From Pseudolabrys sp. (GTDB taxonomy: Bacteria > Pseudomonadota > Alphaproteobacteria > Rhizobiales > Xanthobacteraceae), in NCBI GenBank assembly GCA_022841665.1, contig JALHRB010000016.1:1-64000 (forward strand): a stretch of 64,000 bases of DNA, written 5' to 3'. Below, piece after piece: positions 1 through 64,000 of this stretch (positions are counted from its first letter, which is position 1; every line of letters starts with the position of its first letter). The position numbers and the translations under genes were made by a program. The notes below the pieces were generated by a model, which was not told the DNA's origin, searched no databases, and saw only the letters and a program-made list of their open reading frames with translations.

Positions 1-270
1 ACCAAGGCGATCGTGCTGCAGCTCGCCTCGCTCACCGACGTCAACTGGCCGATGTCGGGCGAGGTGGTGCTGATGACTTTGGTCGGCGGCCTGGGCACCA
101 TCTTCGGGCCGGTGGTCGGTTCCTTCGTCATCCTGCTGATGCAGTTCAAGCTCGCCGCCGTCGGCGAATGGGTGCTGGTGATCCAGGGCGTCATCTTCGT
201 CGCCTGCGTGCTCCTGTTCCGCCGCGGCATCATCGGCGAAATCGGTCACAAGCTACGGATTAAGCTCTGA
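1..270 (+). CDS. Branched-chain amino acid/HAAT ABC transporter permease, LivM type (3' end only)
   Basis: The frame is open from the first base, so the start lies outside the window and about 89 C-terminal residues are present. The fragment carries the GGLGTIFGPVVGSF loop and the closing VLLFRRGIIGE stretch typical of LivM inner-membrane permeases of hydrophobic/aromatic acid ABC importers, with two hydrophobic segments around them. It is the last gene of a transporter operon that lies to the left. Its position just upstream of an anthranilate degradation operon makes an aromatic acid importer a reasonable guess, but nothing in the fragment fixes the substrate. The family is clear; the substrate is inferred. 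Confidence 0.85.
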   Translation, partial: TKAIVLQLASLTDVNWPMSGEVVLMTLVGGLGTIFGPVVGSFVILLMQFKLAAVGEWVLVIQGVIFVACVLLFRRGIIGEIGHKLRIKL

Positions 271-295
271 AACTCCCGCTATCGAGGTCTTTCGT

Positions 296-611
296 CGGCG
301 TTTTCCTCGACGCCACCAGCGCGGTGCGTCGCCGACGATTCTTTATCTGCTCTCGGCCCCGATCCGCAGGCGGTAACTCGCGCCAACGTCACGGTGTTCG
401 TCACATCGATCTCCGTGATCGGTCTCGTTATGCTGATCGGCGCTGGCGCCGTCACTAACACGATCACGATGTCTGCCTTGGTACGGTGCGTGCCATTCTC
501 GCGGCGCCCTGGCTGGGCGGCAAGCTTTTTGCCGAGCTGACTGACACCGGTATGCGGCGCCTGGCCCTTGGCTTTATGGCTACCATGGGTGTCATCGGTC
601 TTATTGTATAA
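296..611 (+). pseudogene. Remnant of a TauE/SafE-family sulfite/anion exporter (multiple frameshifts)
   Basis: No intact gene is present, but three successive frames give a continuous match to the C-terminal half of TauE/SafE permeases. Frame 2 gives TILYLLSAP near 335-361. Frame 1 then gives DPQAVTRANVTVFVTS and a hydrophobic helix from 361 to about 480. Frame 3 gives APWLGGKLFAELTD and a final helix ending in TAA at 609-611. The N-terminal half is absent. At least two frameshifts are needed to read it. The family was assigned from the pattern PDP..VTRAN and the PWLGGKLFA segment, both usual for these exporters. It is non-functional as written. Confidence 0.6.
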
Positions 612-822
612 AGTGCGAGACGTATCCGCAGGCGGCGGACCCGGTCGGCCGCATCGCCGCATGGCCTCCTGCTCATGACGATGAAGGGCGTCGCCCGCAG
701 GTTACGATGGCGGGCATTTTCCGCGCGCGCCCCGCTTTTCGCAGGCCGCGGATGCCGGGTCTCCGCTCGCACTGCGATTTTTGGACTTTGCGGGCTTAAG
801 GGGCAAAAACGTCCGCCGGGCA
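612..822. other. Intergenic stretch with no recognisable gene
   Basis: Between the TauE remnant stop and the promoter of the next operon I see no coding region with family features on either strand. The frames that stay open here are arginine/alanine-rich shadows. Confidence 0.5.
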
Positions 823-852
823 TTGACTCATTACTTTAAGTCTAAATATTAT
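823..852 (+). promoter_or_regulatory. Sigma-70-like promoter with an inverted repeat in the spacer
   Basis: TTGACT at 823-828 and TATTAT at 847-852 are separated by 18 bases in an AT-rich island just before the anthranilate operon. TTTA-AGTC-TAAA at 835-846 is an inverted repeat lying inside the spacer, a likely place for the MarR protein encoded in the operon to bind. A strong GGAGG follows at 874-878, 11 bases before the ATG at 890. The promoter call rests on consensus match only. Confidence 0.5.
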
Positions 853-889
853 ATGTATAAATAGATGCCCCGCGGAGGTTGCCACTCGC

Positions 890-3181
890 ATGCGTGCGGT
901 TTGCCTTGGCGGAGGCCCGGCCGGCCTTTATTTCGCGATCTCGCTCAAGCGACGAGACCCTTCGCACCAGGTCACGGTGATCGAGCGCAACCGGCCGCAC
1001 GACACCTTCGGCTGGGGTGTCGTCCTCTCGGATGAAACGCTGACCAATCTCGAGAAGAACGATCCGGAAAGCGCGCGGCTGATCCGCGATTCCTTTGTCT
1101 ATTGGGACGACATTGCCGTCCACTATCGCGGCAAGGTGGTGAAGTCCGGAGGGCACGGCTTCTGCGGCATCGGCCGCAAGCGGCTTCTCAACATTTTGCA
1201 GGACCGCGCCTCTGCGCTCGGTGTCGATCTGCAATTCGAGACCGAAGCCGGAAAGCCGGCGGACTATACCGACTACGATCTCATCGTCGGCGCGGACGGG
1301 GTCAATTCCCGCGTTCGCGCCGACTATGCGGAAGTCTTCCAGCCGGACATCGATGTGCGGGCCTGCAAATACATCTGGCTCGGCACCCACCAGAAGTTCG
1401 GGGACGCCTTCACCTTCATCTTCGAGGAAACCGAGCACGGCTGGATCTGGGTCCACGCCTACCAGTTCGACAACGACACCGCGACGTTTATCGTCGAGTG
1501 CTCGCCCGAAACCTGGCGGCGGGCCGGGTTCGATCGGATGTCGACCGACGAGACCATCGCGGCGTGCGAGAAGATATTCGCCTCGAATCTCGGTGGCCAC
1601 AAACTGATGTCGAACGCGCGTCACCTGCGCGGCTCGGCCTGGCTCAACTTCAACCGCGTCCTGTGCGAGCGCTGGAGCCACAAGAACATCGTTTTGCTGG
1701 GCGACGCGGCGGCGACCGCGCATTTTTCGGTCGGCTCCGGCACCAAGCTGGCGCTGGAGAGCGCTATCGCGCTCGCGGACTATCTGCGCAGCGAGCCGTC
1801 CACGGAGGAGGCGTTCCGCCGCTACGAGGATGAGCGGCGGCTTGAAGTGTTGCGGCTGCAAAGTGCCGCGCGCAACTCGACCGAATGGTTCGAGAATGTC
1901 GAGCGTTACTTCGGCCTCGATCCGGTTCAGTTCAACTACTCGCTGCTCACTCGCTCTCAGCGCATCGGCCATGAGAACCTGCGCCAGCGCGACGAAATCT
2001 GGCTCGGCGACGCGGAGCGCTGGTTTGATCGGCGGGCCACCGGCCGCGAGCCCGCCGTCACGCGCGCGCCGATGTTTGTGCCGCTCCGGGTGCGCGGCCT
2101 GGAGCTTAAGAACCGCGTCGTGGTCTCGCCGATGGCGCAGTATCGGGCAGTCAACGGAACGCCGACCGATTGGCACCTCGTGCATTACGCCGAGCGCGCC
2201 AAGGGCGGGGCGGGGCTCGTCTTCACCGAGATGACGTGTGTGTCGCCCGAAGGCCGGATCACCCCCGGCTGTACGGGCCTCTATGCGCCCGAGCACGAAG
2301 CGGCATGGAAGCGGATCGTCGATTTCGTCCACGCCGAAACCGACGCCAAGATCGCGATCCAACTCGGACATTCCGGCGCCAAAGGATCGACCCAGCTCGG
2401 CTGGGAAACAATGGATGCGCCGCTCGCCGAGGACAATTGGGAGATCATTGCGCCATCGCCCGTCGCGTGGTCTCCGGAGAACCAGACTCCACGCGAGATG
2501 TCCCGCGCCGACATGGACAAGGTGCGCGACGATTTCGTGCGCGCCGCGGCAATGGCGAATAAAGCCGGCTTCGACTGGCTCGAGCTGCACTATGCCCACG
2601 GCTACCTGATGTCGGCCTTCATCACGCCGCTCACCAACAAGCGGGCCGACGCCTACGGCGGCAGCCTCGAGAACCGCATGCGGTTCCCGCTGGAAGTATT
2701 CCGCGCCGTACGCAAGGCGTGGCCCGACGAAAAGCCCATCTCGGTGCGCATTTCCGCCAATGATTGGGTCGGCGACGACGGCATCTCCCCGCGAGATGCC
2801 GTCGAGATTGCGCGCATCCTCACCGAGGCGGGCGCCGACATGATCGACGTTTCCGCAGGGCAGACCTCCAAGCGCGCGAAACCGGTCTACGGCCGCATGT
2901 TCCAGACGCCGTTCTCGGATCGAATCCGCAACGAGGCGGGCGTCGCGACGCTGGCGGTCGGCAACATCTACGATCCCGACCACGTGAATTCGATTTTGAT
3001 GGCCGGGCGAGCCGACCTTGTTTGTCTGGCGCGGCCGCATCTCGCGGATCCGTACTGGACGCTGCACGCCGCGGCGCAGCTTGGCTACGAAGGCTCGACG
3101 TGGCCAAAGCCGTACTGGCCTGGGCGCGATCAGTTGCATCGGCTGAAATCCCGGCCCGACGTTATGACGGGGAAGGTGTGA
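890..3181 (+). CDS. 2-aminobenzoyl-CoA monooxygenase/reductase (salicylyl-CoA 5-hydroxylase family, FAD monooxygenase-OYE fusion)
   Basis: This 763-residue protein fuses two flavin enzymes. Residues 1 to about 380 are an FAD aromatic hydroxylase with [16 protein letters not shown] at the start and [14 protein letters not shown] near residue 270. From about residue 398 on is an old-yellow-enzyme domain ([42 protein letters not shown]). In the known family the enzyme hydroxylates and then reduces the ring of 2-aminobenzoyl-CoA using O2 and NADH, giving 2-amino-5-oxocyclohexenecarboxyl-CoA. The same architecture is annotated as salicylyl-CoA 5-hydroxylase. The neighbouring CoA ligase and beta-oxidation-type genes, and the lack of gentisate dioxygenase or thioesterase genes, favour anthranilate. 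The ATG at 890 follows GGAGG, and the stop overlaps the next start (TGATG). Confidence 0.85.
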
Positions 3182-3924
3182 TGGCGGCACTTTCCGGCAA
3201 GCACGCGCTCATCACCGGCGGCGGCAGCGGCATCGGTGCGGCGATTGCGCAAGCACTGGCGCAGGAGGGTGCTGCGCTGACGCTCGCCGGCCGTCGCGCC
3301 GGCCCGATCGAAGAGGTTGCCGCAAAGCTGGGGAAGGCCACGGCTGTTGTCGCCGACGTGACCGACGCGGAATCCTGTTCGGCTATGGCCGCGAAGGCGC
3401 GCGCTGCGCACGGGCCGATCGACATCGTCATCGCCAATGCCGGCGCCGCGGAAAGCGCGCCTGCCGCGCAGATATCCGCCGAGCACTGGCAACGAATGAT
3501 CGCCGTCAACCTCACCGGCGCGTTCAACGCCGTGCAAGCAGCCCTTGCGGACGTCACGGTTCGCAAGGGGCGGATCATCTTCATCGCTTCGACCGCGGGA
3601 TTGCGGGGCTACCCCTACGTGGCGGCCTACTGCGCGGCCAAGCATGGCGTCGTCGGTCTGGCGCGCGCGCTTTCCAGCGAACTCGGCCCTTCGGGCGTTG
3701 CAGTCAACGCGGTCTGTCCCGGATTTACCGACACGCCGCTGCTCGCGGCCTCGGTGGAATTTATCGCCGCCAAGACCGGCAAGAGCGCGGCAGACGCGCG
3801 TGCCGCGCTTGCCAGGGACAATCCCGGCGGCCGTCTCATCACGCCGCAAGAAGTCGCCGCAAAAGTGCTTTGGCTATGCACGGCGGACGGCATCAATGGT
3901 CAAACCATCGAGATCGCCGCATGA
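3181..3924 (+). CDS. SDR-family 3-hydroxyacyl-CoA dehydrogenase-like oxidoreductase
   Basis: A classical short-chain dehydrogenase of 247 residues. It has the cofactor loop TGGGSGIG near the N-terminus, IANAG, the catalytic serine in the IASTAG segment, the YCAAK form of the YxxxK active site, and the PGFTDTPL segment. The upstream frame stays open, but the ATG at 3181 is chosen because it overlaps the stop of the preceding gene by one base and begins right before the Rossmann strand. In the CoA-dependent anthranilate pathway it would oxidise a hydroxyacyl-CoA or ring-alcohol intermediate after hydration. That step assignment is inferred from the operon, not from substrate-specific residues. 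Its stop overlaps the MarR gene by four bases. Confidence 0.85.
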   Translation: MAALSGKHALITGGGSGIGAAIAQALAQEGAALTLAGRRAGPIEEVAAKLGKATAVVADVTDAESCSAMAAKARAAHGPIDIVIANAGAAESAPAAQISAEHWQRMIAVNLTGAFNAVQAALADVTVRKGRIIFIASTAGLRGYPYVAAYCAAKHGVVGLARALSSELGPSGVAVNAVCPGFTDTPLLAASVEFIAAKTGKSAADARAALARDNPGGRLITPQEVAAKVLWLCTADGINGQTIEIAA

Positions 3925-4406
3925 GCGCCAAACGGAAACCGAGCGCCGCGGGGCATTCGCTGAGCAAGCAGCGCTTGCGGCTTTGGATACGCATTCTGCG
4001 GGCCGCACGCGCGATCGAAGCGGAAGTGCGCGAGCGCCTGCGCACCGAATTCGGCGTGACGCTGCCGCAGTTCGACGTCCTGGCGGCGCTCGAGCGCGAG
4101 CCGGAAGGCATGAAGATGAGCGAGCTATCGCGTTTCCTGATGGTATCGAACGGCAACGTCACCGGGATCATCGATCGCCTTGTCGGCGACAAGCTCGTGA
4201 CGCGCAAGGCGCCGGAAACGGACCGCCGCGCGATTGTCGTGCGCCTCACGCCGCAGGGCGAGTCGCGGTTCGCCGCGATGGCGAAAGCGCATGAAACCTG
4301 GGTCAACCGCCTCTTGTCCGAATTCGACGAAGCCGAAATCGCCACCGTGATCCATCACCTCGACGGCCTTTCGGGCCGTATCCGCAGCGGAGCAACGCGC
4401 GCATGA
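3921..4406 (+). CDS. MarR-family transcriptional regulator
   Basis: A 161-residue winged-helix protein. The segment [20 protein letters not shown] is the recognition helix region, followed by the wing [19 protein letters not shown], both diagnostic for MarR regulators. The start at 3921 overlaps the SDR stop as ATGA, and its own stop overlaps the hydratase gene by four bases, so it is translated as part of the catabolic operon. Regulators of this family near aerobic aromatic-CoA pathways commonly repress until an aryl-CoA thioester binds. An effector such as 2-aminobenzoyl-CoA is therefore likely here, but this is inference. A candidate operator lies in the promoter spacer at 835-846. Confidence 0.88.
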
Positions 4407-5212
4407 ACATGGCCGATTTCAAGCCGCAGCATTTCAACTGGCACGCCAAGGACGGCGTCGCCACCATAACGCTGTCGCGGCCCGAGCGAAAAAACCCGAT
4501 CACGTTCGAATCCTACGCCGAGCTCGGCCAGACCTTCCGTCGCCTCGTGCTCGCAAGCGACATCAAGGCGGTCGTGTTCGGTTCGAACGGTGGCAATTTC
4601 TGCTCGGGCGGCGACGTGCACGATATCATCGGGCCGCTGCTCAAGCGCGATATGCCGGGCCTCGTGCAGTTCACGCGCATGACCGGCGAACTCGTCAAGG
4701 CCATGCGCGCCTGTCCTCAGCCGATTATCGCGGCTGTCGACGGCATCTGCGTCGGAGCTGGCGCGATGATCGCGCTGTTCTGCGACATCCGGCTTGGGAC
4801 GCCGGCCGCCAAGACCGCGTTTCTGTTCACGCGTGTCGGCCTCGCCGGCTGCGACATGGGTGCCTGCGCCATGCTGCCGCGCGTGATCGGGCACGGCCGG
4901 GCGAGCGAGCTTCTCTACACCGGCCGCACCATGAGCGCGGAAGAGGGCGAGCGCTGGGGCTTCTTCAACCGCCTCGTCGCGGCGGGCAGGCTCGAGATCG
5001 AAGCGGGCGAGCTTGCCCGCTCGCTGGCCGCCGGTCCGACCTTTGCGCATGGCATGACCAAGACGATGCTTCACCAGGAATGGTCGATGCCGCTCGACGA
5101 GGCCATCGAGGCGGAGGCACTCGCGCAGGCGGTCTGCATGCGAACCAAGGACTTCAAGCGCGCCTACGACGCTTTCGTCGCCAAGCAGAAGCCCGTCTTC
5201 GCCGGAAACTAG
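4403..5212 (+). CDS. Enoyl-CoA hydratase/isomerase family protein lacking the two classical glutamates
   Basis: This 269-residue crotonase-fold protein has the oxyanion-hole region [12 protein letters not shown] and the segments [20 protein letters not shown] and [19 protein letters not shown]. Aligned by eye with mitochondrial enoyl-CoA hydratase, the positions of both catalytic glutamates are Met and Arg. An aspartate in CDMGA falls where dienoyl-CoA isomerases keep a catalytic Asp. It may therefore be an isomerase or a ring-opening hydrolase rather than a simple hydratase. It is expected to act on the alicyclic CoA thioester made by the monooxygenase/reductase. The ATG at 4403 overlaps the MarR stop; a second ATG two codons later is possible. 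Confidence 0.82.
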
Positions 5213-5215
5213 CCG

Positions 5216-6373
5216 ATGTCCGACATGAGTTTCCTGTCCTGGCCGTTCTTCGACGATCGCCACCGCAAGCTGGGCGGCGAGGTCGAAGCCTGGGCGCGGA
5301 CAAATCTCGTCGGCCTCGATCACCACGATGTCGATGCCGCATGCCGCGACCTTGTCGCCCGGCTCGGCCGCGACGGGTTGCTGGCGCATACGGCGCCGGA
5401 CGATCAGGGCGGCACGATCGATGTGCGCAGCCTCGCGCTTATTCGCGAGACTCTGGCGCGTCACGCCGGCCTCGCCGACTTTGTCTTCGCCATGCAAGGA
5501 CTGGGCGCCGGTCCGATCTCGCTGTTCGGCAACGGCGAGCAGCGCAAGGAATGGCTGCCGAAGACGCGCGCCGGCAAGGCCATCGCCGCTTTTGCTCTGT
5601 CGGAGCCGGCATCGGGCTCCGACGTTGCCAATCTGGCGACGACGGCGACGCGCGACGGCAACGGCTACCTGATCGACGGCGAAAAGACCTGGATATCCAA
5701 CGGTGGCATCGCCGACCTTTATGTCGTCTTCGCACGGACCGGCGAAGCCCCGGGCGCGCGTGGCCTTTCGGCGTTCATCGTGCGTGGCGACAATCCGGGA
5801 CTGAAGATTGCGGAACGGATCGAGGTGATCGCGCCGCATCCGCTCGCGCGCCTCAGCTTCGAGAACTGCCGCGTCGGCGGCGATGCGCTCATCGGCAAGG
5901 CAGGCGAGGGCTTCAAAATTGCAATGGCGACTTTGGATGTGTTCCGTACGACGGTCGGTGCCGCCGCGCTTGGCTTTGCGCGGCGCGCCCTCGAGGAAAC
6001 GGTCAAACGTGCGGCCAAGCGCGAATTGTTCGGTGCGCCGCTGGCCGAACTGCAGATGGTGCAGGGCCACATTGCCGACATGGCGCTTGAGATCGACGCC
6101 GCGGCGCTGCTGGTCTATCGCGCGGCCTGGACCAAGGACAAAGGCGCCGAGCGGGTCACCCGTGAGGCGGCGATGGCCAAACTGTACGCGACCGAAGCCG
6201 CGCAGCGCGTGATCGACGCCGCGGTGCAGCTTCACGGTGGCGACGGCGTGCGGTCCGGCCATCCGGTCGAGGCGCTCTACCGCGAAATCCGGGCGCTTCG
6301 AATCTACGAAGGCGCATCCGATGTCCAGAAGGTCGTCATCGCGCGATCCGTTCTTGCCGGGACGAGGCCGTAA
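5216..6373 (+). CDS. Acyl-CoA dehydrogenase
   Basis: The 385 residues match the usual length of the flavin acyl-CoA dehydrogenase family. Visible features are [19 protein letters not shown] (FAD and substrate loop), the WISNGG turn, the C-terminal [18 protein letters not shown] motif, and [11 protein letters not shown] with the position of the catalytic glutamate of short-chain members. It would desaturate the saturated or ring-opened CoA ester in the anthranilate pathway and pass electrons to ETF. Only three bases separate it from the upstream hydratase, and the next gene starts one base after its stop, so it sits inside one transcript. Substrate is inferred from context. Confidence 0.88.
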
Positions 6374-6374
6374 T

Positions 6375-8021
6375 ATGGCAAACGCAGGAAAACTTGGCCC
6401 TTCAGCGCACGTCGACACATTTACGCGGGACAATCTCCCGCCGTTCGATCAATGGCCGGACATCCTGCTCGACCGGCCGGAATTCCAGTACCCCGAGTAT
6501 CTCAACGCCGCGGTCGAGCTGACCGACAAGATGGTCGAGCGCGGCTTTGGCGACAACATCGCGCTGATCGGCAATGGCCGCCGCCGCACCTACAAGGAGT
6601 TGACGGACTGGTCGAACCGGCTGGCGCACGCGCTGGTCGAGAATTACGGCGTAAAGCCCGGTAATCGCGTCCTGATCCGCTCGGGCAACAACCCGGCGCT
6701 CGTCGCCGCCTGGCTTGCCGCGACCAAGGCAGGCGCCGTCGTGGTCAACACCATGCCGATGTTGCGGGCCGGTGAACTCGCGAAGATCGTCGACAAGGCC
6801 GAAATCGCACTTGCGCTGACCGACAGCCGCATCGTCGACGAAATCGTGGCCTGCGCCAAGGACAACAGGTTCCTGAAGCAGGTCGTCAATTTCGATGGCA
6901 CATCGAACCACGACGCCGAGCTTGACCGTATCGCGCTCGACAAGCCCGTGAAGTTCGACGCGGTCAAGACCGGACGCGACGACGTTGCGTTGCTCGGCTT
7001 CACCTCGGGCACCACCGGCGAGCCGAAGGCGACCATGCATTTCCATCGCGATCTTCTCATCATTGCCGATGGCTATGCGAAGGAAGTTCTGAACGTCACG
7101 CCGGACGACGTTTTCGTCGGCTCGCCGCCGCTCGCGTTCACGTTCGGCCTCGGCGGCCTTGCGATTTTCCCGCTTCGCTTCGGCGCCACGGCGACGCTCT
7201 TGGAAAATGCGTCGCCGGCCAACATGATCCAGATCATCGAGACCTACAAGGCGACCATCTCTTTCACCGCGCCGACCGCCTATCGGGCCATGCTGGCGGC
7301 AATGGATCAGGGCGCAAACCTTTCGTCGCTGCGGCTTGCCGTCTCGGCGGGCGAAACCTTGCCGGCGCCGGTGTTCGAGGAATGGGTGCGCAAGACCGGA
7401 AAGCCGATCCTCGACGGCATCGGCTCGACCGAGTTGCTGCACATCTTCATCACCAACCGCATCGGCGACGCGGTTCCCGGCGCGACCGGCCGTCCCGTTG
7501 CCGGCTACGAAGCCAGGATCGTCGATGCAGACTTCAATGAGGTCGCTCCCGGCACGGTCGGCCGGCTCGCCGTGCGCGGGCCGACCGGCTGCCGCTACCT
7601 CGCGGACAAGCGGCAGAAGAACTACGTCAGCAACGGCTGGAATCTCACTGGCGACAGTTTTGCGCGGGACGAGGACGGCCGCTTCCATTTCGCCGCACGC
7701 AATGACGACATGATTATCTCGGCCGGCTACAACATCGCCGGGCCCGAGGTCGAAGCCGCGCTGCTTTCGCATCCCGACGTCGCGGAGTGCGCCGTGATCG
7801 GCGCCCCCGACAAGGAGCGCGGGCAGATCGTTTCGGCCTATGTCGTGCTCAAGGCCGGCGTTGAAGGCGACAACCTGCGCATCAAGATCCTTCAGGATCA
7901 TGTGAAGGCGGCGATCGCGCCTTACAAATATCCGCGGGCCGTGACATTCGTCTCGGCGCTGCCCAAGACCTCGACCGGCAAGATCCAGCGTTTCAAATTG
8001 CGCGAGCAGGTGACTCGATGA
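6375..8021 (+). CDS. 2-aminobenzoate-CoA ligase (benzoate-CoA ligase family)
   Basis: A 548-residue AMP-forming acyl-CoA synthetase. It has the phosphate loop LGFTSGTTGEPKATMHFH, the adenine-binding GIGSTELLHIF, NLTGDSFARDEDGRFHF, the hinge region ARNDDMIISAGYNI and the C-terminal lysine segment PKTSTGKIQRFKLR. It matches the benzoate/2-aminobenzoate-CoA ligase branch, which activates aromatic acids in the cytoplasm with ATP and CoA. An earlier in-frame codon exists, but the ATG at 6375 lies one base after the dehydrogenase stop and fits family N-termini. Benzoate or salicylate as substrate cannot be excluded from sequence. The neighbouring aminobenzoyl-CoA-type monooxygenase points to anthranilate. 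Its stop overlaps the RidA-like gene by four bases. Confidence 0.85.
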   Translation: MANAGKLGPSAHVDTFTRDNLPPFDQWPDILLDRPEFQYPEYLNAAVELTDKMVERGFGDNIALIGNGRRRTYKELTDWSNRLAHALVENYGVKPGNRVLIRSGNNPALVAAWLAATKAGAVVVNTMPMLRAGELAKIVDKAEIALALTDSRIVDEIVACAKDNRFLKQVVNFDGTSNHDAELDRIALDKPVKFDAVKTGRDDVALLGFTSGTTGEPKATMHFHRDLLIIADGYAKEVLNVTPDDVFVGSPPLAFTFGLGGLAIFPLRFGATATLLENASPANMIQIIETYKATISFTAPTAYRAMLAAMDQGANLSSLRLAVSAGETLPAPVFEEWVRKTGKPILDGIGSTELLHIFITNRIGDAVPGATGRPVAGYEARIVDADFNEVAPGTVGRLAVRGPTGCRYLADKRQKNYVSNGWNLTGDSFARDEDGRFHFAARNDDMIISAGYNIAGPEVEAALLSHPDVAECAVIGAPDKERGQIVSAYVVLKAGVEGDNLRIKILQDHVKAAIAPYKYPRAVTFVSALPKTSTGKIQRFKLREQVTR

Positions 8022-8422
8022 GCATCGACGTTCAGTTCGTCCAGCCGCAGCATTGGGCTCGGCCCAAGGGTTACGCCAATGGCGTCGTTGCGCAGGGCTG
8101 CCAGCTCTTTATCTCGGGCCAGATTGGCTGGAATGCGCAATGCCAATTCGAGACTGAGGACTTCGTCGGCCAGGTCGAGCAGGCGCTGCGCAACATCGTG
8201 GACGTGCTTGCCGCCGCCGGCGGGCGGCCGGACAATCTCGTTCGTCTCAACTGGTACGTCGTCGACAAGGCGGAATATACCGCGCGGCAGCGCGAAATCG
8301 GCGACGCCTACCGCCGCGTCATCGGGCGTCATTTTCCCGCGATGACGCTGCTGGTGGTTGCGGGTCTTCTCGAGCCGAAGGCCAAGGTAGAGATCGAAGC
8401 GACGGCCGTTCTGCCCCGCTGA
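8018..8422 (+). CDS. RidA/YjgF-family protein without the catalytic arginine
   Basis: The 134 residues match the Rid fold in length and motifs (LFISGQIGWN, AGGRPDNLVRLNWYV, KVEIEATAVLPR). In E. coli or Salmonella RidA the conserved VEVARLP segment holds the arginine needed for enamine/imine hydrolysis; here the equivalent reads VVAGLLEP, with glycine in that place. It therefore belongs to a divergent Rid subfamily rather than archetypal RidA. As the last gene of the anthranilate operon it is well placed to act on the amino-enone intermediate, but the missing arginine argues against the known chemistry. It is translationally coupled to the ligase by an ATGA overlap. Confidence 0.85.
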   Translation: MSIDVQFVQPQHWARPKGYANGVVAQGCQLFISGQIGWNAQCQFETEDFVGQVEQALRNIVDVLAAAGGRPDNLVRLNWYVVDKAEYTARQREIGDAYRRVIGRHFPAMTLLVVAGLLEPKAKVEIEATAVLPR

Positions 8423-8431
8423 GGGCGAGGT

Positions 8432-9322
8432 TTACACCGCCGTGCGGCGCCGGATCTCCTCGATGGTGATGGCGTTGTCGCGCTCGCCGTCGCCGCGCTT
8501 TTCGCAGGCTTGCAATATGTCGGCGAGCACGGCGAGCAGCGGAAGCTGCTGGTGGCGCTGGCGCGCCTCGTTGAGCATGGTCTTCACGTCCTTGAGGTGC
8601 TGCGAGACCTTGCTGACGGGCGAGAAGTCACCCTCCACCATCTTGTCGCCCTTGATGTCCATGATCTGCGAATAGGCGGCCGACTTGCGCGCGACCTTGA
8701 GGAAATCGGCGAGGTCGAGGCCGAGCCGTTCGGCGAAGACGAGGCCTTCGGCCAGCGCGACGCGGTTGAGGCCGAGAATGTGGTTGACCGCCAGCTTGGT
8801 TTTGGTGGCCGCGCCGGGCGGACCGACAAACTGGTGGCGTGGGTAGACGGCGGCGAGCACCGGCTCGGCCGCTTCCGCCGCCGCCTTGTCGCCGGCGATC
8901 ATGCCGTAGCCGTCGCCGCGCAGCACCTGCTGGCTTGTGCCGGAGACCGGCGTGTCGAGAAAAGCAAGGCCGTGTTTGGCGGCGCGCGCGGTGAGGGCCT
9001 CGATGCCGGCCGGGTCGCAGGTCGAGGTGCACATGGCGATGCGCTGTGCCTTGGCGTCGCCGGCCGCGATCAGCCCGCCCGGGCCTTCCACCACCTGCTC
9101 CACCTGCGCCATGGTCATGACCGCGATCAGCACCTGCGAGCATCTGGCCGCCACGTCCGCCACGCTCTCCACCGGCGTGCCGCCCAGTTTCGCGAGCGCG
9201 GCGCGCTTATCGGCGTCGACGTCGAAGCCCACCACCGAAAAGCCGGCGTCGAGCAGGCGCTTGGACAGCGCGCTGCCCATGAGGCCGAGGCCGATCACGC
9301 CGACGGTCTTGGTCACCTGCAT
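8432..9322 (-). CDS. NAD(P)-dependent oxidoreductase, 3-hydroxyisobutyrate dehydrogenase family
   Basis: A 296-residue beta-hydroxyacid dehydrogenase. The N-terminus has GVIGLGLMGSALSKRLL (Rossmann GxGxMG). Substrate-loop DTPVSGTSQQ and the catalytic lysine helix KTKLAVNHILGLNR follow, as in 3-hydroxyisobutyrate and tartronate semialdehyde reductases. It would oxidise or reduce a small beta-hydroxyacid; the exact substrate cannot be read. It is convergent with the anthranilate operon and upstream it faces decayed DNA, so it stands alone. The ATG at 9322 has AAGGAG only one base away; the GTG at 9316, two codons later, has better spacing and could be the true start. Confidence 0.82.
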   Translation of the reverse strand: MQVTKTVGVIGLGLMGSALSKRLLDAGFSVVGFDVDADKRAALAKLGGTPVESVADVAARCSQVLIAVMTMAQVEQVVEGPGGLIAAGDAKAQRIAMCTSTCDPAGIEALTARAAKHGLAFLDTPVSGTSQQVLRGDGYGMIAGDKAAAEAAEPVLAAVYPRHQFVGPPGAATKTKLAVNHILGLNRVALAEGLVFAERLGLDLADFLKVARKSAAYSQIMDIKGDKMVEGDFSPVSKVSQHLKDVKTMLNEARQRHQQLPLLAVLADILQACEKRGDGERDNAITIEEIRRRTAV

Positions 9323-9490
9323 TCTCCTTACTCGTGAATGTGATTGCGCGTCAGCGCCGCGGCCGGAATCGCCGACCGTCGAGACGTCGTCCTCGATCGG
9401 CGCGTGGTCTTTCGGCGCCAGGCAAGCTTTCAGTCCTTCGCGGTGAGAATCCGTCCGCTAAAAACTCCGGCAAATCTCACGGCGCGAGAG

Positions 9491-9660
9491 TCACTTCACG
9501 ACACCCGCGGCGCGTAGCACCTTGGCATACAACTCGGCCTCGGTCTTCATCTGCGCGTTGAGCGCGTCCGGGGTCGACGGCGAGGGCGTCGATCCATAGC
9601 TCTGCAGCCGATGACGTCCGGCATTTTGAGGACCGCGGCGATGTCCGCGTTCACCGACGG
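9491..9660 (-). pseudogene. C-terminal remnant of a TctC/Bug-type tricarboxylate substrate-binding protein
   Basis: On the minus strand, the stretch from about 9610 to the TGA at 9493-9491 encodes STPDALNAQMKTEAELYAKV and a short tail. This is the usual ending of Bug/TctC periplasmic binding proteins. Just upstream, in another frame, PSVNADIAAVLKMPDV matches the preceding helix of the same family. One frameshift and loss of everything before it are needed to explain the arrangement, so this is a dead fragment. It abuts the truncated start of the enolase-superfamily gene on the opposite strand. The 168 bases from 9323 to 9490 hold nothing I recognise. Confidence 0.6.
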
Positions 9661-10706
9661 TGATGGCGGCCGAGCGCATCACCAAGGCTGACAACCTGGT
9701 CGTCCGCATCGAAGCCGAGAACGGGCTGGTCGGCTGGGGCGAGGCGACCGTGGCGCCGACCATGACCGGCGACACCCTGGCAGGCATGGTGGCGGCGGTG
9801 CGCCAGCACATGGCGCCGCGCCTGATCGGGGCTGATGCGCTCGACCGCGCCGCGCTGGCGCAGGCCTGCCGCGGCAGCATCGAGCATAATGGCGGCGCCA
9901 AGGCCGCGGTCGAGATCGCGCTCCTCGACCTGGTCGGCAAGCACCTCGGCGTGCCCAGCGTCGAGCTGGTCGGCGGCGCCTTGCGCCGCTCGGTCGAGAA
10001 TATGTGGCTGCTCGGCAATCCCGATCTCGCCGCGGACATCGCCGAGGCCAAGCGCAAGGTCGGCGAGGGCTATGGCTATTTCAAGCTGAAGGTCGGCGTG
10101 AAGCGCGTCGAAGCGGAGATCGAGGCCGCGTTGCAGGCGCGCGCGGAGCTCGGTCCCGACATCAAGCTGTGCGCCGACGCCAACACCGGGTGGAACGCGC
10201 GCCAGGCCACGCAATATCTGCGCGGTGTCGAAGGTGCGGGCCTGTTGTTCCTCGAGCAGCCGCTGCCGAACGATCAGATACAGGCCATGGGCGGGCTCAA
10301 CCGGCTCGGCCTGCTGCCGATCTGCGGCGACGAATGCATTGCCGGCGCCGACGAGGTGCTCGCCCTCGGCCAGGCCGGCATCGTCGGCGGCGTCAATTTG
10401 AAGCTGATCAAGGCGGGCGGCCCGACCCCGCTGCTGCGCGCCGCGGCGCTCTGCCGTCAGCTCGGCCTCTCGGTGACGCTGGCCGGCAAGGTGGCGGGAA
10501 CCAGCATATCGGCGGCGGCGACCCTCATGGTCGCCTGCGCCTCGCCGGTGCTCGACTGGGGCGTCAACCTTACGCACGTCTATCTGGCCGAGGACGCCGT
10601 GTTCGATCCGCTCAAGATCGAGAACCGCCAAGTATTGCTGCGCAACACCCCCGGCCTCGGCGTTGAGGTCGACGAAGAGGCGATCCGCCGCTTCACCGTT
10701 TCCTGA
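9660..10706 (+). CDS. Enolase-superfamily enzyme (muconate cycloisomerase/mandelate racemase type), N-terminally truncated
   Basis: The 348 residues contain the catalytic set of the muconate-lactonizing subgroup: the K-x-K lysines in YFKLKVGVK, metal ligands in LCADANTGW, LFLEQPLP and ICGDECIAG, and the second-side lysine in LKLIKAGG. Family members normally begin with 20 to 30 residues (a beta strand and a flexible capping loop) before VRIEAENGLVGWGEA. Here only about a dozen precede it, starting from GTG at 9660 or ATG at 9663, with no ribosome binding site. The 5' end appears lost at the junction with the TctC remnant. The product may be inactive or lack a proper specificity cap. Substrate unknown. 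Confidence 0.75.
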   Translation: MMAAERITKADNLVVRIEAENGLVGWGEATVAPTMTGDTLAGMVAAVRQHMAPRLIGADALDRAALAQACRGSIEHNGGAKAAVEIALLDLVGKHLGVPSVELVGGALRRSVENMWLLGNPDLAADIAEAKRKVGEGYGYFKLKVGVKRVEAEIEAALQARAELGPDIKLCADANTGWNARQATQYLRGVEGAGLLFLEQPLPNDQIQAMGGLNRLGLLPICGDECIAGADEVLALGQAGIVGGVNLKLIKAGGPTPLLRAAALCRQLGLSVTLAGKVAGTSISAAATLMVACASPVLDWGVNLTHVYLAEDAVFDPLKIENRQVLLRNTPGLGVEVDEEAIRRFTVS

Positions 10707-10821
10707 GCATTTTCCGCGTCCTTACGGCTGGCTAAGCGCCCCGCACGACGGTATTTTGTTCTGCTCAATGTCGAACAGCCCCCGCTGCAACGTTTTGTTG
10801 CGGCGGGGTGGAGTATCGCCC

Positions 10822-11704
10822 GTGGACGTGCGTTACCTGAAGACGCTGGTGGCTGTCGCCGAATACGGCACCTTCGCGGCCGCGGCCAATGCCGTCGGCC
10901 TGTCGCCGTCGGCGGTGAGCATGCAGATTCAGGCGATTGCTGCTGCCGACGGCGCGCAAAATCATCGGCCTGCACGATAGTTTGCGCGACGCCGCCGCTT
11001 CGACCGACGAATATGCCGGGCAGCTTCGGCTGGGGGTGATCCCGACCGCGCTGTCGAGCTTCGTGCCGGCCGCGCTCGCCGGTCTTACGGAGGCGCATCC
11101 CTCGATCGAGGTGCAGATCGTTACCGGCATCAATACGCCGGTGTTCAAGCTCCTGAAAAACGAGGAACTGGACGCCGGCATCATCGGCGAGCCGCCGGGA
11201 ATGCCGGCCGGGCTCGTCTGGCGTCCTTTCGTGAATGAGCCGATCTGCGTCATCGCCCCGACCGACGCCGAGGGCGACACCGCCGAGGAGCTGTTGCGCT
11301 CGCGCCCCTACATCAAGCTGGTGCGCGGCGCCTGGCAGCTGCGCATGATCGAAGAGCAAGTCACCAAGATGGATGTGACGCTGCGCACCATCATGCACCT
11401 CGATTCGATCGAGGCGGTGTCGCTGATGGTGCATCACGGATTGGGCGTATCGATCGTGCCGCGCCGCAGCGTCGAGCAGCTGCTGCGTCTGCCGATCAAG
11501 ATGGTGCCGTTCGGCGATCCGCCGCTGTTCCGCACGCTCGGCCTGGTGCACATCCAGGGCAGCCCGAAGAAGCCGCTCGCCAACGCGCTGTTCGACCAGC
11601 TCCTGCAGGTCTGCCAGGGCGACGAGCGGGTCCAGCCGAACCAGCTGAACCAGCTGAACCAGCTGCGCCAGCTGCGCCAGCCGCGCCTCGTCCGCGGCGG
11701 CTAG
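10822..11704 (+). pseudogene. Broken LysR-family regulator gene (internal deletion and frameshift)
   Basis: From the GTG at 10822 one frame gives a clean LysR helix-turn-helix (VRYLKTLVAVAEYGTFAAAA through LSPSAVSMQIQAI), then leaves the family and stops at 10980. A second frame, entering near 10937 with LLPTARKIIGLHDSLR, gives the linker and the whole effector domain (QLRLGVIPTALSSFVPAALA to the end). The 20 to 30 residues that normally join them, including the LFDR segment, are missing, so there is both a deletion and a frame change. The last 20 or so residues are a low-complexity tail from a 9-base tandem repeat. It probably once controlled the neighbouring truncated genes. Confidence 0.82.
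11639..11683 (+). repeat. Five-unit 9-bp tandem repeat in the LysR pseudogene tail
   Basis: Three copies of AACCAGCTG are followed by CGCCAGCTG and CGCCAGCCG in perfect 9-base register. They encode the repeats NQL NQL NQL RQL RQP at the C-terminus of the broken LysR frame. Confidence 0.9.
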
Positions 11705-11744
11705 GCCGGCGCGCTATCGCGCAGCGTCTGGAATTCGGCCCGCC

Positions 11745-13964
11745 TCAGCTCGCCTTGCCGCCCAACTCCGCCTTCACTCGCTCCGGCGTGAACGGAAGCG
11801 TGCGCAGCCGCACGCCCGCCGCGTCGAACACGGCATTGGCGAGCGCTGCGCCGACGGCCGCGCAGGCGGCTTCGCCGGCGCCGAGCGGCGGCTCGGTCTG
11901 ACGCTCGATCAGGTCGATGTCGATCTTCGGCACGTCCGAGAAACGCATGATCGGATAGCTCGCCCAGTCGAGGCTGGTGACGCGCGAACGGTCGAACTTC
12001 ACTTCTTCCATCAGCACCCGGCTCAAGGTTTGCAGGATGCTGCCCTCGATCTGGGCCCTGACGCCGTCCGGGTTGATCATCTGCCCGCAGTCATGCGCGC
12101 AGGCCACGCGCTCGACCTTGATCCTGCCGGTGGCGCGCTCGACGGCGACCTCCATGCCCATGCCGACATAGGTCTCGCTGTGCTTGTAGTGGATGTAGGC
12201 GATGCCGCGTCCTTTCGCGACCGCCGCAGCCGTATTGCTTCCGGGCGAAGGCCGTGCCTGCCACTTCATCAGCGCGGCGGTGCGCTTGAGCACCTCGACG
12301 GCGCGCGGATCTTTCAACCCGTTCAGGCGGAATGCGACCGGATCGAGGCCGGCCGCGGTCGCTAGCTCGTCGGTGAAGCTCTCCACTGCGAAGCAATTGG
12401 CGGGCTTGCCCGGCGAGCGCAGCGGGGCAGGGCGCAAGGGCGCCGTCTTCAGCCAATGCGCCACCACCTCGATGCGGTCGGCCGCGTAAGGCGGGTCGCC
12501 GTTCTGCGAGATCAGGCCGGTGTTGAGCCCGACGATATTGTCGAGGCCGGCCGCCTCTGGTCCGAGCAGCGGGATATTGAGCAGCCCCCGCGTCGTCTGC
12601 GGAATCCACATGTCGGTGCGCCAGTCGACGATGCGCCCGTCGGCGACCGCGCCGCTGACCTCGATCAGCTGCGGCGGGCCTTTCGGGTCCCAGCCGTGCT
12701 CCTCCGCGCGCGTCCACTGCACGCGCACCGGGCGGCCGACCGCCTGCGACAGGATCGCGGCTTCGGCCGCGGCATCCTCATGGCCATTCATGCCGTAGCA
12801 GCCGGAGCCCTCGACGTAGATGAGGCGCACCTTGTCCTTCGGCAGCTTGAGGAAGCGCGCATAAGTGGTTTGGTTGCCGTGCGTGCCCTGCGAGGCGGTC
12901 CACACCGTCGCGGAATCGGCGCGCACGTCCGCCACCGCGCAGGATGGCCCGAGCGAGGCGTGGCTCTGCATCGGCCAGAAATAGCGCGCGGTGAGGGCCT
13001 TGGCGTTCTCGGACTTCGCCGCCGTGCCTTTGCTGATCAAGGTCTGGGCGGTCAGGCTGGGATCGGCGTGCATCGATTGCGCCAGTGTGGCCTGCTCGGG
13101 CAGGCCCGACCATTCGCTCCACTGCGCCTTGAGCGCGCGCGCGGCGCGCATGGTGGTCCATTCGTCCTCGCCGACGACGGCAAGGAAGTTCTTGATCCGC
13201 ACGACCTTCACGCCGGAGAAATCCTTGACCGAGCTTTCGTCGACCGACTGCAGTTCAGCGCCGATAGCCGGCGGACGAATGACGCGGGCGTGCAGCATTC
13301 CCGGAACGCTGAAGTCCTGGATGTAGGTGGCGGTGCCTGTGCACTTGGCCGGCACGTCCGGCCGCGGCAGTGATTTGCCGACGAGGGTGTAGGCCGCCGG
13401 ATCCTTCAGCGGCGCCTTGGGGTCGAGCTTGACGTCGAACTGCCGCCCGACGACCAGGCTGGCGAAGTCGATGCCGGGACCGCCGGATTTGCGACGGACT
13501 TGGCCGTCGACGGCGACGAGGTCGTCCGCATTGGCCTGCAACCGCTGCGCGGCGAGTTCGACCAGCGCCTTGCGCGCCGTGGCGGCCGCCTGGCGGATCT
13601 GCACGCCGCCGCGCTGAATGCCGTTGGAGCCGGAGGTGCGTCCCTGGTTGGGCGTGAGGGCGGTGTCGCCTTCGATGTAGTTGATCTTGGCGATGTCGAT
13701 GCCGAGTTCCTCGGCGGCGATCTGCGGCATGGCGATGCGCAGGCCCTGACCGAGATCGACCTTGCCGCAGAACAAAGTGACGGTGCCGTCGCCGTTGACG
13801 GCGAGGAAGGCGTCGACCTCCTTGGGATCGAGCATGCGCGTGCCGGCCGCGCCTTGCGCGAAGGCGCCGCGCGGCAGGCCGCTGAGCGCAAAGCCGACGG
13901 TGAGGGCGCCGCCCTTGAGCAGCGCGCGGCGGGAGAAGCCGGATGTCCTGACGATTTTGTTCAT
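11745..13964 (-). CDS. Molybdopterin-binding large subunit, isoquinoline 1-oxidoreductase beta-type, Tat-exported
   Basis: A 739-residue xanthine-dehydrogenase-family large subunit. The N-terminus SGFSRRALLKGGALTVGFAL is a twin-arginine signal, so the enzyme works in the periplasm, as known for IorB-type proteins. The conserved active-site glutamate is in PPLGAGEAACAAVGAALANA, and VACAHDCGQMINPDGVRAQI is a typical Moco-binding segment. The ATG at 13964 follows GAGGGTGAG; an upstream in-frame ATG would put residues before the signal and is less likely. It pairs with the adjacent 2Fe-2S subunit, whose stop overlaps the leader. Together they probably hydroxylate an aldehyde or N-heterocycle and feed electrons to a cytochrome. 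No cytochrome gene is adjacent. Substrate unknown. Confidence 0.85.
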   Translation of the reverse strand: MNKIVRTSGFSRRALLKGGALTVGFALSGLPRGAFAQGAAGTRMLDPKEVDAFLAVNGDGTVTLFCGKVDLGQGLRIAMPQIAAEELGIDIAKINYIEGDTALTPNQGRTSGSNGIQRGGVQIRQAAATARKALVELAAQRLQANADDLVAVDGQVRRKSGGPGIDFASLVVGRQFDVKLDPKAPLKDPAAYTLVGKSLPRPDVPAKCTGTATYIQDFSVPGMLHARVIRPPAIGAELQSVDESSVKDFSGVKVVRIKNFLAVVGEDEWTTMRAARALKAQWSEWSGLPEQATLAQSMHADPSLTAQTLISKGTAAKSENAKALTARYFWPMQSHASLGPSCAVADVRADSATVWTASQGTHGNQTTYARFLKLPKDKVRLIYVEGSGCYGMNGHEDAAAEAAILSQAVGRPVRVQWTRAEEHGWDPKGPPQLIEVSGAVADGRIVDWRTDMWIPQTTRGLLNIPLLGPEAAGLDNIVGLNTGLISQNGDPPYAADRIEVVAHWLKTAPLRPAPLRSPGKPANCFAVESFTDELATAAGLDPVAFRLNGLKDPRAVEVLKRTAALMKWQARPSPGSNTAAAVAKGRGIAYIHYKHSETYVGMGMEVAVERATGRIKVERVACAHDCGQMINPDGVRAQIEGSILQTLSRVLMEEVKFDRSRVTSLDWASYPIMRFSDVPKIDIDLIERQTEPPLGAGEAACAAVGAALANAVFDAAGVRLRTLPFTPERVKAELGGKAS

Positions 13965-13965
13965 C

Positions 13966-14430
13966 TCACCCTCGCTGTCCGGAGGCGGCCATGACCGCGC
14001 GCACGACCCGCACATGCGAGCCGCAGCGGCAGAGGTTCAGGTCGAGGGCGGTGCGAACGTCATCTTCGCTCGGTTTTGCGTTCTTCGAGAGCAGCGCGGC
14101 TGCGCTCATGATCATGCCGCTTGTGCAGTAGCCGCATTGCGGTACCTGCTCCTGGATGAAGGCGGCCTGGATGGGATGCGGCTTGGCCGGCGTGCCGAGC
14201 CCTTCGATGGTGACGATCGCCTTGCCCTGTGCGTCGGCGACCGTCATCTGGCAGGATTGCATCGCCGTGCCGTCGATCAGGACGGTGCAGGCGCCGCACT
14301 GACCGAGCCCGCAGCCGAACTTGGCGCCGGTCAATCCGGCGTCGCGCAGCACATAGAGCAGCGGTTTGTCGGCGTCCGGTGATTCGACGGATCGCTCGCT
14401 TCCATTGATGCGTAGCCTGTAGCTGGGCAT
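13966..14430 (-). CDS. 2Fe-2S subunit of the molybdenum hydroxylase (IorA type)
   Basis: A 154-residue two-cluster ferredoxin-like subunit. The plant-type cluster is CGLGQCGACTVLIDG followed by SCQM, and the helical second cluster is PQCGYCTSGMIM plus NLCRCG. These are the standard ligands of the small subunit of xanthine-dehydrogenase-family enzymes. It carries no signal and is presumably exported with the Tat-signal-bearing large subunit by hitch-hiking. The ATG at 14430 is chosen because GGGAGC lies nine bases upstream and the frame before it has no family similarity. It is directly upstream of the large subunit and overlaps its ribosome binding region. Confidence 0.88.
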   Translation of the reverse strand: MPSYRLRINGSERSVESPDADKPLLYVLRDAGLTGAKFGCGLGQCGACTVLIDGTAMQSCQMTVADAQGKAIVTIEGLGTPAKPHPIQAAFIQEQVPQCGYCTSGMIMSAAALLSKNAKPSEDDVRTALDLNLCRCGSHVRVVRAVMAASGQRG

Positions 14431-14608
14431 GTCGGCGCTCCCTTTGCCGTCCATTTGATTTTGTTGATTGTTGGCGGCTTGAGACCACTTTAGCGGAATT
14501 CCAAACCGCGGTTGAGGCGGATGCGGTCGCATCGCGTAAATTTGAAATAAAGAAATTCACCTGCCGCGCCGTCGTCGGGCTGCGCTGAAATGCCGCTGGT
14601 CTAACGGT

Positions 14609-15133
14609 TCACGCTTTTCTGCTCGTCTGTTCCAGCAACGCGAGCAGACCCTTCAACATGTCGGTCGGCGAGGGCGGGCAGCCGCGGATGTGCAGGTCGA
14701 CGGGCACCACGTCCTTGACGCCGCCTTCGACCGCGTAGCTGCCGGCGAAGATGCCGCCGTCGGCCGCGCAGGCGCCGATGGCCACCACCCATTTCGGATC
14801 GGGCGTGGCGTTATAGGTCCGCAGCAGAGCCTCGCGCATGTTCTTGGTCACCGGCCCGGTGATCATCAACACGTCGGCGTGACGCGGCGAGGCGACGAAG
14901 CGCAGGCCGAAGCGCTCGAGATCGTAGAAGGCGTTGGCGAGCGCGTGGATTTCCAATTCGCAGCCGTTGCAGGAGCCGGCGTCGACCTGGCGGATGGAGA
15001 GCGAGCGGCCGAGCCGCGCGCGGGCGGCGCGCTCGACACTCTCCGCCAGCTCCTTGAGCGCGGCCTCGTCGGGCGCGGGCGCCGGCTCGGTGAGCGGGCC
15101 GTGGGTGAGGCCTTCGAGCAAAGTTTTGCGCAT
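14609..15133 (-). CDS. Hydrogenase-4/complex I small subunit-like 4Fe-4S protein (HyfI/NuoB type)
   Basis: The 174 residues carry the cubane ligands of the proximal/N2 cluster: CNGCE near residue 55, GACA in the middle and RGCPPSP near the end. All four cysteines are kept. This subunit normally sits beside the large subunit and passes electrons to or from the membrane arm. It is the last gene of the Ehr-like operon, 97 bases after the large-subunit gene, and that gap holds a palindromic repeat. The intact cluster next to a large subunit without NiFe ligands suggests electron transfer to another acceptor, perhaps quinone, but that is inference. Confidence 0.88.
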   Translation of the reverse strand: MRKTLLEGLTHGPLTEPAPAPDEAALKELAESVERAARARLGRSLSIRQVDAGSCNGCELEIHALANAFYDLERFGLRFVASPRHADVLMITGPVTKNMREALLRTYNATPDPKWVVAIGACAADGGIFAGSYAVEGGVKDVVPVDLHIRGCPPSPTDMLKGLLALLEQTSRKA

Positions 15134-15150
15134 CAGAGGTCTCTTTCTTT

Positions 15151-15237
15151 GCGCATGATCTTATCCGACCTTCCTTCGCCCGCCGAAGCGGGCTTCGCGA
15201 AGGCGGGAAACCGGTTCCTATTTTTCGGGATCATGCG
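15151..15237. repeat. Dispersed palindromic element with a nested GC-rich hairpin
   Basis: The outer arms GCGCATGATC (15151-15160) and GATCATGCG (15229-15237) are inverted copies. Between them lies an independent hairpin from about 15170 to 15206 with arms CCTTCG/CGAAGG and inner arms CCCGC/GCGGG around CGAA. AACCGGTT follows, then CGGGATCATGC. Arms of this kind around an AACCGGTT core are, from general knowledge, scattered between genes in Rhizobiales. The right arm overlaps the last codons of the large-subunit gene and supplies its stop. Confidence 0.65.
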
Positions 15238-16685
15238 TCATGCCCCGAATACGAGCAGTTGAACGACTTGTTGCAGAGTGGGAAGTCGGCGACGATGTTG
15301 CCCTCGATCGCGGCTTCCAGCAGCGGCCACTGGAACCAGGAGGCGTCGCGCAAGTGACAGCGCGCCACGCGGCCGCTCTCGTCGAGCCGCAGCCAGACCA
15401 GCACGTCGCCGCGGAAGGCTTCGACCAGCGCCAGGCCTTCGCCGGCTTTGGCACGCAGCGGCGCGATGATTTCCCCCGCCGGTAGCCGGTCGAGAATCTG
15501 TTCGATCAACGCCAGGCTTTGCTCCACCTCGCGGATGCGGATCCATACGCGCGCGTTGACGTCGCCGGCATCGAGAACGGGCACGTCGAACTTCAACAGG
15601 TCGTAAGGTGCATAGCGCAGCGCGCGTCGCGCATCGAAGGCGCGGCCGGAGGCGCGGCCGACATAGCCACCAGCGCCGAACTGACGGGCGTAATCCGGTT
15701 TCACGACGCCGGTGGTGACGGTGCGGTCCTGCAAGGAGGCGGTGCTGTCGTAAAGCTCGATCAGAGCAGGAAACACCTTGCGCACCTCAGCGACCAGCGT
15801 ACGCAAAACCGCTGCGCCCTCGGGTGCGATGTCGCGCGCCACGCCGCCCGGCACGATGACGTCCATCATCAGCCTGTGGCCAAAGCATGCGTGCGTTACA
15901 CGCAGCACGCGCTCGCGCAGGATGCCGCATTGCGCGTGCATCAGCGTGAAGGTGGCATCGTTGCAGATGGCGCCGATATCGCCGAAATGGTTGGCGATCC
16001 GCTCCAGCTCCGCCATCAGCGCGCGCAGGAAGACCGCGTGGGCAGGGACTTCGACTTGCAGAGCGATTTCAGCGGCCTGCGCGAAAGCGAAGGCATAGGC
16101 GACCGTGCTGTCGCCGGATGTACGTCCGGCAAGCTTCGCCGCCCGATCGAGGCTCGCGCCTTGCATCAGCCCTTCGATGCCCTTGTGCACATAGCCGAGC
16201 CGCTGCTCCAGCCGCACCACGTGCTCGCCATTGGCGGTGAAGCGGAAATGGCCGGGCTCGATGATGCCGGCATGCACGGGCCCGACCGCGATCTGATGCA
16301 GGCATTCGCCTCCGGCCGGCAGGAATTCGTATGGCGCGGGCGCTTGCGCCGGCGCGCGCTTGCCGAGCGGCTGCGCGACGTCCCAGAAGCCGAGGTCAAG
16401 CCAGGGCCGCGCGTCCGGCGCGCCGTCGGCCCTGAGACCAAACAGACTTGCAATCGCGCGTTCGAGCCGAATGGCTGGCGGATGCCGGGCCCCGACGCTG
16501 GGGTATCGCCCGTCTTCGCAGGTATAGGTCAGCACGCCGATGTCGGCGGTCTTCTCGTCGAGATGCGCCATCGACACGTCGGCGCCGTCCGCCCACAGGC
16601 CGAGCAGAGTCAGTTCGCCGGTCGCGAGACGTTCCGTAGCCTGGCGCCAGCCTTCTTCTGTGACGTGCGTGCGGGGCGGGATCAT
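15231..16685 (-). CDS. Ehr-type large subunit (HyfG/NuoCD-like) lacking all NiFe cysteine ligands
   Basis: The 484 residues have a NuoC-like N-terminal part and a NuoD/hydrogenase-3-like large-subunit body (GPVHAGIIEPGHFRF, LEQRLGYVHKGIEGL). In real group 4 hydrogenases the first metal motif is RxCGxC; here it is RTSGDS. The C-terminal DPCxxC motif aligns with NCSYSG. All four ligand positions are therefore Ser, Ser, Ser and Gly, although two cysteines remain nearby in CNKSFNC. The protein cannot hold a NiFe centre in the known way, and no hyp maturation genes are near. This is the hallmark of energy-converting-hydrogenase-related (Ehr) complexes. Its reaction partner is unknown. The start is ATG, five bases after the upstream gene's stop. 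Confidence 0.85.
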   Translation of the reverse strand: MIPPRTHVTEEGWRQATERLATGELTLLGLWADGADVSMAHLDEKTADIGVLTYTCEDGRYPSVGARHPPAIRLERAIASLFGLRADGAPDARPWLDLGFWDVAQPLGKRAPAQAPAPYEFLPAGGECLHQIAVGPVHAGIIEPGHFRFTANGEHVVRLEQRLGYVHKGIEGLMQGASLDRAAKLAGRTSGDSTVAYAFAFAQAAEIALQVEVPAHAVFLRALMAELERIANHFGDIGAICNDATFTLMHAQCGILRERVLRVTHACFGHRLMMDVIVPGGVARDIAPEGAAVLRTLVAEVRKVFPALIELYDSTASLQDRTVTTGVVKPDYARQFGAGGYVGRASGRAFDARRALRYAPYDLLKFDVPVLDAGDVNARVWIRIREVEQSLALIEQILDRLPAGEIIAPLRAKAGEGLALVEAFRGDVLVWLRLDESGRVARCHLRDASWFQWPLLEAAIEGNIVADFPLCNKSFNCSYSGHDA

Positions 16686-16690
16686 GCGGC

Positions 16691-18133
16691 CTATCCCAGC
16701 AGCTTGGCGACGTTTTCAAAGCCGGCGACCAGCCCCGGCGGCAGATAAATGCCGGCGCAGGCGACGATGCCGAAATGCGCGAACATCGGCACGTAGGAGG
16801 CGTGCACCGGCCCGCTCGGACCGCGCGGCTCGCCAAAGGCGATGCCGTTGAGGCGCAGGAACAGGCCACCGAGGGCAACCAGGATGCCGAAGACGAGAAT
16901 AGTGGCGAGCACCGGCTCGCGTGCAAAGGTCGAGCTTATCACCAGGAACTCGCTCATGAAGATGCCGAGCGGCGGCAGCCCGGCGATCGCCACGACCCCG
17001 AAGACCAGGCTCCAGCCGAGCACCGGATGCGTGACGGTCAGTCCGCCGAGATCGGCGATCTTCTGCGTGCCCTTGACCTGCGCGATGTGGCCGACCGTAA
17101 AGAAGATCGCCGACTTAGTCAGCGAGTGCATCGTCATGTGCAGGAGGCCGGCGAAGTTGGCGAGCGGTCCACCCATGCCGAAAGCGAACACGATGATGCC
17201 CATGTGCTCGATGGAGGAGTAGGCGAACATGCGTTTGATGTCGCGCCGCCGGTACAGCATGAAGGCCGCGAACAGGCAGGAGATCAGCCCCATCGTCACC
17301 ATCAGCGGGCCGGGCGCGATGGAGGCCGGGTTGAGCGCGAGCAGCATCTTGAAGCGCAAGAGCGCGTAGAGCGCGACGTTTAGGAGCAGACCGGAGAGTA
17401 CTGCCGAGATGGGCGTCGGGCCTTCGGCATGCGCGTCCGGCAGCCAGGCGTGCAGCGGCGCCAGGCCCACTTTGGTGCCGTAACCGAGCAGCAGGAACAC
17501 GAAGGCGACGTTGAGCAGCGCCGGATCGAACTTGGCGGCGTGCTGGACCAGCACGGTCCACACCATCGCCTCCAGCCCTTCGCCGATCACCGGCCGCGCC
17601 GCCATGTAGACCAAAATGGTGCCGAACAGCGCCAGCGCGATGCCGACGCTGCCGAGGATGAAATATTTCCACGCCGCTTCTAGCGCCTCGTGCGTGCGGT
17701 AGATGCCGACCATCAGTACGGTGGTGAGCGTGGCGACTTCGATCGCCACCCACATGAGGCCGATATTATTGGCCACCAGCGCGAGATTCATGGCGAACAT
17801 CAGCACCTGGTACATGGCGTGATAGAAACGTACCGAGCGCGGCGTCAGCCGGCCGATTTCTATCTCGTGGCCGATATAGCTCGCGCTGAACACGGACGTG
17901 GTGAAGGCGACAAAGGTGGTCAGCACGATGAAGACCTTGTTGAGGTCGTCCACCAGCAAGTAGTCGCCCGAGCGCGGCTCGAACAGGAACAGCGAGACCG
18001 AGGTGAGGAAGGTCGCCAGCGAGGCCACCACGTTGAGATTGGCGGTCAGCCGATAGCCGGGCAGCACGGCGAGCGCCGCCGCCGCCACGAGCGGGATCAG
18101 CAGGACGGCGTCGAGAGCGTTGAAGGCCGTCAT
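16691..18133 (-). CDS. hyfF: Hydrogenase-4 subunit F-like, antiporter-type membrane subunit
   Basis: A 480-residue polytopic protein of the NuoN/NuoL/MrpD antiporter-like family, with about 13 to 14 hydrophobic segments. The proton-channel glutamate is in MWVAIEVATLT and the channel lysine in GYGTKVGLAPLHAWLPDAH. In the next helix, SGLLLNVALYALLR has Asn where HyfB keeps Lys. It forms part of the proton-pumping membrane arm of the Ehr-like complex. Its start overlaps the hyfE stop by four bases, so the two are translationally coupled. Length is slightly shorter than E. coli HyfF. Confidence 0.88.
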   Translation of the reverse strand: MTAFNALDAVLLIPLVAAAALAVLPGYRLTANLNVVASLATFLTSVSLFLFEPRSGDYLLVDDLNKVFIVLTTFVAFTTSVFSASYIGHEIEIGRLTPRSVRFYHAMYQVLMFAMNLALVANNIGLMWVAIEVATLTTVLMVGIYRTHEALEAAWKYFILGSVGIALALFGTILVYMAARPVIGEGLEAMVWTVLVQHAAKFDPALLNVAFVFLLLGYGTKVGLAPLHAWLPDAHAEGPTPISAVLSGLLLNVALYALLRFKMLLALNPASIAPGPLMVTMGLISCLFAAFMLYRRRDIKRMFAYSSIEHMGIIVFAFGMGGPLANFAGLLHMTMHSLTKSAIFFTVGHIAQVKGTQKIADLGGLTVTHPVLGWSLVFGVVAIAGLPPLGIFMSEFLVISSTFAREPVLATILVFGILVALGGLFLRLNGIAFGEPRGPSGPVHASYVPMFAHFGIVACAGIYLPPGLVAGFENVAKLLG

Positions 18134-18792
18134 TGCCGTTCGCCCCGGAAGCGGTCGAGCGCCTGGATGTCGACCGTGTCGAAGCGCTCGCGGATGCGGA
18201 ACAGGAAGATGCCGATCACGATGAAGGCGATCAGCACGGAGAAAGCCACGGAGATTTCGACCACCAGCGGCATGCCTTTGGCGCCTGTTGCCGCCAGCAC
18301 CAGGCCGTTCTCCAGCGACATGAAGCCGATCACCTGGCTGACCGCGTTGCGCCGCGTCACCATCATCAGGAGCCCGAGCAGAACCACCGACAGGGCGAAG
18401 GCGAGATCCTCGCGTGCCAGCGGGTCGGCTTCGGCCGTCACGCGCAGCATCACCACCATCGACAGCGCGACCAGCCCGATGCCGGCGAGCATCGCCAGCC
18501 CGACGCCGACCACATTGTCGAGTTCGCGGTGGATTCCGAGCTTGACCACGATCCGGCGCAGCGCGACCGGAATGACGACGGCCTTGAAGACGAATGCGAT
18601 CGTGGCCGTGATGTAGAGGTGCGGCGCGTGCTGCACGAAGGCCTGCCAGGCTACAGAAGCGGTCAGCACCAGCGCGTGCAAGGCGAATATATTGATCAAT
18701 GACGACAATCGGTCCTGGTAGAGTTGCATAAAGCTCACCAGCACGAGCGAGCCGGCCAGCATGTGAGCGATGTCGAAGGTCAGCTTGTTCAT
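18130..18792 (-). CDS. hyfE: Hydrogenase-4 subunit E-like membrane protein
   Basis: The 220 residues form several hydrophobic helices and match HyfE in length and position. They include the segment VIGFMSLENGLVLAATGA, which resembles the NuoK-like part (GxExxL with a membrane glutamate) of HyfE. It is a structural subunit of the membrane arm and probably contributes to the proton path. Its ATG at 18792 overlaps the hyfC stop by one base, and its stop overlaps hyfF. Identification rests mainly on the membrane profile, the LENGL motif and the fixed order hyfB-C-E-F. Confidence 0.85.
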   Translation of the reverse strand: MNKLTFDIAHMLAGSLVLVSFMQLYQDRLSSLINIFALHALVLTASVAWQAFVQHAPHLYITATIAFVFKAVVIPVALRRIVVKLGIHRELDNVVGVGLAMLAGIGLVALSMVVMLRVTAEADPLAREDLAFALSVVLLGLLMMVTRRNAVSQVIGFMSLENGLVLAATGAKGMPLVVEISVAFSVLIAFIVIGIFLFRIRERFDTVDIQALDRFRGERQ

Positions 18793-19748
18793 CAGAAGCT
18801 CCCCGACACGAAGCGCAACAGCGTCGCCAAGAGCGCCAGCATGAGCGCGGCGCCGAGGAATTCGGGCACGCGGAACACGCGCATCTTGGCGATGGAGGTT
18901 TCGAACACCGCCAGCAGGAAGCCGCCGGCTGCGAGCTTGGCCGCGTAGGCGCCGACGCCGACTGCGACGAATGCCGGTGTGGCGGTGGCTGCCGCGATGC
19001 CCCAGGGCGCGAACAAGCAGGCGATCAGCGACATGTAAAGTAAGAGCTTAAGCATGACCGACAATTCGATCAGCGCCAGATGGCGGCCGGAATATTCCAG
19101 CACCATGGCCTCATGAACCATGGTCAGTTCCAGGTGCGTCGCCGGATTGTCGACCGGCACACGTGCGTTCTCGGCGATCGCCACGATGATGAGCGCGATC
19201 AGCGCAAGGCCAAGCGACACGCGCAGGCCCACTTCGGGCGAGTTCATGAAGGCCGCCATGGTGGAGAGTTGCGTAGAGCCCGCGATCAGCGCCAGCGTGA
19301 ACACGATCATCAGCATGGCTGGCTCGGCGAGCGAAGCGATCATCACCTCGCGGCTGGTGCCAATGCCGCCGAAGCTGGTGCCGGCGTCGATCCCGGCGAG
19401 CGCTAAGAAGAAGCGCGCGCTGCCGATGAGCGCGATGATGGCGATCAGGTCGGCGGTCCAGGAAAACAGCAGCCCGCTGCGGAAGGTCGGGACCAGCGAG
19501 GCCGCCACCCAGGTCGCCGCGAACACCAGGTAGGGAATGACGCGGAACAGCCAGGAGGCGTTGTCGGCGAGCACGACGTCCTTGCGCATCAGGCGGATGA
19601 GGTCGCGATAGGGCTGCAGCAAAGGCGGGCCCTGCCGGCGCAGCAGGCGCGCCTTCACCTTGCGCACGAAGCCGGTGAGCAGCGGCGAGAGCAGCAGCAC
19701 CAGCAGCATCTGCGCGCCCTGAAAGGCGAGATCGTGGATCAGGGCCAT
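18792..19748 (-). CDS. hyfC: Hydrogenase-4 subunit C-like (NuoH-type) membrane anchor
   Basis: A 318-residue NuoH/HyfC-type protein with about eight hydrophobic helices. QGPPLLQPYRDLIRLMRKD near residue 40 and the charged loop AENARVPVDNPATHLELTMV, followed by HEAM, are the conserved family signatures. In complex I relatives this subunit joins the peripheral arm to the proton channels and lines the quinone site. Its start overlaps the end of hyfB by ten bases. No second antiporter subunit (hyfD) is present, so the complex is smaller than E. coli hydrogenase-4. Confidence 0.9.
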   Translation of the reverse strand: MALIHDLAFQGAQMLLVLLLSPLLTGFVRKVKARLLRRQGPPLLQPYRDLIRLMRKDVVLADNASWLFRVIPYLVFAATWVAASLVPTFRSGLLFSWTADLIAIIALIGSARFFLALAGIDAGTSFGGIGTSREVMIASLAEPAMLMIVFTLALIAGSTQLSTMAAFMNSPEVGLRVSLGLALIALIIVAIAENARVPVDNPATHLELTMVHEAMVLEYSGRHLALIELSVMLKLLLYMSLIACLFAPWGIAAATATPAFVAVGVGAYAAKLAAGGFLLAVFETSIAKMRVFRVPEFLGAALMLALLATLLRFVSGSF

Positions 19749-21748
19749 ATCGCGAGCACCAAAAGGAGCAGCACCAGCGCCATGAACACCAGCGTCAGGT
19801 AGCGCCGGATGGTGAGGAATTGCAGCACGTTCAGGCGTTCGGAGGCGTAAGTGATGAAATCGGCGACCGGCGCGTAGAGCGTGTCCCAGACGGGATCGCG
19901 CATTTTTACTGTGAGACGTGCCGGCGCGGTCGAGCCGGGCGGGGGCATTTCACCGCTCTCGTGCGCGCTGAACACGAGCGTGCCGAACACACGGCGGATC
20001 GGCTGCGCCAGGCTGTCGGCGGTGTATTGCGTGAGCGGACCCGGATCGGGATAGCCGCAGCCCCAGGCGATGCTGCGGCGGATGCGGTCGGAGGCCAAGC
20101 GATGAATGGCGAAGGCCGCGATCATGCCGGAAGCGGTCATGAACACGAACACCAGCAGGCCATTGTAGGAACTGCGGCTTTCGGCTATCGGCACGATCGA
20201 CAGCCATTCTACTCCCGTCTGCACCGGCATGCGCCCTTGCGTGAGCATCTGTGCTACGGGCGCCAGCGTGTCGATGAACAGGCCGGGCAGGATGCCGGCG
20301 ATCAAGCAAAGCGCGGCGAGCGCATACATGGCGGCGAGCGAATGGGTGTCGGTTTCCTGCGCGCCGCGCGCTTCGTCCGAGCGCGGGCGGCCGAGGAAGC
20401 CGATGCCGAAGGCACGGACGAAGCAGGCGCCGGCGAGCGCAGCCGATAGCGCGAGCAACGCACCGACCGCAGGCACCATCAACTTCAGCCCCCAGGACGG
20501 TAATTGCGGGCTGAGGAGGATGGCCTGGAAGATCAGCCATTCAGAGACGAAGCCGTTGAGCGGCGGCAGCGCCGAGATCGCTGTGCAGCCGATCAAGAAC
20601 ACGAAGGCGGTCTGCGGCATGCGGTGGATGAGGCCGCCGAGCTTCTCCAGGTCGCGCTCGCCGGTCGCCGACAAGACTGCACCGGCGCCGCAGAACAACA
20701 GGTTCTTGAATAGCGCGTGATTGAACACGTGCAGCAGCGCGGCGGTGAGCGCGAGCGCAGCCGCAAAGTGCATCGCATAGGCCTTGAAAGCGAGCGCGAG
20801 CCCGAGCGCGGCGAAGATGATGCCGATGTTCTCGATTGTGCTGTAGGCGAGCACGCGCTTAACGTCGCGCTGCATCAGCGCATAGAGCACGCCCATCACC
20901 GCGCTGATGCCGCCGACGGCGAGTACGACCAGGCTCCACCACCAGTCGGGCGGACCGAGCAGGTCGAATGTAATGCGCACGAAGGCGTAGACTGCGACCT
21001 TGGTCATCACGCCGCTCATCAGCGCGGAGATATGGCTGGGCGCTGCCGGATGCGCCAGCGGTAGCCAGGCATGCAGCGGCACCAAGCCGGCTTTGGAGCC
21101 GGCGCCGATCAACACCAAGATCAGCACCAGCGCGGCGAGGCCGGTGGAGGGGTGAGCGGCGCGGATCGCGTCGAAGGCGTAGTTGCCTTGCGCGCCCGCC
21201 AGCAGGCCGAAGGCGAGCAGCAGCGCCAGCGTGCCGAATCCCGCCATCAAGAGATAGACATAGCCGGCGCGCAGATTCTCGCGGACGCGATGATGGGCGA
21301 TCACCAGCGCCCATGACGACAGCGACATGAACTCCCACGACACCAGGAAAGAGAAGGCGTCGTCGGCGAGCAGCACCAGATTCATGGCGCCGAGATAGAC
21401 CGGGTAGAACGGCAGCACGCGGCCGGGAAATTCCTCGTGGCGCCCGTAGCCGAGCGCGAACAGGCTTGCCGCTGCGCCGCCGAGGTTGATCACGGCGAGG
21501 AAGAAGGCCGACAGCGCGTCGATGCGGAAATGCGCCCCTAACCAGGGCAGGCCGAGCGGCAAGGTGACGGCGGAGCCGGCGCCGTCGTAGCCGGTGAGCG
21601 CGAGCAGAGCGGCGGTGCCCACGATCAGCGTGATCATCAGGCTGGCGCTGTAGACCAGCGCGGTGGCGCGCGCCGACGCGTTCAGCGCGATGGCGACGGG
21701 GGCGAGAGCCACCAGCGCCAGCACGCCGAAGAGCGCGTAGACGACCAT
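19739..21748 (-). CDS. hyfB: Hydrogenase-4 subunit B-like proton-translocating membrane subunit
   Basis: This 669-residue antiporter-like subunit has the channel glutamate in FLVSWEFMSLSSWAL, the lysine in GAGSKAGLVPLHAWLPLAH and a second lysine in MSGVMTKVAVYAFVR. A C-terminal extension ends in a final helix. It matches HyfB in length and is the first structural gene of the Ehr-like operon. The ATG at 21748 is chosen because GGAGG sits five bases upstream; a GTG immediately before it is less well spaced. It should couple the redox chemistry of the peripheral arm to proton movement. It follows the XRE regulator gene by 25 bases. Confidence 0.9.
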   Translation of the reverse strand: MVVYALFGVLALVALAPVAIALNASARATALVYSASLMITLIVGTAALLALTGYDGAGSAVTLPLGLPWLGAHFRIDALSAFFLAVINLGGAAASLFALGYGRHEEFPGRVLPFYPVYLGAMNLVLLADDAFSFLVSWEFMSLSSWALVIAHHRVRENLRAGYVYLLMAGFGTLALLLAFGLLAGAQGNYAFDAIRAAHPSTGLAALVLILVLIGAGSKAGLVPLHAWLPLAHPAAPSHISALMSGVMTKVAVYAFVRITFDLLGPPDWWWSLVVLAVGGISAVMGVLYALMQRDVKRVLAYSTIENIGIIFAALGLALAFKAYAMHFAAALALTAALLHVFNHALFKNLLFCGAGAVLSATGERDLEKLGGLIHRMPQTAFVFLIGCTAISALPPLNGFVSEWLIFQAILLSPQLPSWGLKLMVPAVGALLALSAALAGACFVRAFGIGFLGRPRSDEARGAQETDTHSLAAMYALAALCLIAGILPGLFIDTLAPVAQMLTQGRMPVQTGVEWLSIVPIAESRSSYNGLLVFVFMTASGMIAAFAIHRLASDRIRRSIAWGCGYPDPGPLTQYTADSLAQPIRRVFGTLVFSAHESGEMPPPGSTAPARLTVKMRDPVWDTLYAPVADFITYASERLNVLQFLTIRRYLTLVFMALVLLLLVLAIWP

Positions 21749-21773
21749 CACCGCCTCCGCTGGCTGCTTGCGT

Positions 21774-22016
21774 TCATTTGAGCCGCACTCCGCGGCCGCC
21801 GCTGGACGAGATCGCCCCTTCGCCGATCAGCTCGATGCCGCCGGCGGCCAGAGCATTCACCAGCTTCATCAGCGAGTCGACGTTGCCGCGCACGACGCCG
21901 TCACTGGCTTCCATGCGCTGAATGGTCGGAAGCGACAGGCCGGACCGTTGCGCCAATTCGCGCTGGTCGAGGCCGAGCAAAGCCCGCGCCGCCTTCATTT
22001 GCCCTGCGGTGATCAT
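21774..22016 (-). CDS. Small XRE-family helix-turn-helix regulator
   Basis: An 80-residue single-domain Cro/C1-type protein. The helix-turn-helix reads QRELAQRSGLSLPTIQRMEA within the first half, and no effector domain follows. It precedes hyfB by 25 bases on the same strand, so the two are probably one transcript and the protein may control the Ehr-like operon and itself. Upstream is an AT-rich stretch with TTGACA and an inverted repeat. Regulators of this size are common solo DNA-binding proteins; an antitoxin role is possible but there is no toxin gene beside it. Confidence 0.82.
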   Translation of the reverse strand: MITAGQMKAARALLGLDQRELAQRSGLSLPTIQRMEASDGVVRGNVDSLMKLVNALAAGGIELIGEGAISSSGGRGVRLK

Positions 22017-22040
22017 GAGCAGGTCACTTTAATCTTAGAT

Positions 22041-22080
22041 ATCAATAGTGATGTATTAAATTAGCATTATGATATGTCAA
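22041..22080 (-). promoter_or_regulatory. Candidate promoter and XRE operator upstream of the Ehr operon
   Basis: On the minus strand TTGACA (22080-22075) is a perfect -35 box in the most AT-rich stretch of this region, with only weak -10 candidates 16 to 17 bases on. ATCA-ATAG-TGAT at 22041-22052 is an inverted repeat between the promoter and the XRE start at 22016, a plausible autoregulatory operator. Both are consensus-based guesses. Confidence 0.4.
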
Positions 22081-22186
22081 GCATCAAAATACGCATAGTT
22101 GGGGATAGCGTCGGCATGCGCCGGACGCGGGAATTTCCTTGGCCTTACAGGCAATTAGCGACGGCGGGCCGGCGCCTAGACCGGCG

Positions 22187-22813
22187 TCAGGTTGCCTTGA
22201 CCGTCCGCGGCTTGATGCCGCTCCAGCGCCGCACCACGCCGACATTGACGCCGAATAGATCGAGCACACGCCCGAGCGTGTGGTCGACCATCTCCTCCAG
22301 CGACTTCGGCTGGGTGTAAAATGCCGGCACCGGCGGATAGACGATGGCGCCGGCCTCGGTCACCGCCGCCATGCTGCGGATATGACCTAGGTGCAGCGGC
22401 GTCTCGCGCAGCATCAGCACCACGCGCCGGCGCTCCTTGAGCGCCACGTCGGCCGAGCGCGAGATCAGGTTCGCGGTCACGCCGGTAGCGATCTCCGCCA
22501 TGGTCTTGATCGAGCAGGGTGCGATCACCATGCCGAGATTCTGAAACGAGCCGCTCGAGCAGGCGGCGCCGACGTCCGCGTTCGGATGCACGACGTCGGC
22601 AAGCGCCTCGACGTCCGCCGTCTTCAGGCTGGTCTCGGCGGCGATCGTCATCTGCGCCGCGCGCGAGACGATCAGGTGGGTCTCGATGTCGGTGTCCTGC
22701 AGTAGTTCGAGCAGGCGGATTCCGTAAACGGCGCCGGACGCGCCGCTGATGCCGACGATCAGCCGCTTGGCGGCGTCGCCGCTGGGTTTCTTGCGTCTGC
22801 TCTTTTGCAGCAA
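22187..22813 (-). CDS. ubiX: UbiX-family flavin prenyltransferase
   Basis: A 208-residue protein with the FMN-binding GISGASGAVYGIRLLELL at the N-terminus, APCSIKTMAEIATGVTANLI in the middle and LMLRETPLHLGHIRSMA near the C-terminus, all classic UbiX/Pad1 motifs. UbiX attaches dimethylallyl phosphate to FMN to make the cofactor prenyl-FMN for UbiD-type decarboxylases. The chosen start is the TTG at 22813, because GGAG lies seven bases before it; a longer frame from 22870 lacks this. It follows tcuB by 63 bases on the same strand. No UbiD gene is in the window, so its client enzyme is elsewhere or unknown. Confidence 0.85.
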   Translation of the reverse strand: MLQKSRRKKPSGDAAKRLIVGISGASGAVYGIRLLELLQDTDIETHLIVSRAAQMTIAAETSLKTADVEALADVVHPNADVGAACSSGSFQNLGMVIAPCSIKTMAEIATGVTANLISRSADVALKERRRVVLMLRETPLHLGHIRSMAAVTEAGAIVYPPVPAFYTQPKSLEEMVDHTLGRVLDLFGVNVGVVRRWSGIKPRTVKAT

Positions 22814-22876
22814 GTCGCGCCTCCAGCGTCTGGTACGGTTAGGAGTAGTCCGCCCTCCGAATGGGGTCAAGCGCCG

Positions 22877-23983
22877 CTATTCGATGCTCGTCTTGCCGCT
22901 GCGGATTTCCTGCGCATAGCGCACCAGCGCCACGAAGCGGTAGATGCCGTGCACGAACTTGCCGTAGGGCATGGTCACGAACAGCGCAAACACCACGCCG
23001 AGGTGTAGCGCCAGCATCGGGTTGAGCGCGGGCGTCGCGCGAAGAACCAGGAGCAGGATGCCGGTGACACTGGTGAGGAACAGCATCACGAGGAATGCCA
23101 CGTCCATGCCGCGGTTCGACCTCGCCATCAGGTCCGGATCGCGGCGGAACTTGGCGGCGAGCAGGCCAACCGGCCCGACGATCAGCCCGATGCCGCCGAG
23201 GGTGCCGAGCACGACCGGCAGATCCCACCAAGGGTAGGGCGCCTGGCGCCCAAACAGATAGTGATAAATGGTCGCCACACAGGTGGCCGCAAAGCAGAGC
23301 ATAAAGCCGTAGAAGGTCGCGTGGTGATAGTGCTTGCGCCGGTCGTTGCCTTTTTCGTCCTCGTTCACGCAGCCCGCGCTGCCGCCGTCGAGATAGCGCA
23401 GGCGCGAGGCGTCCTTGATCGCCTGCCAGATCGAGCCACTGCCCAGGTCGTCCTCCGTGCCGCCGATGTCGCGCCAGAATTTGCGCACGCCCATGATGAG
23501 CGCGACCATGGCATAGAGGAACGCGAGGCCGAACAGCAGCGCCATCGTATTGTGCGGCATCACGCGATAAAACGCGCCGGGGCCGGTCTCGACGCTGAGG
23601 AAAGCCGCGCCGGCCGCCGCGCGGAAGCCGAGGATGAAACCAGCGACGCTGAGCGCGAGCACGATTGAAATGACAAGCCCGTTGCGCGCGAAAGCGCCGG
23701 AAAGTATCCCCGGCCATGCATAAGCGGCATAGGAGTCGGCGCGCACCTGCTCGAGCACCTGCGGGACGTTGACGTTGAACTCGTGCGGCGGCGAGAACTG
23801 GCAGTCGTAATAGCAGGCGCCGCAGGAGTGACAGAGATTGGCGAGGTAATTGAGGTCGCCGTCGCCGAACGAGCGGCGCATCTCCATCGCCGGGAACACC
23901 GCGCACACCCCTTCGCAATAGCGGCAGGAGTTGCACAGCGTCATCAAGCGGTCGGCTTCGGCGAGCGCCTCAGTTGCGTGCAT
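22877..23983 (-). CDS. tcuB: Tricarballylate utilization protein B (iron-sulfur, membrane cytochrome-like)
   Basis: The 368 residues begin with two 4Fe-4S ligand sets, CNSCRYCEGVCAVFP and CHSCGACYYDC. Five or six hydrophobic helices with scattered histidines follow. This is the TcuB/CitB layout. In Salmonella TcuB reoxidises the FADH2 of TcuA and passes electrons to the quinone pool. The ATG at 23983 (MHATEALAEADRL) is preferred over an upstream frame extension; it overlaps the 3' end of tcuA by 14 bases, which indicates coupling. Here the substrate may be tricarballylate or a related tricarboxylate. Confidence 0.85.
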   Translation of the reverse strand: MHATEALAEADRLMTLCNSCRYCEGVCAVFPAMEMRRSFGDGDLNYLANLCHSCGACYYDCQFSPPHEFNVNVPQVLEQVRADSYAAYAWPGILSGAFARNGLVISIVLALSVAGFILGFRAAAGAAFLSVETGPGAFYRVMPHNTMALLFGLAFLYAMVALIMGVRKFWRDIGGTEDDLGSGSIWQAIKDASRLRYLDGGSAGCVNEDEKGNDRRKHYHHATFYGFMLCFAATCVATIYHYLFGRQAPYPWWDLPVVLGTLGGIGLIVGPVGLLAAKFRRDPDLMARSNRGMDVAFLVMLFLTSVTGILLLVLRATPALNPMLALHLGVVFALFVTMPYGKFVHGIYRFVALVRYAQEIRSGKTSIE

Positions 23984-25367
23984 TGATCGCCGCCTCCCGC
24001 CCCGCGATGCGCCCAAACACGCTGCCGATGGTCATGCCGACGCCGGCGGCGTAGCCGCGACCGAGCACGTTGCCAGCCATGATCTCGCCGGCCGCGAACA
24101 TGTTCGCCGCCGGCTTGCCGTCGGCCATCAACATGCGCGCGTGCTTGTCCACGCGCGTGCCGAGGTAGGTGAAGGTGATGCCGGGGCGCACCGGGTAGAC
24201 ATAGTATGGCGGGGTATCGATGCGCCGCGCCCAGTTCGACTTCTGCGGCGTCAGGCCTTCAGTGCGGCAATTGTCGAGCTGCGTGTGGTCGAAATGGCCC
24301 GGCTGCACCGCTGCGTTGAATGTCGCGACGGTCTGCTCCAGCGCCGACGGGTCGAGGCCGACCTTGCCGGCGAGCTCGCGGACGCTCGGCGCCTCGATCG
24401 CCGGAAAGCAGGATGGCATGAACAGCTTCAGCGATTTGGCGTCGAACACGATATAGGCGATCTGGTTGGGCTGGCCGGCGACCAGGCGGCCCCAGATCGC
24501 GTAGCGCTTGGGCCAGACGTCCTCGCCTTCGTCATAGAAGCGCTGCGCCTGCTCGTTGACCACGATGCCCAGCACCACACAGTCGAGGCGCGTAATGATG
24601 CCGCCGTCGTACTTCGGCGCGCGCGCGTCGATCGCCACCGCGTGGCATTGCGTCGGGTCGCCGATGCGATCGACCCCCTTGGCCAGCAGCAGTTTTAGCA
24701 CGCCGCCCTGGTTGTAGCGGGTGCCGCGGATGAGAAAGTTCTCCGCCGGCGGGCCCCAGTATTCCTTAAGCCAGCCGATATTGGATTCGAAGCCGCCGCA
24801 AGCCGCGACCAAAGTACCCGCGTGCACCGTGCGATGCTCGGTGCCGAGTCGCACGGTCGCCGACTTGAAGAAGCTATGCTCGATGTCGAGATCGACTACT
24901 TCGGCGTCATAGGCGACATCGACGCCGAGACCCTCGGCGGTCAGATAGAGCGCGTTCAGCATCGCGCGGCCGCCGCCGAGGAAGAACGAATTGGTGCGGC
25001 CGAGGCTGAGCGTGCCGCCGAGCGAAGGCTGAAAGCGTACGCCCTGTTCGCGGATCCAGACCAGCATTTCCTTGGACTCGTGGATCATATGGCGCGCCAA
25101 CTCTTCGTTGGTCTCGCCTTCGGTGACGCGCAGCAGGTCGTTCCAGAACTCCTCTTCCGGGTAAGGTCCGGTCAGCGTGTCGGTGGCGCTGTCGTGGGCG
25201 CAGCGCATATTGCGGGTGTGGCGTGTATTGCCGCCGCGATAGAATTTCGGCGCCGCCTCCAGCACCAGCACCGAGGCGCCCGCGCGGCGCGCGCTAATGG
25301 CGGCGCAGAGGGCGGCGTTGCCGCCGCCGGCAATCAGGACATCGTATTTGCGCGAGAAATCGGTCAT
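23970..25367 (-). CDS. tcuA: FAD-dependent tricarballylate dehydrogenase
   Basis: A 465-residue FAD protein of the fumarate-reductase/succinate-dehydrogenase flavoprotein fold. The N-terminal dinucleotide site is VLIAGGGNAALCAAISARRA, GGNTRHTRNMRCAH is the TcuA-type substrate loop, and the C-terminal AAGEIMAGNVLGRGYAAGVG closes the FAD site. TcuA oxidises tricarballylate to cis-aconitate in the cytoplasm. Directly downstream is tcuB. No tcuC transporter or tcuR regulator is adjacent. A perfect palindrome at 25434-25448 lies upstream and may be the operator. Other tricarboxylates cannot be excluded as substrate. Confidence 0.85.
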   Translation of the reverse strand: MTDFSRKYDVLIAGGGNAALCAAISARRAGASVLVLEAAPKFYRGGNTRHTRNMRCAHDSATDTLTGPYPEEEFWNDLLRVTEGETNEELARHMIHESKEMLVWIREQGVRFQPSLGGTLSLGRTNSFFLGGGRAMLNALYLTAEGLGVDVAYDAEVVDLDIEHSFFKSATVRLGTEHRTVHAGTLVAACGGFESNIGWLKEYWGPPAENFLIRGTRYNQGGVLKLLLAKGVDRIGDPTQCHAVAIDARAPKYDGGIITRLDCVVLGIVVNEQAQRFYDEGEDVWPKRYAIWGRLVAGQPNQIAYIVFDAKSLKLFMPSCFPAIEAPSVRELAGKVGLDPSALEQTVATFNAAVQPGHFDHTQLDNCRTEGLTPQKSNWARRIDTPPYYVYPVRPGITFTYLGTRVDKHARMLMADGKPAANMFAAGEIMAGNVLGRGYAAGVGMTIGSVFGRIAGREAAINARN

Positions 25368-25433
25368 GAGGGCCGGTCAGGCCCTCGGCATAATATGGTT
25401 CGTTGCGCGAAACAATTGCCTTTATCGTGCCAT

Positions 25434-25448
25434 TCTCACATTGTGAGA
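25434..25448. promoter_or_regulatory. Perfect 15-bp palindrome upstream of tcuA (operator candidate)
   Basis: TCTCACA-T-TGTGAGA is a perfect seven-base inverted repeat around one base. Its inner edge lies 66 bases before the tcuA ATG at 25367, between tcuA and the lysine-rich protein gene. The minus strand has TATTAT at about 25395-25390, closer to tcuA, as a possible -10. No regulator gene is next to it, so the binding protein is unknown. Confidence 0.55.
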
Positions 25449-25485
25449 TGCCTTCTGTCAGTATGGATCGGATGCCCGCATGGCG

Positions 25486-25947
25486 CTAACGGCGGCGCGA
25501 CTTGGCCGGCGTCTTCTTCTTGGCGGCCTTGCGCCGTTTGACAGCGGCCTGCGCCTTCTTGATGTTTTCGGTCTGCGCGCGGCGCATGGCCGGCGTCGGC
25601 TTCTCGGACTCCGGAATGTCGCGCCGCGGCTTCGCCCTGAAACGGTCGCCGCTGAGATGCACGGGTGGCGAGCCGAGGGTGGTGAGCACTTTTTCCGCTT
25701 CGGCGCTATCGGCCACCAGCATTCCTTTGTCGAGATGGGCGTGGCTCTTCTCGATCAGCCACTTCTGCGTATCCCAGGACCCGCTGGCGCGCTGGCCGGC
25801 CAGCCGCTCGACGCCGCCCGGCTTGCCGATGTCCTGCAAGCGGAAGCTGACGAATTCGCGCGCGGGACGGACCTCGACGTGGAAGAAGCGGCCGCCGCTG
25901 CGGCTGCCAGGCTTGGCCCGCTTATGCGGCGTGGCGTTCGTCGGCAT
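25486..25947 (-). CDS. Hypothetical protein with a histone H1-like lysine/alanine-rich tail
   Basis: I do not recognise the 153-residue protein. Residues 1 to about 110 are mixed and globular-looking (GGRFFHVEVRPAREFVSFRL, WDTQKWLIEKSHAHLDKG). The last 35 or so residues are basic and repetitive, ending AAKKKTPAKSRRR, like the tails of bacterial histone H1-like or nucleoid-associated proteins. It lies 72 bases after otsA on the same strand and could be cotranscribed with the trehalose genes. A DNA- or RNA-binding role is suggested only by the tail. The ATG at 25947 is the only sensible start. Confidence 0.65.
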   Translation of the reverse strand: MPTNATPHKRAKPGSRSGGRFFHVEVRPAREFVSFRLQDIGKPGGVERLAGQRASGSWDTQKWLIEKSHAHLDKGMLVADSAEAEKVLTTLGSPPVHLSGDRFRAKPRRDIPESEKPTPAMRRAQTENIKKAQAAVKRRKAAKKKTPAKSRRR

Positions 25948-26019
25948 GGCAGTGCCCTCCGGTGAGTCCGCATGTATGGGAGCGGAACCGCCGGAAGGCT
26001 GCGTTGATTTTCGTCAATC

Positions 26020-27507
26020 TCAGAAGTTGGACCGCGGGACGCCGAAGATGGTAGCGGCGCTCGAAGGGCGTCCGGCGTTCGCCTGCAAAGCGGGGCGGGG
26101 CGCGAGGGTCCTGGCCGGATGGCGTACCGTGCCACGGCGGCCGCACTTCAACTCGTCCATGAACTCGGAGAACCAGACATGGATCGAACGGCGCAGCAGC
26201 CCGTCCATCATATGCTGCCAGCGCTCGCGCCGCTCGGCATTGGACATGGTGAGCGCCGTGGCGAGCGCGCCGGCAACGTCTTCGGTGTCGTTCGGGTCGA
26301 CCAGCAGCGCCGCGTCGAGCTCGTGCGCGGCGCCGGCAAAACGCGACAGCACCAGCACACCGGGATTGTTCGGATTCTGCGCGGCGACATATTCCTTGGC
26401 CACCAGGTTCATGCCGTCCTGCAAGGGTGTCACCAAGCCGACGGCCGCGGCGCGGTAGATGCCGGCGAGCGTCGACTGGCAGAAGCTCTTGGTGAGATAG
26501 CGGATAGGCGACCAGTCTACCTCGCCGTGGCGGCCGTTGATGTCGGCCACCGCCGCCGCGACGCCCTGTTGAAGGGCGCGATAGGTGTCGATGGTCGTGC
26601 GCGAAGGCACCGCGATCTGCAACATGCACAGCCGGCGCTTGAGATCGGGATTGCGGTCGAGCAGGAGGTCGAGCGCGCGCAGCCGCTGGGTGAGCCCCTT
26701 GGAGTAGTCGATGCGGTCGACGCCGACGATGAGGTTTTCGCCCGCCAGGCTGGCGCGCAGGCGCTTGACGTCCGAGTCGCCGGCCGCCTTCTGCGCGTGA
26801 TCGGCGAAGAGCTGCGCGTCGATGGAAATCGGATGAACGGCGAGCCGGCAGGTGCCGCGCCGCGTCTTGTACGTAAAGTTATGGCCGGCGAGGCGCAGCT
26901 CATGGCGCAGCAGGTCGGCGAAATTATCGCGCGCTTCCGGCGTCTGGAAGCCGATCAGGTCGTAGTCGAGTATGGCCTCGACCAGCTCGCGGCATTGCGG
27001 CAGCTGCATCATCACCGCGCGGCTCGCCCATGGCGTATGCAGAAAGAAGCCAATCTCGCGATTGATGCCGAGCCGGCGCAGTTCGCGGCCGAGCGTGAAA
27101 AAATGATAGTCGTGCACCCAGAAGCTCGATTCCGGGCCGGCGAAGGCCGCGAGCGTGCGCGCCATGAAGGCGTTCATGTCGCAGTAGGAGCGGAAATCCG
27201 CATCGGTGCCGCGCGTGAGGTCGGTACGCGAATGCAAGAGCGGCCAAAGCACCGAATTGGCGGTGCGCTCGTAGAAGCCCACGTAATGCTGCTCGGGGAG
27301 ATCGACGGTGGCAATACTGCCGCGGCCATGCGCCTCGATCTGGACGAGCGGGCTGGCGCCGGGCGCCATATTTCGCACGCGCCCGCTCGAGCCGAACCAC
27401 ACCACGCTCGACTTGCTGACGGCCGGCAACAACGCCGCCGCCAAGCCGCCGATCATGGCTCCGCCGGGCGCCGAGCGAGCCACCCGATTGGAAACGACGA
27501 TGTCCAC
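26020..27507 (-). CDS. otsA: Trehalose-6-phosphate synthase
   Basis: A 495-residue GT20 glycosyltransferase that joins UDP- or GDP-glucose to glucose-6-phosphate. It opens with VDIVVSNRVA and the GGLAAAL loop. It then has SSFWVHDYHFFTLGRELRR, the IVGVDRIDYSKGLTQRL phosphate-binding segment and TPLQDGMNLVAKEYVAAQ, all typical of OtsA. The frame is open further upstream, but a GTG at 27507 places the first residue directly before the first beta strand, as in family members. The gene is 115 bases after treY, possibly with its own promoter. No otsB phosphatase is in the window. Confidence 0.88.
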   Translation of the reverse strand: MDIVVSNRVARSAPGGAMIGGLAAALLPAVSKSSVVWFGSSGRVRNMAPGASPLVQIEAHGRGSIATVDLPEQHYVGFYERTANSVLWPLLHSRTDLTRGTDADFRSYCDMNAFMARTLAAFAGPESSFWVHDYHFFTLGRELRRLGINREIGFFLHTPWASRAVMMQLPQCRELVEAILDYDLIGFQTPEARDNFADLLRHELRLAGHNFTYKTRRGTCRLAVHPISIDAQLFADHAQKAAGDSDVKRLRASLAGENLIVGVDRIDYSKGLTQRLRALDLLLDRNPDLKRRLCMLQIAVPSRTTIDTYRALQQGVAAAVADINGRHGEVDWSPIRYLTKSFCQSTLAGIYRAAAVGLVTPLQDGMNLVAKEYVAAQNPNNPGVLVLSRFAGAAHELDAALLVDPNDTEDVAGALATALTMSNAERRERWQHMMDGLLRRSIHVWFSEFMDELKCGRRGTVRHPARTLAPRPALQANAGRPSSAATIFGVPRSNF

Positions 27508-27622
27508 CGCCAGAACCCCGTGACTATTCTTGAATGCCGCATTGAGGTGTCGCGGACTCAACAAAATTTCGTCGCGAAAGTTCCTTGATGAATGCGGGAT
27601 AAACGCTCAGAAAGCGCGCAAA

Positions 27623-30369
27623 TTAAATCTGTCGCAAAATCGAAATCGGAATGGCAGCGAAAAGATCGGAAAACTTCTGCGTGCCGCTGCGGACAGCCGC
27701 GTCGGCGGTCAGTGCGTCGGTAAAGTGGCCATGTGGCAGATCGAGAGATCCATCCCATCGTGACGGCCACGCGCGCCCGCCGTCGGTGAGCGCCGCGAAA
27801 TGGCGTCCGATGGCGGCGACGATGCGTTGTCCTTTCCAGTCGCGGGCAAAAGCGATGACATGTTCGGCCTGTTCGCCTTGCGGTTCTAGTGGAACAAAAG
27901 TTCCATAAATGAAAAGTTCCGCCTGCTCCCGGCGCATGCGGAGCAAGTTCCCCGTAAGGGCGGCTTTGATGTGCCCGTCGCTCCACGATCTGACGAACTC
28001 CGGCCAGGCGGAGAGCGGGCCTTCGACCGCGCGTTTGCGCGCGGAAAAGTCCACCAGCCGCCGGTTGTCCGGATCGACTAACGAAAAATCCCAGAACTCG
28101 GTCCCTTGGTAGAAATCGGGAGTTCCGGGCGACAGTATTTTCAGCGCGAGCTGCGACAGCCCGTTCAAGGCGCCGAGCAGCGCGGTGCGCGCGGCGAACC
28201 TTTCGAATGAGGCGAGGAATCCACCCGAGACCGCCGGGTCGAGCAGCCGGCCGACGAAGGCCTCAAGCGCGGCCTCGTAAGTTTCGTCCGGGTTGGTCCA
28301 GCTTGTCTCATCCTTACCCTCACGGGCGGCCTTCAGGACATAGGTCTTCATTCTGGTCGTGAAATCGGCGTCGCGGCGGTCCGGCCAGGCGCCGATCAGC
28401 GCCTGATAGAGCATGTATTCGTGCGCCTTGCTGGGGAAGCGCTTGCCGCCGCGGTGATGCGCCAGCGCGGCGTTGCGGCTATGCCAGTCCTTCACCGCGG
28501 TGTCCCAGTCGGCGCTCAGTTCGCTGAGCGCCAGGATGCGGGCGCGCGCGTCCTCGCCGCGCTTGGTGTCGTGGGTGGCCGTGGCGGTGAGGCTGGCGTC
28601 GCCGCTCTCGATGCGCCGTGCCTGCCGCTCGACGAACTGGGCCGGCGTCAACGCCGAGGCGGCCGGGTCGCCGCCGACCTCGTTGAAGGCGAGCAGCCGG
28701 TGGTGACGGTAGAAGGCGGTGTCCTCCAGCGACTTGGCCATCAGCGGGCCGGTGAACTGCTGGAGCTTGAGCGCGAAGTTGCGCACGCGCGGCGCGCTGT
28801 AGCCCTGGTTTTTGGCGAGATCGAGCGTGAGCGCATCGCGCAGGAAATCGAAAACCTCCGGGTCCGGACCGCGCCAGCGCGCGCGGGCGCGGGAAACGGC
28901 GTCCTCGATGGTGCGCCGGTCGGCATCGGAGATGCCGGCCGCGGTGACGTAGGTGCGGTAGACCGGAAATTCGCGCACATAGAGTTGCAGGGCGGCCCGC
29001 AGACGGTCGATGGTGTAGTCGCGCGTGCTGAAGTGGCCGGCGGCGATGCGCGCCAGCGCGCGCGACAGCACGGTGAACTCGCTCGCCAGCATGGTCTCGA
29101 TCACGCGCAGCTTGGCGTCGTCGAGCATGTCCGCGAACGGCGTGTGCTCGTTCGTGAAGTTGCGCCAGGTCTGTTCCAGCGGCGCGAGGCCTTTGCCGTC
29201 GGCCAGCACGCGCGTGATGACGTTGAGCCATTCATAGCCGGTGGTGCCGGCGACGCCGGGAAAGCGCGGCATCGGCTCGCCGTCGGCAAGGATTTTCTCG
29301 ACCAGAATGTGGAAAGGACCGGACAGGCCAGCCTCGCGCCGGAGCTTGCGGACGAGCCGATCGAGGCGGCGCGTGTACTGCGCCGGGTCGCGCAGGCCGT
29401 CGATGTGGTCGAGCCGCAGGCCTTGCAGGCGGTCTTCGGCGATCAGGCGCGAGACCAGCGGATGAACGGCGCGGAAGGTCTTGGGGTCCTCCACGCGCAG
29501 GCCGGCGAGATCGTTGATGTCGAAGAAGCGCCGGTAATTCACCGCCGAGAAGGCGACGCGCCAATAGGCGAGGCGGTAGTGCTGGCGCTCGAGCAGGCGG
29601 TGCAGCGCGGCGCCGCCGGTCTCGCTGTCGCCCCGATAGGCATGTAGCCCGCGCGCAATGATGTCGCCGGCGTCGGCGATCGCCTTCAGCCGTTGCTTGA
29701 GCGCGGGCGCGTCGCGGTAGCTCGGCGCACCCGGATCGCGATACTGGTCGGACAGTTCCAGAAGCGCGTACCCGGCCGATGTGTCGGCGGCGCCCGACGC
29801 GCCCACGATGGTGCGCAGCATCTCGCCGTAGCGCTGCGGGTTGATCGGCAGCTTGTGCTCGAAATACCAGACGGCGAAGTTGCCGGTGTCCGCGTCGTAA
29901 CGCAGCTCGATTTCGCCCGCCTGCAAGGCGTCGCCATAGGGCCGGCCGAGCACAGGAATGAGCACGCCGGGATGCCGCCGGTGCGGCAGCCCCTCCCAAT
30001 CGATGTCGAAGGCGATGGCGTAAGGCGACTTCTGCCCCCATTCGAGCACGTCGAGCCACCAGGCATTGTCGGCGCGGCCGACGCCCATGTGGTTGGGCAC
30101 GAAATCGAGGATGAGGCCGAGGCCGTTTTCCTTCAGCGCGCCGCTCAAGCGCGCGAAGCCTTCCTCGCCGCCGAGCTCGGGATTGAGCCGGTCGTGATCG
30201 ACGATGTCGTAGCCATGCGTGCTGCCAGGCCGCGCCTTCAGGAACGGCGAGGCGTAGAGATGCGAGATGCCGAGGCGCTTGAGATAGGGAACGATGGCGG
30301 CGGCGGAGTCGAAGCGGAAGTCCTTGGTCAACTGCACGCGGTAGGTGGCGACGGGGATGGCCGAAGGCA

Positions 30370-30370
<1 letters not shown>
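27623..30370 (-). CDS. treY: Malto-oligosyltrehalose synthase
   Basis: A 915-residue GH13 enzyme that converts the reducing end of an alpha-1,4-glucan into a trehalosyl end by intramolecular transglucosylation. It begins PVATYRVQLTKDFRFDSAA, the standard TreY opening. It has LILDFVPNHMGVG, the nucleophile region LRLDHIDGLRDP, the acid/base segment ILVEKILADGE and ATATHDTKRGEDARAR. The ATG at 30370 overlaps the treZ stop by one base (TGATG). It works as a pair with TreZ, which then releases free trehalose. It is the last gene of the overlapping part of the operon. Confidence 0.92.
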
Positions 30371-32117
<1,747 letters not shown>

Positions 32118-32121
<4 letters not shown>

Positions 32122-34235
32122 GGCTTGCCCGCGAAGGCGAGCACGCAGCGCTGCTGCGCACTCCATTTCTCGTCGCGACCGCCGCCGGCCGGCGCGCTGT
32201 CCTCGCCCGAGGAGTCGAGCACGCGTTCCCAGCGGCCCACATTCGGCCACTCCGGAAAGACCAGTTCGACCGCATGGTCGGCGCCGTTGATGACGATGAA
32301 CAGCGGCTCGCCGCCCTCACGTGCGGCGGCCAGCACGTAAGAAAGAAAGCGGCCGTCCGGAAAGCTCCAGTCGCCTTCTTCCATCTCGGCGCCCGACGGC
32401 GTGAGCCACTTGATGTCGTAGCTGCCGTCGGCGCGCCTGCCTTCCACCCAGCGGTGCGGGGTCAGTTGCGGGAAACGGCGGCGCAAGTTCACCAGCGCGC
32501 CGACATAGTCGGTGAAGTCGTCCTCGCTGCCGAGCTTCGACCAGTCCACCCAGCCGACCTCGTTGTCCTGGCAGTAGGCGTTGTTATTGCCGCCCTGGCC
32601 GTTGGCGACTTCGTCGCCGGCGAGCATCAGCGGCACACCCTGCGCCAGGAACAGGCAAGCGAGCTGGTTGCGCCGCAGGCGCCGGCGCAGCGCGATGATG
32701 TTCGGATCGTCGGTCGTGCCCTCGACGCCGCAATTGGTGCCGTTGTTGTCGTCGGAGCCGTCGCGATTGTCCTCGCCGTTGGCCTCGTTGTGCTTGCTGT
32801 CGTAGCTATAGAGGTCGGCGAGCGTGAAGCCGTCGTGCACGGTGACGTGGTTGACGCTGGCGCGGGGCCCGCGGCCGTCGTGCTGGAACTGCGCGGCCGA
32901 GGCGGTCATGGCATGGGCCATGTCGCCGATCAGGCTGCCTTCGCCGCGCCAGAAGCGGCGCGCGGTCTTGCGGTAGACGTCGTTCCATTCCGACCAGCCG
33001 GCCGGAAAGCCGCCGACCTGATAGCCGCCGAGCCCGATGTCCCAGGGCTCGGCGATCAGCTTGACCTCGGCCAGTACCGGGTCCTGCATGACGGCCGCGA
33101 AGAACGGCGCGTTGCGGTTGAACTCTGGCTCGCGCCCGAGCGTCGAGGCGAGGTCGAAACGGAAACCGTCGACGTGGAAGGCCTCCACCCACAGCCGCAG
33201 CGAATCCATGACCATCTGCAGCACGCGCGGATGCGCGAGCTTGAGCGAATTGCCGGTGCCGGTGAAGTCGTCGTAGTAGCGCGGCTGGTCCGGCACCAGC
33301 CAATAGTAGGAGGCGTTGTCGATGCCGCGGTAGCAGAGCGTGGGCCCGAGATGGTTGCCCTCGCAGGTGTGGTTGTAAACCACGTCGAGGATGACCTCGA
33401 TGCCGGCGTCGTGCAGCGCGGCCACCGTCGCGCGGAAGTCGTTGATGACGTGGTGGTTGGAATAGCGCTGCTCGGGCGCGAAGTAGCTCAGCGTGTTGTA
33501 GCCCCAGTAATTGCGCAGGCCGCGGTCGAGCAAATAGCGGTCGTCGAGAAAGGCGTGGATCGGCAACAGTTCGACGGTGGTGACGCCGAGCCGGCGCAGA
33601 TGCGCGATCATGCCGGGCTCGGACAGGCCGCGGTAGGTGCCGCGCGTTCCCGGCGGGATGTCGTTGCGCGTCTGGGTCAGCCCTTTGACGTGCGCCTCGT
33701 AGATGATGGTGTCTTCCCATGGCACGCTGGGCCGGCGCGCATGCGCCCAGCTATGCGCGGGATCGACGACCACGGACTTATACATGAAACGCGCGTTATC
33801 GCGCCGGTCGCAGGACAGGTCCTCCTGCTTATGGCCCGTGCGGTAGCCGAAATGCGCGTCGTTCCAGGAAAACTGGCCGCCGAGCCTTTTGCTGTAGGGG
33901 TCGATCAGCAGCTTGTGCGCATTGAAGCGGTGGCCGGCCTCCGGCGCGTAAGGGCCGTGCACGCGGTAGCCGTAAAGCTGGCCGGGACCGACATGCGATA
34001 GATAGCCGTGCCAGATGTCGTCGCTGCGCTCGGGGAGGGTGACGCGCTCGGTTTCCCGGCGGCCTGCGCGGTCGAACAGGCACAACTCGACCTTTGTGGC
34101 ATTGGCGGAGAACAGGGCGAAGTTGGTGCCGCGCCCATCCCAGGTCGCACCCAGCGGGTGTGGCGCCCCTGCCGAGATGTGACTGTTACTCGGGCGCAGG
34201 AACGAAAAAGACGGCAGCAAGGGGTGGGACAACAA
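32118..34235 (-). CDS. glgX: Glycogen debranching enzyme (isoamylase type)
   Basis: This GH13 enzyme of up to 705 residues removes short branches from glycogen. It has [20 protein letters not shown] at the N-terminus, then [30 protein letters not shown] with the nucleophile, [17 protein letters not shown] with the acid/base, and [14 protein letters not shown]. The start is uncertain. The family N-terminus would fall near 34180, just after the glgB stop, but no ATG or GTG is there; the nearest in-frame starts are TTG codons at 34235 and 34232, inside glgB. Its stop overlaps treZ. Debranched chains would feed GlgP or TreY-TreZ. Confidence 0.9.
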
Positions 34236-36345
34236 TGCGAAGCTCCGGACTGTCAGGTGTCACAACTGCGGAAACCATTCCCCCGTTCCCCAAATTGCTG
34301 CCGCCGTAGATTTCCGCATCGCTGTTGAGCGCTTCGCGCCATTGGCCGGCAAAAGGCACGCGCACGCGGTAATCGCGCAGCACCTGTGGCGTGAAATTTA
34401 CCACCATCACGCAGCGCTCAGTCTCGCCGCGGCCCTTGCGCAGCCAGGCATAGGTGCTGTTGCCGGCGTCGTGCGTGATCAGCCATTCGAAGCCGGCCGG
34501 GTCGCAGTCGAGCGCATGCAGCGCCGGGGTGTCGCGGTAGAGCCGGTTGAGGTCGCGCACCAGCCGCTGCACGCCGGCGTGCTCCGGCCGATCGAGCAAA
34601 TGCCAGGGCAGGCCGACGTCGTGGTTCCACTCGGTGTCCTGGCCGAACTCGCAGCCCATGAACATCAGCTTCTTGCCGGGATGGCCCATCATGAAGGCGT
34701 AGTAGGCGCGCAGGTTGGCAAAGCGCTGCCACCGGTCGCCCGGCATGCGGCCGAGAATGGAGCGCTTCCCGTGCACGACCTCGTCATGCGACAGCGGCAG
34801 GATGAAGTTTTCCGAGAAGGCGTAATGCAGCCCGAACAGGATATTGCCGTGGTGGTGGCGGCGGTGGATCGGGTCTTTCGACACGTAGTCGAGGGTGTCG
34901 TTCATCCAGCCCATGTTCCACTTGTAGCCGAAGCCGAGGCCGCCCCAGTCCACCGGGCGCGACACCTGCGGCCAGGCGGTCGACTCCTCGGCCGCCGTGG
35001 TCGCATGCGGGAAGCGGGCGAACAGCTCGGTATTGGCACGGCGCATGAAGGAGATGGCGTCGAGGTTCTCGCGCCCGCCATGCTTGTTCGGCACCCAGCC
35101 GCCGACCGGGCGGCTGTAGTCGAGATAGAGCATGGAAGCGACCGCATCGACGCGCAGGCCGTCGACGCCGTAACGGTCGAGCCAGAACAGCGCATTGGCG
35201 ATGAGGAAGTTGGTCACCTCGGGGCGTCCGTAATTGTAGATTAGCGTGCCCCAGTCGAGATGGCGGCCCTGGCGCGGGTCGGCGTGCTCGTAGAGGCCTG
35301 TGCCGTCGAACTGGGCGAGCCCGTGCGGATCGTCGGGGAAATGGCCGGGCACCCAGTCGAGCAGCACGCCGATGCCGGCTTCATGCAGGGCGTCGATCAG
35401 GTGAACGAAATCGGCCGGCGAGCCGAAGCGGCTGGTCGGCGCGAACAGGCCGGTCGGCTGGTAGCCCCAGGAGCCGTCGAAGGGATGCTCGGCGACCGGC
35501 AGCAGCTCGACATGGGTGAAGTTCATGTCCTTGGCGTAAGCGGGAAGCTGCTCGGCCAGCTCGCGATAGGTGAGCCAGAACTCGCCGTGCTCGCCCTTGC
35601 GCCGCCAGGAGCCGAGATGCACCTCGTAGATCGACATCGGCGCGTCGTGCGCATTGACGGTGTCGCGCGCGGGCCGCGGCTTCGGCAGCGCCGCCATGTC
35701 GACCACCATCGAAGCGGTGAGGGGGCGCATCTCGGCGCCGAAGCCGACCGGGTCGGACTTCAGCGGCAGCAGCCGGCCGTCGCGGCTGACGATCTCGTAT
35801 TTGTACTTGTCGCCGGCGCGCGCGCCCGGCACGAAGAATTCCCAGTAGCCGTTGCCGCGCACGCGCATGGCGTGGCGGCGGCCGTCCCAGGAATTGAAAT
35901 CGCCGACCACGCTCACGCGCCGCGCATTGGGCGCCCAGACCACGAAGGCGACGCCGTCGACGCCGTCGAGCGTCATCGGGTGGGCGCCGAGCTTGTCGTA
36001 GAGGTTGAGGTGATTGCCTTCGCCGAGGAGATAGAGGTCGAAATCGGACAGCACCGGCGGAAAGCGGTAGGCGTCTTCCATCTCGACCTCGTTTCCGCCA
36101 AAGCGTGCGCGCAGCCGGTAGCGCCGGCCGGGATCGTCAATCGGCCCTTCGAACAGGCCGGCCGGATCGATGCGGTCCAGCGCCCGCTCGCCGCCGTCGG
36201 CGACGATGCTCACGCTCTCGGCCTCCGGAAGATAGACGCGCACCACGCTGCGGCCGCCGCTCTTGTGCGGGCCGAGATAGTAGAAAGGGTCGGCGTGGCG
36301 GCCTTCGATGATCTCGCGGGCGATGGGCTCGAGTTTGGCGCTCAT
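34186..36345 (-). CDS. glgB: 1,4-alpha-glucan branching enzyme
   Basis: A 719-residue GH13 branching enzyme. It has an N-terminal beta-sandwich extension (residues 1 to about 110), a CBM48 domain ([20 protein letters not shown]) and a catalytic barrel. The barrel shows [20 protein letters not shown] (nucleophile), [14 protein letters not shown] (acid/base) and [12 protein letters not shown]. It introduces alpha-1,6 branches into chains made by GlgE. The ATG at 36345 overlaps the treS-mak stop as ATGA, and residues begin [15 protein letters not shown] as expected. An upstream in-frame extension is a shadow of the preceding gene. Confidence 0.93.
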
Positions 36346-39300
36346 GGCTCGATGACCCCGCGTTGTTCCAGAATGCGCAACGTCGCCTCGAGCGGGATAT
36401 GCGCCCAGGCCGGCCGGTTGTTCAGCTCGTAGTCGATCTCGTACAGCGCCTTCTCGAGCAGGAAGATGTCGAGCAAGTCGAGCGCCTGGTTGTCCTGCGC
36501 CGGCCACAGCTTCGCGCCGGCGATGGTTTCGCGGTAGCTCTCCCAATAGGCGGCGGTCAGCCGTTCGCCCCAGATGCGGATATGCCGCGTGAGCGCGGCG
36601 CGCTCCTCCGGCGTGAGGCCCGGCTCGCGGTCGATGGCGGCGCTGACGGCGTAGTCGATGGAGCGCACGAAGCCGGCGACGTCGCGCGCCGGCGGCGCCT
36701 TGCGGCGCCGCTCGTCGAGCCGGCGCTGCGGCTCGCCCTCGAAGTCCAGGATAAAGGCGTCCTCCTTGGCGATCAGCACCTGGCCGAGGTGGAAATCGCC
36801 GTGATGGCGGATCTTGATGCCGTCAAAGGTGGCGCCGCGCTTGGCCTCGACATGCGCCAGCACCGCGGCGCGATAGTCGAGCAGCTTGCGCGCCAGCTCG
36901 GCCGTGCCTTCCGGCAGCCCGCGCGTGCGCTCAATCAAAGCGAACAAAGCCTCCGCGCGCGTTTTCATCGCATCGATCCAGAGCGTCACGTCCTCGGGCG
37001 CGATCGGCTCGGGCACGAAAGCCGGATCGTCGGTGGCGGTACCGAGAGCGATATGCATTTCGCCCGTGCGCTTGCCGATCTGCCGCATGCGATGCAGCAG
37101 GAAGGTGGTGTCGGCGCTTTCCGCCACCGCCTCGGTCGGCAGCATGCGCTGCTCGTCGACCAGTCGGTCGAGGGAGGCGCTGGTCACGGTCCAGGCGTCG
37201 CCCTGGTTCTCGACGAAGGCATGCACGACCGCGAGCGCGCTGCGCTCTTCGCCGTCCACCAGTTCGACGGTGCCGAGCAGGGTCGGCACGTTCTGGAAGC
37301 GGGCGACGTCGGCGAGGAAGCGCCCGATCTCGACCTCCGGATGGATGCCGGGCGTGATGCGGCGCAGGATCTTGATGACGTATTTGTTGTCCACCGTCAC
37401 GGTCGTATTCGATTGTTCGCGCTCGCCGCCTTGCACCTGCTTGATTTCGGGCGGCGGGCCGGCGGCGAAAGCCGCGGTCGGCCGGAATTCGACGCGGTGG
37501 CGGTCGTATCCGGCGTCCTCGCCGCGGTGGATCTTGGTGAGCACTGCCTCGGCAAATTCCGGCTCGGCGCAGGCGTCCAGCAGCGTGCCTTCACGCGGCC
37601 CGCGCCGCACCGCGGCGAGCACGCTCGTCGGGCCGCGGTCGATGGCCGTGTAGCGCGTCCAGCGGATGGTCAGCGGCAGGAAATAGCGGCTGGCGCCGTG
37701 CGGGTTCTGAACGTCCACGATTATGAAGGCAAAACGGTCGTCGCCATGCTCGATCGGGACCGCGGCCGATACCTTGGTCGTCAGCCCCCGCACGCCTTTG
37801 TCGGCGAACCAGCGGCGGTCCGGCATGAAGCTCGGCAGCACGTCGAGCTCGAACGTTCGGCGCGTCCAGCCCGACACCGAGCTTTCCCAGTTCGGCCCGA
37901 GCACCAGCGTGGTGACGTCGCGCGGCAGAATCTTCTCCGGCTCGGTCGCCTCGTCGGGGCAGAGCAGGAACCAGAAGAAACCGTAAGGCGGCAGCGTGAT
38001 CAGATAGGGAAGGTCACCGATGCGCGGAAAGCGGGTGCGGCCGAGCATTTCCTGCGGGGTGCGTCCCTTCCAGGCGCTCATGTCGAGCTCGACCGCCTGC
38101 GCCGAGCGCGAGAGATTGGCGACGCAGAGGATCGCCTCGTCGCCGAGCTGGCGAACGTAGGCCAGCACCGCGCGGTTGCTCGGGCGGATGAAGGTGAGCG
38201 TGCCGCGGCCGAACACCTTGGTCGATTTGCGCACGGTGATGAGCCGCTTGGTCCAGCTCAGCAGGGAGGACAGCGAACGCGCCTGCGCCTCCACGTTGAC
38301 CGAGGTGAAGCCGTAGACCGGGTCCATGATGCAGGGCAGATAGAGCTGCGCCGGATCGCAGCGCGAGAAGCCGCCGTTGCGGTCGGGCGTCCATTGCATC
38401 GGCGTGCGTACGCCGTTTCGGTCGCCGAGATAGATGTTGTCGCCCATGCCGATTTCGTCGCCGTAATAGATGATCGGCGTGCCCGGCATCGACATCAGGA
38501 TCGAGTTCATCAGCTCGATCTTGCGGCGGTCGTTGTCCATCAGCGGGGCGAGCCGCCGGCGGATGCCGAGATTGATGCGCGCGCGCGGATCGGCGGCGTA
38601 GGTCGACCACAGATAGTCGCGCTCGCTGTCGGTCACCATTTCAAGCGTCAGCTCGTCGTGGTTGCGCAGGAACATCGCCCACTGGCAGTTGGCCGGGATT
38701 TCCGGCGTCTGCCGCATGATGTCGGTGATCGGTAGCCGGTCTTCCTGCGCGATCGCCATGTAGATGCGCGGCATCAGCGGGAAGTGATAAGCCATGTGGC
38801 ATTCGTCACCCGTGCCGAAATAGTGCTGCACGTCCTCCGGCCACTGATTGGCCTCGGCGAGCAGCACCTTGTTCGGCGCGTATTCGTCGAGCGCGGCGCG
38901 CAACTGTTTCAGGATCGCGTGCGTCTCCGGCAGGTTCTCGTTATTGGTGCCCTCGCGCTCGCAGAGATAGGGGACGGCGTCGAGCCGGAACCCGCTGACG
39001 CCGGCGTCGAGCCAGCGCTTCATCACCTGCAGCACGGCCCGCACCACGCGCGGGTTGTCGTAATTGAGGTCGGGCTGGTGATGGAAGAAGCGGTGCCAGT
39101 AATAGGCGCCGGCTTCCGCGTCCCAGGTCCAGTTCGACTTTTCGGTGTCGGTGAAGATGATGCGCGTGCCCTGGTATTTCCGGTCGGTGTCGCTCCACAC
39201 GTACCAGTCGCGCGCGCTGGAGCCGGCCGGGCTGCGTTTGGCGCGCTTGAACCAGTCGTGCTGGTCCGAGGTGTGGTTGATGACCAGCTCGGTGATGACG

Positions 39301-39626
39301 TGCATGCCGCGCCGGCGCGCTTCGCTCATGAAGCGGCGAAAGTCCTTCATGGTGCCGAAGGCGGGGTTGATGTCGCCGTAGTCCGAGATGTCGTAGCCGT
39401 CGTCGCGGCCGGGGCTCGGATAGAACGGCAGGAGCCAGAGCGTGTTGACGCCGAGGTCGTGCAGATAGTCGAGCCGCTCGGTGAGGCCGGCGAAGTCGCC
39501 CATGCCGTCGCCGTTGCTGTCGGAGAACGCCTTCACATGAAGCTGGTAGACGATGGCGTCCTTGAACCAGAGCGCGTCTTCCTGGGCGGCGCCGTGCGGC
39601 ATGTCGAGGGTGGGGAGGATGTTCAT
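36342..39626 (-). CDS. treS: Trehalose synthase fused to maltokinase (TreS-Mak)
   Basis: A 1094-residue fusion. Residues 1 to about 560 are a GH13 trehalose/maltose isomerase ([57 protein letters not shown]). From about residue 600 is a maltokinase domain of the aminoglycoside-phosphotransferase-like fold, with the catalytic loop [15 protein letters not shown] and metal-binding ILDFEGEP. It isomerises trehalose to maltose and phosphorylates it to maltose-1-phosphate, the donor for GlgE. In mycobacteria these are two proteins that form a complex; here they are covalently joined. The ATG at 39626 lies seven bases after the glgE stop. Confidence 0.93.
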
Positions 39627-39633
39627 GGCATCC

Positions 39634-41709
39634 TCACGTAAAGCAACGGAACAGGAGGGCGGGCTCGCGAGCGGGATCGATGTGCAGCCGCACCCCGTTC
39701 CATTCCAGCCGGTGGCGCTCGCCGGTGACGAGATTCTCGATCGTGCGCACCGGCGCGCGCTTGTCGGGAGGACCGATGACGTTGTCGCCGAAGTGCAGCC
39801 AGAATTCCTGCGGCCCTTTGGCGAGCGCGATGGCCGCCGCAACCGCGTTGCCGCCATCGACCGAGTCCTTCAGGAAACCGATGACGGCGTCGTTGTCGAC
39901 CGTCAGGAAGCGGATATTGGCGGTCTGCAGCAGCGCCGGATTGGCGCGGCGGATCGTGTTGAGCCGCTTCAGATAATCCTTGATGTTGCCCGGCTTGTTC
40001 CAGTCGCGGACCTTGACCTCGTATTTTTCGGAATCGATGTATTCCTCACGGCCGGGGATCGGTTCATGCTCGATCAGCTCGAAGCCGTTGTAGATGCCGT
40101 AGTTCGACGACAGCGTCGCGGCCAGCGCCGCGCGCGCCTTGAACAGCCACGGTTCGCCGCTCTGCAACTGCACGGGCAGGATGTCGGGCGTGGTGACGAA
40201 GAAGTTCGGCCGGAAATATTCGCGCTCGGGATAGCCGGAGAGTTCGGCGAGGTAGGCCTGCAATTCCTGCTTTTCGGTGCGCCAGGTGAAATAGGTGTAG
40301 GACTGCGAGAAGCCGAGCTTGGCCAGCGCCTTCATCACCTTCGGCCGCGTGAAGGCTTCCGCCAGGAACAGCACGTCGGGATGGCGGCGGCGCACCTCGC
40401 GGATCAGCCACTCCCAGAACGGGAACGGTTTGGTGTGCGGGTTGTCGACGCGGAAGATGCGCACGCCCCGATCGACCCAGAACAAAATGACGTCGCGCAG
40501 CGCCTCCCATAGCGCGATCGGATCGGCGCAGTTGAAGTCCGGGTTGACGATGTCCTCGTATTTCTTCGGCGGGTTCTCGGCGTAGCGGATCGAGCCGTCG
40601 GGGCGGAAGCGAAACCACTCCGGATGCTGCTTGAGCCAGGGATGGTCGGGCGAGCACTGCACGGCGAAGTCGAGTGCGATCTCCATGCCGTGATCGCGGC
40701 AGGCCGCCACCAGCCGGCGGAAATCCTCGAGCGTGCCGAGTTCGGGGTGCACGGCGTCGTGGCCGCCGGCCTCGCTGCCGATGGCGTACATGCTGCCGGG
40801 ATCGTCGGGCCCCGCCTTGAGCGAATTGTTCTTGCCCTTGCGGTTGGTGCGGCCGATGGGATGGATCGGCGTCAGGTAGAGCACGTCGAAGCCGAGCGCG
40901 GCGATCTCCGGCACGCGCGCGATGCAGTCGTCGAAGGTGCCGTGCTTGCCGGGGATCGTCCCCTGGCTGCGCGGGATCATTTCGTACCAAGCGCCGGCGC
41001 GCGCGCGTTCGCGCTCGACCATCAGCGGCAAAGGCTGGCTGCGGCTGAGGTCGGGCCGGGTTTCGTTGCGCTGAATCGCCGCGGCCAGCTGGTCGTCGAG
41101 CAGGACGGCGACGTCGCGCGTCTGCGCGAAGCGTTGCGCGGCGGCTTCGAGCAGGCCGCGCGCTTCGCACTTGGGCGGCATCAGCTCGGTGACGAGATCA
41201 TGCCCCTCCTGCGCGACGATGGAAATGTCCTGCCCGGCCTCCTGCTTGAGCAGCAGCTCCTTGCGCCAGGTGGCGTAGCGGTCGGTCCAGGCCTCGATGG
41301 CATAGAGATAAGAGCCGGGCTGCGGCGGCGTGAAGCTGCCGTGCCAGCGGTCGTTGCTGTGGAAGCGCATCGGCGCGCGCTGCCATTCCGGCTCGGTCTC
41401 GCTGCGCCAGATCAGCGCGGCGGCGACGACGTCGTGGCCTTCGCGAAAAATATCCGCCCAAACCTCAACGGATTCGCCGGCAATGCGTTTAACGGGGTAC
41501 CGGCCGCCGTCGACGCGCGGATAGATGTCTTCAATGCGGAAGCGGGGGCCGGTCGGATCGGCGGGGGACGAGTCCCAGGCCAGGTTTGGTGAAGAACTTG
41601 GTGAAGAACATTGTGTGCGTCCCACGCTACGCTTGCTCCGCCGCTTTTGGTGTTTGGTTGGTTCGGCTTGACCCTTCTGGAAAACCGCACAAAAAGCCGA
41701 AAGTTCCAT
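39634..41709 (-). CDS. glgE: Alpha-1,4-glucan:maltose-1-phosphate maltosyltransferase
   Basis: The 691-residue GH13_3 enzyme transfers maltosyl units from maltose-1-phosphate to glucan chains. It shows the N-terminal domain RFRIEDIYPRVDGGRYPVKR, then YEMIPRSQG, LDFAVQCSPDHPWL and KKYEDIVNPDFNCAD. The active-site segment IFRVDNPHTKPFPFWEWLI holds the nucleophile aspartate, and VLFLAEAFTRPKVM the acid/base glutamate. The ATG at 41709 heads the operon; the first 50 or so residues are low-complexity, and a later start cannot be excluded. With TreS-Mak and GlgB it forms a complete GlgE glucan pathway. Confidence 0.92.
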   Translation of the reverse strand: MELSAFCAVFQKGQAEPTKHQKRRSKRSVGRTQCSSPSSSPNLAWDSSPADPTGPRFRIEDIYPRVDGGRYPVKRIAGESVEVWADIFREGHDVVAAALIWRSETEPEWQRAPMRFHSNDRWHGSFTPPQPGSYLYAIEAWTDRYATWRKELLLKQEAGQDISIVAQEGHDLVTELMPPKCEARGLLEAAAQRFAQTRDVAVLLDDQLAAAIQRNETRPDLSRSQPLPLMVERERARAGAWYEMIPRSQGTIPGKHGTFDDCIARVPEIAALGFDVLYLTPIHPIGRTNRKGKNNSLKAGPDDPGSMYAIGSEAGGHDAVHPELGTLEDFRRLVAACRDHGMEIALDFAVQCSPDHPWLKQHPEWFRFRPDGSIRYAENPPKKYEDIVNPDFNCADPIALWEALRDVILFWVDRGVRIFRVDNPHTKPFPFWEWLIREVRRRHPDVLFLAEAFTRPKVMKALAKLGFSQSYTYFTWRTEKQELQAYLAELSGYPEREYFRPNFFVTTPDILPVQLQSGEPWLFKARAALAATLSSNYGIYNGFELIEHEPIPGREEYIDSEKYEVKVRDWNKPGNIKDYLKRLNTIRRANPALLQTANIRFLTVDNDAVIGFLKDSVDGGNAVAAAIALAKGPQEFWLHFGDNVIGPPDKRAPVRTIENLVTGERHRLEWNGVRLHIDPAREPALLFRCFT

Positions 41710-41761
41710 CGACCCGGCCCAAGTCTAGCACAGGCCGGGCGCGTGCAAGCGTTTGATAACC
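41710..41761. promoter_or_regulatory. Short divergent intergenic region between glgE and malQ
   Basis: Only 52 bases separate two divergent starts, so promoters for both directions must overlap here or within the genes. I see no strong -35/-10 pair and no clear palindrome. Confidence 0.3.
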
Positions 41762-43522
41762 ATGAATGATTTGACCGCCTCCGCCGAACGCTGGGGTATC
41801 GAGCCCGGCTATCACGATGTTTTCGGGCGCTGGCATGCCGCCAGCCCGCAAACGGTCGAGCTTCTGGTCGCCGCCATGGCCGCCGGCGGCACCATGCCGC
41901 AGGCGGAAACGGCGTTCGGCGGCGTGCCGGCGCGCTGCTTTCAGGGCGACGGGCGGCGGGTGTGGGTGCTGGCGGTGCAACTCTATGCGCTGCGCTCGCG
42001 GCGCAATTGGGGGCATGGCGACCTCGGCGACCTGGCGCGGCTGATCGCGGTGGCGGCCGCGCAGGGGGCGGCGGGCATCGGGCTCAATCCCTTGCATGCG
42101 CTGTTCATCGACCGCGCCGAGGAGGCGAGCCCCTACGGTCCCAACAGCCGGCTGTTCCTCAACCCGCTGTATATCGACGTCGGCGCCATTCCCGAATTTC
42201 CCGAGCCGCCGGCGGCTTTGGTGCAGGCGATCGCGCGCCTGCGCGAGACCGAACTGGTCGACTATGCCGGGGTCGCGCGCGCCAAGCTGACGGGCCTGAA
42301 GCTCGCCCACGCGCGTTTCCGGGCGGACACGACGGCGGCAAGGCGCACCGACTTCGAAGCGTTCCGCACCGAACAAGGCGAGGCGCTGCTGCGCTACGCC
42401 TGCTTCGAGGCCTTGCGCGAACGCCACGCGCCGAAGCCATGGCGCGACTGGCCGGCGCCCTGGCGCGCACCTTCAGTCCCGCAGCTGCGCGAATTCCGGG
42501 CGCAACATGCGGCCGACTGCGAATTCCATGAATACACGCAGTGGATCGCGCACCGCCAACTCGAAGCCTGCCGCGACGAGGCAAGGCGCCTCGGCATGCC
42601 GCTCGGCCTTTACGTCGATCTCGCCGTCGGCATCGATCCCAATGGCGCCGACGCCTGGAGCCGGCAGGACGCCGTGCTCGCCGGCGTATCGGTCGGCGCG
42701 CCGCCGGACGAGTTCAACCCGGCGGGACAGAACTGGGGCCTGGCGCCGTTCAATCCGCACGGGCTGGCGAAAGACGACTTCCAGCCGCTGCGCGCGCTGC
42801 TGCACGCCTCGATGCAATTCTCCGGCGCGCTGCGGCTCGATCACGTGCTCGGCCTCAAGCGCATGTTTCTCATCCCGCATGGCTGCGGCGCGCAGGACGG
42901 CGCCTATGTGCGCTTCCCGTTCGAGCCGACGCTGAACGCCGTCGGCGCGCAGAGCCAACGCGACCGCTGCATCGTCATCGGTGAGGATCTCGGCACCGTG
43001 CCGGAGGGCTTTCGCGAGACGCTGGCGCGCTGGGGCCTGTGGAGCTACCGCGTGATGCTGTTCGAACGCGAGCATGACGGGCGCTTCCGGCATCCGGGCG
43101 GTTATCCGGAGGCGGCGCTGGTGACGTTCAACACCCACGACCTGCCGAGCTTCCGCGGCTGGATCGAGGGCCACGACTTGCGCGTCAAGCGCGGCATCGG
43201 GCTCGATCCGGGCGAAAGCGACGAGGCGCGCGCCTGGTGGCAGTCGGCGCTGCGCAATCTTCTGTCCGAGCATGGCCGCGGCCAGCCATCGGACGACTTC
43301 GCGGCGGTGGCGGCGACATTGGCGCAGACGCCGTCGCGCGTGCTGGCGATCGCGCTCGACGACGTGCTCGGCGTGCGCGACCAGATCAACATTCCGGGCA
43401 CGGTGCGCGAGCATCCCAACTGGCGCCGCAAGCTGCCGGCGCTTTTGGAAGACCTCGAACGCAACGAAAGCCTGCTCAAGGTCGCGCGCGTTCTGGCGGA
43501 GGCCGGCCGCGCGGCGCGCTGA
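41762..43522 (+). CDS. malQ: 4-alpha-glucanotransferase (amylomaltase)
   Basis: A 586-residue GH77 enzyme that moves glucan segments between malto-oligosaccharides and releases glucose. It has LYALRSRRNWGHGDLGDLAR, SPYGPNSRLFLNPLYID, ALRLDHVLGLKRMFLIP with the nucleophile, IVIGEDLGTVPEGF with the acid/base, and FNTHDLPSFRGWIEG. The ATG at 41762 is chosen over a TTG three codons earlier. It is divergent from the glgE operon and convergent with glgP. It would recycle short chains left by GlgX, GlgP or TreZ. Confidence 0.92.
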   Translation: MNDLTASAERWGIEPGYHDVFGRWHAASPQTVELLVAAMAAGGTMPQAETAFGGVPARCFQGDGRRVWVLAVQLYALRSRRNWGHGDLGDLARLIAVAAAQGAAGIGLNPLHALFIDRAEEASPYGPNSRLFLNPLYIDVGAIPEFPEPPAALVQAIARLRETELVDYAGVARAKLTGLKLAHARFRADTTAARRTDFEAFRTEQGEALLRYACFEALRERHAPKPWRDWPAPWRAPSVPQLREFRAQHAADCEFHEYTQWIAHRQLEACRDEARRLGMPLGLYVDLAVGIDPNGADAWSRQDAVLAGVSVGAPPDEFNPAGQNWGLAPFNPHGLAKDDFQPLRALLHASMQFSGALRLDHVLGLKRMFLIPHGCGAQDGAYVRFPFEPTLNAVGAQSQRDRCIVIGEDLGTVPEGFRETLARWGLWSYRVMLFEREHDGRFRHPGGYPEAALVTFNTHDLPSFRGWIEGHDLRVKRGIGLDPGESDEARAWWQSALRNLLSEHGRGQPSDDFAAVAATLAQTPSRVLAIALDDVLGVRDQINIPGTVREHPNWRRKLPALLEDLERNESLLKVARVLAEAGRAAR

Positions 43523-43524
43523 CC

Positions 43525-45990
<2,466 letters not shown>

Positions 45991-46233
45991 CAAACTGTAA
46001 GCATTAAGGCATCGCGCGGTTTGCGACGAGCCAGGGTCATAAGTTCCATGTGGACAGGCGATGGCTTGTCCACCGTTCGTTTGAAAGGGAACGTGACCGC
46101 ACAGAGCCGTCCGGACAACCGGATCACCTTCTTTCGGGACCTCTGCTCCCCGCACTCAGGTCGCAAACTCGGCAGCGGCATCCCGGTTCCCGCATGACAG
46201 GAACGGGACTCTGCGGCGATTCGCGGCCAAATC
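45991..46233. other. 243-bp intergenic region upstream of glgP
   Basis: No gene is recognisable here. It must contain the glgP promoter on the minus strand and the end of the TIGR02444 transcript. I see no strong promoter consensus or operator. Confidence 0.4.
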
Positions 46234-46746
46234 CTATGCCGTGTGTTCCTGGTAGGAAGATGCGGCCGCAATGAGACGATCGGCAGGAGGATGCGTGGCG
46301 CCGGCCGCTTTGGCGCGTAGATAGGCGGCGACGTTTGCGCGAACGGCCTCCGGCGCCGATGCGTCGCGCGCGCCGCGAAACAACTCGTCCGCGGCGGCAA
46401 ACAACAAAGCCTGCTCGATCTGCTCGGCGCGCAATTCCAGCGCGGCGACGTTCTTCCTGAACAGCGCGACCTCGCCGATCTCCATTTCCGGCAAAGTCTT
46501 GATCGACTGGCGGGCGGCGCGCAGAGGATGCACGACGCGCTCATGCCATGTGGCCGCGCGCGCGCCGATGGCGGCTACGTGACTGTCGGCAAGCAATCGC
46601 TTTTGCGTGCCTGCCCAGGCGCAGTACAGCAGTACGTTCACGTCGGCGCCGCGCGCCTCTTGCAGCGCAAGGCATTCCGCCGCGACGCCCGGCGCGGCAT
46701 AGACCGCGACGGAAAACCGCCAGAACGCGTTGTCGTCCTTTAGCAT
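46234..46746 (-). CDS. TIGR02444/DUF2390 family protein of unknown function
   Basis: The 170-residue protein matches the TIGR02444 pattern: AFWRFSVAVYAAPGVAAECL, then LQEARGADVNVLLYCAWAGT, then an alanine-rich helical C-terminal half. The family is widespread in proteobacteria and has no established function. The ATG at 46746 precedes the conserved FWxFS motif by seven residues, as usual; a longer frame from 46809 is less likely. It stands alone between glgP and the ABC transporter and shows no obvious link to either. Confidence 0.78.
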   Translation of the reverse strand: MLKDDNAFWRFSVAVYAAPGVAAECLALQEARGADVNVLLYCAWAGTQKRLLADSHVAAIGARAATWHERVVHPLRAARQSIKTLPEMEIGEVALFRKNVAALELRAEQIEQALLFAAADELFRGARDASAPEAVRANVAAYLRAKAAGATHPPADRLIAAASSYQEHTA

Positions 46747-46843
46747 CGGCGCCTCGCTCGCGTGAGCGGCATTCCATACCAAATTGACGGCCGCGGACGG
46801 CAAGCGCAAGCCGCCGCGCCGCCGGAATGCCCGCCGCGTGCGC

Positions 46844-47623
46844 TTATCCGGTCGCCGAAATCGGCGTCGGGTCGATGGCGAGGATACGCATGATGTCGTC
46901 GCGCATCGTCTGCCGCGCGTCGGCGCTGGTCTCCGCGGTCAGCCGGCCCTCGAAGGCGATGCGCGCCGGCCGGTGGAAGACCATCACCCGGTCGCCGATA
47001 TCCATCGCCTCGTTGAGCTGGTGCGTAATGAAGATCGCGGTTTTGTTGTTCTGCCGCACCAGGCGCACGAATTCGGCGCGCAGGTCGCGCGCGGTCATCT
47101 CGTCGAGCGCCGAGAAAGGCTCGTCGCACAGCAGGATATCCGGGTTGACCGCGAAGGCGCGGGCGATCGACACGCGCTGGCGCATGCCGCCCGACAGCGC
47201 GTGCGGATAGTCGTTCTCGTGGCCGGAGAGGCCGAGCCGCTTGAGCCAGGCGCGCGCGGTCTCCTCCGACGTCTTGGGGTCCGCGTTGAGGATCTGCAGG
47301 CCGAGCAGCACGTTGTCGAGCGCGGTGCGCCAGGGCATCAGGCGATCGCCCTGGAACACGATGCCGATCTTGCCGCGGAAGAAATCGAACTCCTTGAACG
47401 GGTCGTGCCCGATCACGCGGGCCTGCCCGGCGCTCGGCTCGATCAGGCCGGCGACGATGTTGAACATGGTGGACTTGCCGCAGCCGGTCTTGCCCAGCAC
47501 GGCGACGATCTCACCCTTGTCGATGTCGAACGACAGCTTGTCGACGGCGGTGAAGTCGCCGCGGCCGTCGGGGCGGCGGAAGACCTTGCTCACGTTCTCG
47601 AAGCGGATAACGGGTTCGGCCAT
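46844..47623 (-). CDS. ABC transporter ATP-binding protein, nitrate/sulfonate/taurine type
   Basis: A 259-residue ATPase with Walker A VLGKTGCGKSTMFNIV, Q-loop VFQGDRLMPW, signature LSGGMRQRVSIARAF and Walker B ILLCDEPFSALD. The PW after the Q-loop and overall length match SsuB/TauB-type importers. It is the last gene of a cassette with permease and binding protein, and probably of the whole molybdenum-hydroxylase operon. The ATG at 47623 is chosen; a GTG two codons earlier overlaps the permease stop and is an equal alternative. Substrate unknown; an organic acid or heterocycle processed by the upstream enzymes is likely. Confidence 0.88.
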   Translation of the reverse strand: MAEPVIRFENVSKVFRRPDGRGDFTAVDKLSFDIDKGEIVAVLGKTGCGKSTMFNIVAGLIEPSAGQARVIGHDPFKEFDFFRGKIGIVFQGDRLMPWRTALDNVLLGLQILNADPKTSEETARAWLKRLGLSGHENDYPHALSGGMRQRVSIARAFAVNPDILLCDEPFSALDEMTARDLRAEFVRLVRQNNKTAIFITHQLNEAMDIGDRVMVFHRPARIAFEGRLTAETSADARQTMRDDIMRILAIDPTPISATG

Positions 47624-47625
47624 GG

Positions 47626-48396
47626 TCACATCGCCCGCTCGGAGACGGCGCGGTAGCGCAGGGCCCAGTTTTCGATGACGTTGATCGTCTGCTGCACCAC
47701 CAGCACGAACAGCACCAGTTGCAGCGTCCAGGCCATGGCGCCGGCCATGTCGAACAGCTGCTGCTGGCGCAGCAACTGGTAGCCGACGCCGCCGGTGGCG
47801 CCGACCAGCTCGGCCACCACCACCACGCGGGCGGCGTTGCCGAGGTTCACCTTCCATGCGGTGAGGATGCCCGGCACGATGGTCGGCACGATCAGGAACT
47901 TGAACAGCGTCCAGCGCGAGGGCCGGAACGACATCGTCATTTCGAAGAGGTCTTTCGACATGGAGCGGAAGGCGTCGAGAATCTGGAACGTGAACGCCGG
48001 CAGCGTCGTCATCACCATGATGAACAGCACGCGAAACTCGGTGCCGTGAAACCAGATGATCGCGAACACCACCCAGGACAGCGCCGGGATGCCCTGAAAG
48101 AAGTTCAGCACCGGGGTGATGAAATTCTCCAGGTTGCGCGAGCGCGCGATCAGCAAGGCGACGATGGCGCCGAGGATGAAGGCGCCGAGCAGCCCCGCGA
48201 AGATGCGTGCGGCGGTGAGCAGCACGTCGATCAGCAGCGAGCCGGTGATCAGGATCTCGACGGTGCGGCTGATGATCTCCGGCACCGGCGGGAACAGAAA
48301 CGGCGGCAGCGTCATCGACAAGACCTGCCAGAACGCCGCCAGCACGAGCATGCCGGCGGTCGCCTGGAGGACGCGGACAGAGCGTAGGTTGGTCAT
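47626..48396 (-). CDS. ABC transporter permease, nitrate/sulfonate/taurine type
   Basis: A 256-residue inner-membrane permease with about six helices and the conserved cytoplasmic loop, seen as ELVGATGGVGYQLLRQQQLF together with NFFQGIPALSWVVFAIIWF. This is the SsuC/TauC layout. The ATG at 48396 overlaps the binding-protein stop as ATGA, and its own stop is next to the ATPase start. It forms the channel of the importer encoded at 46844-49385. Confidence 0.88.
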   Translation of the reverse strand: MTNLRSVRVLQATAGMLVLAAFWQVLSMTLPPFLFPPVPEIISRTVEILITGSLLIDVLLTAARIFAGLLGAFILGAIVALLIARSRNLENFITPVLNFFQGIPALSWVVFAIIWFHGTEFRVLFIMVMTTLPAFTFQILDAFRSMSKDLFEMTMSFRPSRWTLFKFLIVPTIVPGILTAWKVNLGNAARVVVVAELVGATGGVGYQLLRQQQLFDMAGAMAWTLQLVLFVLVVQQTINVIENWALRYRAVSERAM

Positions 48397-49385
48397 TTCA
48401 TCGACTTTTCGTAGATGGTGTCGGCGGACGGCTGCGCCTTCAGGTAGCCGACGTCGATGCCGGCCTTGTAGACGGCTTCGATCTGCTTGCGCACGTCGGC
48501 GGCGGACACGACGTTCATGCCGAGCCGGTCGTTCGCCTTGATGAGCGAGACCAGCGCGGCCTTGTCCTCCGGCGTCGACTTCGGCGCGATCAGCTCCGCC
48601 GCTTCCGCCGGGTTCTTGGCGATGAATTCGCCGGCCGCCTTGTAGGTGGCGTAGAGCTTGGGAACGAGCGTCGGGTTCTGCTCGATCCAGTCGGTGTGGG
48701 CGGCGACGCCGAGATAGGGAATGCGGTTGTCGCCGGCGAAGTCCTTCCAGGTCTTGTCCACGTTGGTGTCGAGAAGCTGGATCAACGGTTTCTTGGTCTT
48801 GAGCAAAGTGTAAGCCGGCTCCCAGAGCTGGACGGCGGCGGCGCGGTCGGCGATCGCGTAACCGACGAGGCCCGGCGGCGCGGTGTTGACGACCTGGATC
48901 TTGGAGACGTCGGCGCCCATCTTCTTGGCGAAGAACTCGAACATCACGTAGTTGGTGGTCGAGCGGGCGGCGGCGAGGTCCTTGCCTTCCAGGTCCTTGA
49001 GCGTCTTCACGTCGGGCCGCGAAGTCACCACCGCGCCCCAGAAGTCGAACAGGTTGAACAGGTACTTGACCTTGATGCCGCGCGCATCGGCGAGGCCGAC
49101 GGTGAGCAGCGCCGCGCTGCCGCCGAGCTTGAACTCGCCCGAATTGAACTGGGTCGTGTAGGCATCCGGCGGGCGCTCGACGAATTCGATGTCGAGGCCG
49201 TTGGCTTCGTCGAGCTTCTTGGCCTTGATCACCGGCGGCATGAAGGCGCCGAGCGAGGGAAAGCCGAACACGACGATTCTGAGCTTGGCCGGCGCCTGCG
49301 CGGCGGCGGGCGCGGGCGCGGCCAGCGCCGCGGCGCCGAGCGCGAGCAGGGCGCAGCCTGCGGTCCTCAACAGGGAAAATTTCAT
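48393..49385 (-). CDS. NitT/TauT-family periplasmic substrate-binding protein
   Basis: The 330 residues begin with a clear signal peptide (LRTAGCALLALGAAALAA, cleavage probably after AAAQA). KLRIVVFGFPSLGAFMPPVI follows and the fold is that of NMT1/SsuA-type binding proteins. The start at 49385 has a strong GGAGGAGG a few bases upstream. Binding pocket residues cannot be read for a substrate. Its position behind amidohydrolase and CoxG-like genes suggests it delivers the compound oxidised by that pathway. Confidence 0.85.
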   Translation of the reverse strand: MKFSLLRTAGCALLALGAAALAAPAPAAAQAPAKLRIVVFGFPSLGAFMPPVIKAKKLDEANGLDIEFVERPPDAYTTQFNSGEFKLGGSAALLTVGLADARGIKVKYLFNLFDFWGAVVTSRPDVKTLKDLEGKDLAAARSTTNYVMFEFFAKKMGADVSKIQVVNTAPPGLVGYAIADRAAAVQLWEPAYTLLKTKKPLIQLLDTNVDKTWKDFAGDNRIPYLGVAAHTDWIEQNPTLVPKLYATYKAAGEFIAKNPAEAAELIAPKSTPEDKAALVSLIKANDRLGMNVVSAADVRKQIEAVYKAGIDVGYLKAQPSADTIYEKSMK

Positions 49386-49437
49386 TTTATCCTCCTCCTT
49401 GGGTGACGCCGGGACGCGAGCATGTCCGCTTGTCGTA

Positions 49438-49890
49438 TTAAGAAACGGGTGCTGCCAGTTGCTTGCGCAGCGCGGTGAAGAACTGTCCGATCAGGTGCTT
49501 GGCGACGCCTTTCAGAATGCGCTGACCGACGCCGGCGACCAGGCCGCCGATTTCACCCTCGCCACCATAGCGCATGAGTGTCCCGGCCGGCTGCGGGGTC
49601 AGCGAAAAAGTCGCAATGCCGGTGCCGTTGCCGAGCGAGCCAGAGCCCGACACGGCGATTTTGCATTGAGAAGGCGGCGTCTTTTCGGACAGCGAAATCT
49701 CGCCTTCGAAACTGCCACCGACCGAGGCAACCTTCAACGCCAACACAAGCTTATAACGGTCATCACCCTGAGTGATCATGTCCTTGCAGCCGGGGATGCA
49801 CTGCTTGAGCACGGCCGGATCGTTGAGCGCGGACCAGACGCGCTCGATCGGACTGTCGAATGTCTCTTCGCCTCCGATGTCGAGTTTCAT
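49438..49890 (-). CDS. CoxG-like SRPBCC-family protein
   Basis: A 150-residue START/SRPBCC-fold protein of the carbon monoxide dehydrogenase subunit G family (FDSPIERVWSALNDPAVLKQ, CIPGCKDM, VAGVGQRILKGVAKHLIGQF). CoxG-like proteins accompany molybdenum hydroxylases and help to bind or recruit the enzyme to the membrane or its quinone. The usual C-terminal membrane anchor of CoxG is missing here. The gene is ten bases after the amidohydrolase gene and in the same operon as the three hydroxylase subunits. Confidence 0.85.
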   Translation of the reverse strand: MKLDIGGEETFDSPIERVWSALNDPAVLKQCIPGCKDMITQGDDRYKLVLALKVASVGGSFEGEISLSEKTPPSQCKIAVSGSGSLGNGTGIATFSLTPQPAGTLMRYGGEGEIGGLVAGVGQRILKGVAKHLIGQFFTALRKQLAAPVS

Positions 49891-49900
49891 CGCGTGGCCT

Positions 49901-50878
49901 TCACTGGATGCGGAACAGGCGTTGCGCCAGGCCGCCTTTGACCTGCGCGGCCTGCGCCGGCGAAAGGCCGATGGCGTCGATGATCTTCATCGGCTCGAGG
50001 TCGCCGACGGGGAAGGGCGAATCCGAGCCGAGCATCAGGCGGTCGGCGCCCATCATCTCGACGACGAATTTTAGAACGCGCGGATCGTGCACGATGGTGT
50101 CGGTGTAGAGCCGCGCGAAGCCCTCGAGCGGATCGGCGACGCCGGGCGTGAAGGTCTGGTTCTTCTTCAGGCGGCCGATCGCGAAGGGCAGCCCGCCGCC
50201 GCCGATCGGCACGAAGAACTTGGCTTGCTTGTAGCGCGTGATGTGGCCGGAGGAGAGCAGGCGCGCCAGCGCGATCATCGCGTCGGTGACGCGGCCGAGC
50301 CCGTTGGCCAGCCCGTAGTCGTTCACGCGCACGTCGCCGGCGTCGAAGCTCGGATGAATGTGGATCACCGCGCCGGTCTCGTCGGCCGCGGCCCAGAACG
50401 GGTCGAGGTCGGCGTGATCGAGAACGCTGCCGACGCCGCGCGGCAGCGTGCCGATCATGGCGCCGGGCATGCCGGCCTTCATCGCGTCCTTGAGTACGGC
50501 GGCGGCGCGCGCGCCGTCGCCGAGCGGGACGGTGGCGAGCGGCACGAAGCGCGGCTCGGCTTTCGCCGCCGCGGCGAGATGCTCGTTGATCAGACGCGCC
50601 CAGGCTTCGCCCTCGGCGCCCGGCAGGTCGTAGCCGAACATGTCGACCCAGCCGCCGTTCACCTGCTTGTCGATGCCCTGCTTCTGCATCCAGGCGACGC
50701 GGCCCGGAATGTCGGTCAGGAACTTGGCCACCGGCCGCGTCGGCTTGGCGCCGGCGAAGGAGAAGGCGACGCTGCCGCCTTCCTCGATCTGCCGCACCGA
50801 AGGAAAGCGCGCGGCATCCTTGCGGATGGCGGCGATCAGGTCGGGCGGCACCAGGTGGGCATGGCAATCGACGATCAT
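49901..50878 (-). CDS. Amidohydrolase-family protein (ACMSD/amidohydrolase_2 type)
   Basis: The 325 residues show the metal-binding fold of the amidohydrolase-related family: MIVDCHAHLVPPD at the start, VIHIHPSF in the middle and MLGSDSPFPVGDLEP near the end. Members decarboxylate or hydrolyse aromatic and muconate-like acids (2-amino-3-carboxymuconate semialdehyde decarboxylase, gamma-resorcylate decarboxylase and relatives). Which reaction applies is not visible. It lies 13 bases after the molybdenum hydroxylase large subunit, so it probably acts on the hydroxylated product. Confidence 0.82.
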   Translation of the reverse strand: MIVDCHAHLVPPDLIAAIRKDAARFPSVRQIEEGGSVAFSFAGAKPTRPVAKFLTDIPGRVAWMQKQGIDKQVNGGWVDMFGYDLPGAEGEAWARLINEHLAAAAKAEPRFVPLATVPLGDGARAAAVLKDAMKAGMPGAMIGTLPRGVGSVLDHADLDPFWAAADETGAVIHIHPSFDAGDVRVNDYGLANGLGRVTDAMIALARLLSSGHITRYKQAKFFVPIGGGGLPFAIGRLKKNQTFTPGVADPLEGFARLYTDTIVHDPRVLKFVVEMMGADRLMLGSDSPFPVGDLEPMKIIDAIGLSPAQAAQVKGGLAQRLFRIQ

Positions 50879-50891
50879 GCGACGTTCCTTT

Positions 50892-53294
50892 TCAACTTGC
50901 TTTCTTGGCCGTTGCCTCGGCGATCATGTCCCCGAGCACGGACGCTCGGAGCGGGAGCGTGTTGATGGAAATGCCGAGCGGTTTGAGCGCGTCATTCACG
51001 GCATTGGCGATTGCCGCCGGGGCACCGAGATAGCCGCTCTCGCCGGAGCCCTTCTGGCCGAGCACGGTGTTGGGCGAGGGGGTCACCTGATGGATGATCT
51101 CGACCGGCGGCACTTCGTGCGAGGACGGCAGCAGATAATCCATGAAGCTCTGCGCGATCATCTGGCCTTCCGGGTCGTAGGCGAATTCCTCGTAGAGCGC
51201 CGCGCCGATGCCGTGGGCGATGCCGCCCATGGTCATGCCGCGCACGATCTTCGGGTTGATGACGGTGCCGCAGTCGTGGCCGATGCGGTAGAGCGCGATC
51301 TCCGGCCGGCCGAGTGCGGGATCGATGGTCACCAGGATCATATGGAATTCGAACGACGTGCAGGGATACATCTGCACGCGGCCATCGGCGGTCGGCAGCT
51401 TGCCGCCGGTCGGCACCTGCATGACGTGGCTCACCGCCAGGCCCGGCTCCATGTCCGGCGGCATGCGGTGATAATTGCGGTGCGCGATCTGCACCAGGTC
51501 CGCCCATTTGATGCGCTTGTCGGGCGCATTGCGGTCGTAGACCTCGCCCCTCTCATACACCGCGCGCTCGGGCGGAATGCCGAGATCGTGCGCGCCGATC
51601 GCCGTGAGCTTGGTTTTCAGCTTCTGCGCCGCCTCGAAGGCTGCGCCGCCCAGCATGATCGCCATGCGGCTGCCGACCGGCGTGCCGCTCGGCAGCGAAT
51701 TCAGCGAATCCGGCCGCACCACGCGCACCAGTTCGGGATCGAGGCCGAGCACTTCGCCGATCACCGTGCCGACCAGCGTCTCGTGCCCCTGACCCGAGGA
51801 GGTGGTGTGCATGGTGGCGGTGATGGAGCCGAGCCCGTCCACCGCGATGCGGCAGGAATCCATGAAGGTCGAGGTGGTGACGTTCGGATTGAGCAGCGCC
51901 TCGAAGGTGGCATTGCCGCCCGACGGCTCCAGCGCGGCCGCGATGCCGATGCCGGCGAGCATCCCTTGCGCGCGCAGGGCGTCGCGCTTCTTCTTGAGTT
52001 CTTCGTAGCTGGTGTGCGCCAGCACCTTGTCGATCAGCGCCAGATAATCGCCGCTGTCGTAAGTGGTGCCGCTCGGGATGGTGTAGGGGAAATCCTCGGT
52101 GCGGATCAAATTGCGCCGGCGTACGTCCATTGGGTCGAGGCCGAGCGTATTGGCGACTTCGTCCACCACGCGCTCGATCGCCACATTGGTCGGCGACTGG
52201 CCGAAGCCGCGCACCGCCTCCTGCGTGGTCTTGTTGGTGACCACGGCGACCGCGCGGTACTGCACGCTCTTTATCCTGTAGGGGCCGACGATGGCGCCGA
52301 CCGGCTTGCCGAGCTGGAACGGCGAGCGGCCGGCATAGGCGCCGACATTCTCCAGCGCGCGCATCTTCATGGAATGGATGACGCCGTCGTCGCCATAGGC
52401 GGCCTCGACGTCGAACAGGCGTTCCGGCCCGTGCGCGTCGCCGCCGCGCATGTTTTCCAGCCGGTCCTCGATCAGCCGCACCGGGAAACCGAGGCGGCGC
52501 GAGAGATAGCCGCACAGCACGGTGTGCTTGATGCCGCGCTTGACGCCGTAGCTGCCGCCGACGTCGACATCGTAATGCACGCGCACCGACGACACCGGCA
52601 CCTTCAGCGCGCTGCCGATCTGGTCGTTGTAGCGCGGCATCTGGATCGAGGCCCAGACGTCGAGGATTTCGCGCCAGGGGTCCCAGCTCGTCACCACGCC
52701 GAAGGTTTCGATCGGCACGGTGGAAGAGCGGCCCCATTTCACCCGCAGCTTCAGGTGACGCGGCGCGGCGGCGAAGTCCTTGTCGACCTCGCCCCAGGTG
52801 AAGGTCTTGTCGAGCAGCACGTTGGAGCCGTGCGCCTGGTGCACGAGGACGCTGTCCTTCTCCATCGCCATCTCGGCGTCGAGCACGAAGGGCAGCTTCT
52901 CGTAGTCGATCCTGACCGCATCGGCCGCGTCCTCGGCGAGCGCGCGGCTGTCGGCGACGACCGCCACCACCCATTCGCCGGCATAGCGCGCGATGTCGAC
53001 GGCGAGCGGCCGGCGCGGCACGTTCGGCGTGTCGAGCCCGGTCATCAGCGGCAGTGTGCCTTGTGCGAGTTCGGCGCCATCGAGCACGTAATGCACGCCC
53101 GCCATCGCCAGCGCGGCGTTCTTGTCGATCGATTTGATGCGGGCGGCGGGGTAGGGGCAGGTCACCAGCGCGACGTGCTTCATGTTCGGCACGTCGATGT
53201 CGGCGACGAAATTGCCTTTGCCGACCACGAAACGGCGGTCCTCGCGCACGCGGCGCTGCGTCGATACGAATGTAAAGCGGCTCGTTTCGCTCAT
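50892..53294 (-). CDS. Molybdopterin-binding large subunit of a CoxL-like hydroxylase (not CO dehydrogenase)
   Basis: An 800-residue xanthine-dehydrogenase-family large subunit. The active-site glutamate is in GQKGSGESGYLGAPAAIANA, and RIGHDCGTVINPKIVRGMTM is a Moco segment. The loop equivalent to the CoxL signature reads EAVRGFGQSPTN, neither the form I AYxCSFR nor the form II AYRGAGR motif, so CO is not the substrate. The ATG at 53294 overlaps the 2Fe-2S gene by four bases. It should hydroxylate an aromatic, heterocyclic or aldehyde substrate in the cytoplasm. The longer open frame upstream is a shadow. Confidence 0.85.
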   Translation of the reverse strand: MSETSRFTFVSTQRRVREDRRFVVGKGNFVADIDVPNMKHVALVTCPYPAARIKSIDKNAALAMAGVHYVLDGAELAQGTLPLMTGLDTPNVPRRPLAVDIARYAGEWVVAVVADSRALAEDAADAVRIDYEKLPFVLDAEMAMEKDSVLVHQAHGSNVLLDKTFTWGEVDKDFAAAPRHLKLRVKWGRSSTVPIETFGVVTSWDPWREILDVWASIQMPRYNDQIGSALKVPVSSVRVHYDVDVGGSYGVKRGIKHTVLCGYLSRRLGFPVRLIEDRLENMRGGDAHGPERLFDVEAAYGDDGVIHSMKMRALENVGAYAGRSPFQLGKPVGAIVGPYRIKSVQYRAVAVVTNKTTQEAVRGFGQSPTNVAIERVVDEVANTLGLDPMDVRRRNLIRTEDFPYTIPSGTTYDSGDYLALIDKVLAHTSYEELKKKRDALRAQGMLAGIGIAAALEPSGGNATFEALLNPNVTTSTFMDSCRIAVDGLGSITATMHTTSSGQGHETLVGTVIGEVLGLDPELVRVVRPDSLNSLPSGTPVGSRMAIMLGGAAFEAAQKLKTKLTAIGAHDLGIPPERAVYERGEVYDRNAPDKRIKWADLVQIAHRNYHRMPPDMEPGLAVSHVMQVPTGGKLPTADGRVQMYPCTSFEFHMILVTIDPALGRPEIALYRIGHDCGTVINPKIVRGMTMGGIAHGIGAALYEEFAYDPEGQMIAQSFMDYLLPSSHEVPPVEIIHQVTPSPNTVLGQKGSGESGYLGAPAAIANAVNDALKPLGISINTLPLRASVLGDMIAEATAKKAS

Positions 53295-53779
53295 GCTCCC
53301 ACCGGCCGGTTGGAGCCGCGCAGGCGCTCGGCGGCGAGCGCGATCGCTTCCACGATCTGGGCGTAGCCGGTGCAGCGGCAGATGTTGCCGGAAATGGCCT
53401 CGACGATCTCCTCGCGCGTGGGCGCGGGATTGTCCGCGAGCAGCGCATGCGCGACCAGGACCATGGCGGGCGTGCAGTAGCCGCACTGCATGCCGTGCGT
53501 CTCGCAGAAGGCATCCTGGATCGGCGACAGCTCGCCCGGGCCCGGCGTGACGCCTTCGACGGTGGTAATCGTGGAGCCTTCCGCCTGCGGCGCAAACATT
53601 AGGCAGGAGCGCACGGCGACGCCGTCGACCAGCACGGTGCAGGCGCCGCAGACGCCGTGCTCGCAGCCGGCATGCGCGCCGGTGAGCTTGAGCGTGTCGC
53701 GCAAGGTATCGAGCAGCGTGGTGCGCGGCTCGACATCGAGCGCGTGCGCTTGCCCGTTGACGGAAAGTTTAACGTGCAT
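53291..53779 (-). CDS. 2Fe-2S small subunit of the CoxLSM-like hydroxylase
   Basis: The 162 residues include both cluster motifs: CEHGVCGACTVLVDG with SCLM, then MQCGYCTPAMVL and NICRCTGY. This is the CoxS/CutS-type electron-transfer subunit between Moco and FAD. It starts with MHVKLSVNG at 53779, overlapping the FAD subunit gene by 11 bases, and ends overlapping the large subunit. The order FAD, FeS, Mo (M-S-L) is a usual one for these operons. Confidence 0.9.
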   Translation of the reverse strand: MHVKLSVNGQAHALDVEPRTTLLDTLRDTLKLTGAHAGCEHGVCGACTVLVDGVAVRSCLMFAPQAEGSTITTVEGVTPGPGELSPIQDAFCETHGMQCGYCTPAMVLVAHALLADNPAPTREEIVEAISGNICRCTGYAQIVEAIALAAERLRGSNRPVGA

Positions 53780-54650
53780 GGCGGCCTCCTAGCGCATGCG
53801 CGCGCGCGTCGGCAACCGCGCGGGCGGCGAGCGTCGCGGCGACGCGCCGGCGGTATTCGGCCGAAGCATGCAGGTCGGCGACCGTCTCGATGTCGGCAAG
53901 TGCCGCGCGTACGGCCTCGCGCACCGCCTCAGGCGACAGCGTCGTCCCGGTCAGTTGCGCCTCCGCGGCATCGAGCCGCAGCGGCACGTCGGCGATGGCA
54001 CCGACGGCGATGGCGATGCGTTTGGCGGTGCCGTCATCGGCCAGCTCCACCTGCGCCGCCGCCGATGCGAAAGCGAAGTCGCTGGCGCGCGCGTTCACTT
54101 CGTGGAAGCCGACGCCCACTTTGCCTTGCCAGACCGGAAAGCGCACCGCCGAGAGGCACGCGCCCATCGGCAGCGCCGTGATGGTCGGGCCGATGAAGAA
54201 GTCGCGCGCCGGCAGCTCGCCGCTCTCGTCCTTCGTCTTGTAATGCAATGTCGCGTCCAGCGTGACCGCCACCAGCGCCAGCTCCGCCGCCGGGTCGGCA
54301 TGCGCGAGCGAGCCGCCGATGGTGCCGCGCGCCCGTGTCGCGGCGTGGCCGATATGCGGGATAGCGCACGCCATCAGCGGCAGCCGGGTCCTCACCAGCG
54401 TGTCGCGCTCCATCAGGCATTGCCGCGTGCCCGAGCCGAACGACAGCATGTCGCCGTCGTCGCGGATGTAGGAAAGTTCTGCGATGCGGGCGATGTCGAT
54501 GAGCCGTGTCGGCCGCGCCAGCCGCATGGCCATCATCGGCACCAAAGTCTGGCCACCCGCGATCACGCGCGCGCCATCGTCGGCCGCCAGCAGCGCGCAG
54601 GCTTCGTCGATGTCGGCGGGACGGGAATACTCGAACGGCGCTGCTTTCAT
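53769..54650 (-). CDS. FAD-binding medium subunit of the CoxLSM-like hydroxylase
   Basis: A 293-residue FAD protein. The two FAD-pyrophosphate motifs AGGQTLVPMMAMRL near residue 32 and ATRARGTIGGSLAHADPAAE near residue 105 are diagnostic of CoxM/CutM-type subunits. It passes electrons from the 2Fe-2S clusters to an acceptor. It is the first gene of the long minus-strand operon and starts at ATG 54650. Its upstream region is shared with the divergent IclR regulator gene, which probably controls it. Confidence 0.9.
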   Translation of the reverse strand: MKAAPFEYSRPADIDEACALLAADDGARVIAGGQTLVPMMAMRLARPTRLIDIARIAELSYIRDDGDMLSFGSGTRQCLMERDTLVRTRLPLMACAIPHIGHAATRARGTIGGSLAHADPAAELALVAVTLDATLHYKTKDESGELPARDFFIGPTITALPMGACLSAVRFPVWQGKVGVGFHEVNARASDFAFASAAAQVELADDGTAKRIAIAVGAIADVPLRLDAAEAQLTGTTLSPEAVREAVRAALADIETVADLHASAEYRRRVAATLAARAVADARAHALGGRHAR

Positions 54651-54925
54651 GAAACGCTACGCTTACTTTCGCGGGATCGCTGTTTTGCCCGGCTGAGGCC
54701 AAGCGGCAAGCTGCCGGTGGTTGTGCCGGGCCGGGCGCGGCGCGGTACGGTTAGAGTTTCCGCCGGATGACCGCAACCCTCAAAAGTGCATGGTTTCGCC
54801 GCGCCGGCGTTTTCATCGCGCAAGGCTTTCTGCCCGGCGCGCATGTGCCACATCGTGGAATACGCATTTGCCATGCGAAAAAGCGGTGGTAGGGTCTAGG
54901 GCTACGATAAAGGGGAGTCCCCGAC
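54651..54925. promoter_or_regulatory. Divergent control region between the hydroxylase operon and iclR-type gene
   Basis: The 275 bases hold no recognisable gene. CGCAT-TTGCC-ATGCG at 54863-54877 is a perfect five-base inverted repeat 48 bases before the IclR start and is my best candidate for an IclR operator. AAAGGGGAG just before the GTG at 54926 is the ribosome binding site. Confidence 0.4.
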
Positions 54926-55813
54926 GTGAGCGCGCAACCGAAACGGGGTTTTGTACGCCCGGCGCGGGGCCAGGCCCGCAGCGCGGACGTCCATACCATC
55001 GAGCAGGACGGCGACCGCCAGCGTGGCGGGGGCGTGCAGTCGATCGGCCGTGCCTTCGGCATCCTGGAGGAGATCGCGCGCAACCGCGACGGGATCGGGC
55101 TGGCGGAGCTGAGCAAGCGCGTCGGCCTGCACAATTCGACCACCTTCCACCTGGTGAAGACCATGGTGTCGCTCGGCTACGTGCGCCAGCTCAAGGATTC
55201 CAAGCGCTACCGCATCGGCCGTCCGTTGTTCGCGCTGGCGGCGAGCGCGCTCGACGAAGTCGAGATGATGAGCCTGGCTACGCCGGTGCTCGAGGGACTG
55301 TCGCGCGAGACCGGCGAGAGCGCGCATTTTTCCGTCCACATGGGCGACGCCGTCGTGGTGCTGGCGCGCACCGGCGGGCAGGGCGCCTTCCAGTTGAGCG
55401 ACCGCGTCGGCGTGGTGCGGCCGGCGCATTGCACCGCGCTCGGCAAGCTGATGCTGGCCGCGATGACGGACGACCAGTTCGCCCGCTTCCTGCGCCGCGC
55501 CGAGCTCAAGGCCCATACGCCGAAGACGATCACCTCCGTCGACGCCCTGCGCCGCGAGATCGCCACCGTGCGGCGCGCCGGCATGGCCTTCGACGACGGA
55601 GAGTTCGACGCCGAGCTGCGCTGCGTGGCGCTGCCGGTGCGCGACTTTACTGGTCAGGTCATCGGCGCCATCGGCATTTCCGGCCCGGTCTGGCGGCTGT
55701 CGATCGAGGCCTTGCAGAAGCGCGCCCGGCTTGTGCGCGTCGCCGCCGACCGCCTGTCGGCCGAGTTCGGCTACGCCGGCGAAGCCGAGCCGCGGGTGAA
55801 GGCGGCGGTCTAA
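54926..55813 (+). CDS. IclR-family transcriptional regulator
   Basis: A 295-residue regulator. A 35-residue polar leader is followed by the winged helix (QSIGRAFGILEEIAR, LAELSKRVGLHNSTTFHLVK) and the effector domain (HFSVHMGDAVVVLART, HCTALGKLMLAAM, and VALPVRDFTGQVIGAIGISG near the end). IclR proteins of this type control aromatic and acid catabolism. It starts at GTG 54926 with GGGGAG nine bases upstream. It diverges from the molybdenum hydroxylase operon and is 11 bases before a DapA-like gene, so it probably regulates one or both. Confidence 0.9.
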   Translation: MSAQPKRGFVRPARGQARSADVHTIEQDGDRQRGGGVQSIGRAFGILEEIARNRDGIGLAELSKRVGLHNSTTFHLVKTMVSLGYVRQLKDSKRYRIGRPLFALAASALDEVEMMSLATPVLEGLSRETGESAHFSVHMGDAVVVLARTGGQGAFQLSDRVGVVRPAHCTALGKLMLAAMTDDQFARFLRRAELKAHTPKTITSVDALRREIATVRRAGMAFDDGEFDAELRCVALPVRDFTGQVIGAIGISGPVWRLSIEALQKRARLVRVAADRLSAEFGYAGEAEPRVKAAV

Positions 55814-55824
55814 GGAGAAGCATC

Positions 55825-56778
55825 ATGCCCCGCCACGCAAGCTACATCCCGCACGGCGTCATCCCGGCCGTGCTGCTGCCGTTCGACAACGACCTCGCCA
55901 TCGACGAGCCGAACTTCCGCAAGCACCTGCGCGACGTCGCCGCGGTCGAGGGCCTCTCCGCCATCACACTTAATGCGCATTCGACCGAGGTCGGCTCCTG
56001 CACGTTCGACGAGCAGCGCCGCGTGCTCGACATCGCGCAGGACGAGATCGGCGCCCGCTTGCCGATCGTCAACGGCATCTGGGCCGACGGCAGTATCGAG
56101 GCCGCGCGCATCGCCAGGATGGCGGCGCAGGGCGGCGCCTCGGCGCTGCTGGTGTTTCCGCCGGCGCCCTTCACGCTCGGACAGTCGCCGGCCATGGCGC
56201 TCGCACATTTCAAGCGCATCGCCGACGCCACCGACCTGCCACTGATCGTGTTCCAGTATCCGCTCGCCACCGGCCAGGGCTATCCGAAGGATACGCTCTT
56301 GAAGCTGTGCGAAGAGGTGCCTTCGATCCGCGCCATCAAGGACTGGATCGGCAACGTGCCGCACCACGAATGGCACGTGCGCACGCTGCAGCACCTGGCG
56401 CGGCCGGTGAACGTGCTGACCACGCACAGCGCCTGGCTGTTCTCCTCGCTGGTGCTCGGCTGCAACGGGCTTCTGTCCGGCTCGGGCAGCGTGATCGCAG
56501 ATTTGCAGGCGCGCCTGTTCCGCGCGGTGCAGGGCGACGATCTTGCGGAGGCCAAGCGCCTCAACGACCGCATCGAGCCGCTGATGCGCGTGTTCTACGC
56601 CGATCCCTTCGTCGACATGCACAACCGCATGAAGGAGGCGCTGGTGCTGCTCGGCAAATTGCCGCGCGCGGTGGTGCGCCCGCCGCTGGTGAAGATCCAG
56701 GCGGCCGAGATCGCGCGCATCCGTCAGGCGCTGGTCGAGGCGGGGCTGCTGGACAAGAGCGCAAGAGACGCGGCCTAG
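55825..56778 (+). CDS. DapA-family lyase/aldolase (dihydrodipicolinate synthase-like)
   Basis: A 317-residue TIM-barrel class I aldolase. The Schiff-base lysine is in VPSIRAIKDWIGN and the partner tyrosine in LIVFQYPLATGQGY. The pyruvate-binding motif of true DapA (GTTGE) is altered to AHSTEVG, so lysine biosynthesis is unlikely. Relatives cleave or form bonds to pyruvate or other 2-oxo acids, and some are hydratase-aldolases of aromatic catabolism. AAGGAG precedes the ATG at 55825. The long frame open further upstream is an iclR shadow. Cotranscription with the regulator is likely. Confidence 0.82.
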   Translation: MPRHASYIPHGVIPAVLLPFDNDLAIDEPNFRKHLRDVAAVEGLSAITLNAHSTEVGSCTFDEQRRVLDIAQDEIGARLPIVNGIWADGSIEAARIARMAAQGGASALLVFPPAPFTLGQSPAMALAHFKRIADATDLPLIVFQYPLATGQGYPKDTLLKLCEEVPSIRAIKDWIGNVPHHEWHVRTLQHLARPVNVLTTHSAWLFSSLVLGCNGLLSGSGSVIADLQARLFRAVQGDDLAEAKRLNDRIEPLMRVFYADPFVDMHNRMKEALVLLGKLPRAVVRPPLVKIQAAEIARIRQALVEAGLLDKSARDAA

Positions 56779-56795
56779 CTTCGGGAGCTATACTG

Positions 56796-56851
56796 GATTC
56801 CGGGTTCGCTCGCTTTGCTCGCGTCCCGGGATGACGCGCAAGCGCGCGTCA
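56796..56851. terminator. Pair of hairpins between convergent genes (candidate bidirectional terminator)
   Basis: A first hairpin at about 56800-56830 pairs CCGGG with CCCGG around CGCTCGCTTTGCTCGCG. A second is perfect: TGACGCGC (56832-56839), loop AAGC, GCGCGTCA (56844-56851). The second includes the stop codon of the minus-strand DUF1445 gene. There is no uridine tract, so terminator function is uncertain; the first also resembles a dispersed intergenic repeat. Confidence 0.45.
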
Positions 56852-57664
56852 CATTATCGCGAACTCGGAATTCTTCCGGTCCGTCACCAGCATGCTGCCG
56901 GGGTAATGCGTGATGCAGAACTCCGGCTTCACGGTTGCGATCACCGATTGCGGCGTCACGCCGCAGGCCCAGAACACCGGCAACTCGTCGTCGCCGACCG
57001 GCACGGCGTCGCCGTAGTCGGGCTTGGCCAGCTCGCGGATGCCGATCAGCTCCGGCTTGCCGATATGCACTGGCGCGCCGTGCACGGCCGGAAAGCGCGT
57101 GGTGATCTGCACGGCGCGAATCGCGTCGGCGGGCGACATCGGCCGCATCGACACCACCATAGGCCCGTGGAACGGACCGGCCGCCTGCGTCTGCACGGAA
57201 GTGCGGTACATCGGCACGTTGCGGCCAAGCGCGATGTGGCGCACTTCGATGCCGTCCGCCATCAGCGCCTCCTCGAATGAAAACGAGCAGCCGATGACAA
57301 AGCTCACCAGGTCGTCGCGCCAGAACTCACGCACGTCCTCCGGCTCCGCCACCAGCTCGCCGTTCTTCCAGACGCGATAGCGCGGAATGTCGGTGCGGAT
57401 GTCGAGGTCCTCGCCCAGTTCCGGCACCCGCCCGTCGCCCGGCGCCGACAGGCCGATGAGGGGGCAGGGCTTAGGGTTGAGCTGGCAGAAGCGCAGGAAA
57501 TCGGCGGCGAGCGCCTTGGGCAGCACGGCGAGGTTGCCCTGCACATAACCGGGCGCGAGCCCCGCGGTTGGCCCCCGATGCGCACCCGCCCGGATTGCAA
57601 GCCGCGCGGCCCGTGCACCGCCGGTATCGACCGCGTCGTCTCGACGCATGGGGGTGACCGTCAT
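56849..57664 (-). CDS. DUF1445-family putative hydro-lyase
   Basis: A 271-residue protein of the DUF1445/YcsI family. It shows [19 protein letters not shown] near the start, [35 protein letters not shown] with the conserved cysteine, and [20 protein letters not shown] near the end. Bacterial members are annotated as putative hydro-lyases, and a homologous domain occurs in eukaryotic D-glutamate cyclase. The reaction here is unknown. The ATG at 57664 is chosen; another ATG lies five codons later. It is convergent with the DapA-like gene and divergent from the Liv-type operon. Confidence 0.82.
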
Positions 57665-57864
57665 GGCCGCCGTCCGTCGCCTTTGTGCACAGCAGTTTTC
57701 ATCCCGTCGCATCCCGCGCAATGAATCCGGTGGGCACGATCCGATCATGTGAAGCAGTCTGTATCAATATGAAAAATAGCGGTTGAAACTTGATCCCGGA
57801 TCGCGTTTCCTTGCGGGACATTGAACGGAGCCCGGTCAACAGGGCGCGTCAGGGGAGGTAACGA
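57665..57864. promoter_or_regulatory. Divergent region upstream of the Liv-type transporter operon
   Basis: The 200 bases contain no gene. A strong GGGGAGG at 57852-57858 serves the ATG at 57865. AT-rich stretches near 57760-57790 could hold promoters, but I see no convincing -35/-10 pair. Confidence 0.35.
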
Positions 57865-59154
57865 ATGTCACTTTACGTCAGGATTCCGTTTGCGCTGGCC
57901 GCGCTGGCTTCGGCGGCTGCCATCGCGCCGGCGCACGCGCAACAGGCGCCGATCAAGATCGGCATCGTCTCATTCTTGACCGGGCCGGCTGCTTCGCCGT
58001 TCGGCATCCCGGGCCGCAACGGCGCCGAGATCGTGCTCGAGGCTTTCAATGCCGGCAAGGCGCCGGCGCCGTTCGACAAGGTCGGCTTCGGCGGCACCAA
58101 GCTCGAAGCCAAATATGTCGATGAGGCCGGCTCGGTGCAGAACGTCGTCACCGAGTTCCGCAACCTCGTGCAGCGCGACCAGGTCGACGCCGTCGTCGGT
58201 TACATCTCGTCCGGAAGCTGTCTCGCGGTGGCCCCGGTCGCCGACGAGCTCAAGGCGCTCACCGTGTTCTACGACTGCGGCACGCCGCGCATCTTCGAGG
58301 AAAAGGCGCGCAGTTACGTCTTCCGTGTCAGCCCGCACGCCACCATGGACGGCGTCGGCGCGGCCCGCTATCTGGTCGCCAAGAAGAAGAACCTCACCAG
58401 TTTCTCGGGCATCAACCAGAACTACGCCTGGGGCCAGGATAGCTGGCGCGACTTCGCCGGCGCCATGAAGGTGCTGGCGCCCAAGGCTACCGCCGACAAG
58501 GTGCTGTTCCCGAAACTGTTCGCCGGCGAATACGGCGCCGAAATCTCGACGCTGCTGACTTCGAAGTCGCAGGCCGTCCATACCAGCTTCTGGAACGGCG
58601 ACCTCGAAAGCTTCACCTATCAGCAGTCGGCGCGCGGTCTCGACAAGCGCATGACCATCATCATGACGACCGGCGAAGCCGGCATGTGGCGCATGCGCGA
58701 CAAGCTGCCGGACGGCACCATCATCGGCGGCCGCGGCGCCAACGGTCCGCTCGCGCGCGACACCGACATCAACAAGTGGTTCCACCAGATCTACATGGAC
58801 CGCTACAACACGCCGCCGACCTATCCGGCCTATCAGATGGCGCAGTCGCTGCTCGGCCTCAAGCTCGCCTACGAGAAGGCCAAGAAGGGCGACGCCAAGC
58901 CGACGACCGATGAGATCGCCGCCGCGTTCAAGGGCATCGAATTCACCGGCCCCGCCGGCCACGTGAAGATGGCGCTCGGCAACGGCCACCAGGGCATCAC
59001 CGAGACGGCCTACGGCACTTACAAGTTCAACAAGCAGAAGAACATGCCCGAGATCGTCGACATCATGCGCTTCCCCGCGGAATGCGTTAATCCGCCGGCA
59101 GGCATCGACGCCGACAAGTGGATCGCCGACGGCATGAAGGGCGCCAAGTGCTGA
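57865..59154 (+). CDS. Branched-chain amino acid/aromatic-type ABC substrate-binding protein
   Basis: A 429-residue periplasmic binding protein of the LivK/peripla_BP_6 family. It has a signal peptide (IPFALAALASAAAIAPAHA, cleavage after AHA), then IKIGIVSFLTGPAASPFGIP and FRVSPHATMDGVGAARYLVA. Relatives bind branched-chain amino acids, amides or aromatic acids. The pocket cannot be read for specificity. It is the first gene of the complete LivKHMGF-type operon and is followed by a stable hairpin. Confidence 0.88.
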   Translation: MSLYVRIPFALAALASAAAIAPAHAQQAPIKIGIVSFLTGPAASPFGIPGRNGAEIVLEAFNAGKAPAPFDKVGFGGTKLEAKYVDEAGSVQNVVTEFRNLVQRDQVDAVVGYISSGSCLAVAPVADELKALTVFYDCGTPRIFEEKARSYVFRVSPHATMDGVGAARYLVAKKKNLTSFSGINQNYAWGQDSWRDFAGAMKVLAPKATADKVLFPKLFAGEYGAEISTLLTSKSQAVHTSFWNGDLESFTYQQSARGLDKRMTIIMTTGEAGMWRMRDKLPDGTIIGGRGANGPLARDTDINKWFHQIYMDRYNTPPTYPAYQMAQSLLGLKLAYEKAKKGDAKPTTDEIAAAFKGIEFTGPAGHVKMALGNGHQGITETAYGTYKFNKQKNMPEIVDIMRFPAECVNPPAGIDADKWIADGMKGAKC

Positions 59155-59184
59155 CGCGCCGACGGTGAAAAAACTGTATTGCGC

Positions 59185-59214
59185 GGCGGGGGAAGGCGCT
59201 GACCTTCTCCCGCC
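59185..59214 (+). promoter_or_regulatory. Intercistronic hairpin between binding protein and permease genes
   Basis: GGCGGG-G-GAAGG, loop CGCTGA, CCTTC-T-CCCGCC forms an 11-pair stem with one mismatch in the 90-base gap. Such hairpins after binding-protein genes stabilise the upstream mRNA or partly terminate it, giving more binding protein than permease. Function is inferred. Confidence 0.6.
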
Positions 59215-59244
59215 GTCCTGTCCTCGCAAACCTCCGGGTCCCTT

Positions 59245-60141
59245 GTGCTGACCGCTTTCGCCATCCTTACCGACGGGCTCGTCTACGCCGCCTATCTGTT
59301 CATCGTGGCCATCGGGCTTACGCTGATCTTCGGCGTGATGAAGATCCTCAACGTCACCCACGGCTCATTCTATGCCTTCGGCGCCTATGGCGCGGCCACG
59401 GCGGTCGGCATCTATGCCAATGCCGACTGGCCGGCGGCGCTCGGCTTCCTGTTCATGATCACGCTGGCGATGCTCGTCGGTCTGATCATGGGCATCATTC
59501 TGGAGCGCGGCTTGCTCCGGCTCGTGTACGGCAAGGACGAGGTCGTCATCGTCCTCGTCACCTACGCGACGTTCCTGATCCTGGAAGACGTGATCGTGCT
59601 GATCTGGGGCGCGCAGTCTTATGCCGCCTATCAGCCCATGGTCGCCGCCGGCAGCATCGAGATCGGCGATCTCGTCCTGTCCAATTACGACATCCTCCTG
59701 GTGGCGATCGCGGTCGTGCTGGCAGCGCTTGCCTACTGGGCGCTCAAGTACACGCGCCAGGGACGCCTGCTTACCACCGTCATCTTCGACCGCGAGACGG
59801 CGGCCGCCTTCGGCATCAACGTGACATTGGTCTATACCGCCACTTTCGTCATCGGCGCCATGCTCGGCGCGCTCGGCGGCGCGGTGATGGCGCCGAAGAT
59901 CTCGGTGACGCTCGGCATCGGCGTCGAGGTCATCGTGCTCGCCTTCGCGGTGGTCGCCATCGGCGGCATGGGCTCGATCGAGGGCGCGCTGATCGGCGCG
60001 CTCATCGTCGGCATCTGCCGCGCCGCCGCTGTGCATTTGGCGCCGCAAATCGAACTGTTCGTCATTTACGGCGTCATGGCGCTGGTCCTGGTGGCGCGGC
60101 CTTACGGGCTGTTCGTGCGCGCCCAGCCGAGAAAGATTTGA
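59245..60141 (+). CDS. livH: ABC transporter permease, LivH type
   Basis: A 298-residue permease with about eight helices. It shows FGVMKILNVTHGSFYAFGAY near the N-terminus and AFAVVAIGGMGSIEGALIGA with the EAA-like cytoplasmic loop of LivH proteins. The GTG at 59245 is used because family N-termini start a few residues before the first helix and no ATG lies nearby. It pairs with the LivM-type protein encoded one base further on. Confidence 0.9.
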   Translation: MLTAFAILTDGLVYAAYLFIVAIGLTLIFGVMKILNVTHGSFYAFGAYGAATAVGIYANADWPAALGFLFMITLAMLVGLIMGIILERGLLRLVYGKDEVVIVLVTYATFLILEDVIVLIWGAQSYAAYQPMVAAGSIEIGDLVLSNYDILLVAIAVVLAALAYWALKYTRQGRLLTTVIFDRETAAAFGINVTLVYTATFVIGAMLGALGGAVMAPKISVTLGIGVEVIVLAFAVVAIGGMGSIEGALIGALIVGICRAAAVHLAPQIELFVIYGVMALVLVARPYGLFVRAQPRKI

Positions 60142-60142
60142 C

Positions 60143-61090
60143 ATGATCACGCGTGAAAAACTGGCCGGAGGCCTGGCCTTCCTGTTCGCCGCGGCCGCCG
60201 CCCCGCTCGCGCCGGAATGGGTGGTTTCGCTGGCCACCATTGCTTTTGCCAACGCGCTGGTGGTGCTCGGCCTCGTGGTGCTGTGGCGCACCGGCCTCGT
60301 GTCTTTCGGCCAGGCGCTCTACTACTGCATCGGCGCTTACACGGTTGCGCTGATCGTACGCTGGAGCGGCTTCACCGACGCCTTCGCACTGGTCGCGCTC
60401 GGCGGCGTTGGCGCCGGCATCGTCGCGGCCTTGGTCGGGTTCCTGCTCGCGCGCTACCGCGAGATATTCTTCGCGATGCTGTCGCTGGCGCTGTCGATGA
60501 TCCTCTACGGCGTTCTGGTGAAGACCGAGACGCTCGGCTCGACGGACGGCTTCAGCGTCTCGACGCCGAGCTTCCTCGGCTATCGCCCGCATGGCGAGGC
60601 TCTCGGCCTGTCGCTCTACTGGTTCACGCTGGCCATCGACGCGGTCGCCGCCGTGCTGGTCGGCGCTTATTTCCGCTCGGTCGCCGGCAGCCTCGCCACG
60701 CCGATCCGCGACAACGAGATCCGCGTCGAATTTCTCGGTGTGTCGGTGACGCGCATTATCCATACCAAGGTCGTCATCGCCGGCGTGCTCGGGGGGCTCG
60801 GCGGCGCGCTCGCCGCACTTACCATCGGCCACGTCGATCCGGCGATGTCCTACTGGACGACGTCCGGCGGCTTCGTCTTCGTCACCATTCTCGCCGGCGC
60901 CGGTTCGGTCGCAGCCGCTTTTGTCGGCTCGCTCGTCTTCGAGATGGTGCGCTCCTTCGCGGTCGACATCATGCCCGGTCTCTGGCAAATGGTGCTCGGC
61001 TCGGTGCTGCTGCTGACGATCCTGTTTCTTCCGGACGGCCTCGGCTCGCTGGTCGCGCGGCTGCGCAAGCGCGAGGAGGCCAAGCCGTGA
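60143..61090 (+). CDS. livM: ABC transporter permease, LivM type
   Basis: A 315-residue permease of the LivM family. Features are LVSFGQALYYCIGAYTVALI, TPIRDNEIRVEFLGV (the cytoplasmic coupling region), VIAGVLGGLGGALAALTIGH and the C-terminal GSVLLLTILFLPDGLGSLVA. The ATG at 60143 lies one base after the livH stop, and its stop overlaps the LivG-type start as GTGA. It forms the heterodimeric channel with LivH. Confidence 0.9.
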   Translation: MITREKLAGGLAFLFAAAAAPLAPEWVVSLATIAFANALVVLGLVVLWRTGLVSFGQALYYCIGAYTVALIVRWSGFTDAFALVALGGVGAGIVAALVGFLLARYREIFFAMLSLALSMILYGVLVKTETLGSTDGFSVSTPSFLGYRPHGEALGLSLYWFTLAIDAVAAVLVGAYFRSVAGSLATPIRDNEIRVEFLGVSVTRIIHTKVVIAGVLGGLGGALAALTIGHVDPAMSYWTTSGGFVFVTILAGAGSVAAAFVGSLVFEMVRSFAVDIMPGLWQMVLGSVLLLTILFLPDGLGSLVARLRKREEAKP

Positions 61091-61884
61091 AGGAGGCCGT
61101 GAACGGCGACAAGCCCATTCTCGCGGTGCGCGACCTGGAGAAGACCTTCGGCTCGGTGGTGGCGGCGCGCGACATCACCGTGAGCGTACCGGCGGAGCAG
61201 ACCGTCGGCGTCATTGGCGCCAACGGCGCCGGCAAAACCACCTTCGTCAACATGATCACCGGCCACCTGACGCCGTCCAAGGGCACGATCCTGTTCGAGG
61301 ACAAGGACATCACCGGCATGCCGTCGCGCGAAATCACGCAGCTCGGCATATCGCGCTCGTTCCAGGTGGCGCAGATATTCCCGACGCTCAGTGTGTTCGA
61401 CAACATGGTGATCGCCGCCGCCGTCGCGCGCCGCGCCGGCGGCCTGCTCGGCAATGTCACGACGCCGGTGCATTCGCCCGACGCGATCGCCGAAGCGGAC
61501 GCCACCATCGACCTGTTTCAGATCGACCGCTACCGCAATACGACCGCCAGCCAGTTGCCGCAGGGCGTGCGCAAGCTTCTCGACATCGGCATGGCGGTGG
61601 TCGGCTGGCCGCGCCTCTTGTTGCTCGACGAGCCGACCAGCGGCATCTCGATCGAGGAGAAGTTCGACCTGATGAACGTGGTGATGTCGGCGCTGAAGAC
61701 GCGCAAGATCACCGTGCTGTTCGTCGAGCACGACATGGAGATCGTCGCGCGCTTTGCCGATCGCGTGCTTGCCTTCTACGACGGCACCGTGATCGCCGAC
61801 GGCACCGCGCACGAGACGCTCGACAATCCGCGCGTGCAGGAATTGATCAGCGGCGTGCGCAAGCCGGGGGGCGCCCATGCTTAA
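61087..61884 (+). CDS. livG: ABC transporter ATP-binding protein, LivG type with atypical signature motif
   Basis: A 265-residue ATPase with Walker A GANGAGKTTFVNM, the LivG insertion (FQVAQIFPTLSVFDNM) and Walker B LLLLDEPTSGIS. The ABC signature, normally LSxGQ, reads LPQGVRK within TTASQLPQGVRKLLDIGMAV, a marked deviation seen in a LivG subgroup. The GTG at 61087 overlaps the livM stop (GTGA); the longer open frame from 60217 is a livM shadow. It should pair with LivF, whose signature is canonical. Confidence 0.9.
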   Translation: MKEAVNGDKPILAVRDLEKTFGSVVAARDITVSVPAEQTVGVIGANGAGKTTFVNMITGHLTPSKGTILFEDKDITGMPSREITQLGISRSFQVAQIFPTLSVFDNMVIAAAVARRAGGLLGNVTTPVHSPDAIAEADATIDLFQIDRYRNTTASQLPQGVRKLLDIGMAVVGWPRLLLLDEPTSGISIEEKFDLMNVVMSALKTRKITVLFVEHDMEIVARFADRVLAFYDGTVIADGTAHETLDNPRVQELISGVRKPGGAHA

Positions 61885-62524
61885 AGTCCAGGGGCTCAAC
61901 GTCTCCATCGGGCCGATCCCGATCATCCGCGAGGCGTCGCTGGCGGTGAACGAGGGCGAGATGTGCGGCCTCATCGGCCGCAACGGCGCCGGCAAGACCA
62001 CGCTCATCCGCGCGCTGATGGGCGCGTTGCCCGCCAGCGGCAAGGCAGAGCTGGGTCACCTGGACCTGCTGGCTCTGCCGGCGCACCGCCGCGCCGGGCA
62101 CGGCGTCGGCTACATGCCGGAAGACCGCCGGCTGGTGCCGGAATTCACCGTCGAGGAGAACATCCGGCTGCCCACCTGGGCGACGCAGGCCGACGGCGTC
62201 GATGCCCGGCTGGAATGGATATTCTCCATCATGCCGGAGGTGGCGCGTTTTGCCCGCCGCCGCGCGCTTGAATTGTCCGGCGGCCAACAGAAGATGGTGG
62301 CGCTGGCCCGCGCGCTGATGGCCGGCACGCGCATCCTGCTGCTCGACGAGCCCTTCGAGGGCCTGGCGCCGGCGCTCGCCCGCCGCCTGGGCGAGGTGCT
62401 GGCCAACCTCAAGAGCGAGGGCGTCTCGGTGCTGATCGCCGAGTCGAACGAGGCGCACGTGCTCGATCTTCTGGCGCGCGCCTATTTCATCGAGCGCGGC
62501 AGCGTCACCGACAAGAAGTTGTAG
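61877..62524 (+). CDS. livF: ABC transporter ATP-binding protein, LivF type
   Basis: A 215-residue ATPase, slightly short for LivF. It has Walker A GRNGAGKTTLIRALMG, GVGYMPEDRRLVPEFTVEEN, the canonical signature ELSGGQQKMVALARALM and Walker B ILLLDEPFEGLAPALA. The start overlaps the livG end by eight bases. It completes a five-gene importer, so all components are in the window. Confidence 0.9.
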   Translation: MLKVQGLNVSIGPIPIIREASLAVNEGEMCGLIGRNGAGKTTLIRALMGALPASGKAELGHLDLLALPAHRRAGHGVGYMPEDRRLVPEFTVEENIRLPTWATQADGVDARLEWIFSIMPEVARFARRRALELSGGQQKMVALARALMAGTRILLLDEPFEGLAPALARRLGEVLANLKSEGVSVLIAESNEAHVLDLLARAYFIERGSVTDKKL

Positions 62525-62538
62525 CGCGGCATAAACAG

Positions 62539-62570
62539 GCCGGTGTCCGGGCACACAGCCGGACCCCGGC
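62539..62570. terminator. Hairpin between convergent livF and membrane-protein genes
   Basis: GCCGG-T-GTCCGG, loop GCACACAG, CCGGAC-C-CCGGC gives an 11-pair stem with one mismatch, placed midway between two converging stops. No uridine tract follows in either direction, so it is a candidate bidirectional terminator. Confidence 0.5.
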
Positions 62571-62580
62571 GGCTGTTACC

Positions 62581-63141
62581 TCACCCTGCGCTACGTTGCG
62601 GGGCGCGGCCCCATATGCCGAGACCGATTAGCAAAACAGTGGCCGCCCCGATGGCCGCAAGCGTTAGCGTCGGAACATAGAAGGTCGTGTAGACCTCCCA
62701 GCCGAAGAAGCGCAGAGCTTCCGAAACCTCGGTGTAGATGCCGACGAGATGGCCGCCGAGGGTGCCGGTGATGCCGAGCAGGGCGCTGCCGAGGATCGCC
62801 AATCCGGCCATGACCCAGCGCATCACGCCATCCCACACGGCTTCGCCCTGAATCCATCGCGTGGCGAGCAGCAAAGTCCAGTACGCCACAGTCCACGTCG
62901 CGAGCAGCACGTGATTTCGGCCAAGCGGCGTGGACGAGATCGTCTCCCACGGCCATACCATGAGACCAACCGCATAGGCCGCCAGGCCGGAAATCAGGCC
63001 GACGACCAAGAGCGGAACAAGCGCTCGGTCGATCGCCTTGGCGAGAGCCCCGTCGGAGAGGGCGCGCCACAGGATCGCCAAGGTCGCCGTCATCCACAGG
63101 GCGATCGGGAAGTGAACCAGGACAACGTGATAGCCGGCCAT
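62581..63141 (-). CDS. Small integral membrane protein, DUF2231-like, possible b-type cytochrome
   Basis: A 186-residue protein with about five hydrophobic helices. Histidines sit in GYHVVLVHFPIALW at the N-terminus, in GRNHVLLATW and in TLGGHLVGIY, positions that could ligate heme. The opening resembles DUF2231 membrane proteins. The ATG at 63141 lies two bases after the stop of the ethylbenzene-dehydrogenase-type gene, so the two are co-expressed and probably one functional unit, with this protein as a quinone-side partner. Heme binding is inference. Confidence 0.7.
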   Translation of the reverse strand: MAGYHVVLVHFPIALWMTATLAILWRALSDGALAKAIDRALVPLLVVGLISGLAAYAVGLMVWPWETISSTPLGRNHVLLATWTVAYWTLLLATRWIQGEAVWDGVMRWVMAGLAILGSALLGITGTLGGHLVGIYTEVSEALRFFGWEVYTTFYVPTLTLAAIGAATVLLIGLGIWGRAPQRSAG

Positions 63142-63143
63142 GG

Positions 63144-64000
63144 TCAGACTCCTTGCTTGCGCGTGAGCAGCAGGTTGAGGGCGATGCCGAAACCGGCGAT
63201 CAGGATGACACCGGCCAGCATCGTGAGCAGCCATTGCCGGCGGATAGCGTCGGCGAATTCCGCCTCGACGCCGTAATGGGCGAGCTGAATCTCGCTGTGG
63301 CGGTACTTCACCGGCACACCCTTCTTGATGCTCTCGGCTCCGGCGTGCTTCTTGCTATTGAGGTTCGCCCAGTTCACCTGGCCGGGATAGAACAGCGTGA
63401 CCGTGTGCCACGCCTGGTTCCACGCCGGCTCGTCGCCGTCGAAGCGCGTTGCGACCAGTTCGGCATCACGGCCCAAGCCGAGCGTGACCGGCATGGACAC
63501 GTTGTGCCAACGGCTGCCAAGCGCATCGCGATGGACGGCGAAGGCGACGTTATAGACCCGCTTGTCGAGCATGATCTTGTCGTCCGTAGGCTTGCCGGTA
63601 TCCATGGCGCGTTTAAGCGTCACGTCCCAGTAGCCGTCCTTCCAACGCGCCTGTCCGACCACTGTGATGTCGGCATGCGATCCGTCGGGCTTCCGTAACA
63701 GGCGGCGCGGGATGGTGTCGCCGTCCTTCCAAGCGTAGGCGGCATCGAACGGCACCGCCGTGTCCTCGGTGATGAAGTAGACATCGTCAAAGCCGAGCTT
63801 GCGCTGGATCAGGTCATCCCATTTCAACGACCTTTGGTTTTTGTTCTTTTGCGGGTCGAACATGACCTTGGGCTGCTGCTTCTGGCTGTCCCAGTTGTCG
63901 GTGAAGGCTCCCTTGCCGGCGTCGCCGGAGCGGGCGTCGAACACGAACTGGTCGTCGGAGGCGCCGATGGGACCGCCGCGATGCGCCCGCCAATGCCAGA
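63144..64000 (-). CDS. Ethylbenzene dehydrogenase-related heme-binding protein, C-terminal membrane anchor (5' end outside window)
   Basis: About 285 residues are present and the frame stays open to the right edge, so the start is outside. Near the edge WHWRAHRGGPIGASDDQFVF marks the EB_dh heme-binding domain of DMSO-reductase-family gamma subunits. DGYWDVTLKRAM and VYNVAFAVHRDALGSRWHNV are its later strands. A single hydrophobic helix (LLTMLAGVILIAGFGIALNL) near the end anchors it. Relatives often have a c-type cytochrome domain in front, which would be in the missing part. It likely transfers electrons in the periplasm together with the downstream membrane protein. Confidence 0.75.
   Translation of the reverse strand, partial: WHWRAHRGGPIGASDDQFVFDARSGDAGKGAFTDNWDSQKQQPKVMFDPQKNKNQRSLKWDDLIQRKLGFDDVYFITEDTAVPFDAAYAWKDGDTIPRRLLRKPDGSHADITVVGQARWKDGYWDVTLKRAMDTGKPTDDKIMLDKRVYNVAFAVHRDALGSRWHNVSMPVTLGLGRDAELVATRFDGDEPAWNQAWHTVTLFYPGQVNWANLNSKKHAGAESIKKGVPVKYRHSEIQLAHYGVEAEFADAIRRQWLLTMLAGVILIAGFGIALNLLLTRKQGV

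Follow-up and report, generated by a model that had tools for sequence, protein, structure and literature searches.

The six-gene hyf operon of the window (the whole stretch of 64,000 nucleotides that was analysed) is assigned by its sequence to the published energy-converting-hydrogenase-related (Ehr) class, the named members of which it was placed beside by means of their descriptions. Its relatives are kept by selection, with low dN/dS in all six genes. The tentatively preferred reading, held with somewhat less than even confidence, is that the operon encodes a machine of the complex I/formate hydrogenlyase type which has lost the [NiFe] site and in which the redox arm serves another proton-coupled reaction that drives pumping.

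Operon organization

The operon occupies positions 14609–21751 on the minus strand (ORFs of the 64 kb window). Its products are a NuoB/HyfI-like small subunit (14609–15133; 174 aa) with four Cys for one [4Fe-4S] cluster (SCNGC, GACA and GCPP); a HycE/HyfG/NuoCD-like large subunit (15231–16685; 484 aa) with the NiFe ligands replaced and without a C-terminal tail; the antiporter-like membrane subunit HyfF (16691–18133); the membrane subunit HyfE with a NuoK-like C-terminal part (18130–18792); the NuoH/HycD-like anchor subunit HyfC (18792–19748); and the NuoL/HycC-like antiporter subunit HyfB (19739–21751), all on the minus strand. The six ORFs were located where the sequence-only reading had placed a HyfB-, C-, E- and F-like arm together with NuoB-like and NuoCD-like subunits; its extent of 14609–21748 holds for the six ORFs and is corrected at the start of hyfB, which is GTG at 21751, with ATG at 21748 being the next codon.

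Searches with Pfam/NCBIfam profiles identified the large subunit by Complex1_49kDa (Complex1_30kDa fell just below the cut-off), the small subunit as Oxidored_q6, HyfC as NADHdh and both HyfB and HyfF as Proton_antipo_M. The 'hydrogenase 4 subunit B/F' models passed their curated cut-offs for HyfB and HyfF; HyfE matched its models below the cut-off only. Antiporter-like, NuoH-like and NuoB-like subunits are found together in one cluster. The operon contains neither a NuoI/HycF ferredoxin-type subunit nor a dehydrogenase module, and HyfA, HyfH and HyfD are missing; Escherichia coli NuoI/E/F/G queries, which do detect locus L173, gave no match in the 64 kb window at E 1e-5.

Large subunit and the former [NiFe] site

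E. coli HycE was the closest solved relative of the large subunit by sequence (7z0s, 196 bits) and also the nearest by fold, ranking first in Foldseek with the large-subunit model. In the alignment, HycE RVCGICG corresponds to RTSGDST and HycE DPCYSC to NCSYSG, and the Cys of NCSYSG is aligned with the HycE Pro and thus does not occupy a ligand position. All four NiFe cysteines are replaced in the window protein; of these positions, none is kept as Cys in 133 of 135 relatives and one in the other two. This agrees with the earlier description of RTSGDS in place of RxCGxC and NCSYSG in place of DPCxxC with loss of the four ligands, and four cysteines at the NiFe positions were found in none of the rows. 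After the last motif Asp, 33 residues follow in HycE and HyfG and one in the window protein; the 33-residue stretch is presumably the processed (maturation) tail. A search of the genome (95% complete) found neither HypD nor any other NiFe large subunit. The relationship to HycE might be cited in favour of a true [NiFe] hydrogenase in which the ligands are unusual, but the missing NiFe-position cysteines, HypD and processing tail leave this almost no probability. The motif alignment, the tree (see below) and the two negative genome searches thus bear out the earlier view of an Ehr-type complex and not a [NiFe] hydrogenase.

The quinone ligands of complex I are gone as well: Thermus thermophilus H38 and Y87 align to I142 and G191, which are present in 134 of 135 and 133 of 135 rows of the large-subunit alignment, respectively. 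A nearly invariant polar set, S190, D192, S193, N476 and S478, lies at or is aligned near the former NiFe site, and H270, D275 and N242 also belong to it. E143, which 134 of 135 rows retain, is the equivalent of MbhL E21, a residue described as key for proton reduction in the available text of PMC7684303. The active-site segments 115–163 and 460–484 have a pLDDT of <50 in the AlphaFold model of the large subunit; because they are poorly modelled, the model was used for the fold only and the term 'polar cavity' is based on the alignment.

These residues bear on whether the complex could be a ferredoxin:quinone oxidoreductase like plant/cyanobacterial NDH, with the new residues holding the quinone head group. 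The chamber-forming subunits are the same (HyfC, large and small), a head group might be held by H270, D192 and S190, each of which is invariant or almost so, and the genome also carries complex I genes, located on a different contig. However, the two known head-group ligands are missing, the replacement residues are polar and the loop retains the hydrogenase-type E143, and this explanation is considered rather unlikely.

Loss of the NiFe site together with both quinone ligands is shared with Pyrococcus furiosus MBS, which would suggest a sulfane-sulfur reductase with the proximal cluster as catalyst. According to the excerpts available of the published description (PMC7684303), with which the comparison was made in place of an alignment including the MbsL sequence itself, the shortened small-subunit loop of MBS leaves three Cys at the cluster, two Cys remain in the large subunit, the counterpart of E21 is missing and the chamber is hydrophobic, whereas the window proteins combine the four-Cys CxxC spacing of HycG with no ligand Cys, E143 and polar replacements; the window operon also lacks an MbsN-type (NuoI-like) subunit. 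An MBS-type reaction is accordingly judged very improbable.

Small subunit and membrane arm

The small subunit shows CxxC...C...CPP with the spacing of HycG (alignment), as expected from the earlier statement that all 4Fe-4S ligands are retained. The pattern was found in 127 of 129 small subunits; the exceptions were one cut-off piece and one probably mispicked ORF.

The channel Glu/Lys residues of HyfB, previously reported as intact, are conserved throughout the relatives aligned (E140, K220, K298, K349 and E404 in 60/60). Equivalents are also found in HyfF (E132, K221, K300 and E395 in 60/60), in HyfE (E161 and E179 in 60/60) and in HyfC (E142, D200, E207 and E218 in 57/57). Proton pumping by the complex is probable on the basis of these conserved residues.

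Relatives, distribution and selection

In the tree, the window type was separate from the NiFe and NuoD rows that had been included; the comparison with hydrogenases and NuoD proposed by the sequence-only reading was thereby obtained, and the part concerning Ehr was covered by descriptions, the Geobacter and Nitrospira Ehr sequences having been left out. Of 398 genomes sampled from the phylum of the window, 62 contained a large subunit scoring like the window type (E 1e-136 or better), the motifs being read in the fetched loci only. The host genera include Bradyrhizobium, Rhizobium and Azospirillum, some of which are well studied. Database records name parts of the complex hydrogenase, formate hydrogenlyase, complex I and even HypE.

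All six genes were present in 99 of 121 loci. For pairs drawn from relatives (10–12 per gene, the window's own copy being left out), the median dN/dS was 0.06–0.16 per gene across all six genes; the redox subunits gave medians of 0.16 and 0.144. Drift of a decayed, functionless hydrogenase, as argued for Geobacter Ehr in the available part of PMC13194489, would explain the loss of the NiFe ligands and the patchy presence in the genus of the window (14 of 23 other genomes, some of which are incomplete). It is nevertheless highly unlikely, since besides the low dN/dS in relatives the replacement residues are fixed, the six genes stay together and the operator described below is conserved.

Electron donor

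Queries with E. coli FdhF and HypB/C/D/E gave no match in the 64 kb window at E 1e-5, consistent with the earlier remark that hyp and formate dehydrogenase genes are not near. No conserved donor gene was found near the operon among 140 loci, in which the flanks examined were short (median 4.6 kb), so that a dedicated donor encoded elsewhere would have escaped notice. The neighbours within the window were also considered as donors and were rejected as conserved partners, the matches among the 140 loci being one for IorB (weak), two for UbiX and none for IorA or TcuB. The conserved channel residues and the lack of a conserved donor gene nearby fit the earlier proposal of a probable proton pump with donor and acceptor unassigned.

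A chain of formate dehydrogenase and Ehr operating without H2, with the dehydrogenase encoded elsewhere, follows suggestions made for other organisms: in the text available, such a partnership was proposed for Margulisbacteria and Saganbacteria (PMC6349859) and Geobacter Ehr subunits were more abundant on formate than under hydrogen-containing conditions (PMC7894505). Against it, with the true hydrogenase locus L218 set aside, an FdhF-like gene was near only two of 139 loci (L100 and L133), and HycB-type and HycF-type linkers were near one and two of them; none was found in the window. Such a chain is regarded as improbable for the window type.

Regulator gene and candidate operator

An XRE-type (HTH_3) regulator gene (21774–22016, minus strand; 80 aa) precedes hyfB by 22 bases in the same orientation and is probably co-transcribed with the operon. 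Neither this gene nor its operator had been mentioned in the sequence-only reading. A relative of the HTH gene was near hyfB in 72 of 117 loci; its confinement to alphaproteobacteria was considered and is not borne out by the loci. A palindromic operator candidate, TGATGTTTNAAACATCA / TGATGCTTGACATATCA, is located at 22070–22086 (minus strand) and is the sole TGATN9ATCA in the window. It contains TTGACA; a promoter scan gave no promoter. In 80 Bradyrhizobium genomes the motif occurred at 26 places, and it marked the hyf operon in 21 of the 25 that were fetched and not in the other four. In the genus of the window, ten of 19 motif loci were the hyf operon and the remaining nine had mixed neighbours. 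Because the operator overlaps the HTH start codon in several same-genus relatives, the HTH protein probably controls the operon through its own putative operator as an autorepressor.

Other modes of control were examined in 118 upstream regions and found no support: FNR/FixK boxes occurred in two (0.3 expected), which gives no basis for such control, sigma-54 and Fur-like sites in none and none, and NarL-like sites in 18 against 36 expected. These counts also concern a possible reverse flow, in which the proton-motive force would lift electrons from a higher-potential donor to ferredoxin and so supply low-potential reductant. Related complexes are reversible, the channel arm is intact and many hosts belong to Bradyrhizobium, Rhizobium and Azospirillum, genera with nitrogen fixers. 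The FNR/FixK and sigma-54 counts argue against this, as does the absence, judged by eye, of nif, fix and other ferredoxin-using genes among the clusters present in at least six loci; reverse flow is thought unlikely.

A fluoride riboswitch model, built from seven riboswitches of L230 and searched with the short locus L078 left out, scored 66–73 bits at L230 and 56–62 bits at L234, compared with at best 20 bits elsewhere (L226, E 0.009; next L064 and L215, E 0.03 and 0.09), and fluoride control of the window type is not supported. A related NiFe-less cluster is controlled by a fluoride riboswitch beside fluoride exporters, a setting tied to pH homeostasis in print; this and the strong conservation of the antiporter-like subunits could point to a pure ion/proton transporter (Mrp-like pH homeostasis) with a redox arm that is structural only. 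The retained cluster cysteines and the low dN/dS of the redox subunits make a pure transporter improbable.

Discussion

The Ehr class is already known, and the hyfBCEFGI set has been published for Cupriavidus. In Geobacter sulfurreducens (GSU0739-45) and comammox Nitrospira, the Ehr membrane arm and large and small subunits are likewise related to group 4 hydrogenases and complex I; as far as the excerpted reports go, the NiFe CxxC motifs are missing and a function is not established (PMC7894505, PMC10284858, PMC6349859, PMC13194489), while charge translocation has been proposed, formate dehydrogenase being named as a possible partner (PMC6349859, PMC7894505). In contrast to these systems as known here by their descriptions, many window-type relatives co-encode the HTH regulator and operator. 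The hyfBCEFGI genes of C. metallidurans (Rmet_4666-4671) and C. eutrophus H16 (H16_A2196-A2201), the names of which match the six of the window, were judged very unlikely to serve lithotrophic growth in the part of PMC2864759 available. A C. metallidurans copy (L226) groups with the window type in the tree and ends in NKSFNLSYAGHD, and its large subunit is 48.7% identical to that of the window over 87%. E. coli formate hydrogenlyase and hydrogenases 3 and 4 have HyfB, C, E and F counterparts in the window, which differs from them in being without the NiFe ligands, the C-terminal tail and HyfA/HyfH/HyfD, with no FdhF or HypB–E near the operon and no HypD in the genome. A plasmid operon of Rhodococcus (L225) that starts with nuoB carries the same NiFe-less motifs, and we take the gene order of Mycobacterium tuberculosis Rv0082-Rv0087 to be like it. 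The latter genes resemble the window set by their printed annotations (two oxidoreductases, HycD, HycP, HycQ and HycE).

In the tentatively preferred reading of a pumping machine without the [NiFe] site, a soluble low-potential carrier, most likely ferredoxin, would dock at the HycF/NuoI position and reduce the single [4Fe-4S] cluster of the small subunit; in the polar cavity, electrons and protons would together reach a small acceptor, and the resulting movement would be relayed via HyfC and HyfE to the HyfF and HyfB channels, from which protons would leave. Ferredoxin is a guess made because the NuoI/HycF-type subunit is missing. Since the loci showed no donor gene accompanying the operon, a carrier of general use is the probable donor. 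A wider proposal is that the window type forms a further functional branch of the complex I superfamily, next to those with H2, quinone and sulfur chemistry. It would be a proton-coupled oxidoreductase with one cluster, a fixed polar S-G-D-S/N-x-S-x-x-G site and a small acceptor, encoded by a self-contained autoregulated mobile module without a dedicated donor; this is possible but doubtful.

New here are the low dN/dS of all six genes in relatives, the nearly invariant polar signature at the former NiFe site, the lack of a conserved donor gene across the 140 loci and the upstream XRE-type HTH gene with its predicted operator. Complexes of the window type are common in the phylum and, with their signature residues, compact operon and predicted operator, lend themselves to functional tests in tractable hosts. 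Discovery of a new acceptor would extend the range of reactions in the family to which respiratory complex I belongs.

Operon and host genome

Six adjacent genes on the minus strand (window 14609–21751) were assigned to the hydrogenase-4/complex I family with Pfam and NCBIfam: hyfB, hyfC, hyfE and hyfF come first, followed by the gene for the large and then that for the small subunit. HyfE matched solely below the model cut-offs. The membrane arm with two peripheral subunits described in the sequence-only reading was confirmed. All six genes were present in 99 of 121 loci of relatives, and 86 of these complete loci had exactly the window's gene order. The remaining 22 lack a gene within the stretch retrieved, which in some cases reaches a contig end; small gene-order differences may stem from overlapping over-long ORFs. 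The hyf operon is a self-contained unit. The host assembly comprises 3.85 Mb in 125 contigs and is 95% complete; genes resembling NuoD and NuoL/M/N lie on a different contig. Neither HypD nor a second match to the NiFe large-subunit family was found in this genome, consistent with the earlier remark that no hyp genes lie nearby.

Large and small subunits

The best match of the large subunit among PDB sequences (phmmer) was HycE of formate hydrogenlyase (196 bits); MbhL of the Pyrococcus hydrogenase came second with 131 bits, ahead of complex I subunits. RTSGDST of the window protein was aligned with RVCGICG of HycE, and NCSYSG with DPCYSC. Among 135 window-type rows (the window's own sequence left out; L218, L222 and L223, described below, removed beforehand) the four ligand positions held Ser in 132, Ser in 125, Ser in 129 and Gly in 135 rows; a single Cys was left in two (L106 and L217) and more than one in none. 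The proposed loss of all four NiFe ligands is borne out by this alignment with group 4 hydrogenases and NuoD, four Cys at the NiFe positions occurring in 0 of 135 rows. The tail after the motif comprises 33 residues in HycE and HyfG but one in the window protein. Positions that are at least 95% fixed and unlike the NiFe rows include S190, D192, N232, D236, N242, H270, D275, D447, N472, K473, N476, S478 and G481; given where the two motifs are known to lie, several of these would line one polar cavity. An AlphaFold model of the large subunit matched HycE and NuoCD in overall fold and left the cavity region unresolved.

H38 and Y87 of Thermus thermophilus Nqo4, proposed as quinone head-group ligands in a section of PMC7684303, were aligned with window I142 (Ile in 134 of 135 rows) and G191 (Gly in 133 of 135); judged by this alignment, the site differs from the complex I quinone site too. 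E143 was aligned with MbhL E21, which the same section describes as key for proton reduction and as missing in MBS of Pyrococcus furiosus; unlike MBS, the window protein has Glu at this position, as do 134 of 135 rows. The small subunit has the CxxC spacing of HycG rather than the shortened MBS loop (PMC7684303, same section), and the CxxC..C..CPP pattern was kept in 127 of 129 small subunits, in line with the retention of the 4Fe–4S ligands noted earlier.

Membrane arm and selection

Residue conservation was assessed in the first 57–60 length-filtered relatives per membrane subunit. E140, K220, K298, K349 and E404 of HyfB, the channel residues previously read as intact, were all invariant and aligned with NuoL E144, K229, K305, K342 and K399. 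Also invariant were E132, K221, K300 and E395 of HyfF (counterparts NuoM E144, K234, K312 and E407), E142, D200, E207 and E218 of HyfC, and E161 and E179 of HyfE.

dN/dS was calculated for 12 independent pairs of relatives with large subunits 82–96% identical (10–12 pairs per gene), excluding the window's own copy and with ORF starts set mechanically. The medians for the membrane subunits were 0.146 (HyfB), 0.095 (HyfC), 0.059 (HyfE) and 0.098 (HyfF); the large subunit gave 0.16 and the small subunit 0.144. No single value exceeded 0.386. In these relatives the redox arm is kept by selection together with the membrane arm. Geobacter Ehr is regarded as nonfunctional and drifting in a passage of PMC13194489; the ratios given here cover window-type relatives, not Geobacter Ehr genes.

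Distribution and phylogeny

Within the window's genus, 14 of the 23 other genomes have the large subunit (one as a fragment). It was also found in 31 of 384 other genomes sampled at class level (rows of at least 53% identity) and, at E 1e-60 or better, in 76 of 398 genomes sampled at phylum level. Of the phylum matches, 62 lay at E 1e-136 or better (own genome included), one was a fragment, ten lay at E 1e-74 to 1e-82 and three at E 1e-68 to 1e-71. L218, alone examined among the ten, retains the NiFe Cys, carries FdhF and is a true hydrogenase; L222 and L223, examined among the three, are of a diverged NiFe-less type. A wider contig scan confirmed at least 585 relatives, of which the best 80 were fetched. 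Plasmid and chromid records gave 61 matches at E 1e-60; Rhizobium accounts for 31 of these, Azospirillum for 8, Cupriavidus for 6 and Rhodococcus for two.

In a midpoint-rooted tree of 45 large subunits, starred branches set the window type apart from the NiFe and NuoD rows jointly; the NiFe rows do not form one group. Rhodococcus and fluoride-type sequences branch in between, and the L222/L223 pair sits on a long branch inside the window type, so that 'window type' as a label takes two changes on the tree rather than one. L222 (8953–10488) and L223 (9129–10661), from two genomes of one class (2.5 and 2.0 Mb), encode diverged NiFe-less large and small subunits with the motif RINA[VL]DS; at E 1e-3 the flanks retrieved gave no match to HyfB, C, E or F.

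Regulator and operator

An HTH_3 (XRE-type) gene of 80 residues (window 21774–22016, minus strand) lies 22 bases ahead of hyfB. Of 117 loci with enough flanking sequence, 72 have a relative near hyfB on the same strand; 24 of these 72 overlap hyfB by four bases (mechanical starts) and one lies at an odd distance. By record labels, the carriers are mostly alphaproteobacterial, with at least three betaproteobacterial (L133, L155 and L156) and one from Terriglobia (L127). None occurred in the 20 loci L205–L224, six of which have a longer HTH protein, cupin-like by eye, adjoining hyfB instead.

A palindrome, TGATGTTTNAAACATCA, represented in the window by the candidate operator at 22070–22086, reached a score of at least 11 out of 16 in 67 of 73 HTH loci, where shuffled sequences predict 4.4; of the 45 loci lacking the HTH gene, 4 reached it, against 2.85 expected. 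The consensus was derived from the same sequences and was therefore tested on whole genomes. The genus for 80 genomes was taken as Bradyrhizobium because three loci were identical to Bradyrhizobium L095, L096 and L098. Sites with no more than one mismatch numbered 26, in 25 of these genomes; 21 of the 25 sites fetched were at the HTH–hyfB operon, or 18 of 22 without L095, L096 and L098, which belonged to the consensus set. The reversed control pattern matched once. Among 19 motif loci from the window's own genus, 10 were the operon; the control pattern matched nowhere in the 25 genomes searched.

Operator-like sites beyond the operon were observed in this genus upstream of haem/cytochrome genes, at L257 3241 (EB_dh protein, Pfam), L259 1349 (a look-alike by eye) and L258 6835 (cytochrome b561/dihaem, Pfam); such genes are a possible but unproven second target. 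Neither the operator nor the residue signature is mentioned in the retrieved passages of PMC6349859, PMC7894505, PMC10284858, PMC10432482, PMC4378227, PMC13194489, PMC8691401, PMC2864759, PMC7684303, PMC11139923, PMC8004769, PMC6901956 and PMC5484546.

Neighbouring genes and function

Directly upstream of the operon (window 22187–25367) lie genes for a prenyltransferase of the UbiX type, for TcuB, which passed one NCBIfam cut-off, and for an FAD-binding protein that resembles TcuA; directly downstream on the same strand lies a two-subunit molybdenum hydroxylase (window 11745–14532), which we take to be isoquinoline 1-oxidoreductase-like. Among 140 loci, UbiX relatives occurred near the operon in two and TcuB in none, and the molybdenum hydroxylase was no conserved neighbour.

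The same 140 loci (median flank 4.6 kb) were searched with E. coli FdhF, HypB/C/D/E, HycI, HycB, HycF, HyfH and NuoI/E/F/G, queries that recovered their own E. coli loci. L218 matched FdhF, HycI, HycB, HycF and HyfH. Elsewhere FdhF-like proteins occurred in two loci, HypC in one, HypD and HypE in the same two, HycB-like in one and weak HycF-like in two; HypB, HycI, HyfH, NuoI, NuoE, NuoF and NuoG occurred in none within these flanks. Two published points speak against the ferredoxin reading: a formate dehydrogenase has been proposed as the Ehr partner (PMC6349859, in part), and Geobacter Ehr subunits rise with formate (passages of PMC7894505). A coculture study also gives higher Ehr abundance (PMC8691401, in part).

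The earlier assignment to the Ehr class is upheld by the sequence, and its probable proton pump stands as the most likely reading, namely that the operon product is a redox-driven proton pump. As to donor, acceptor and direction of electron flow, we infer that a soluble carrier would hand electrons in at the single cluster and that a proton-coupled acceptor would occupy the former NiFe place.

Related NiFe-less clusters

A second NiFe-less hyf-like cluster was observed in L230 (Burkholderia cenocepacia plasmid NZ_CP073671.1, 5182–12908), and one of the same kind in L234 (Caballeronia sp. SBC1 plasmid, 5161–12825). Both have the motifs RVSGVD and SFGLTI[AS]GCAR, a HycF/NuoI-like N-terminal stretch inside the small-subunit gene, and a fluoride riboswitch just ahead of the cluster start (Rfam match in L230, model match in L234). 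Within 19 kb, L230 carries seven fluoride riboswitches, next to genes with the annotations CrcB, chloride channel family and pyrophosphatase. A passage of PMC11139923 lists 'formate hydrogen lyase' among fluoride-riboswitch genes; at least in L230 and L234 this may be an Ehr-like complex, not a hydrogenase. An actinobacterial operon of the window's NiFe-less type, with nuoB first, was observed in L225 (Rhodococcus sp. WAY2 plasmid, 2987–10275), and it bears on actinobacterial genes annotated as formate hydrogenlyase.
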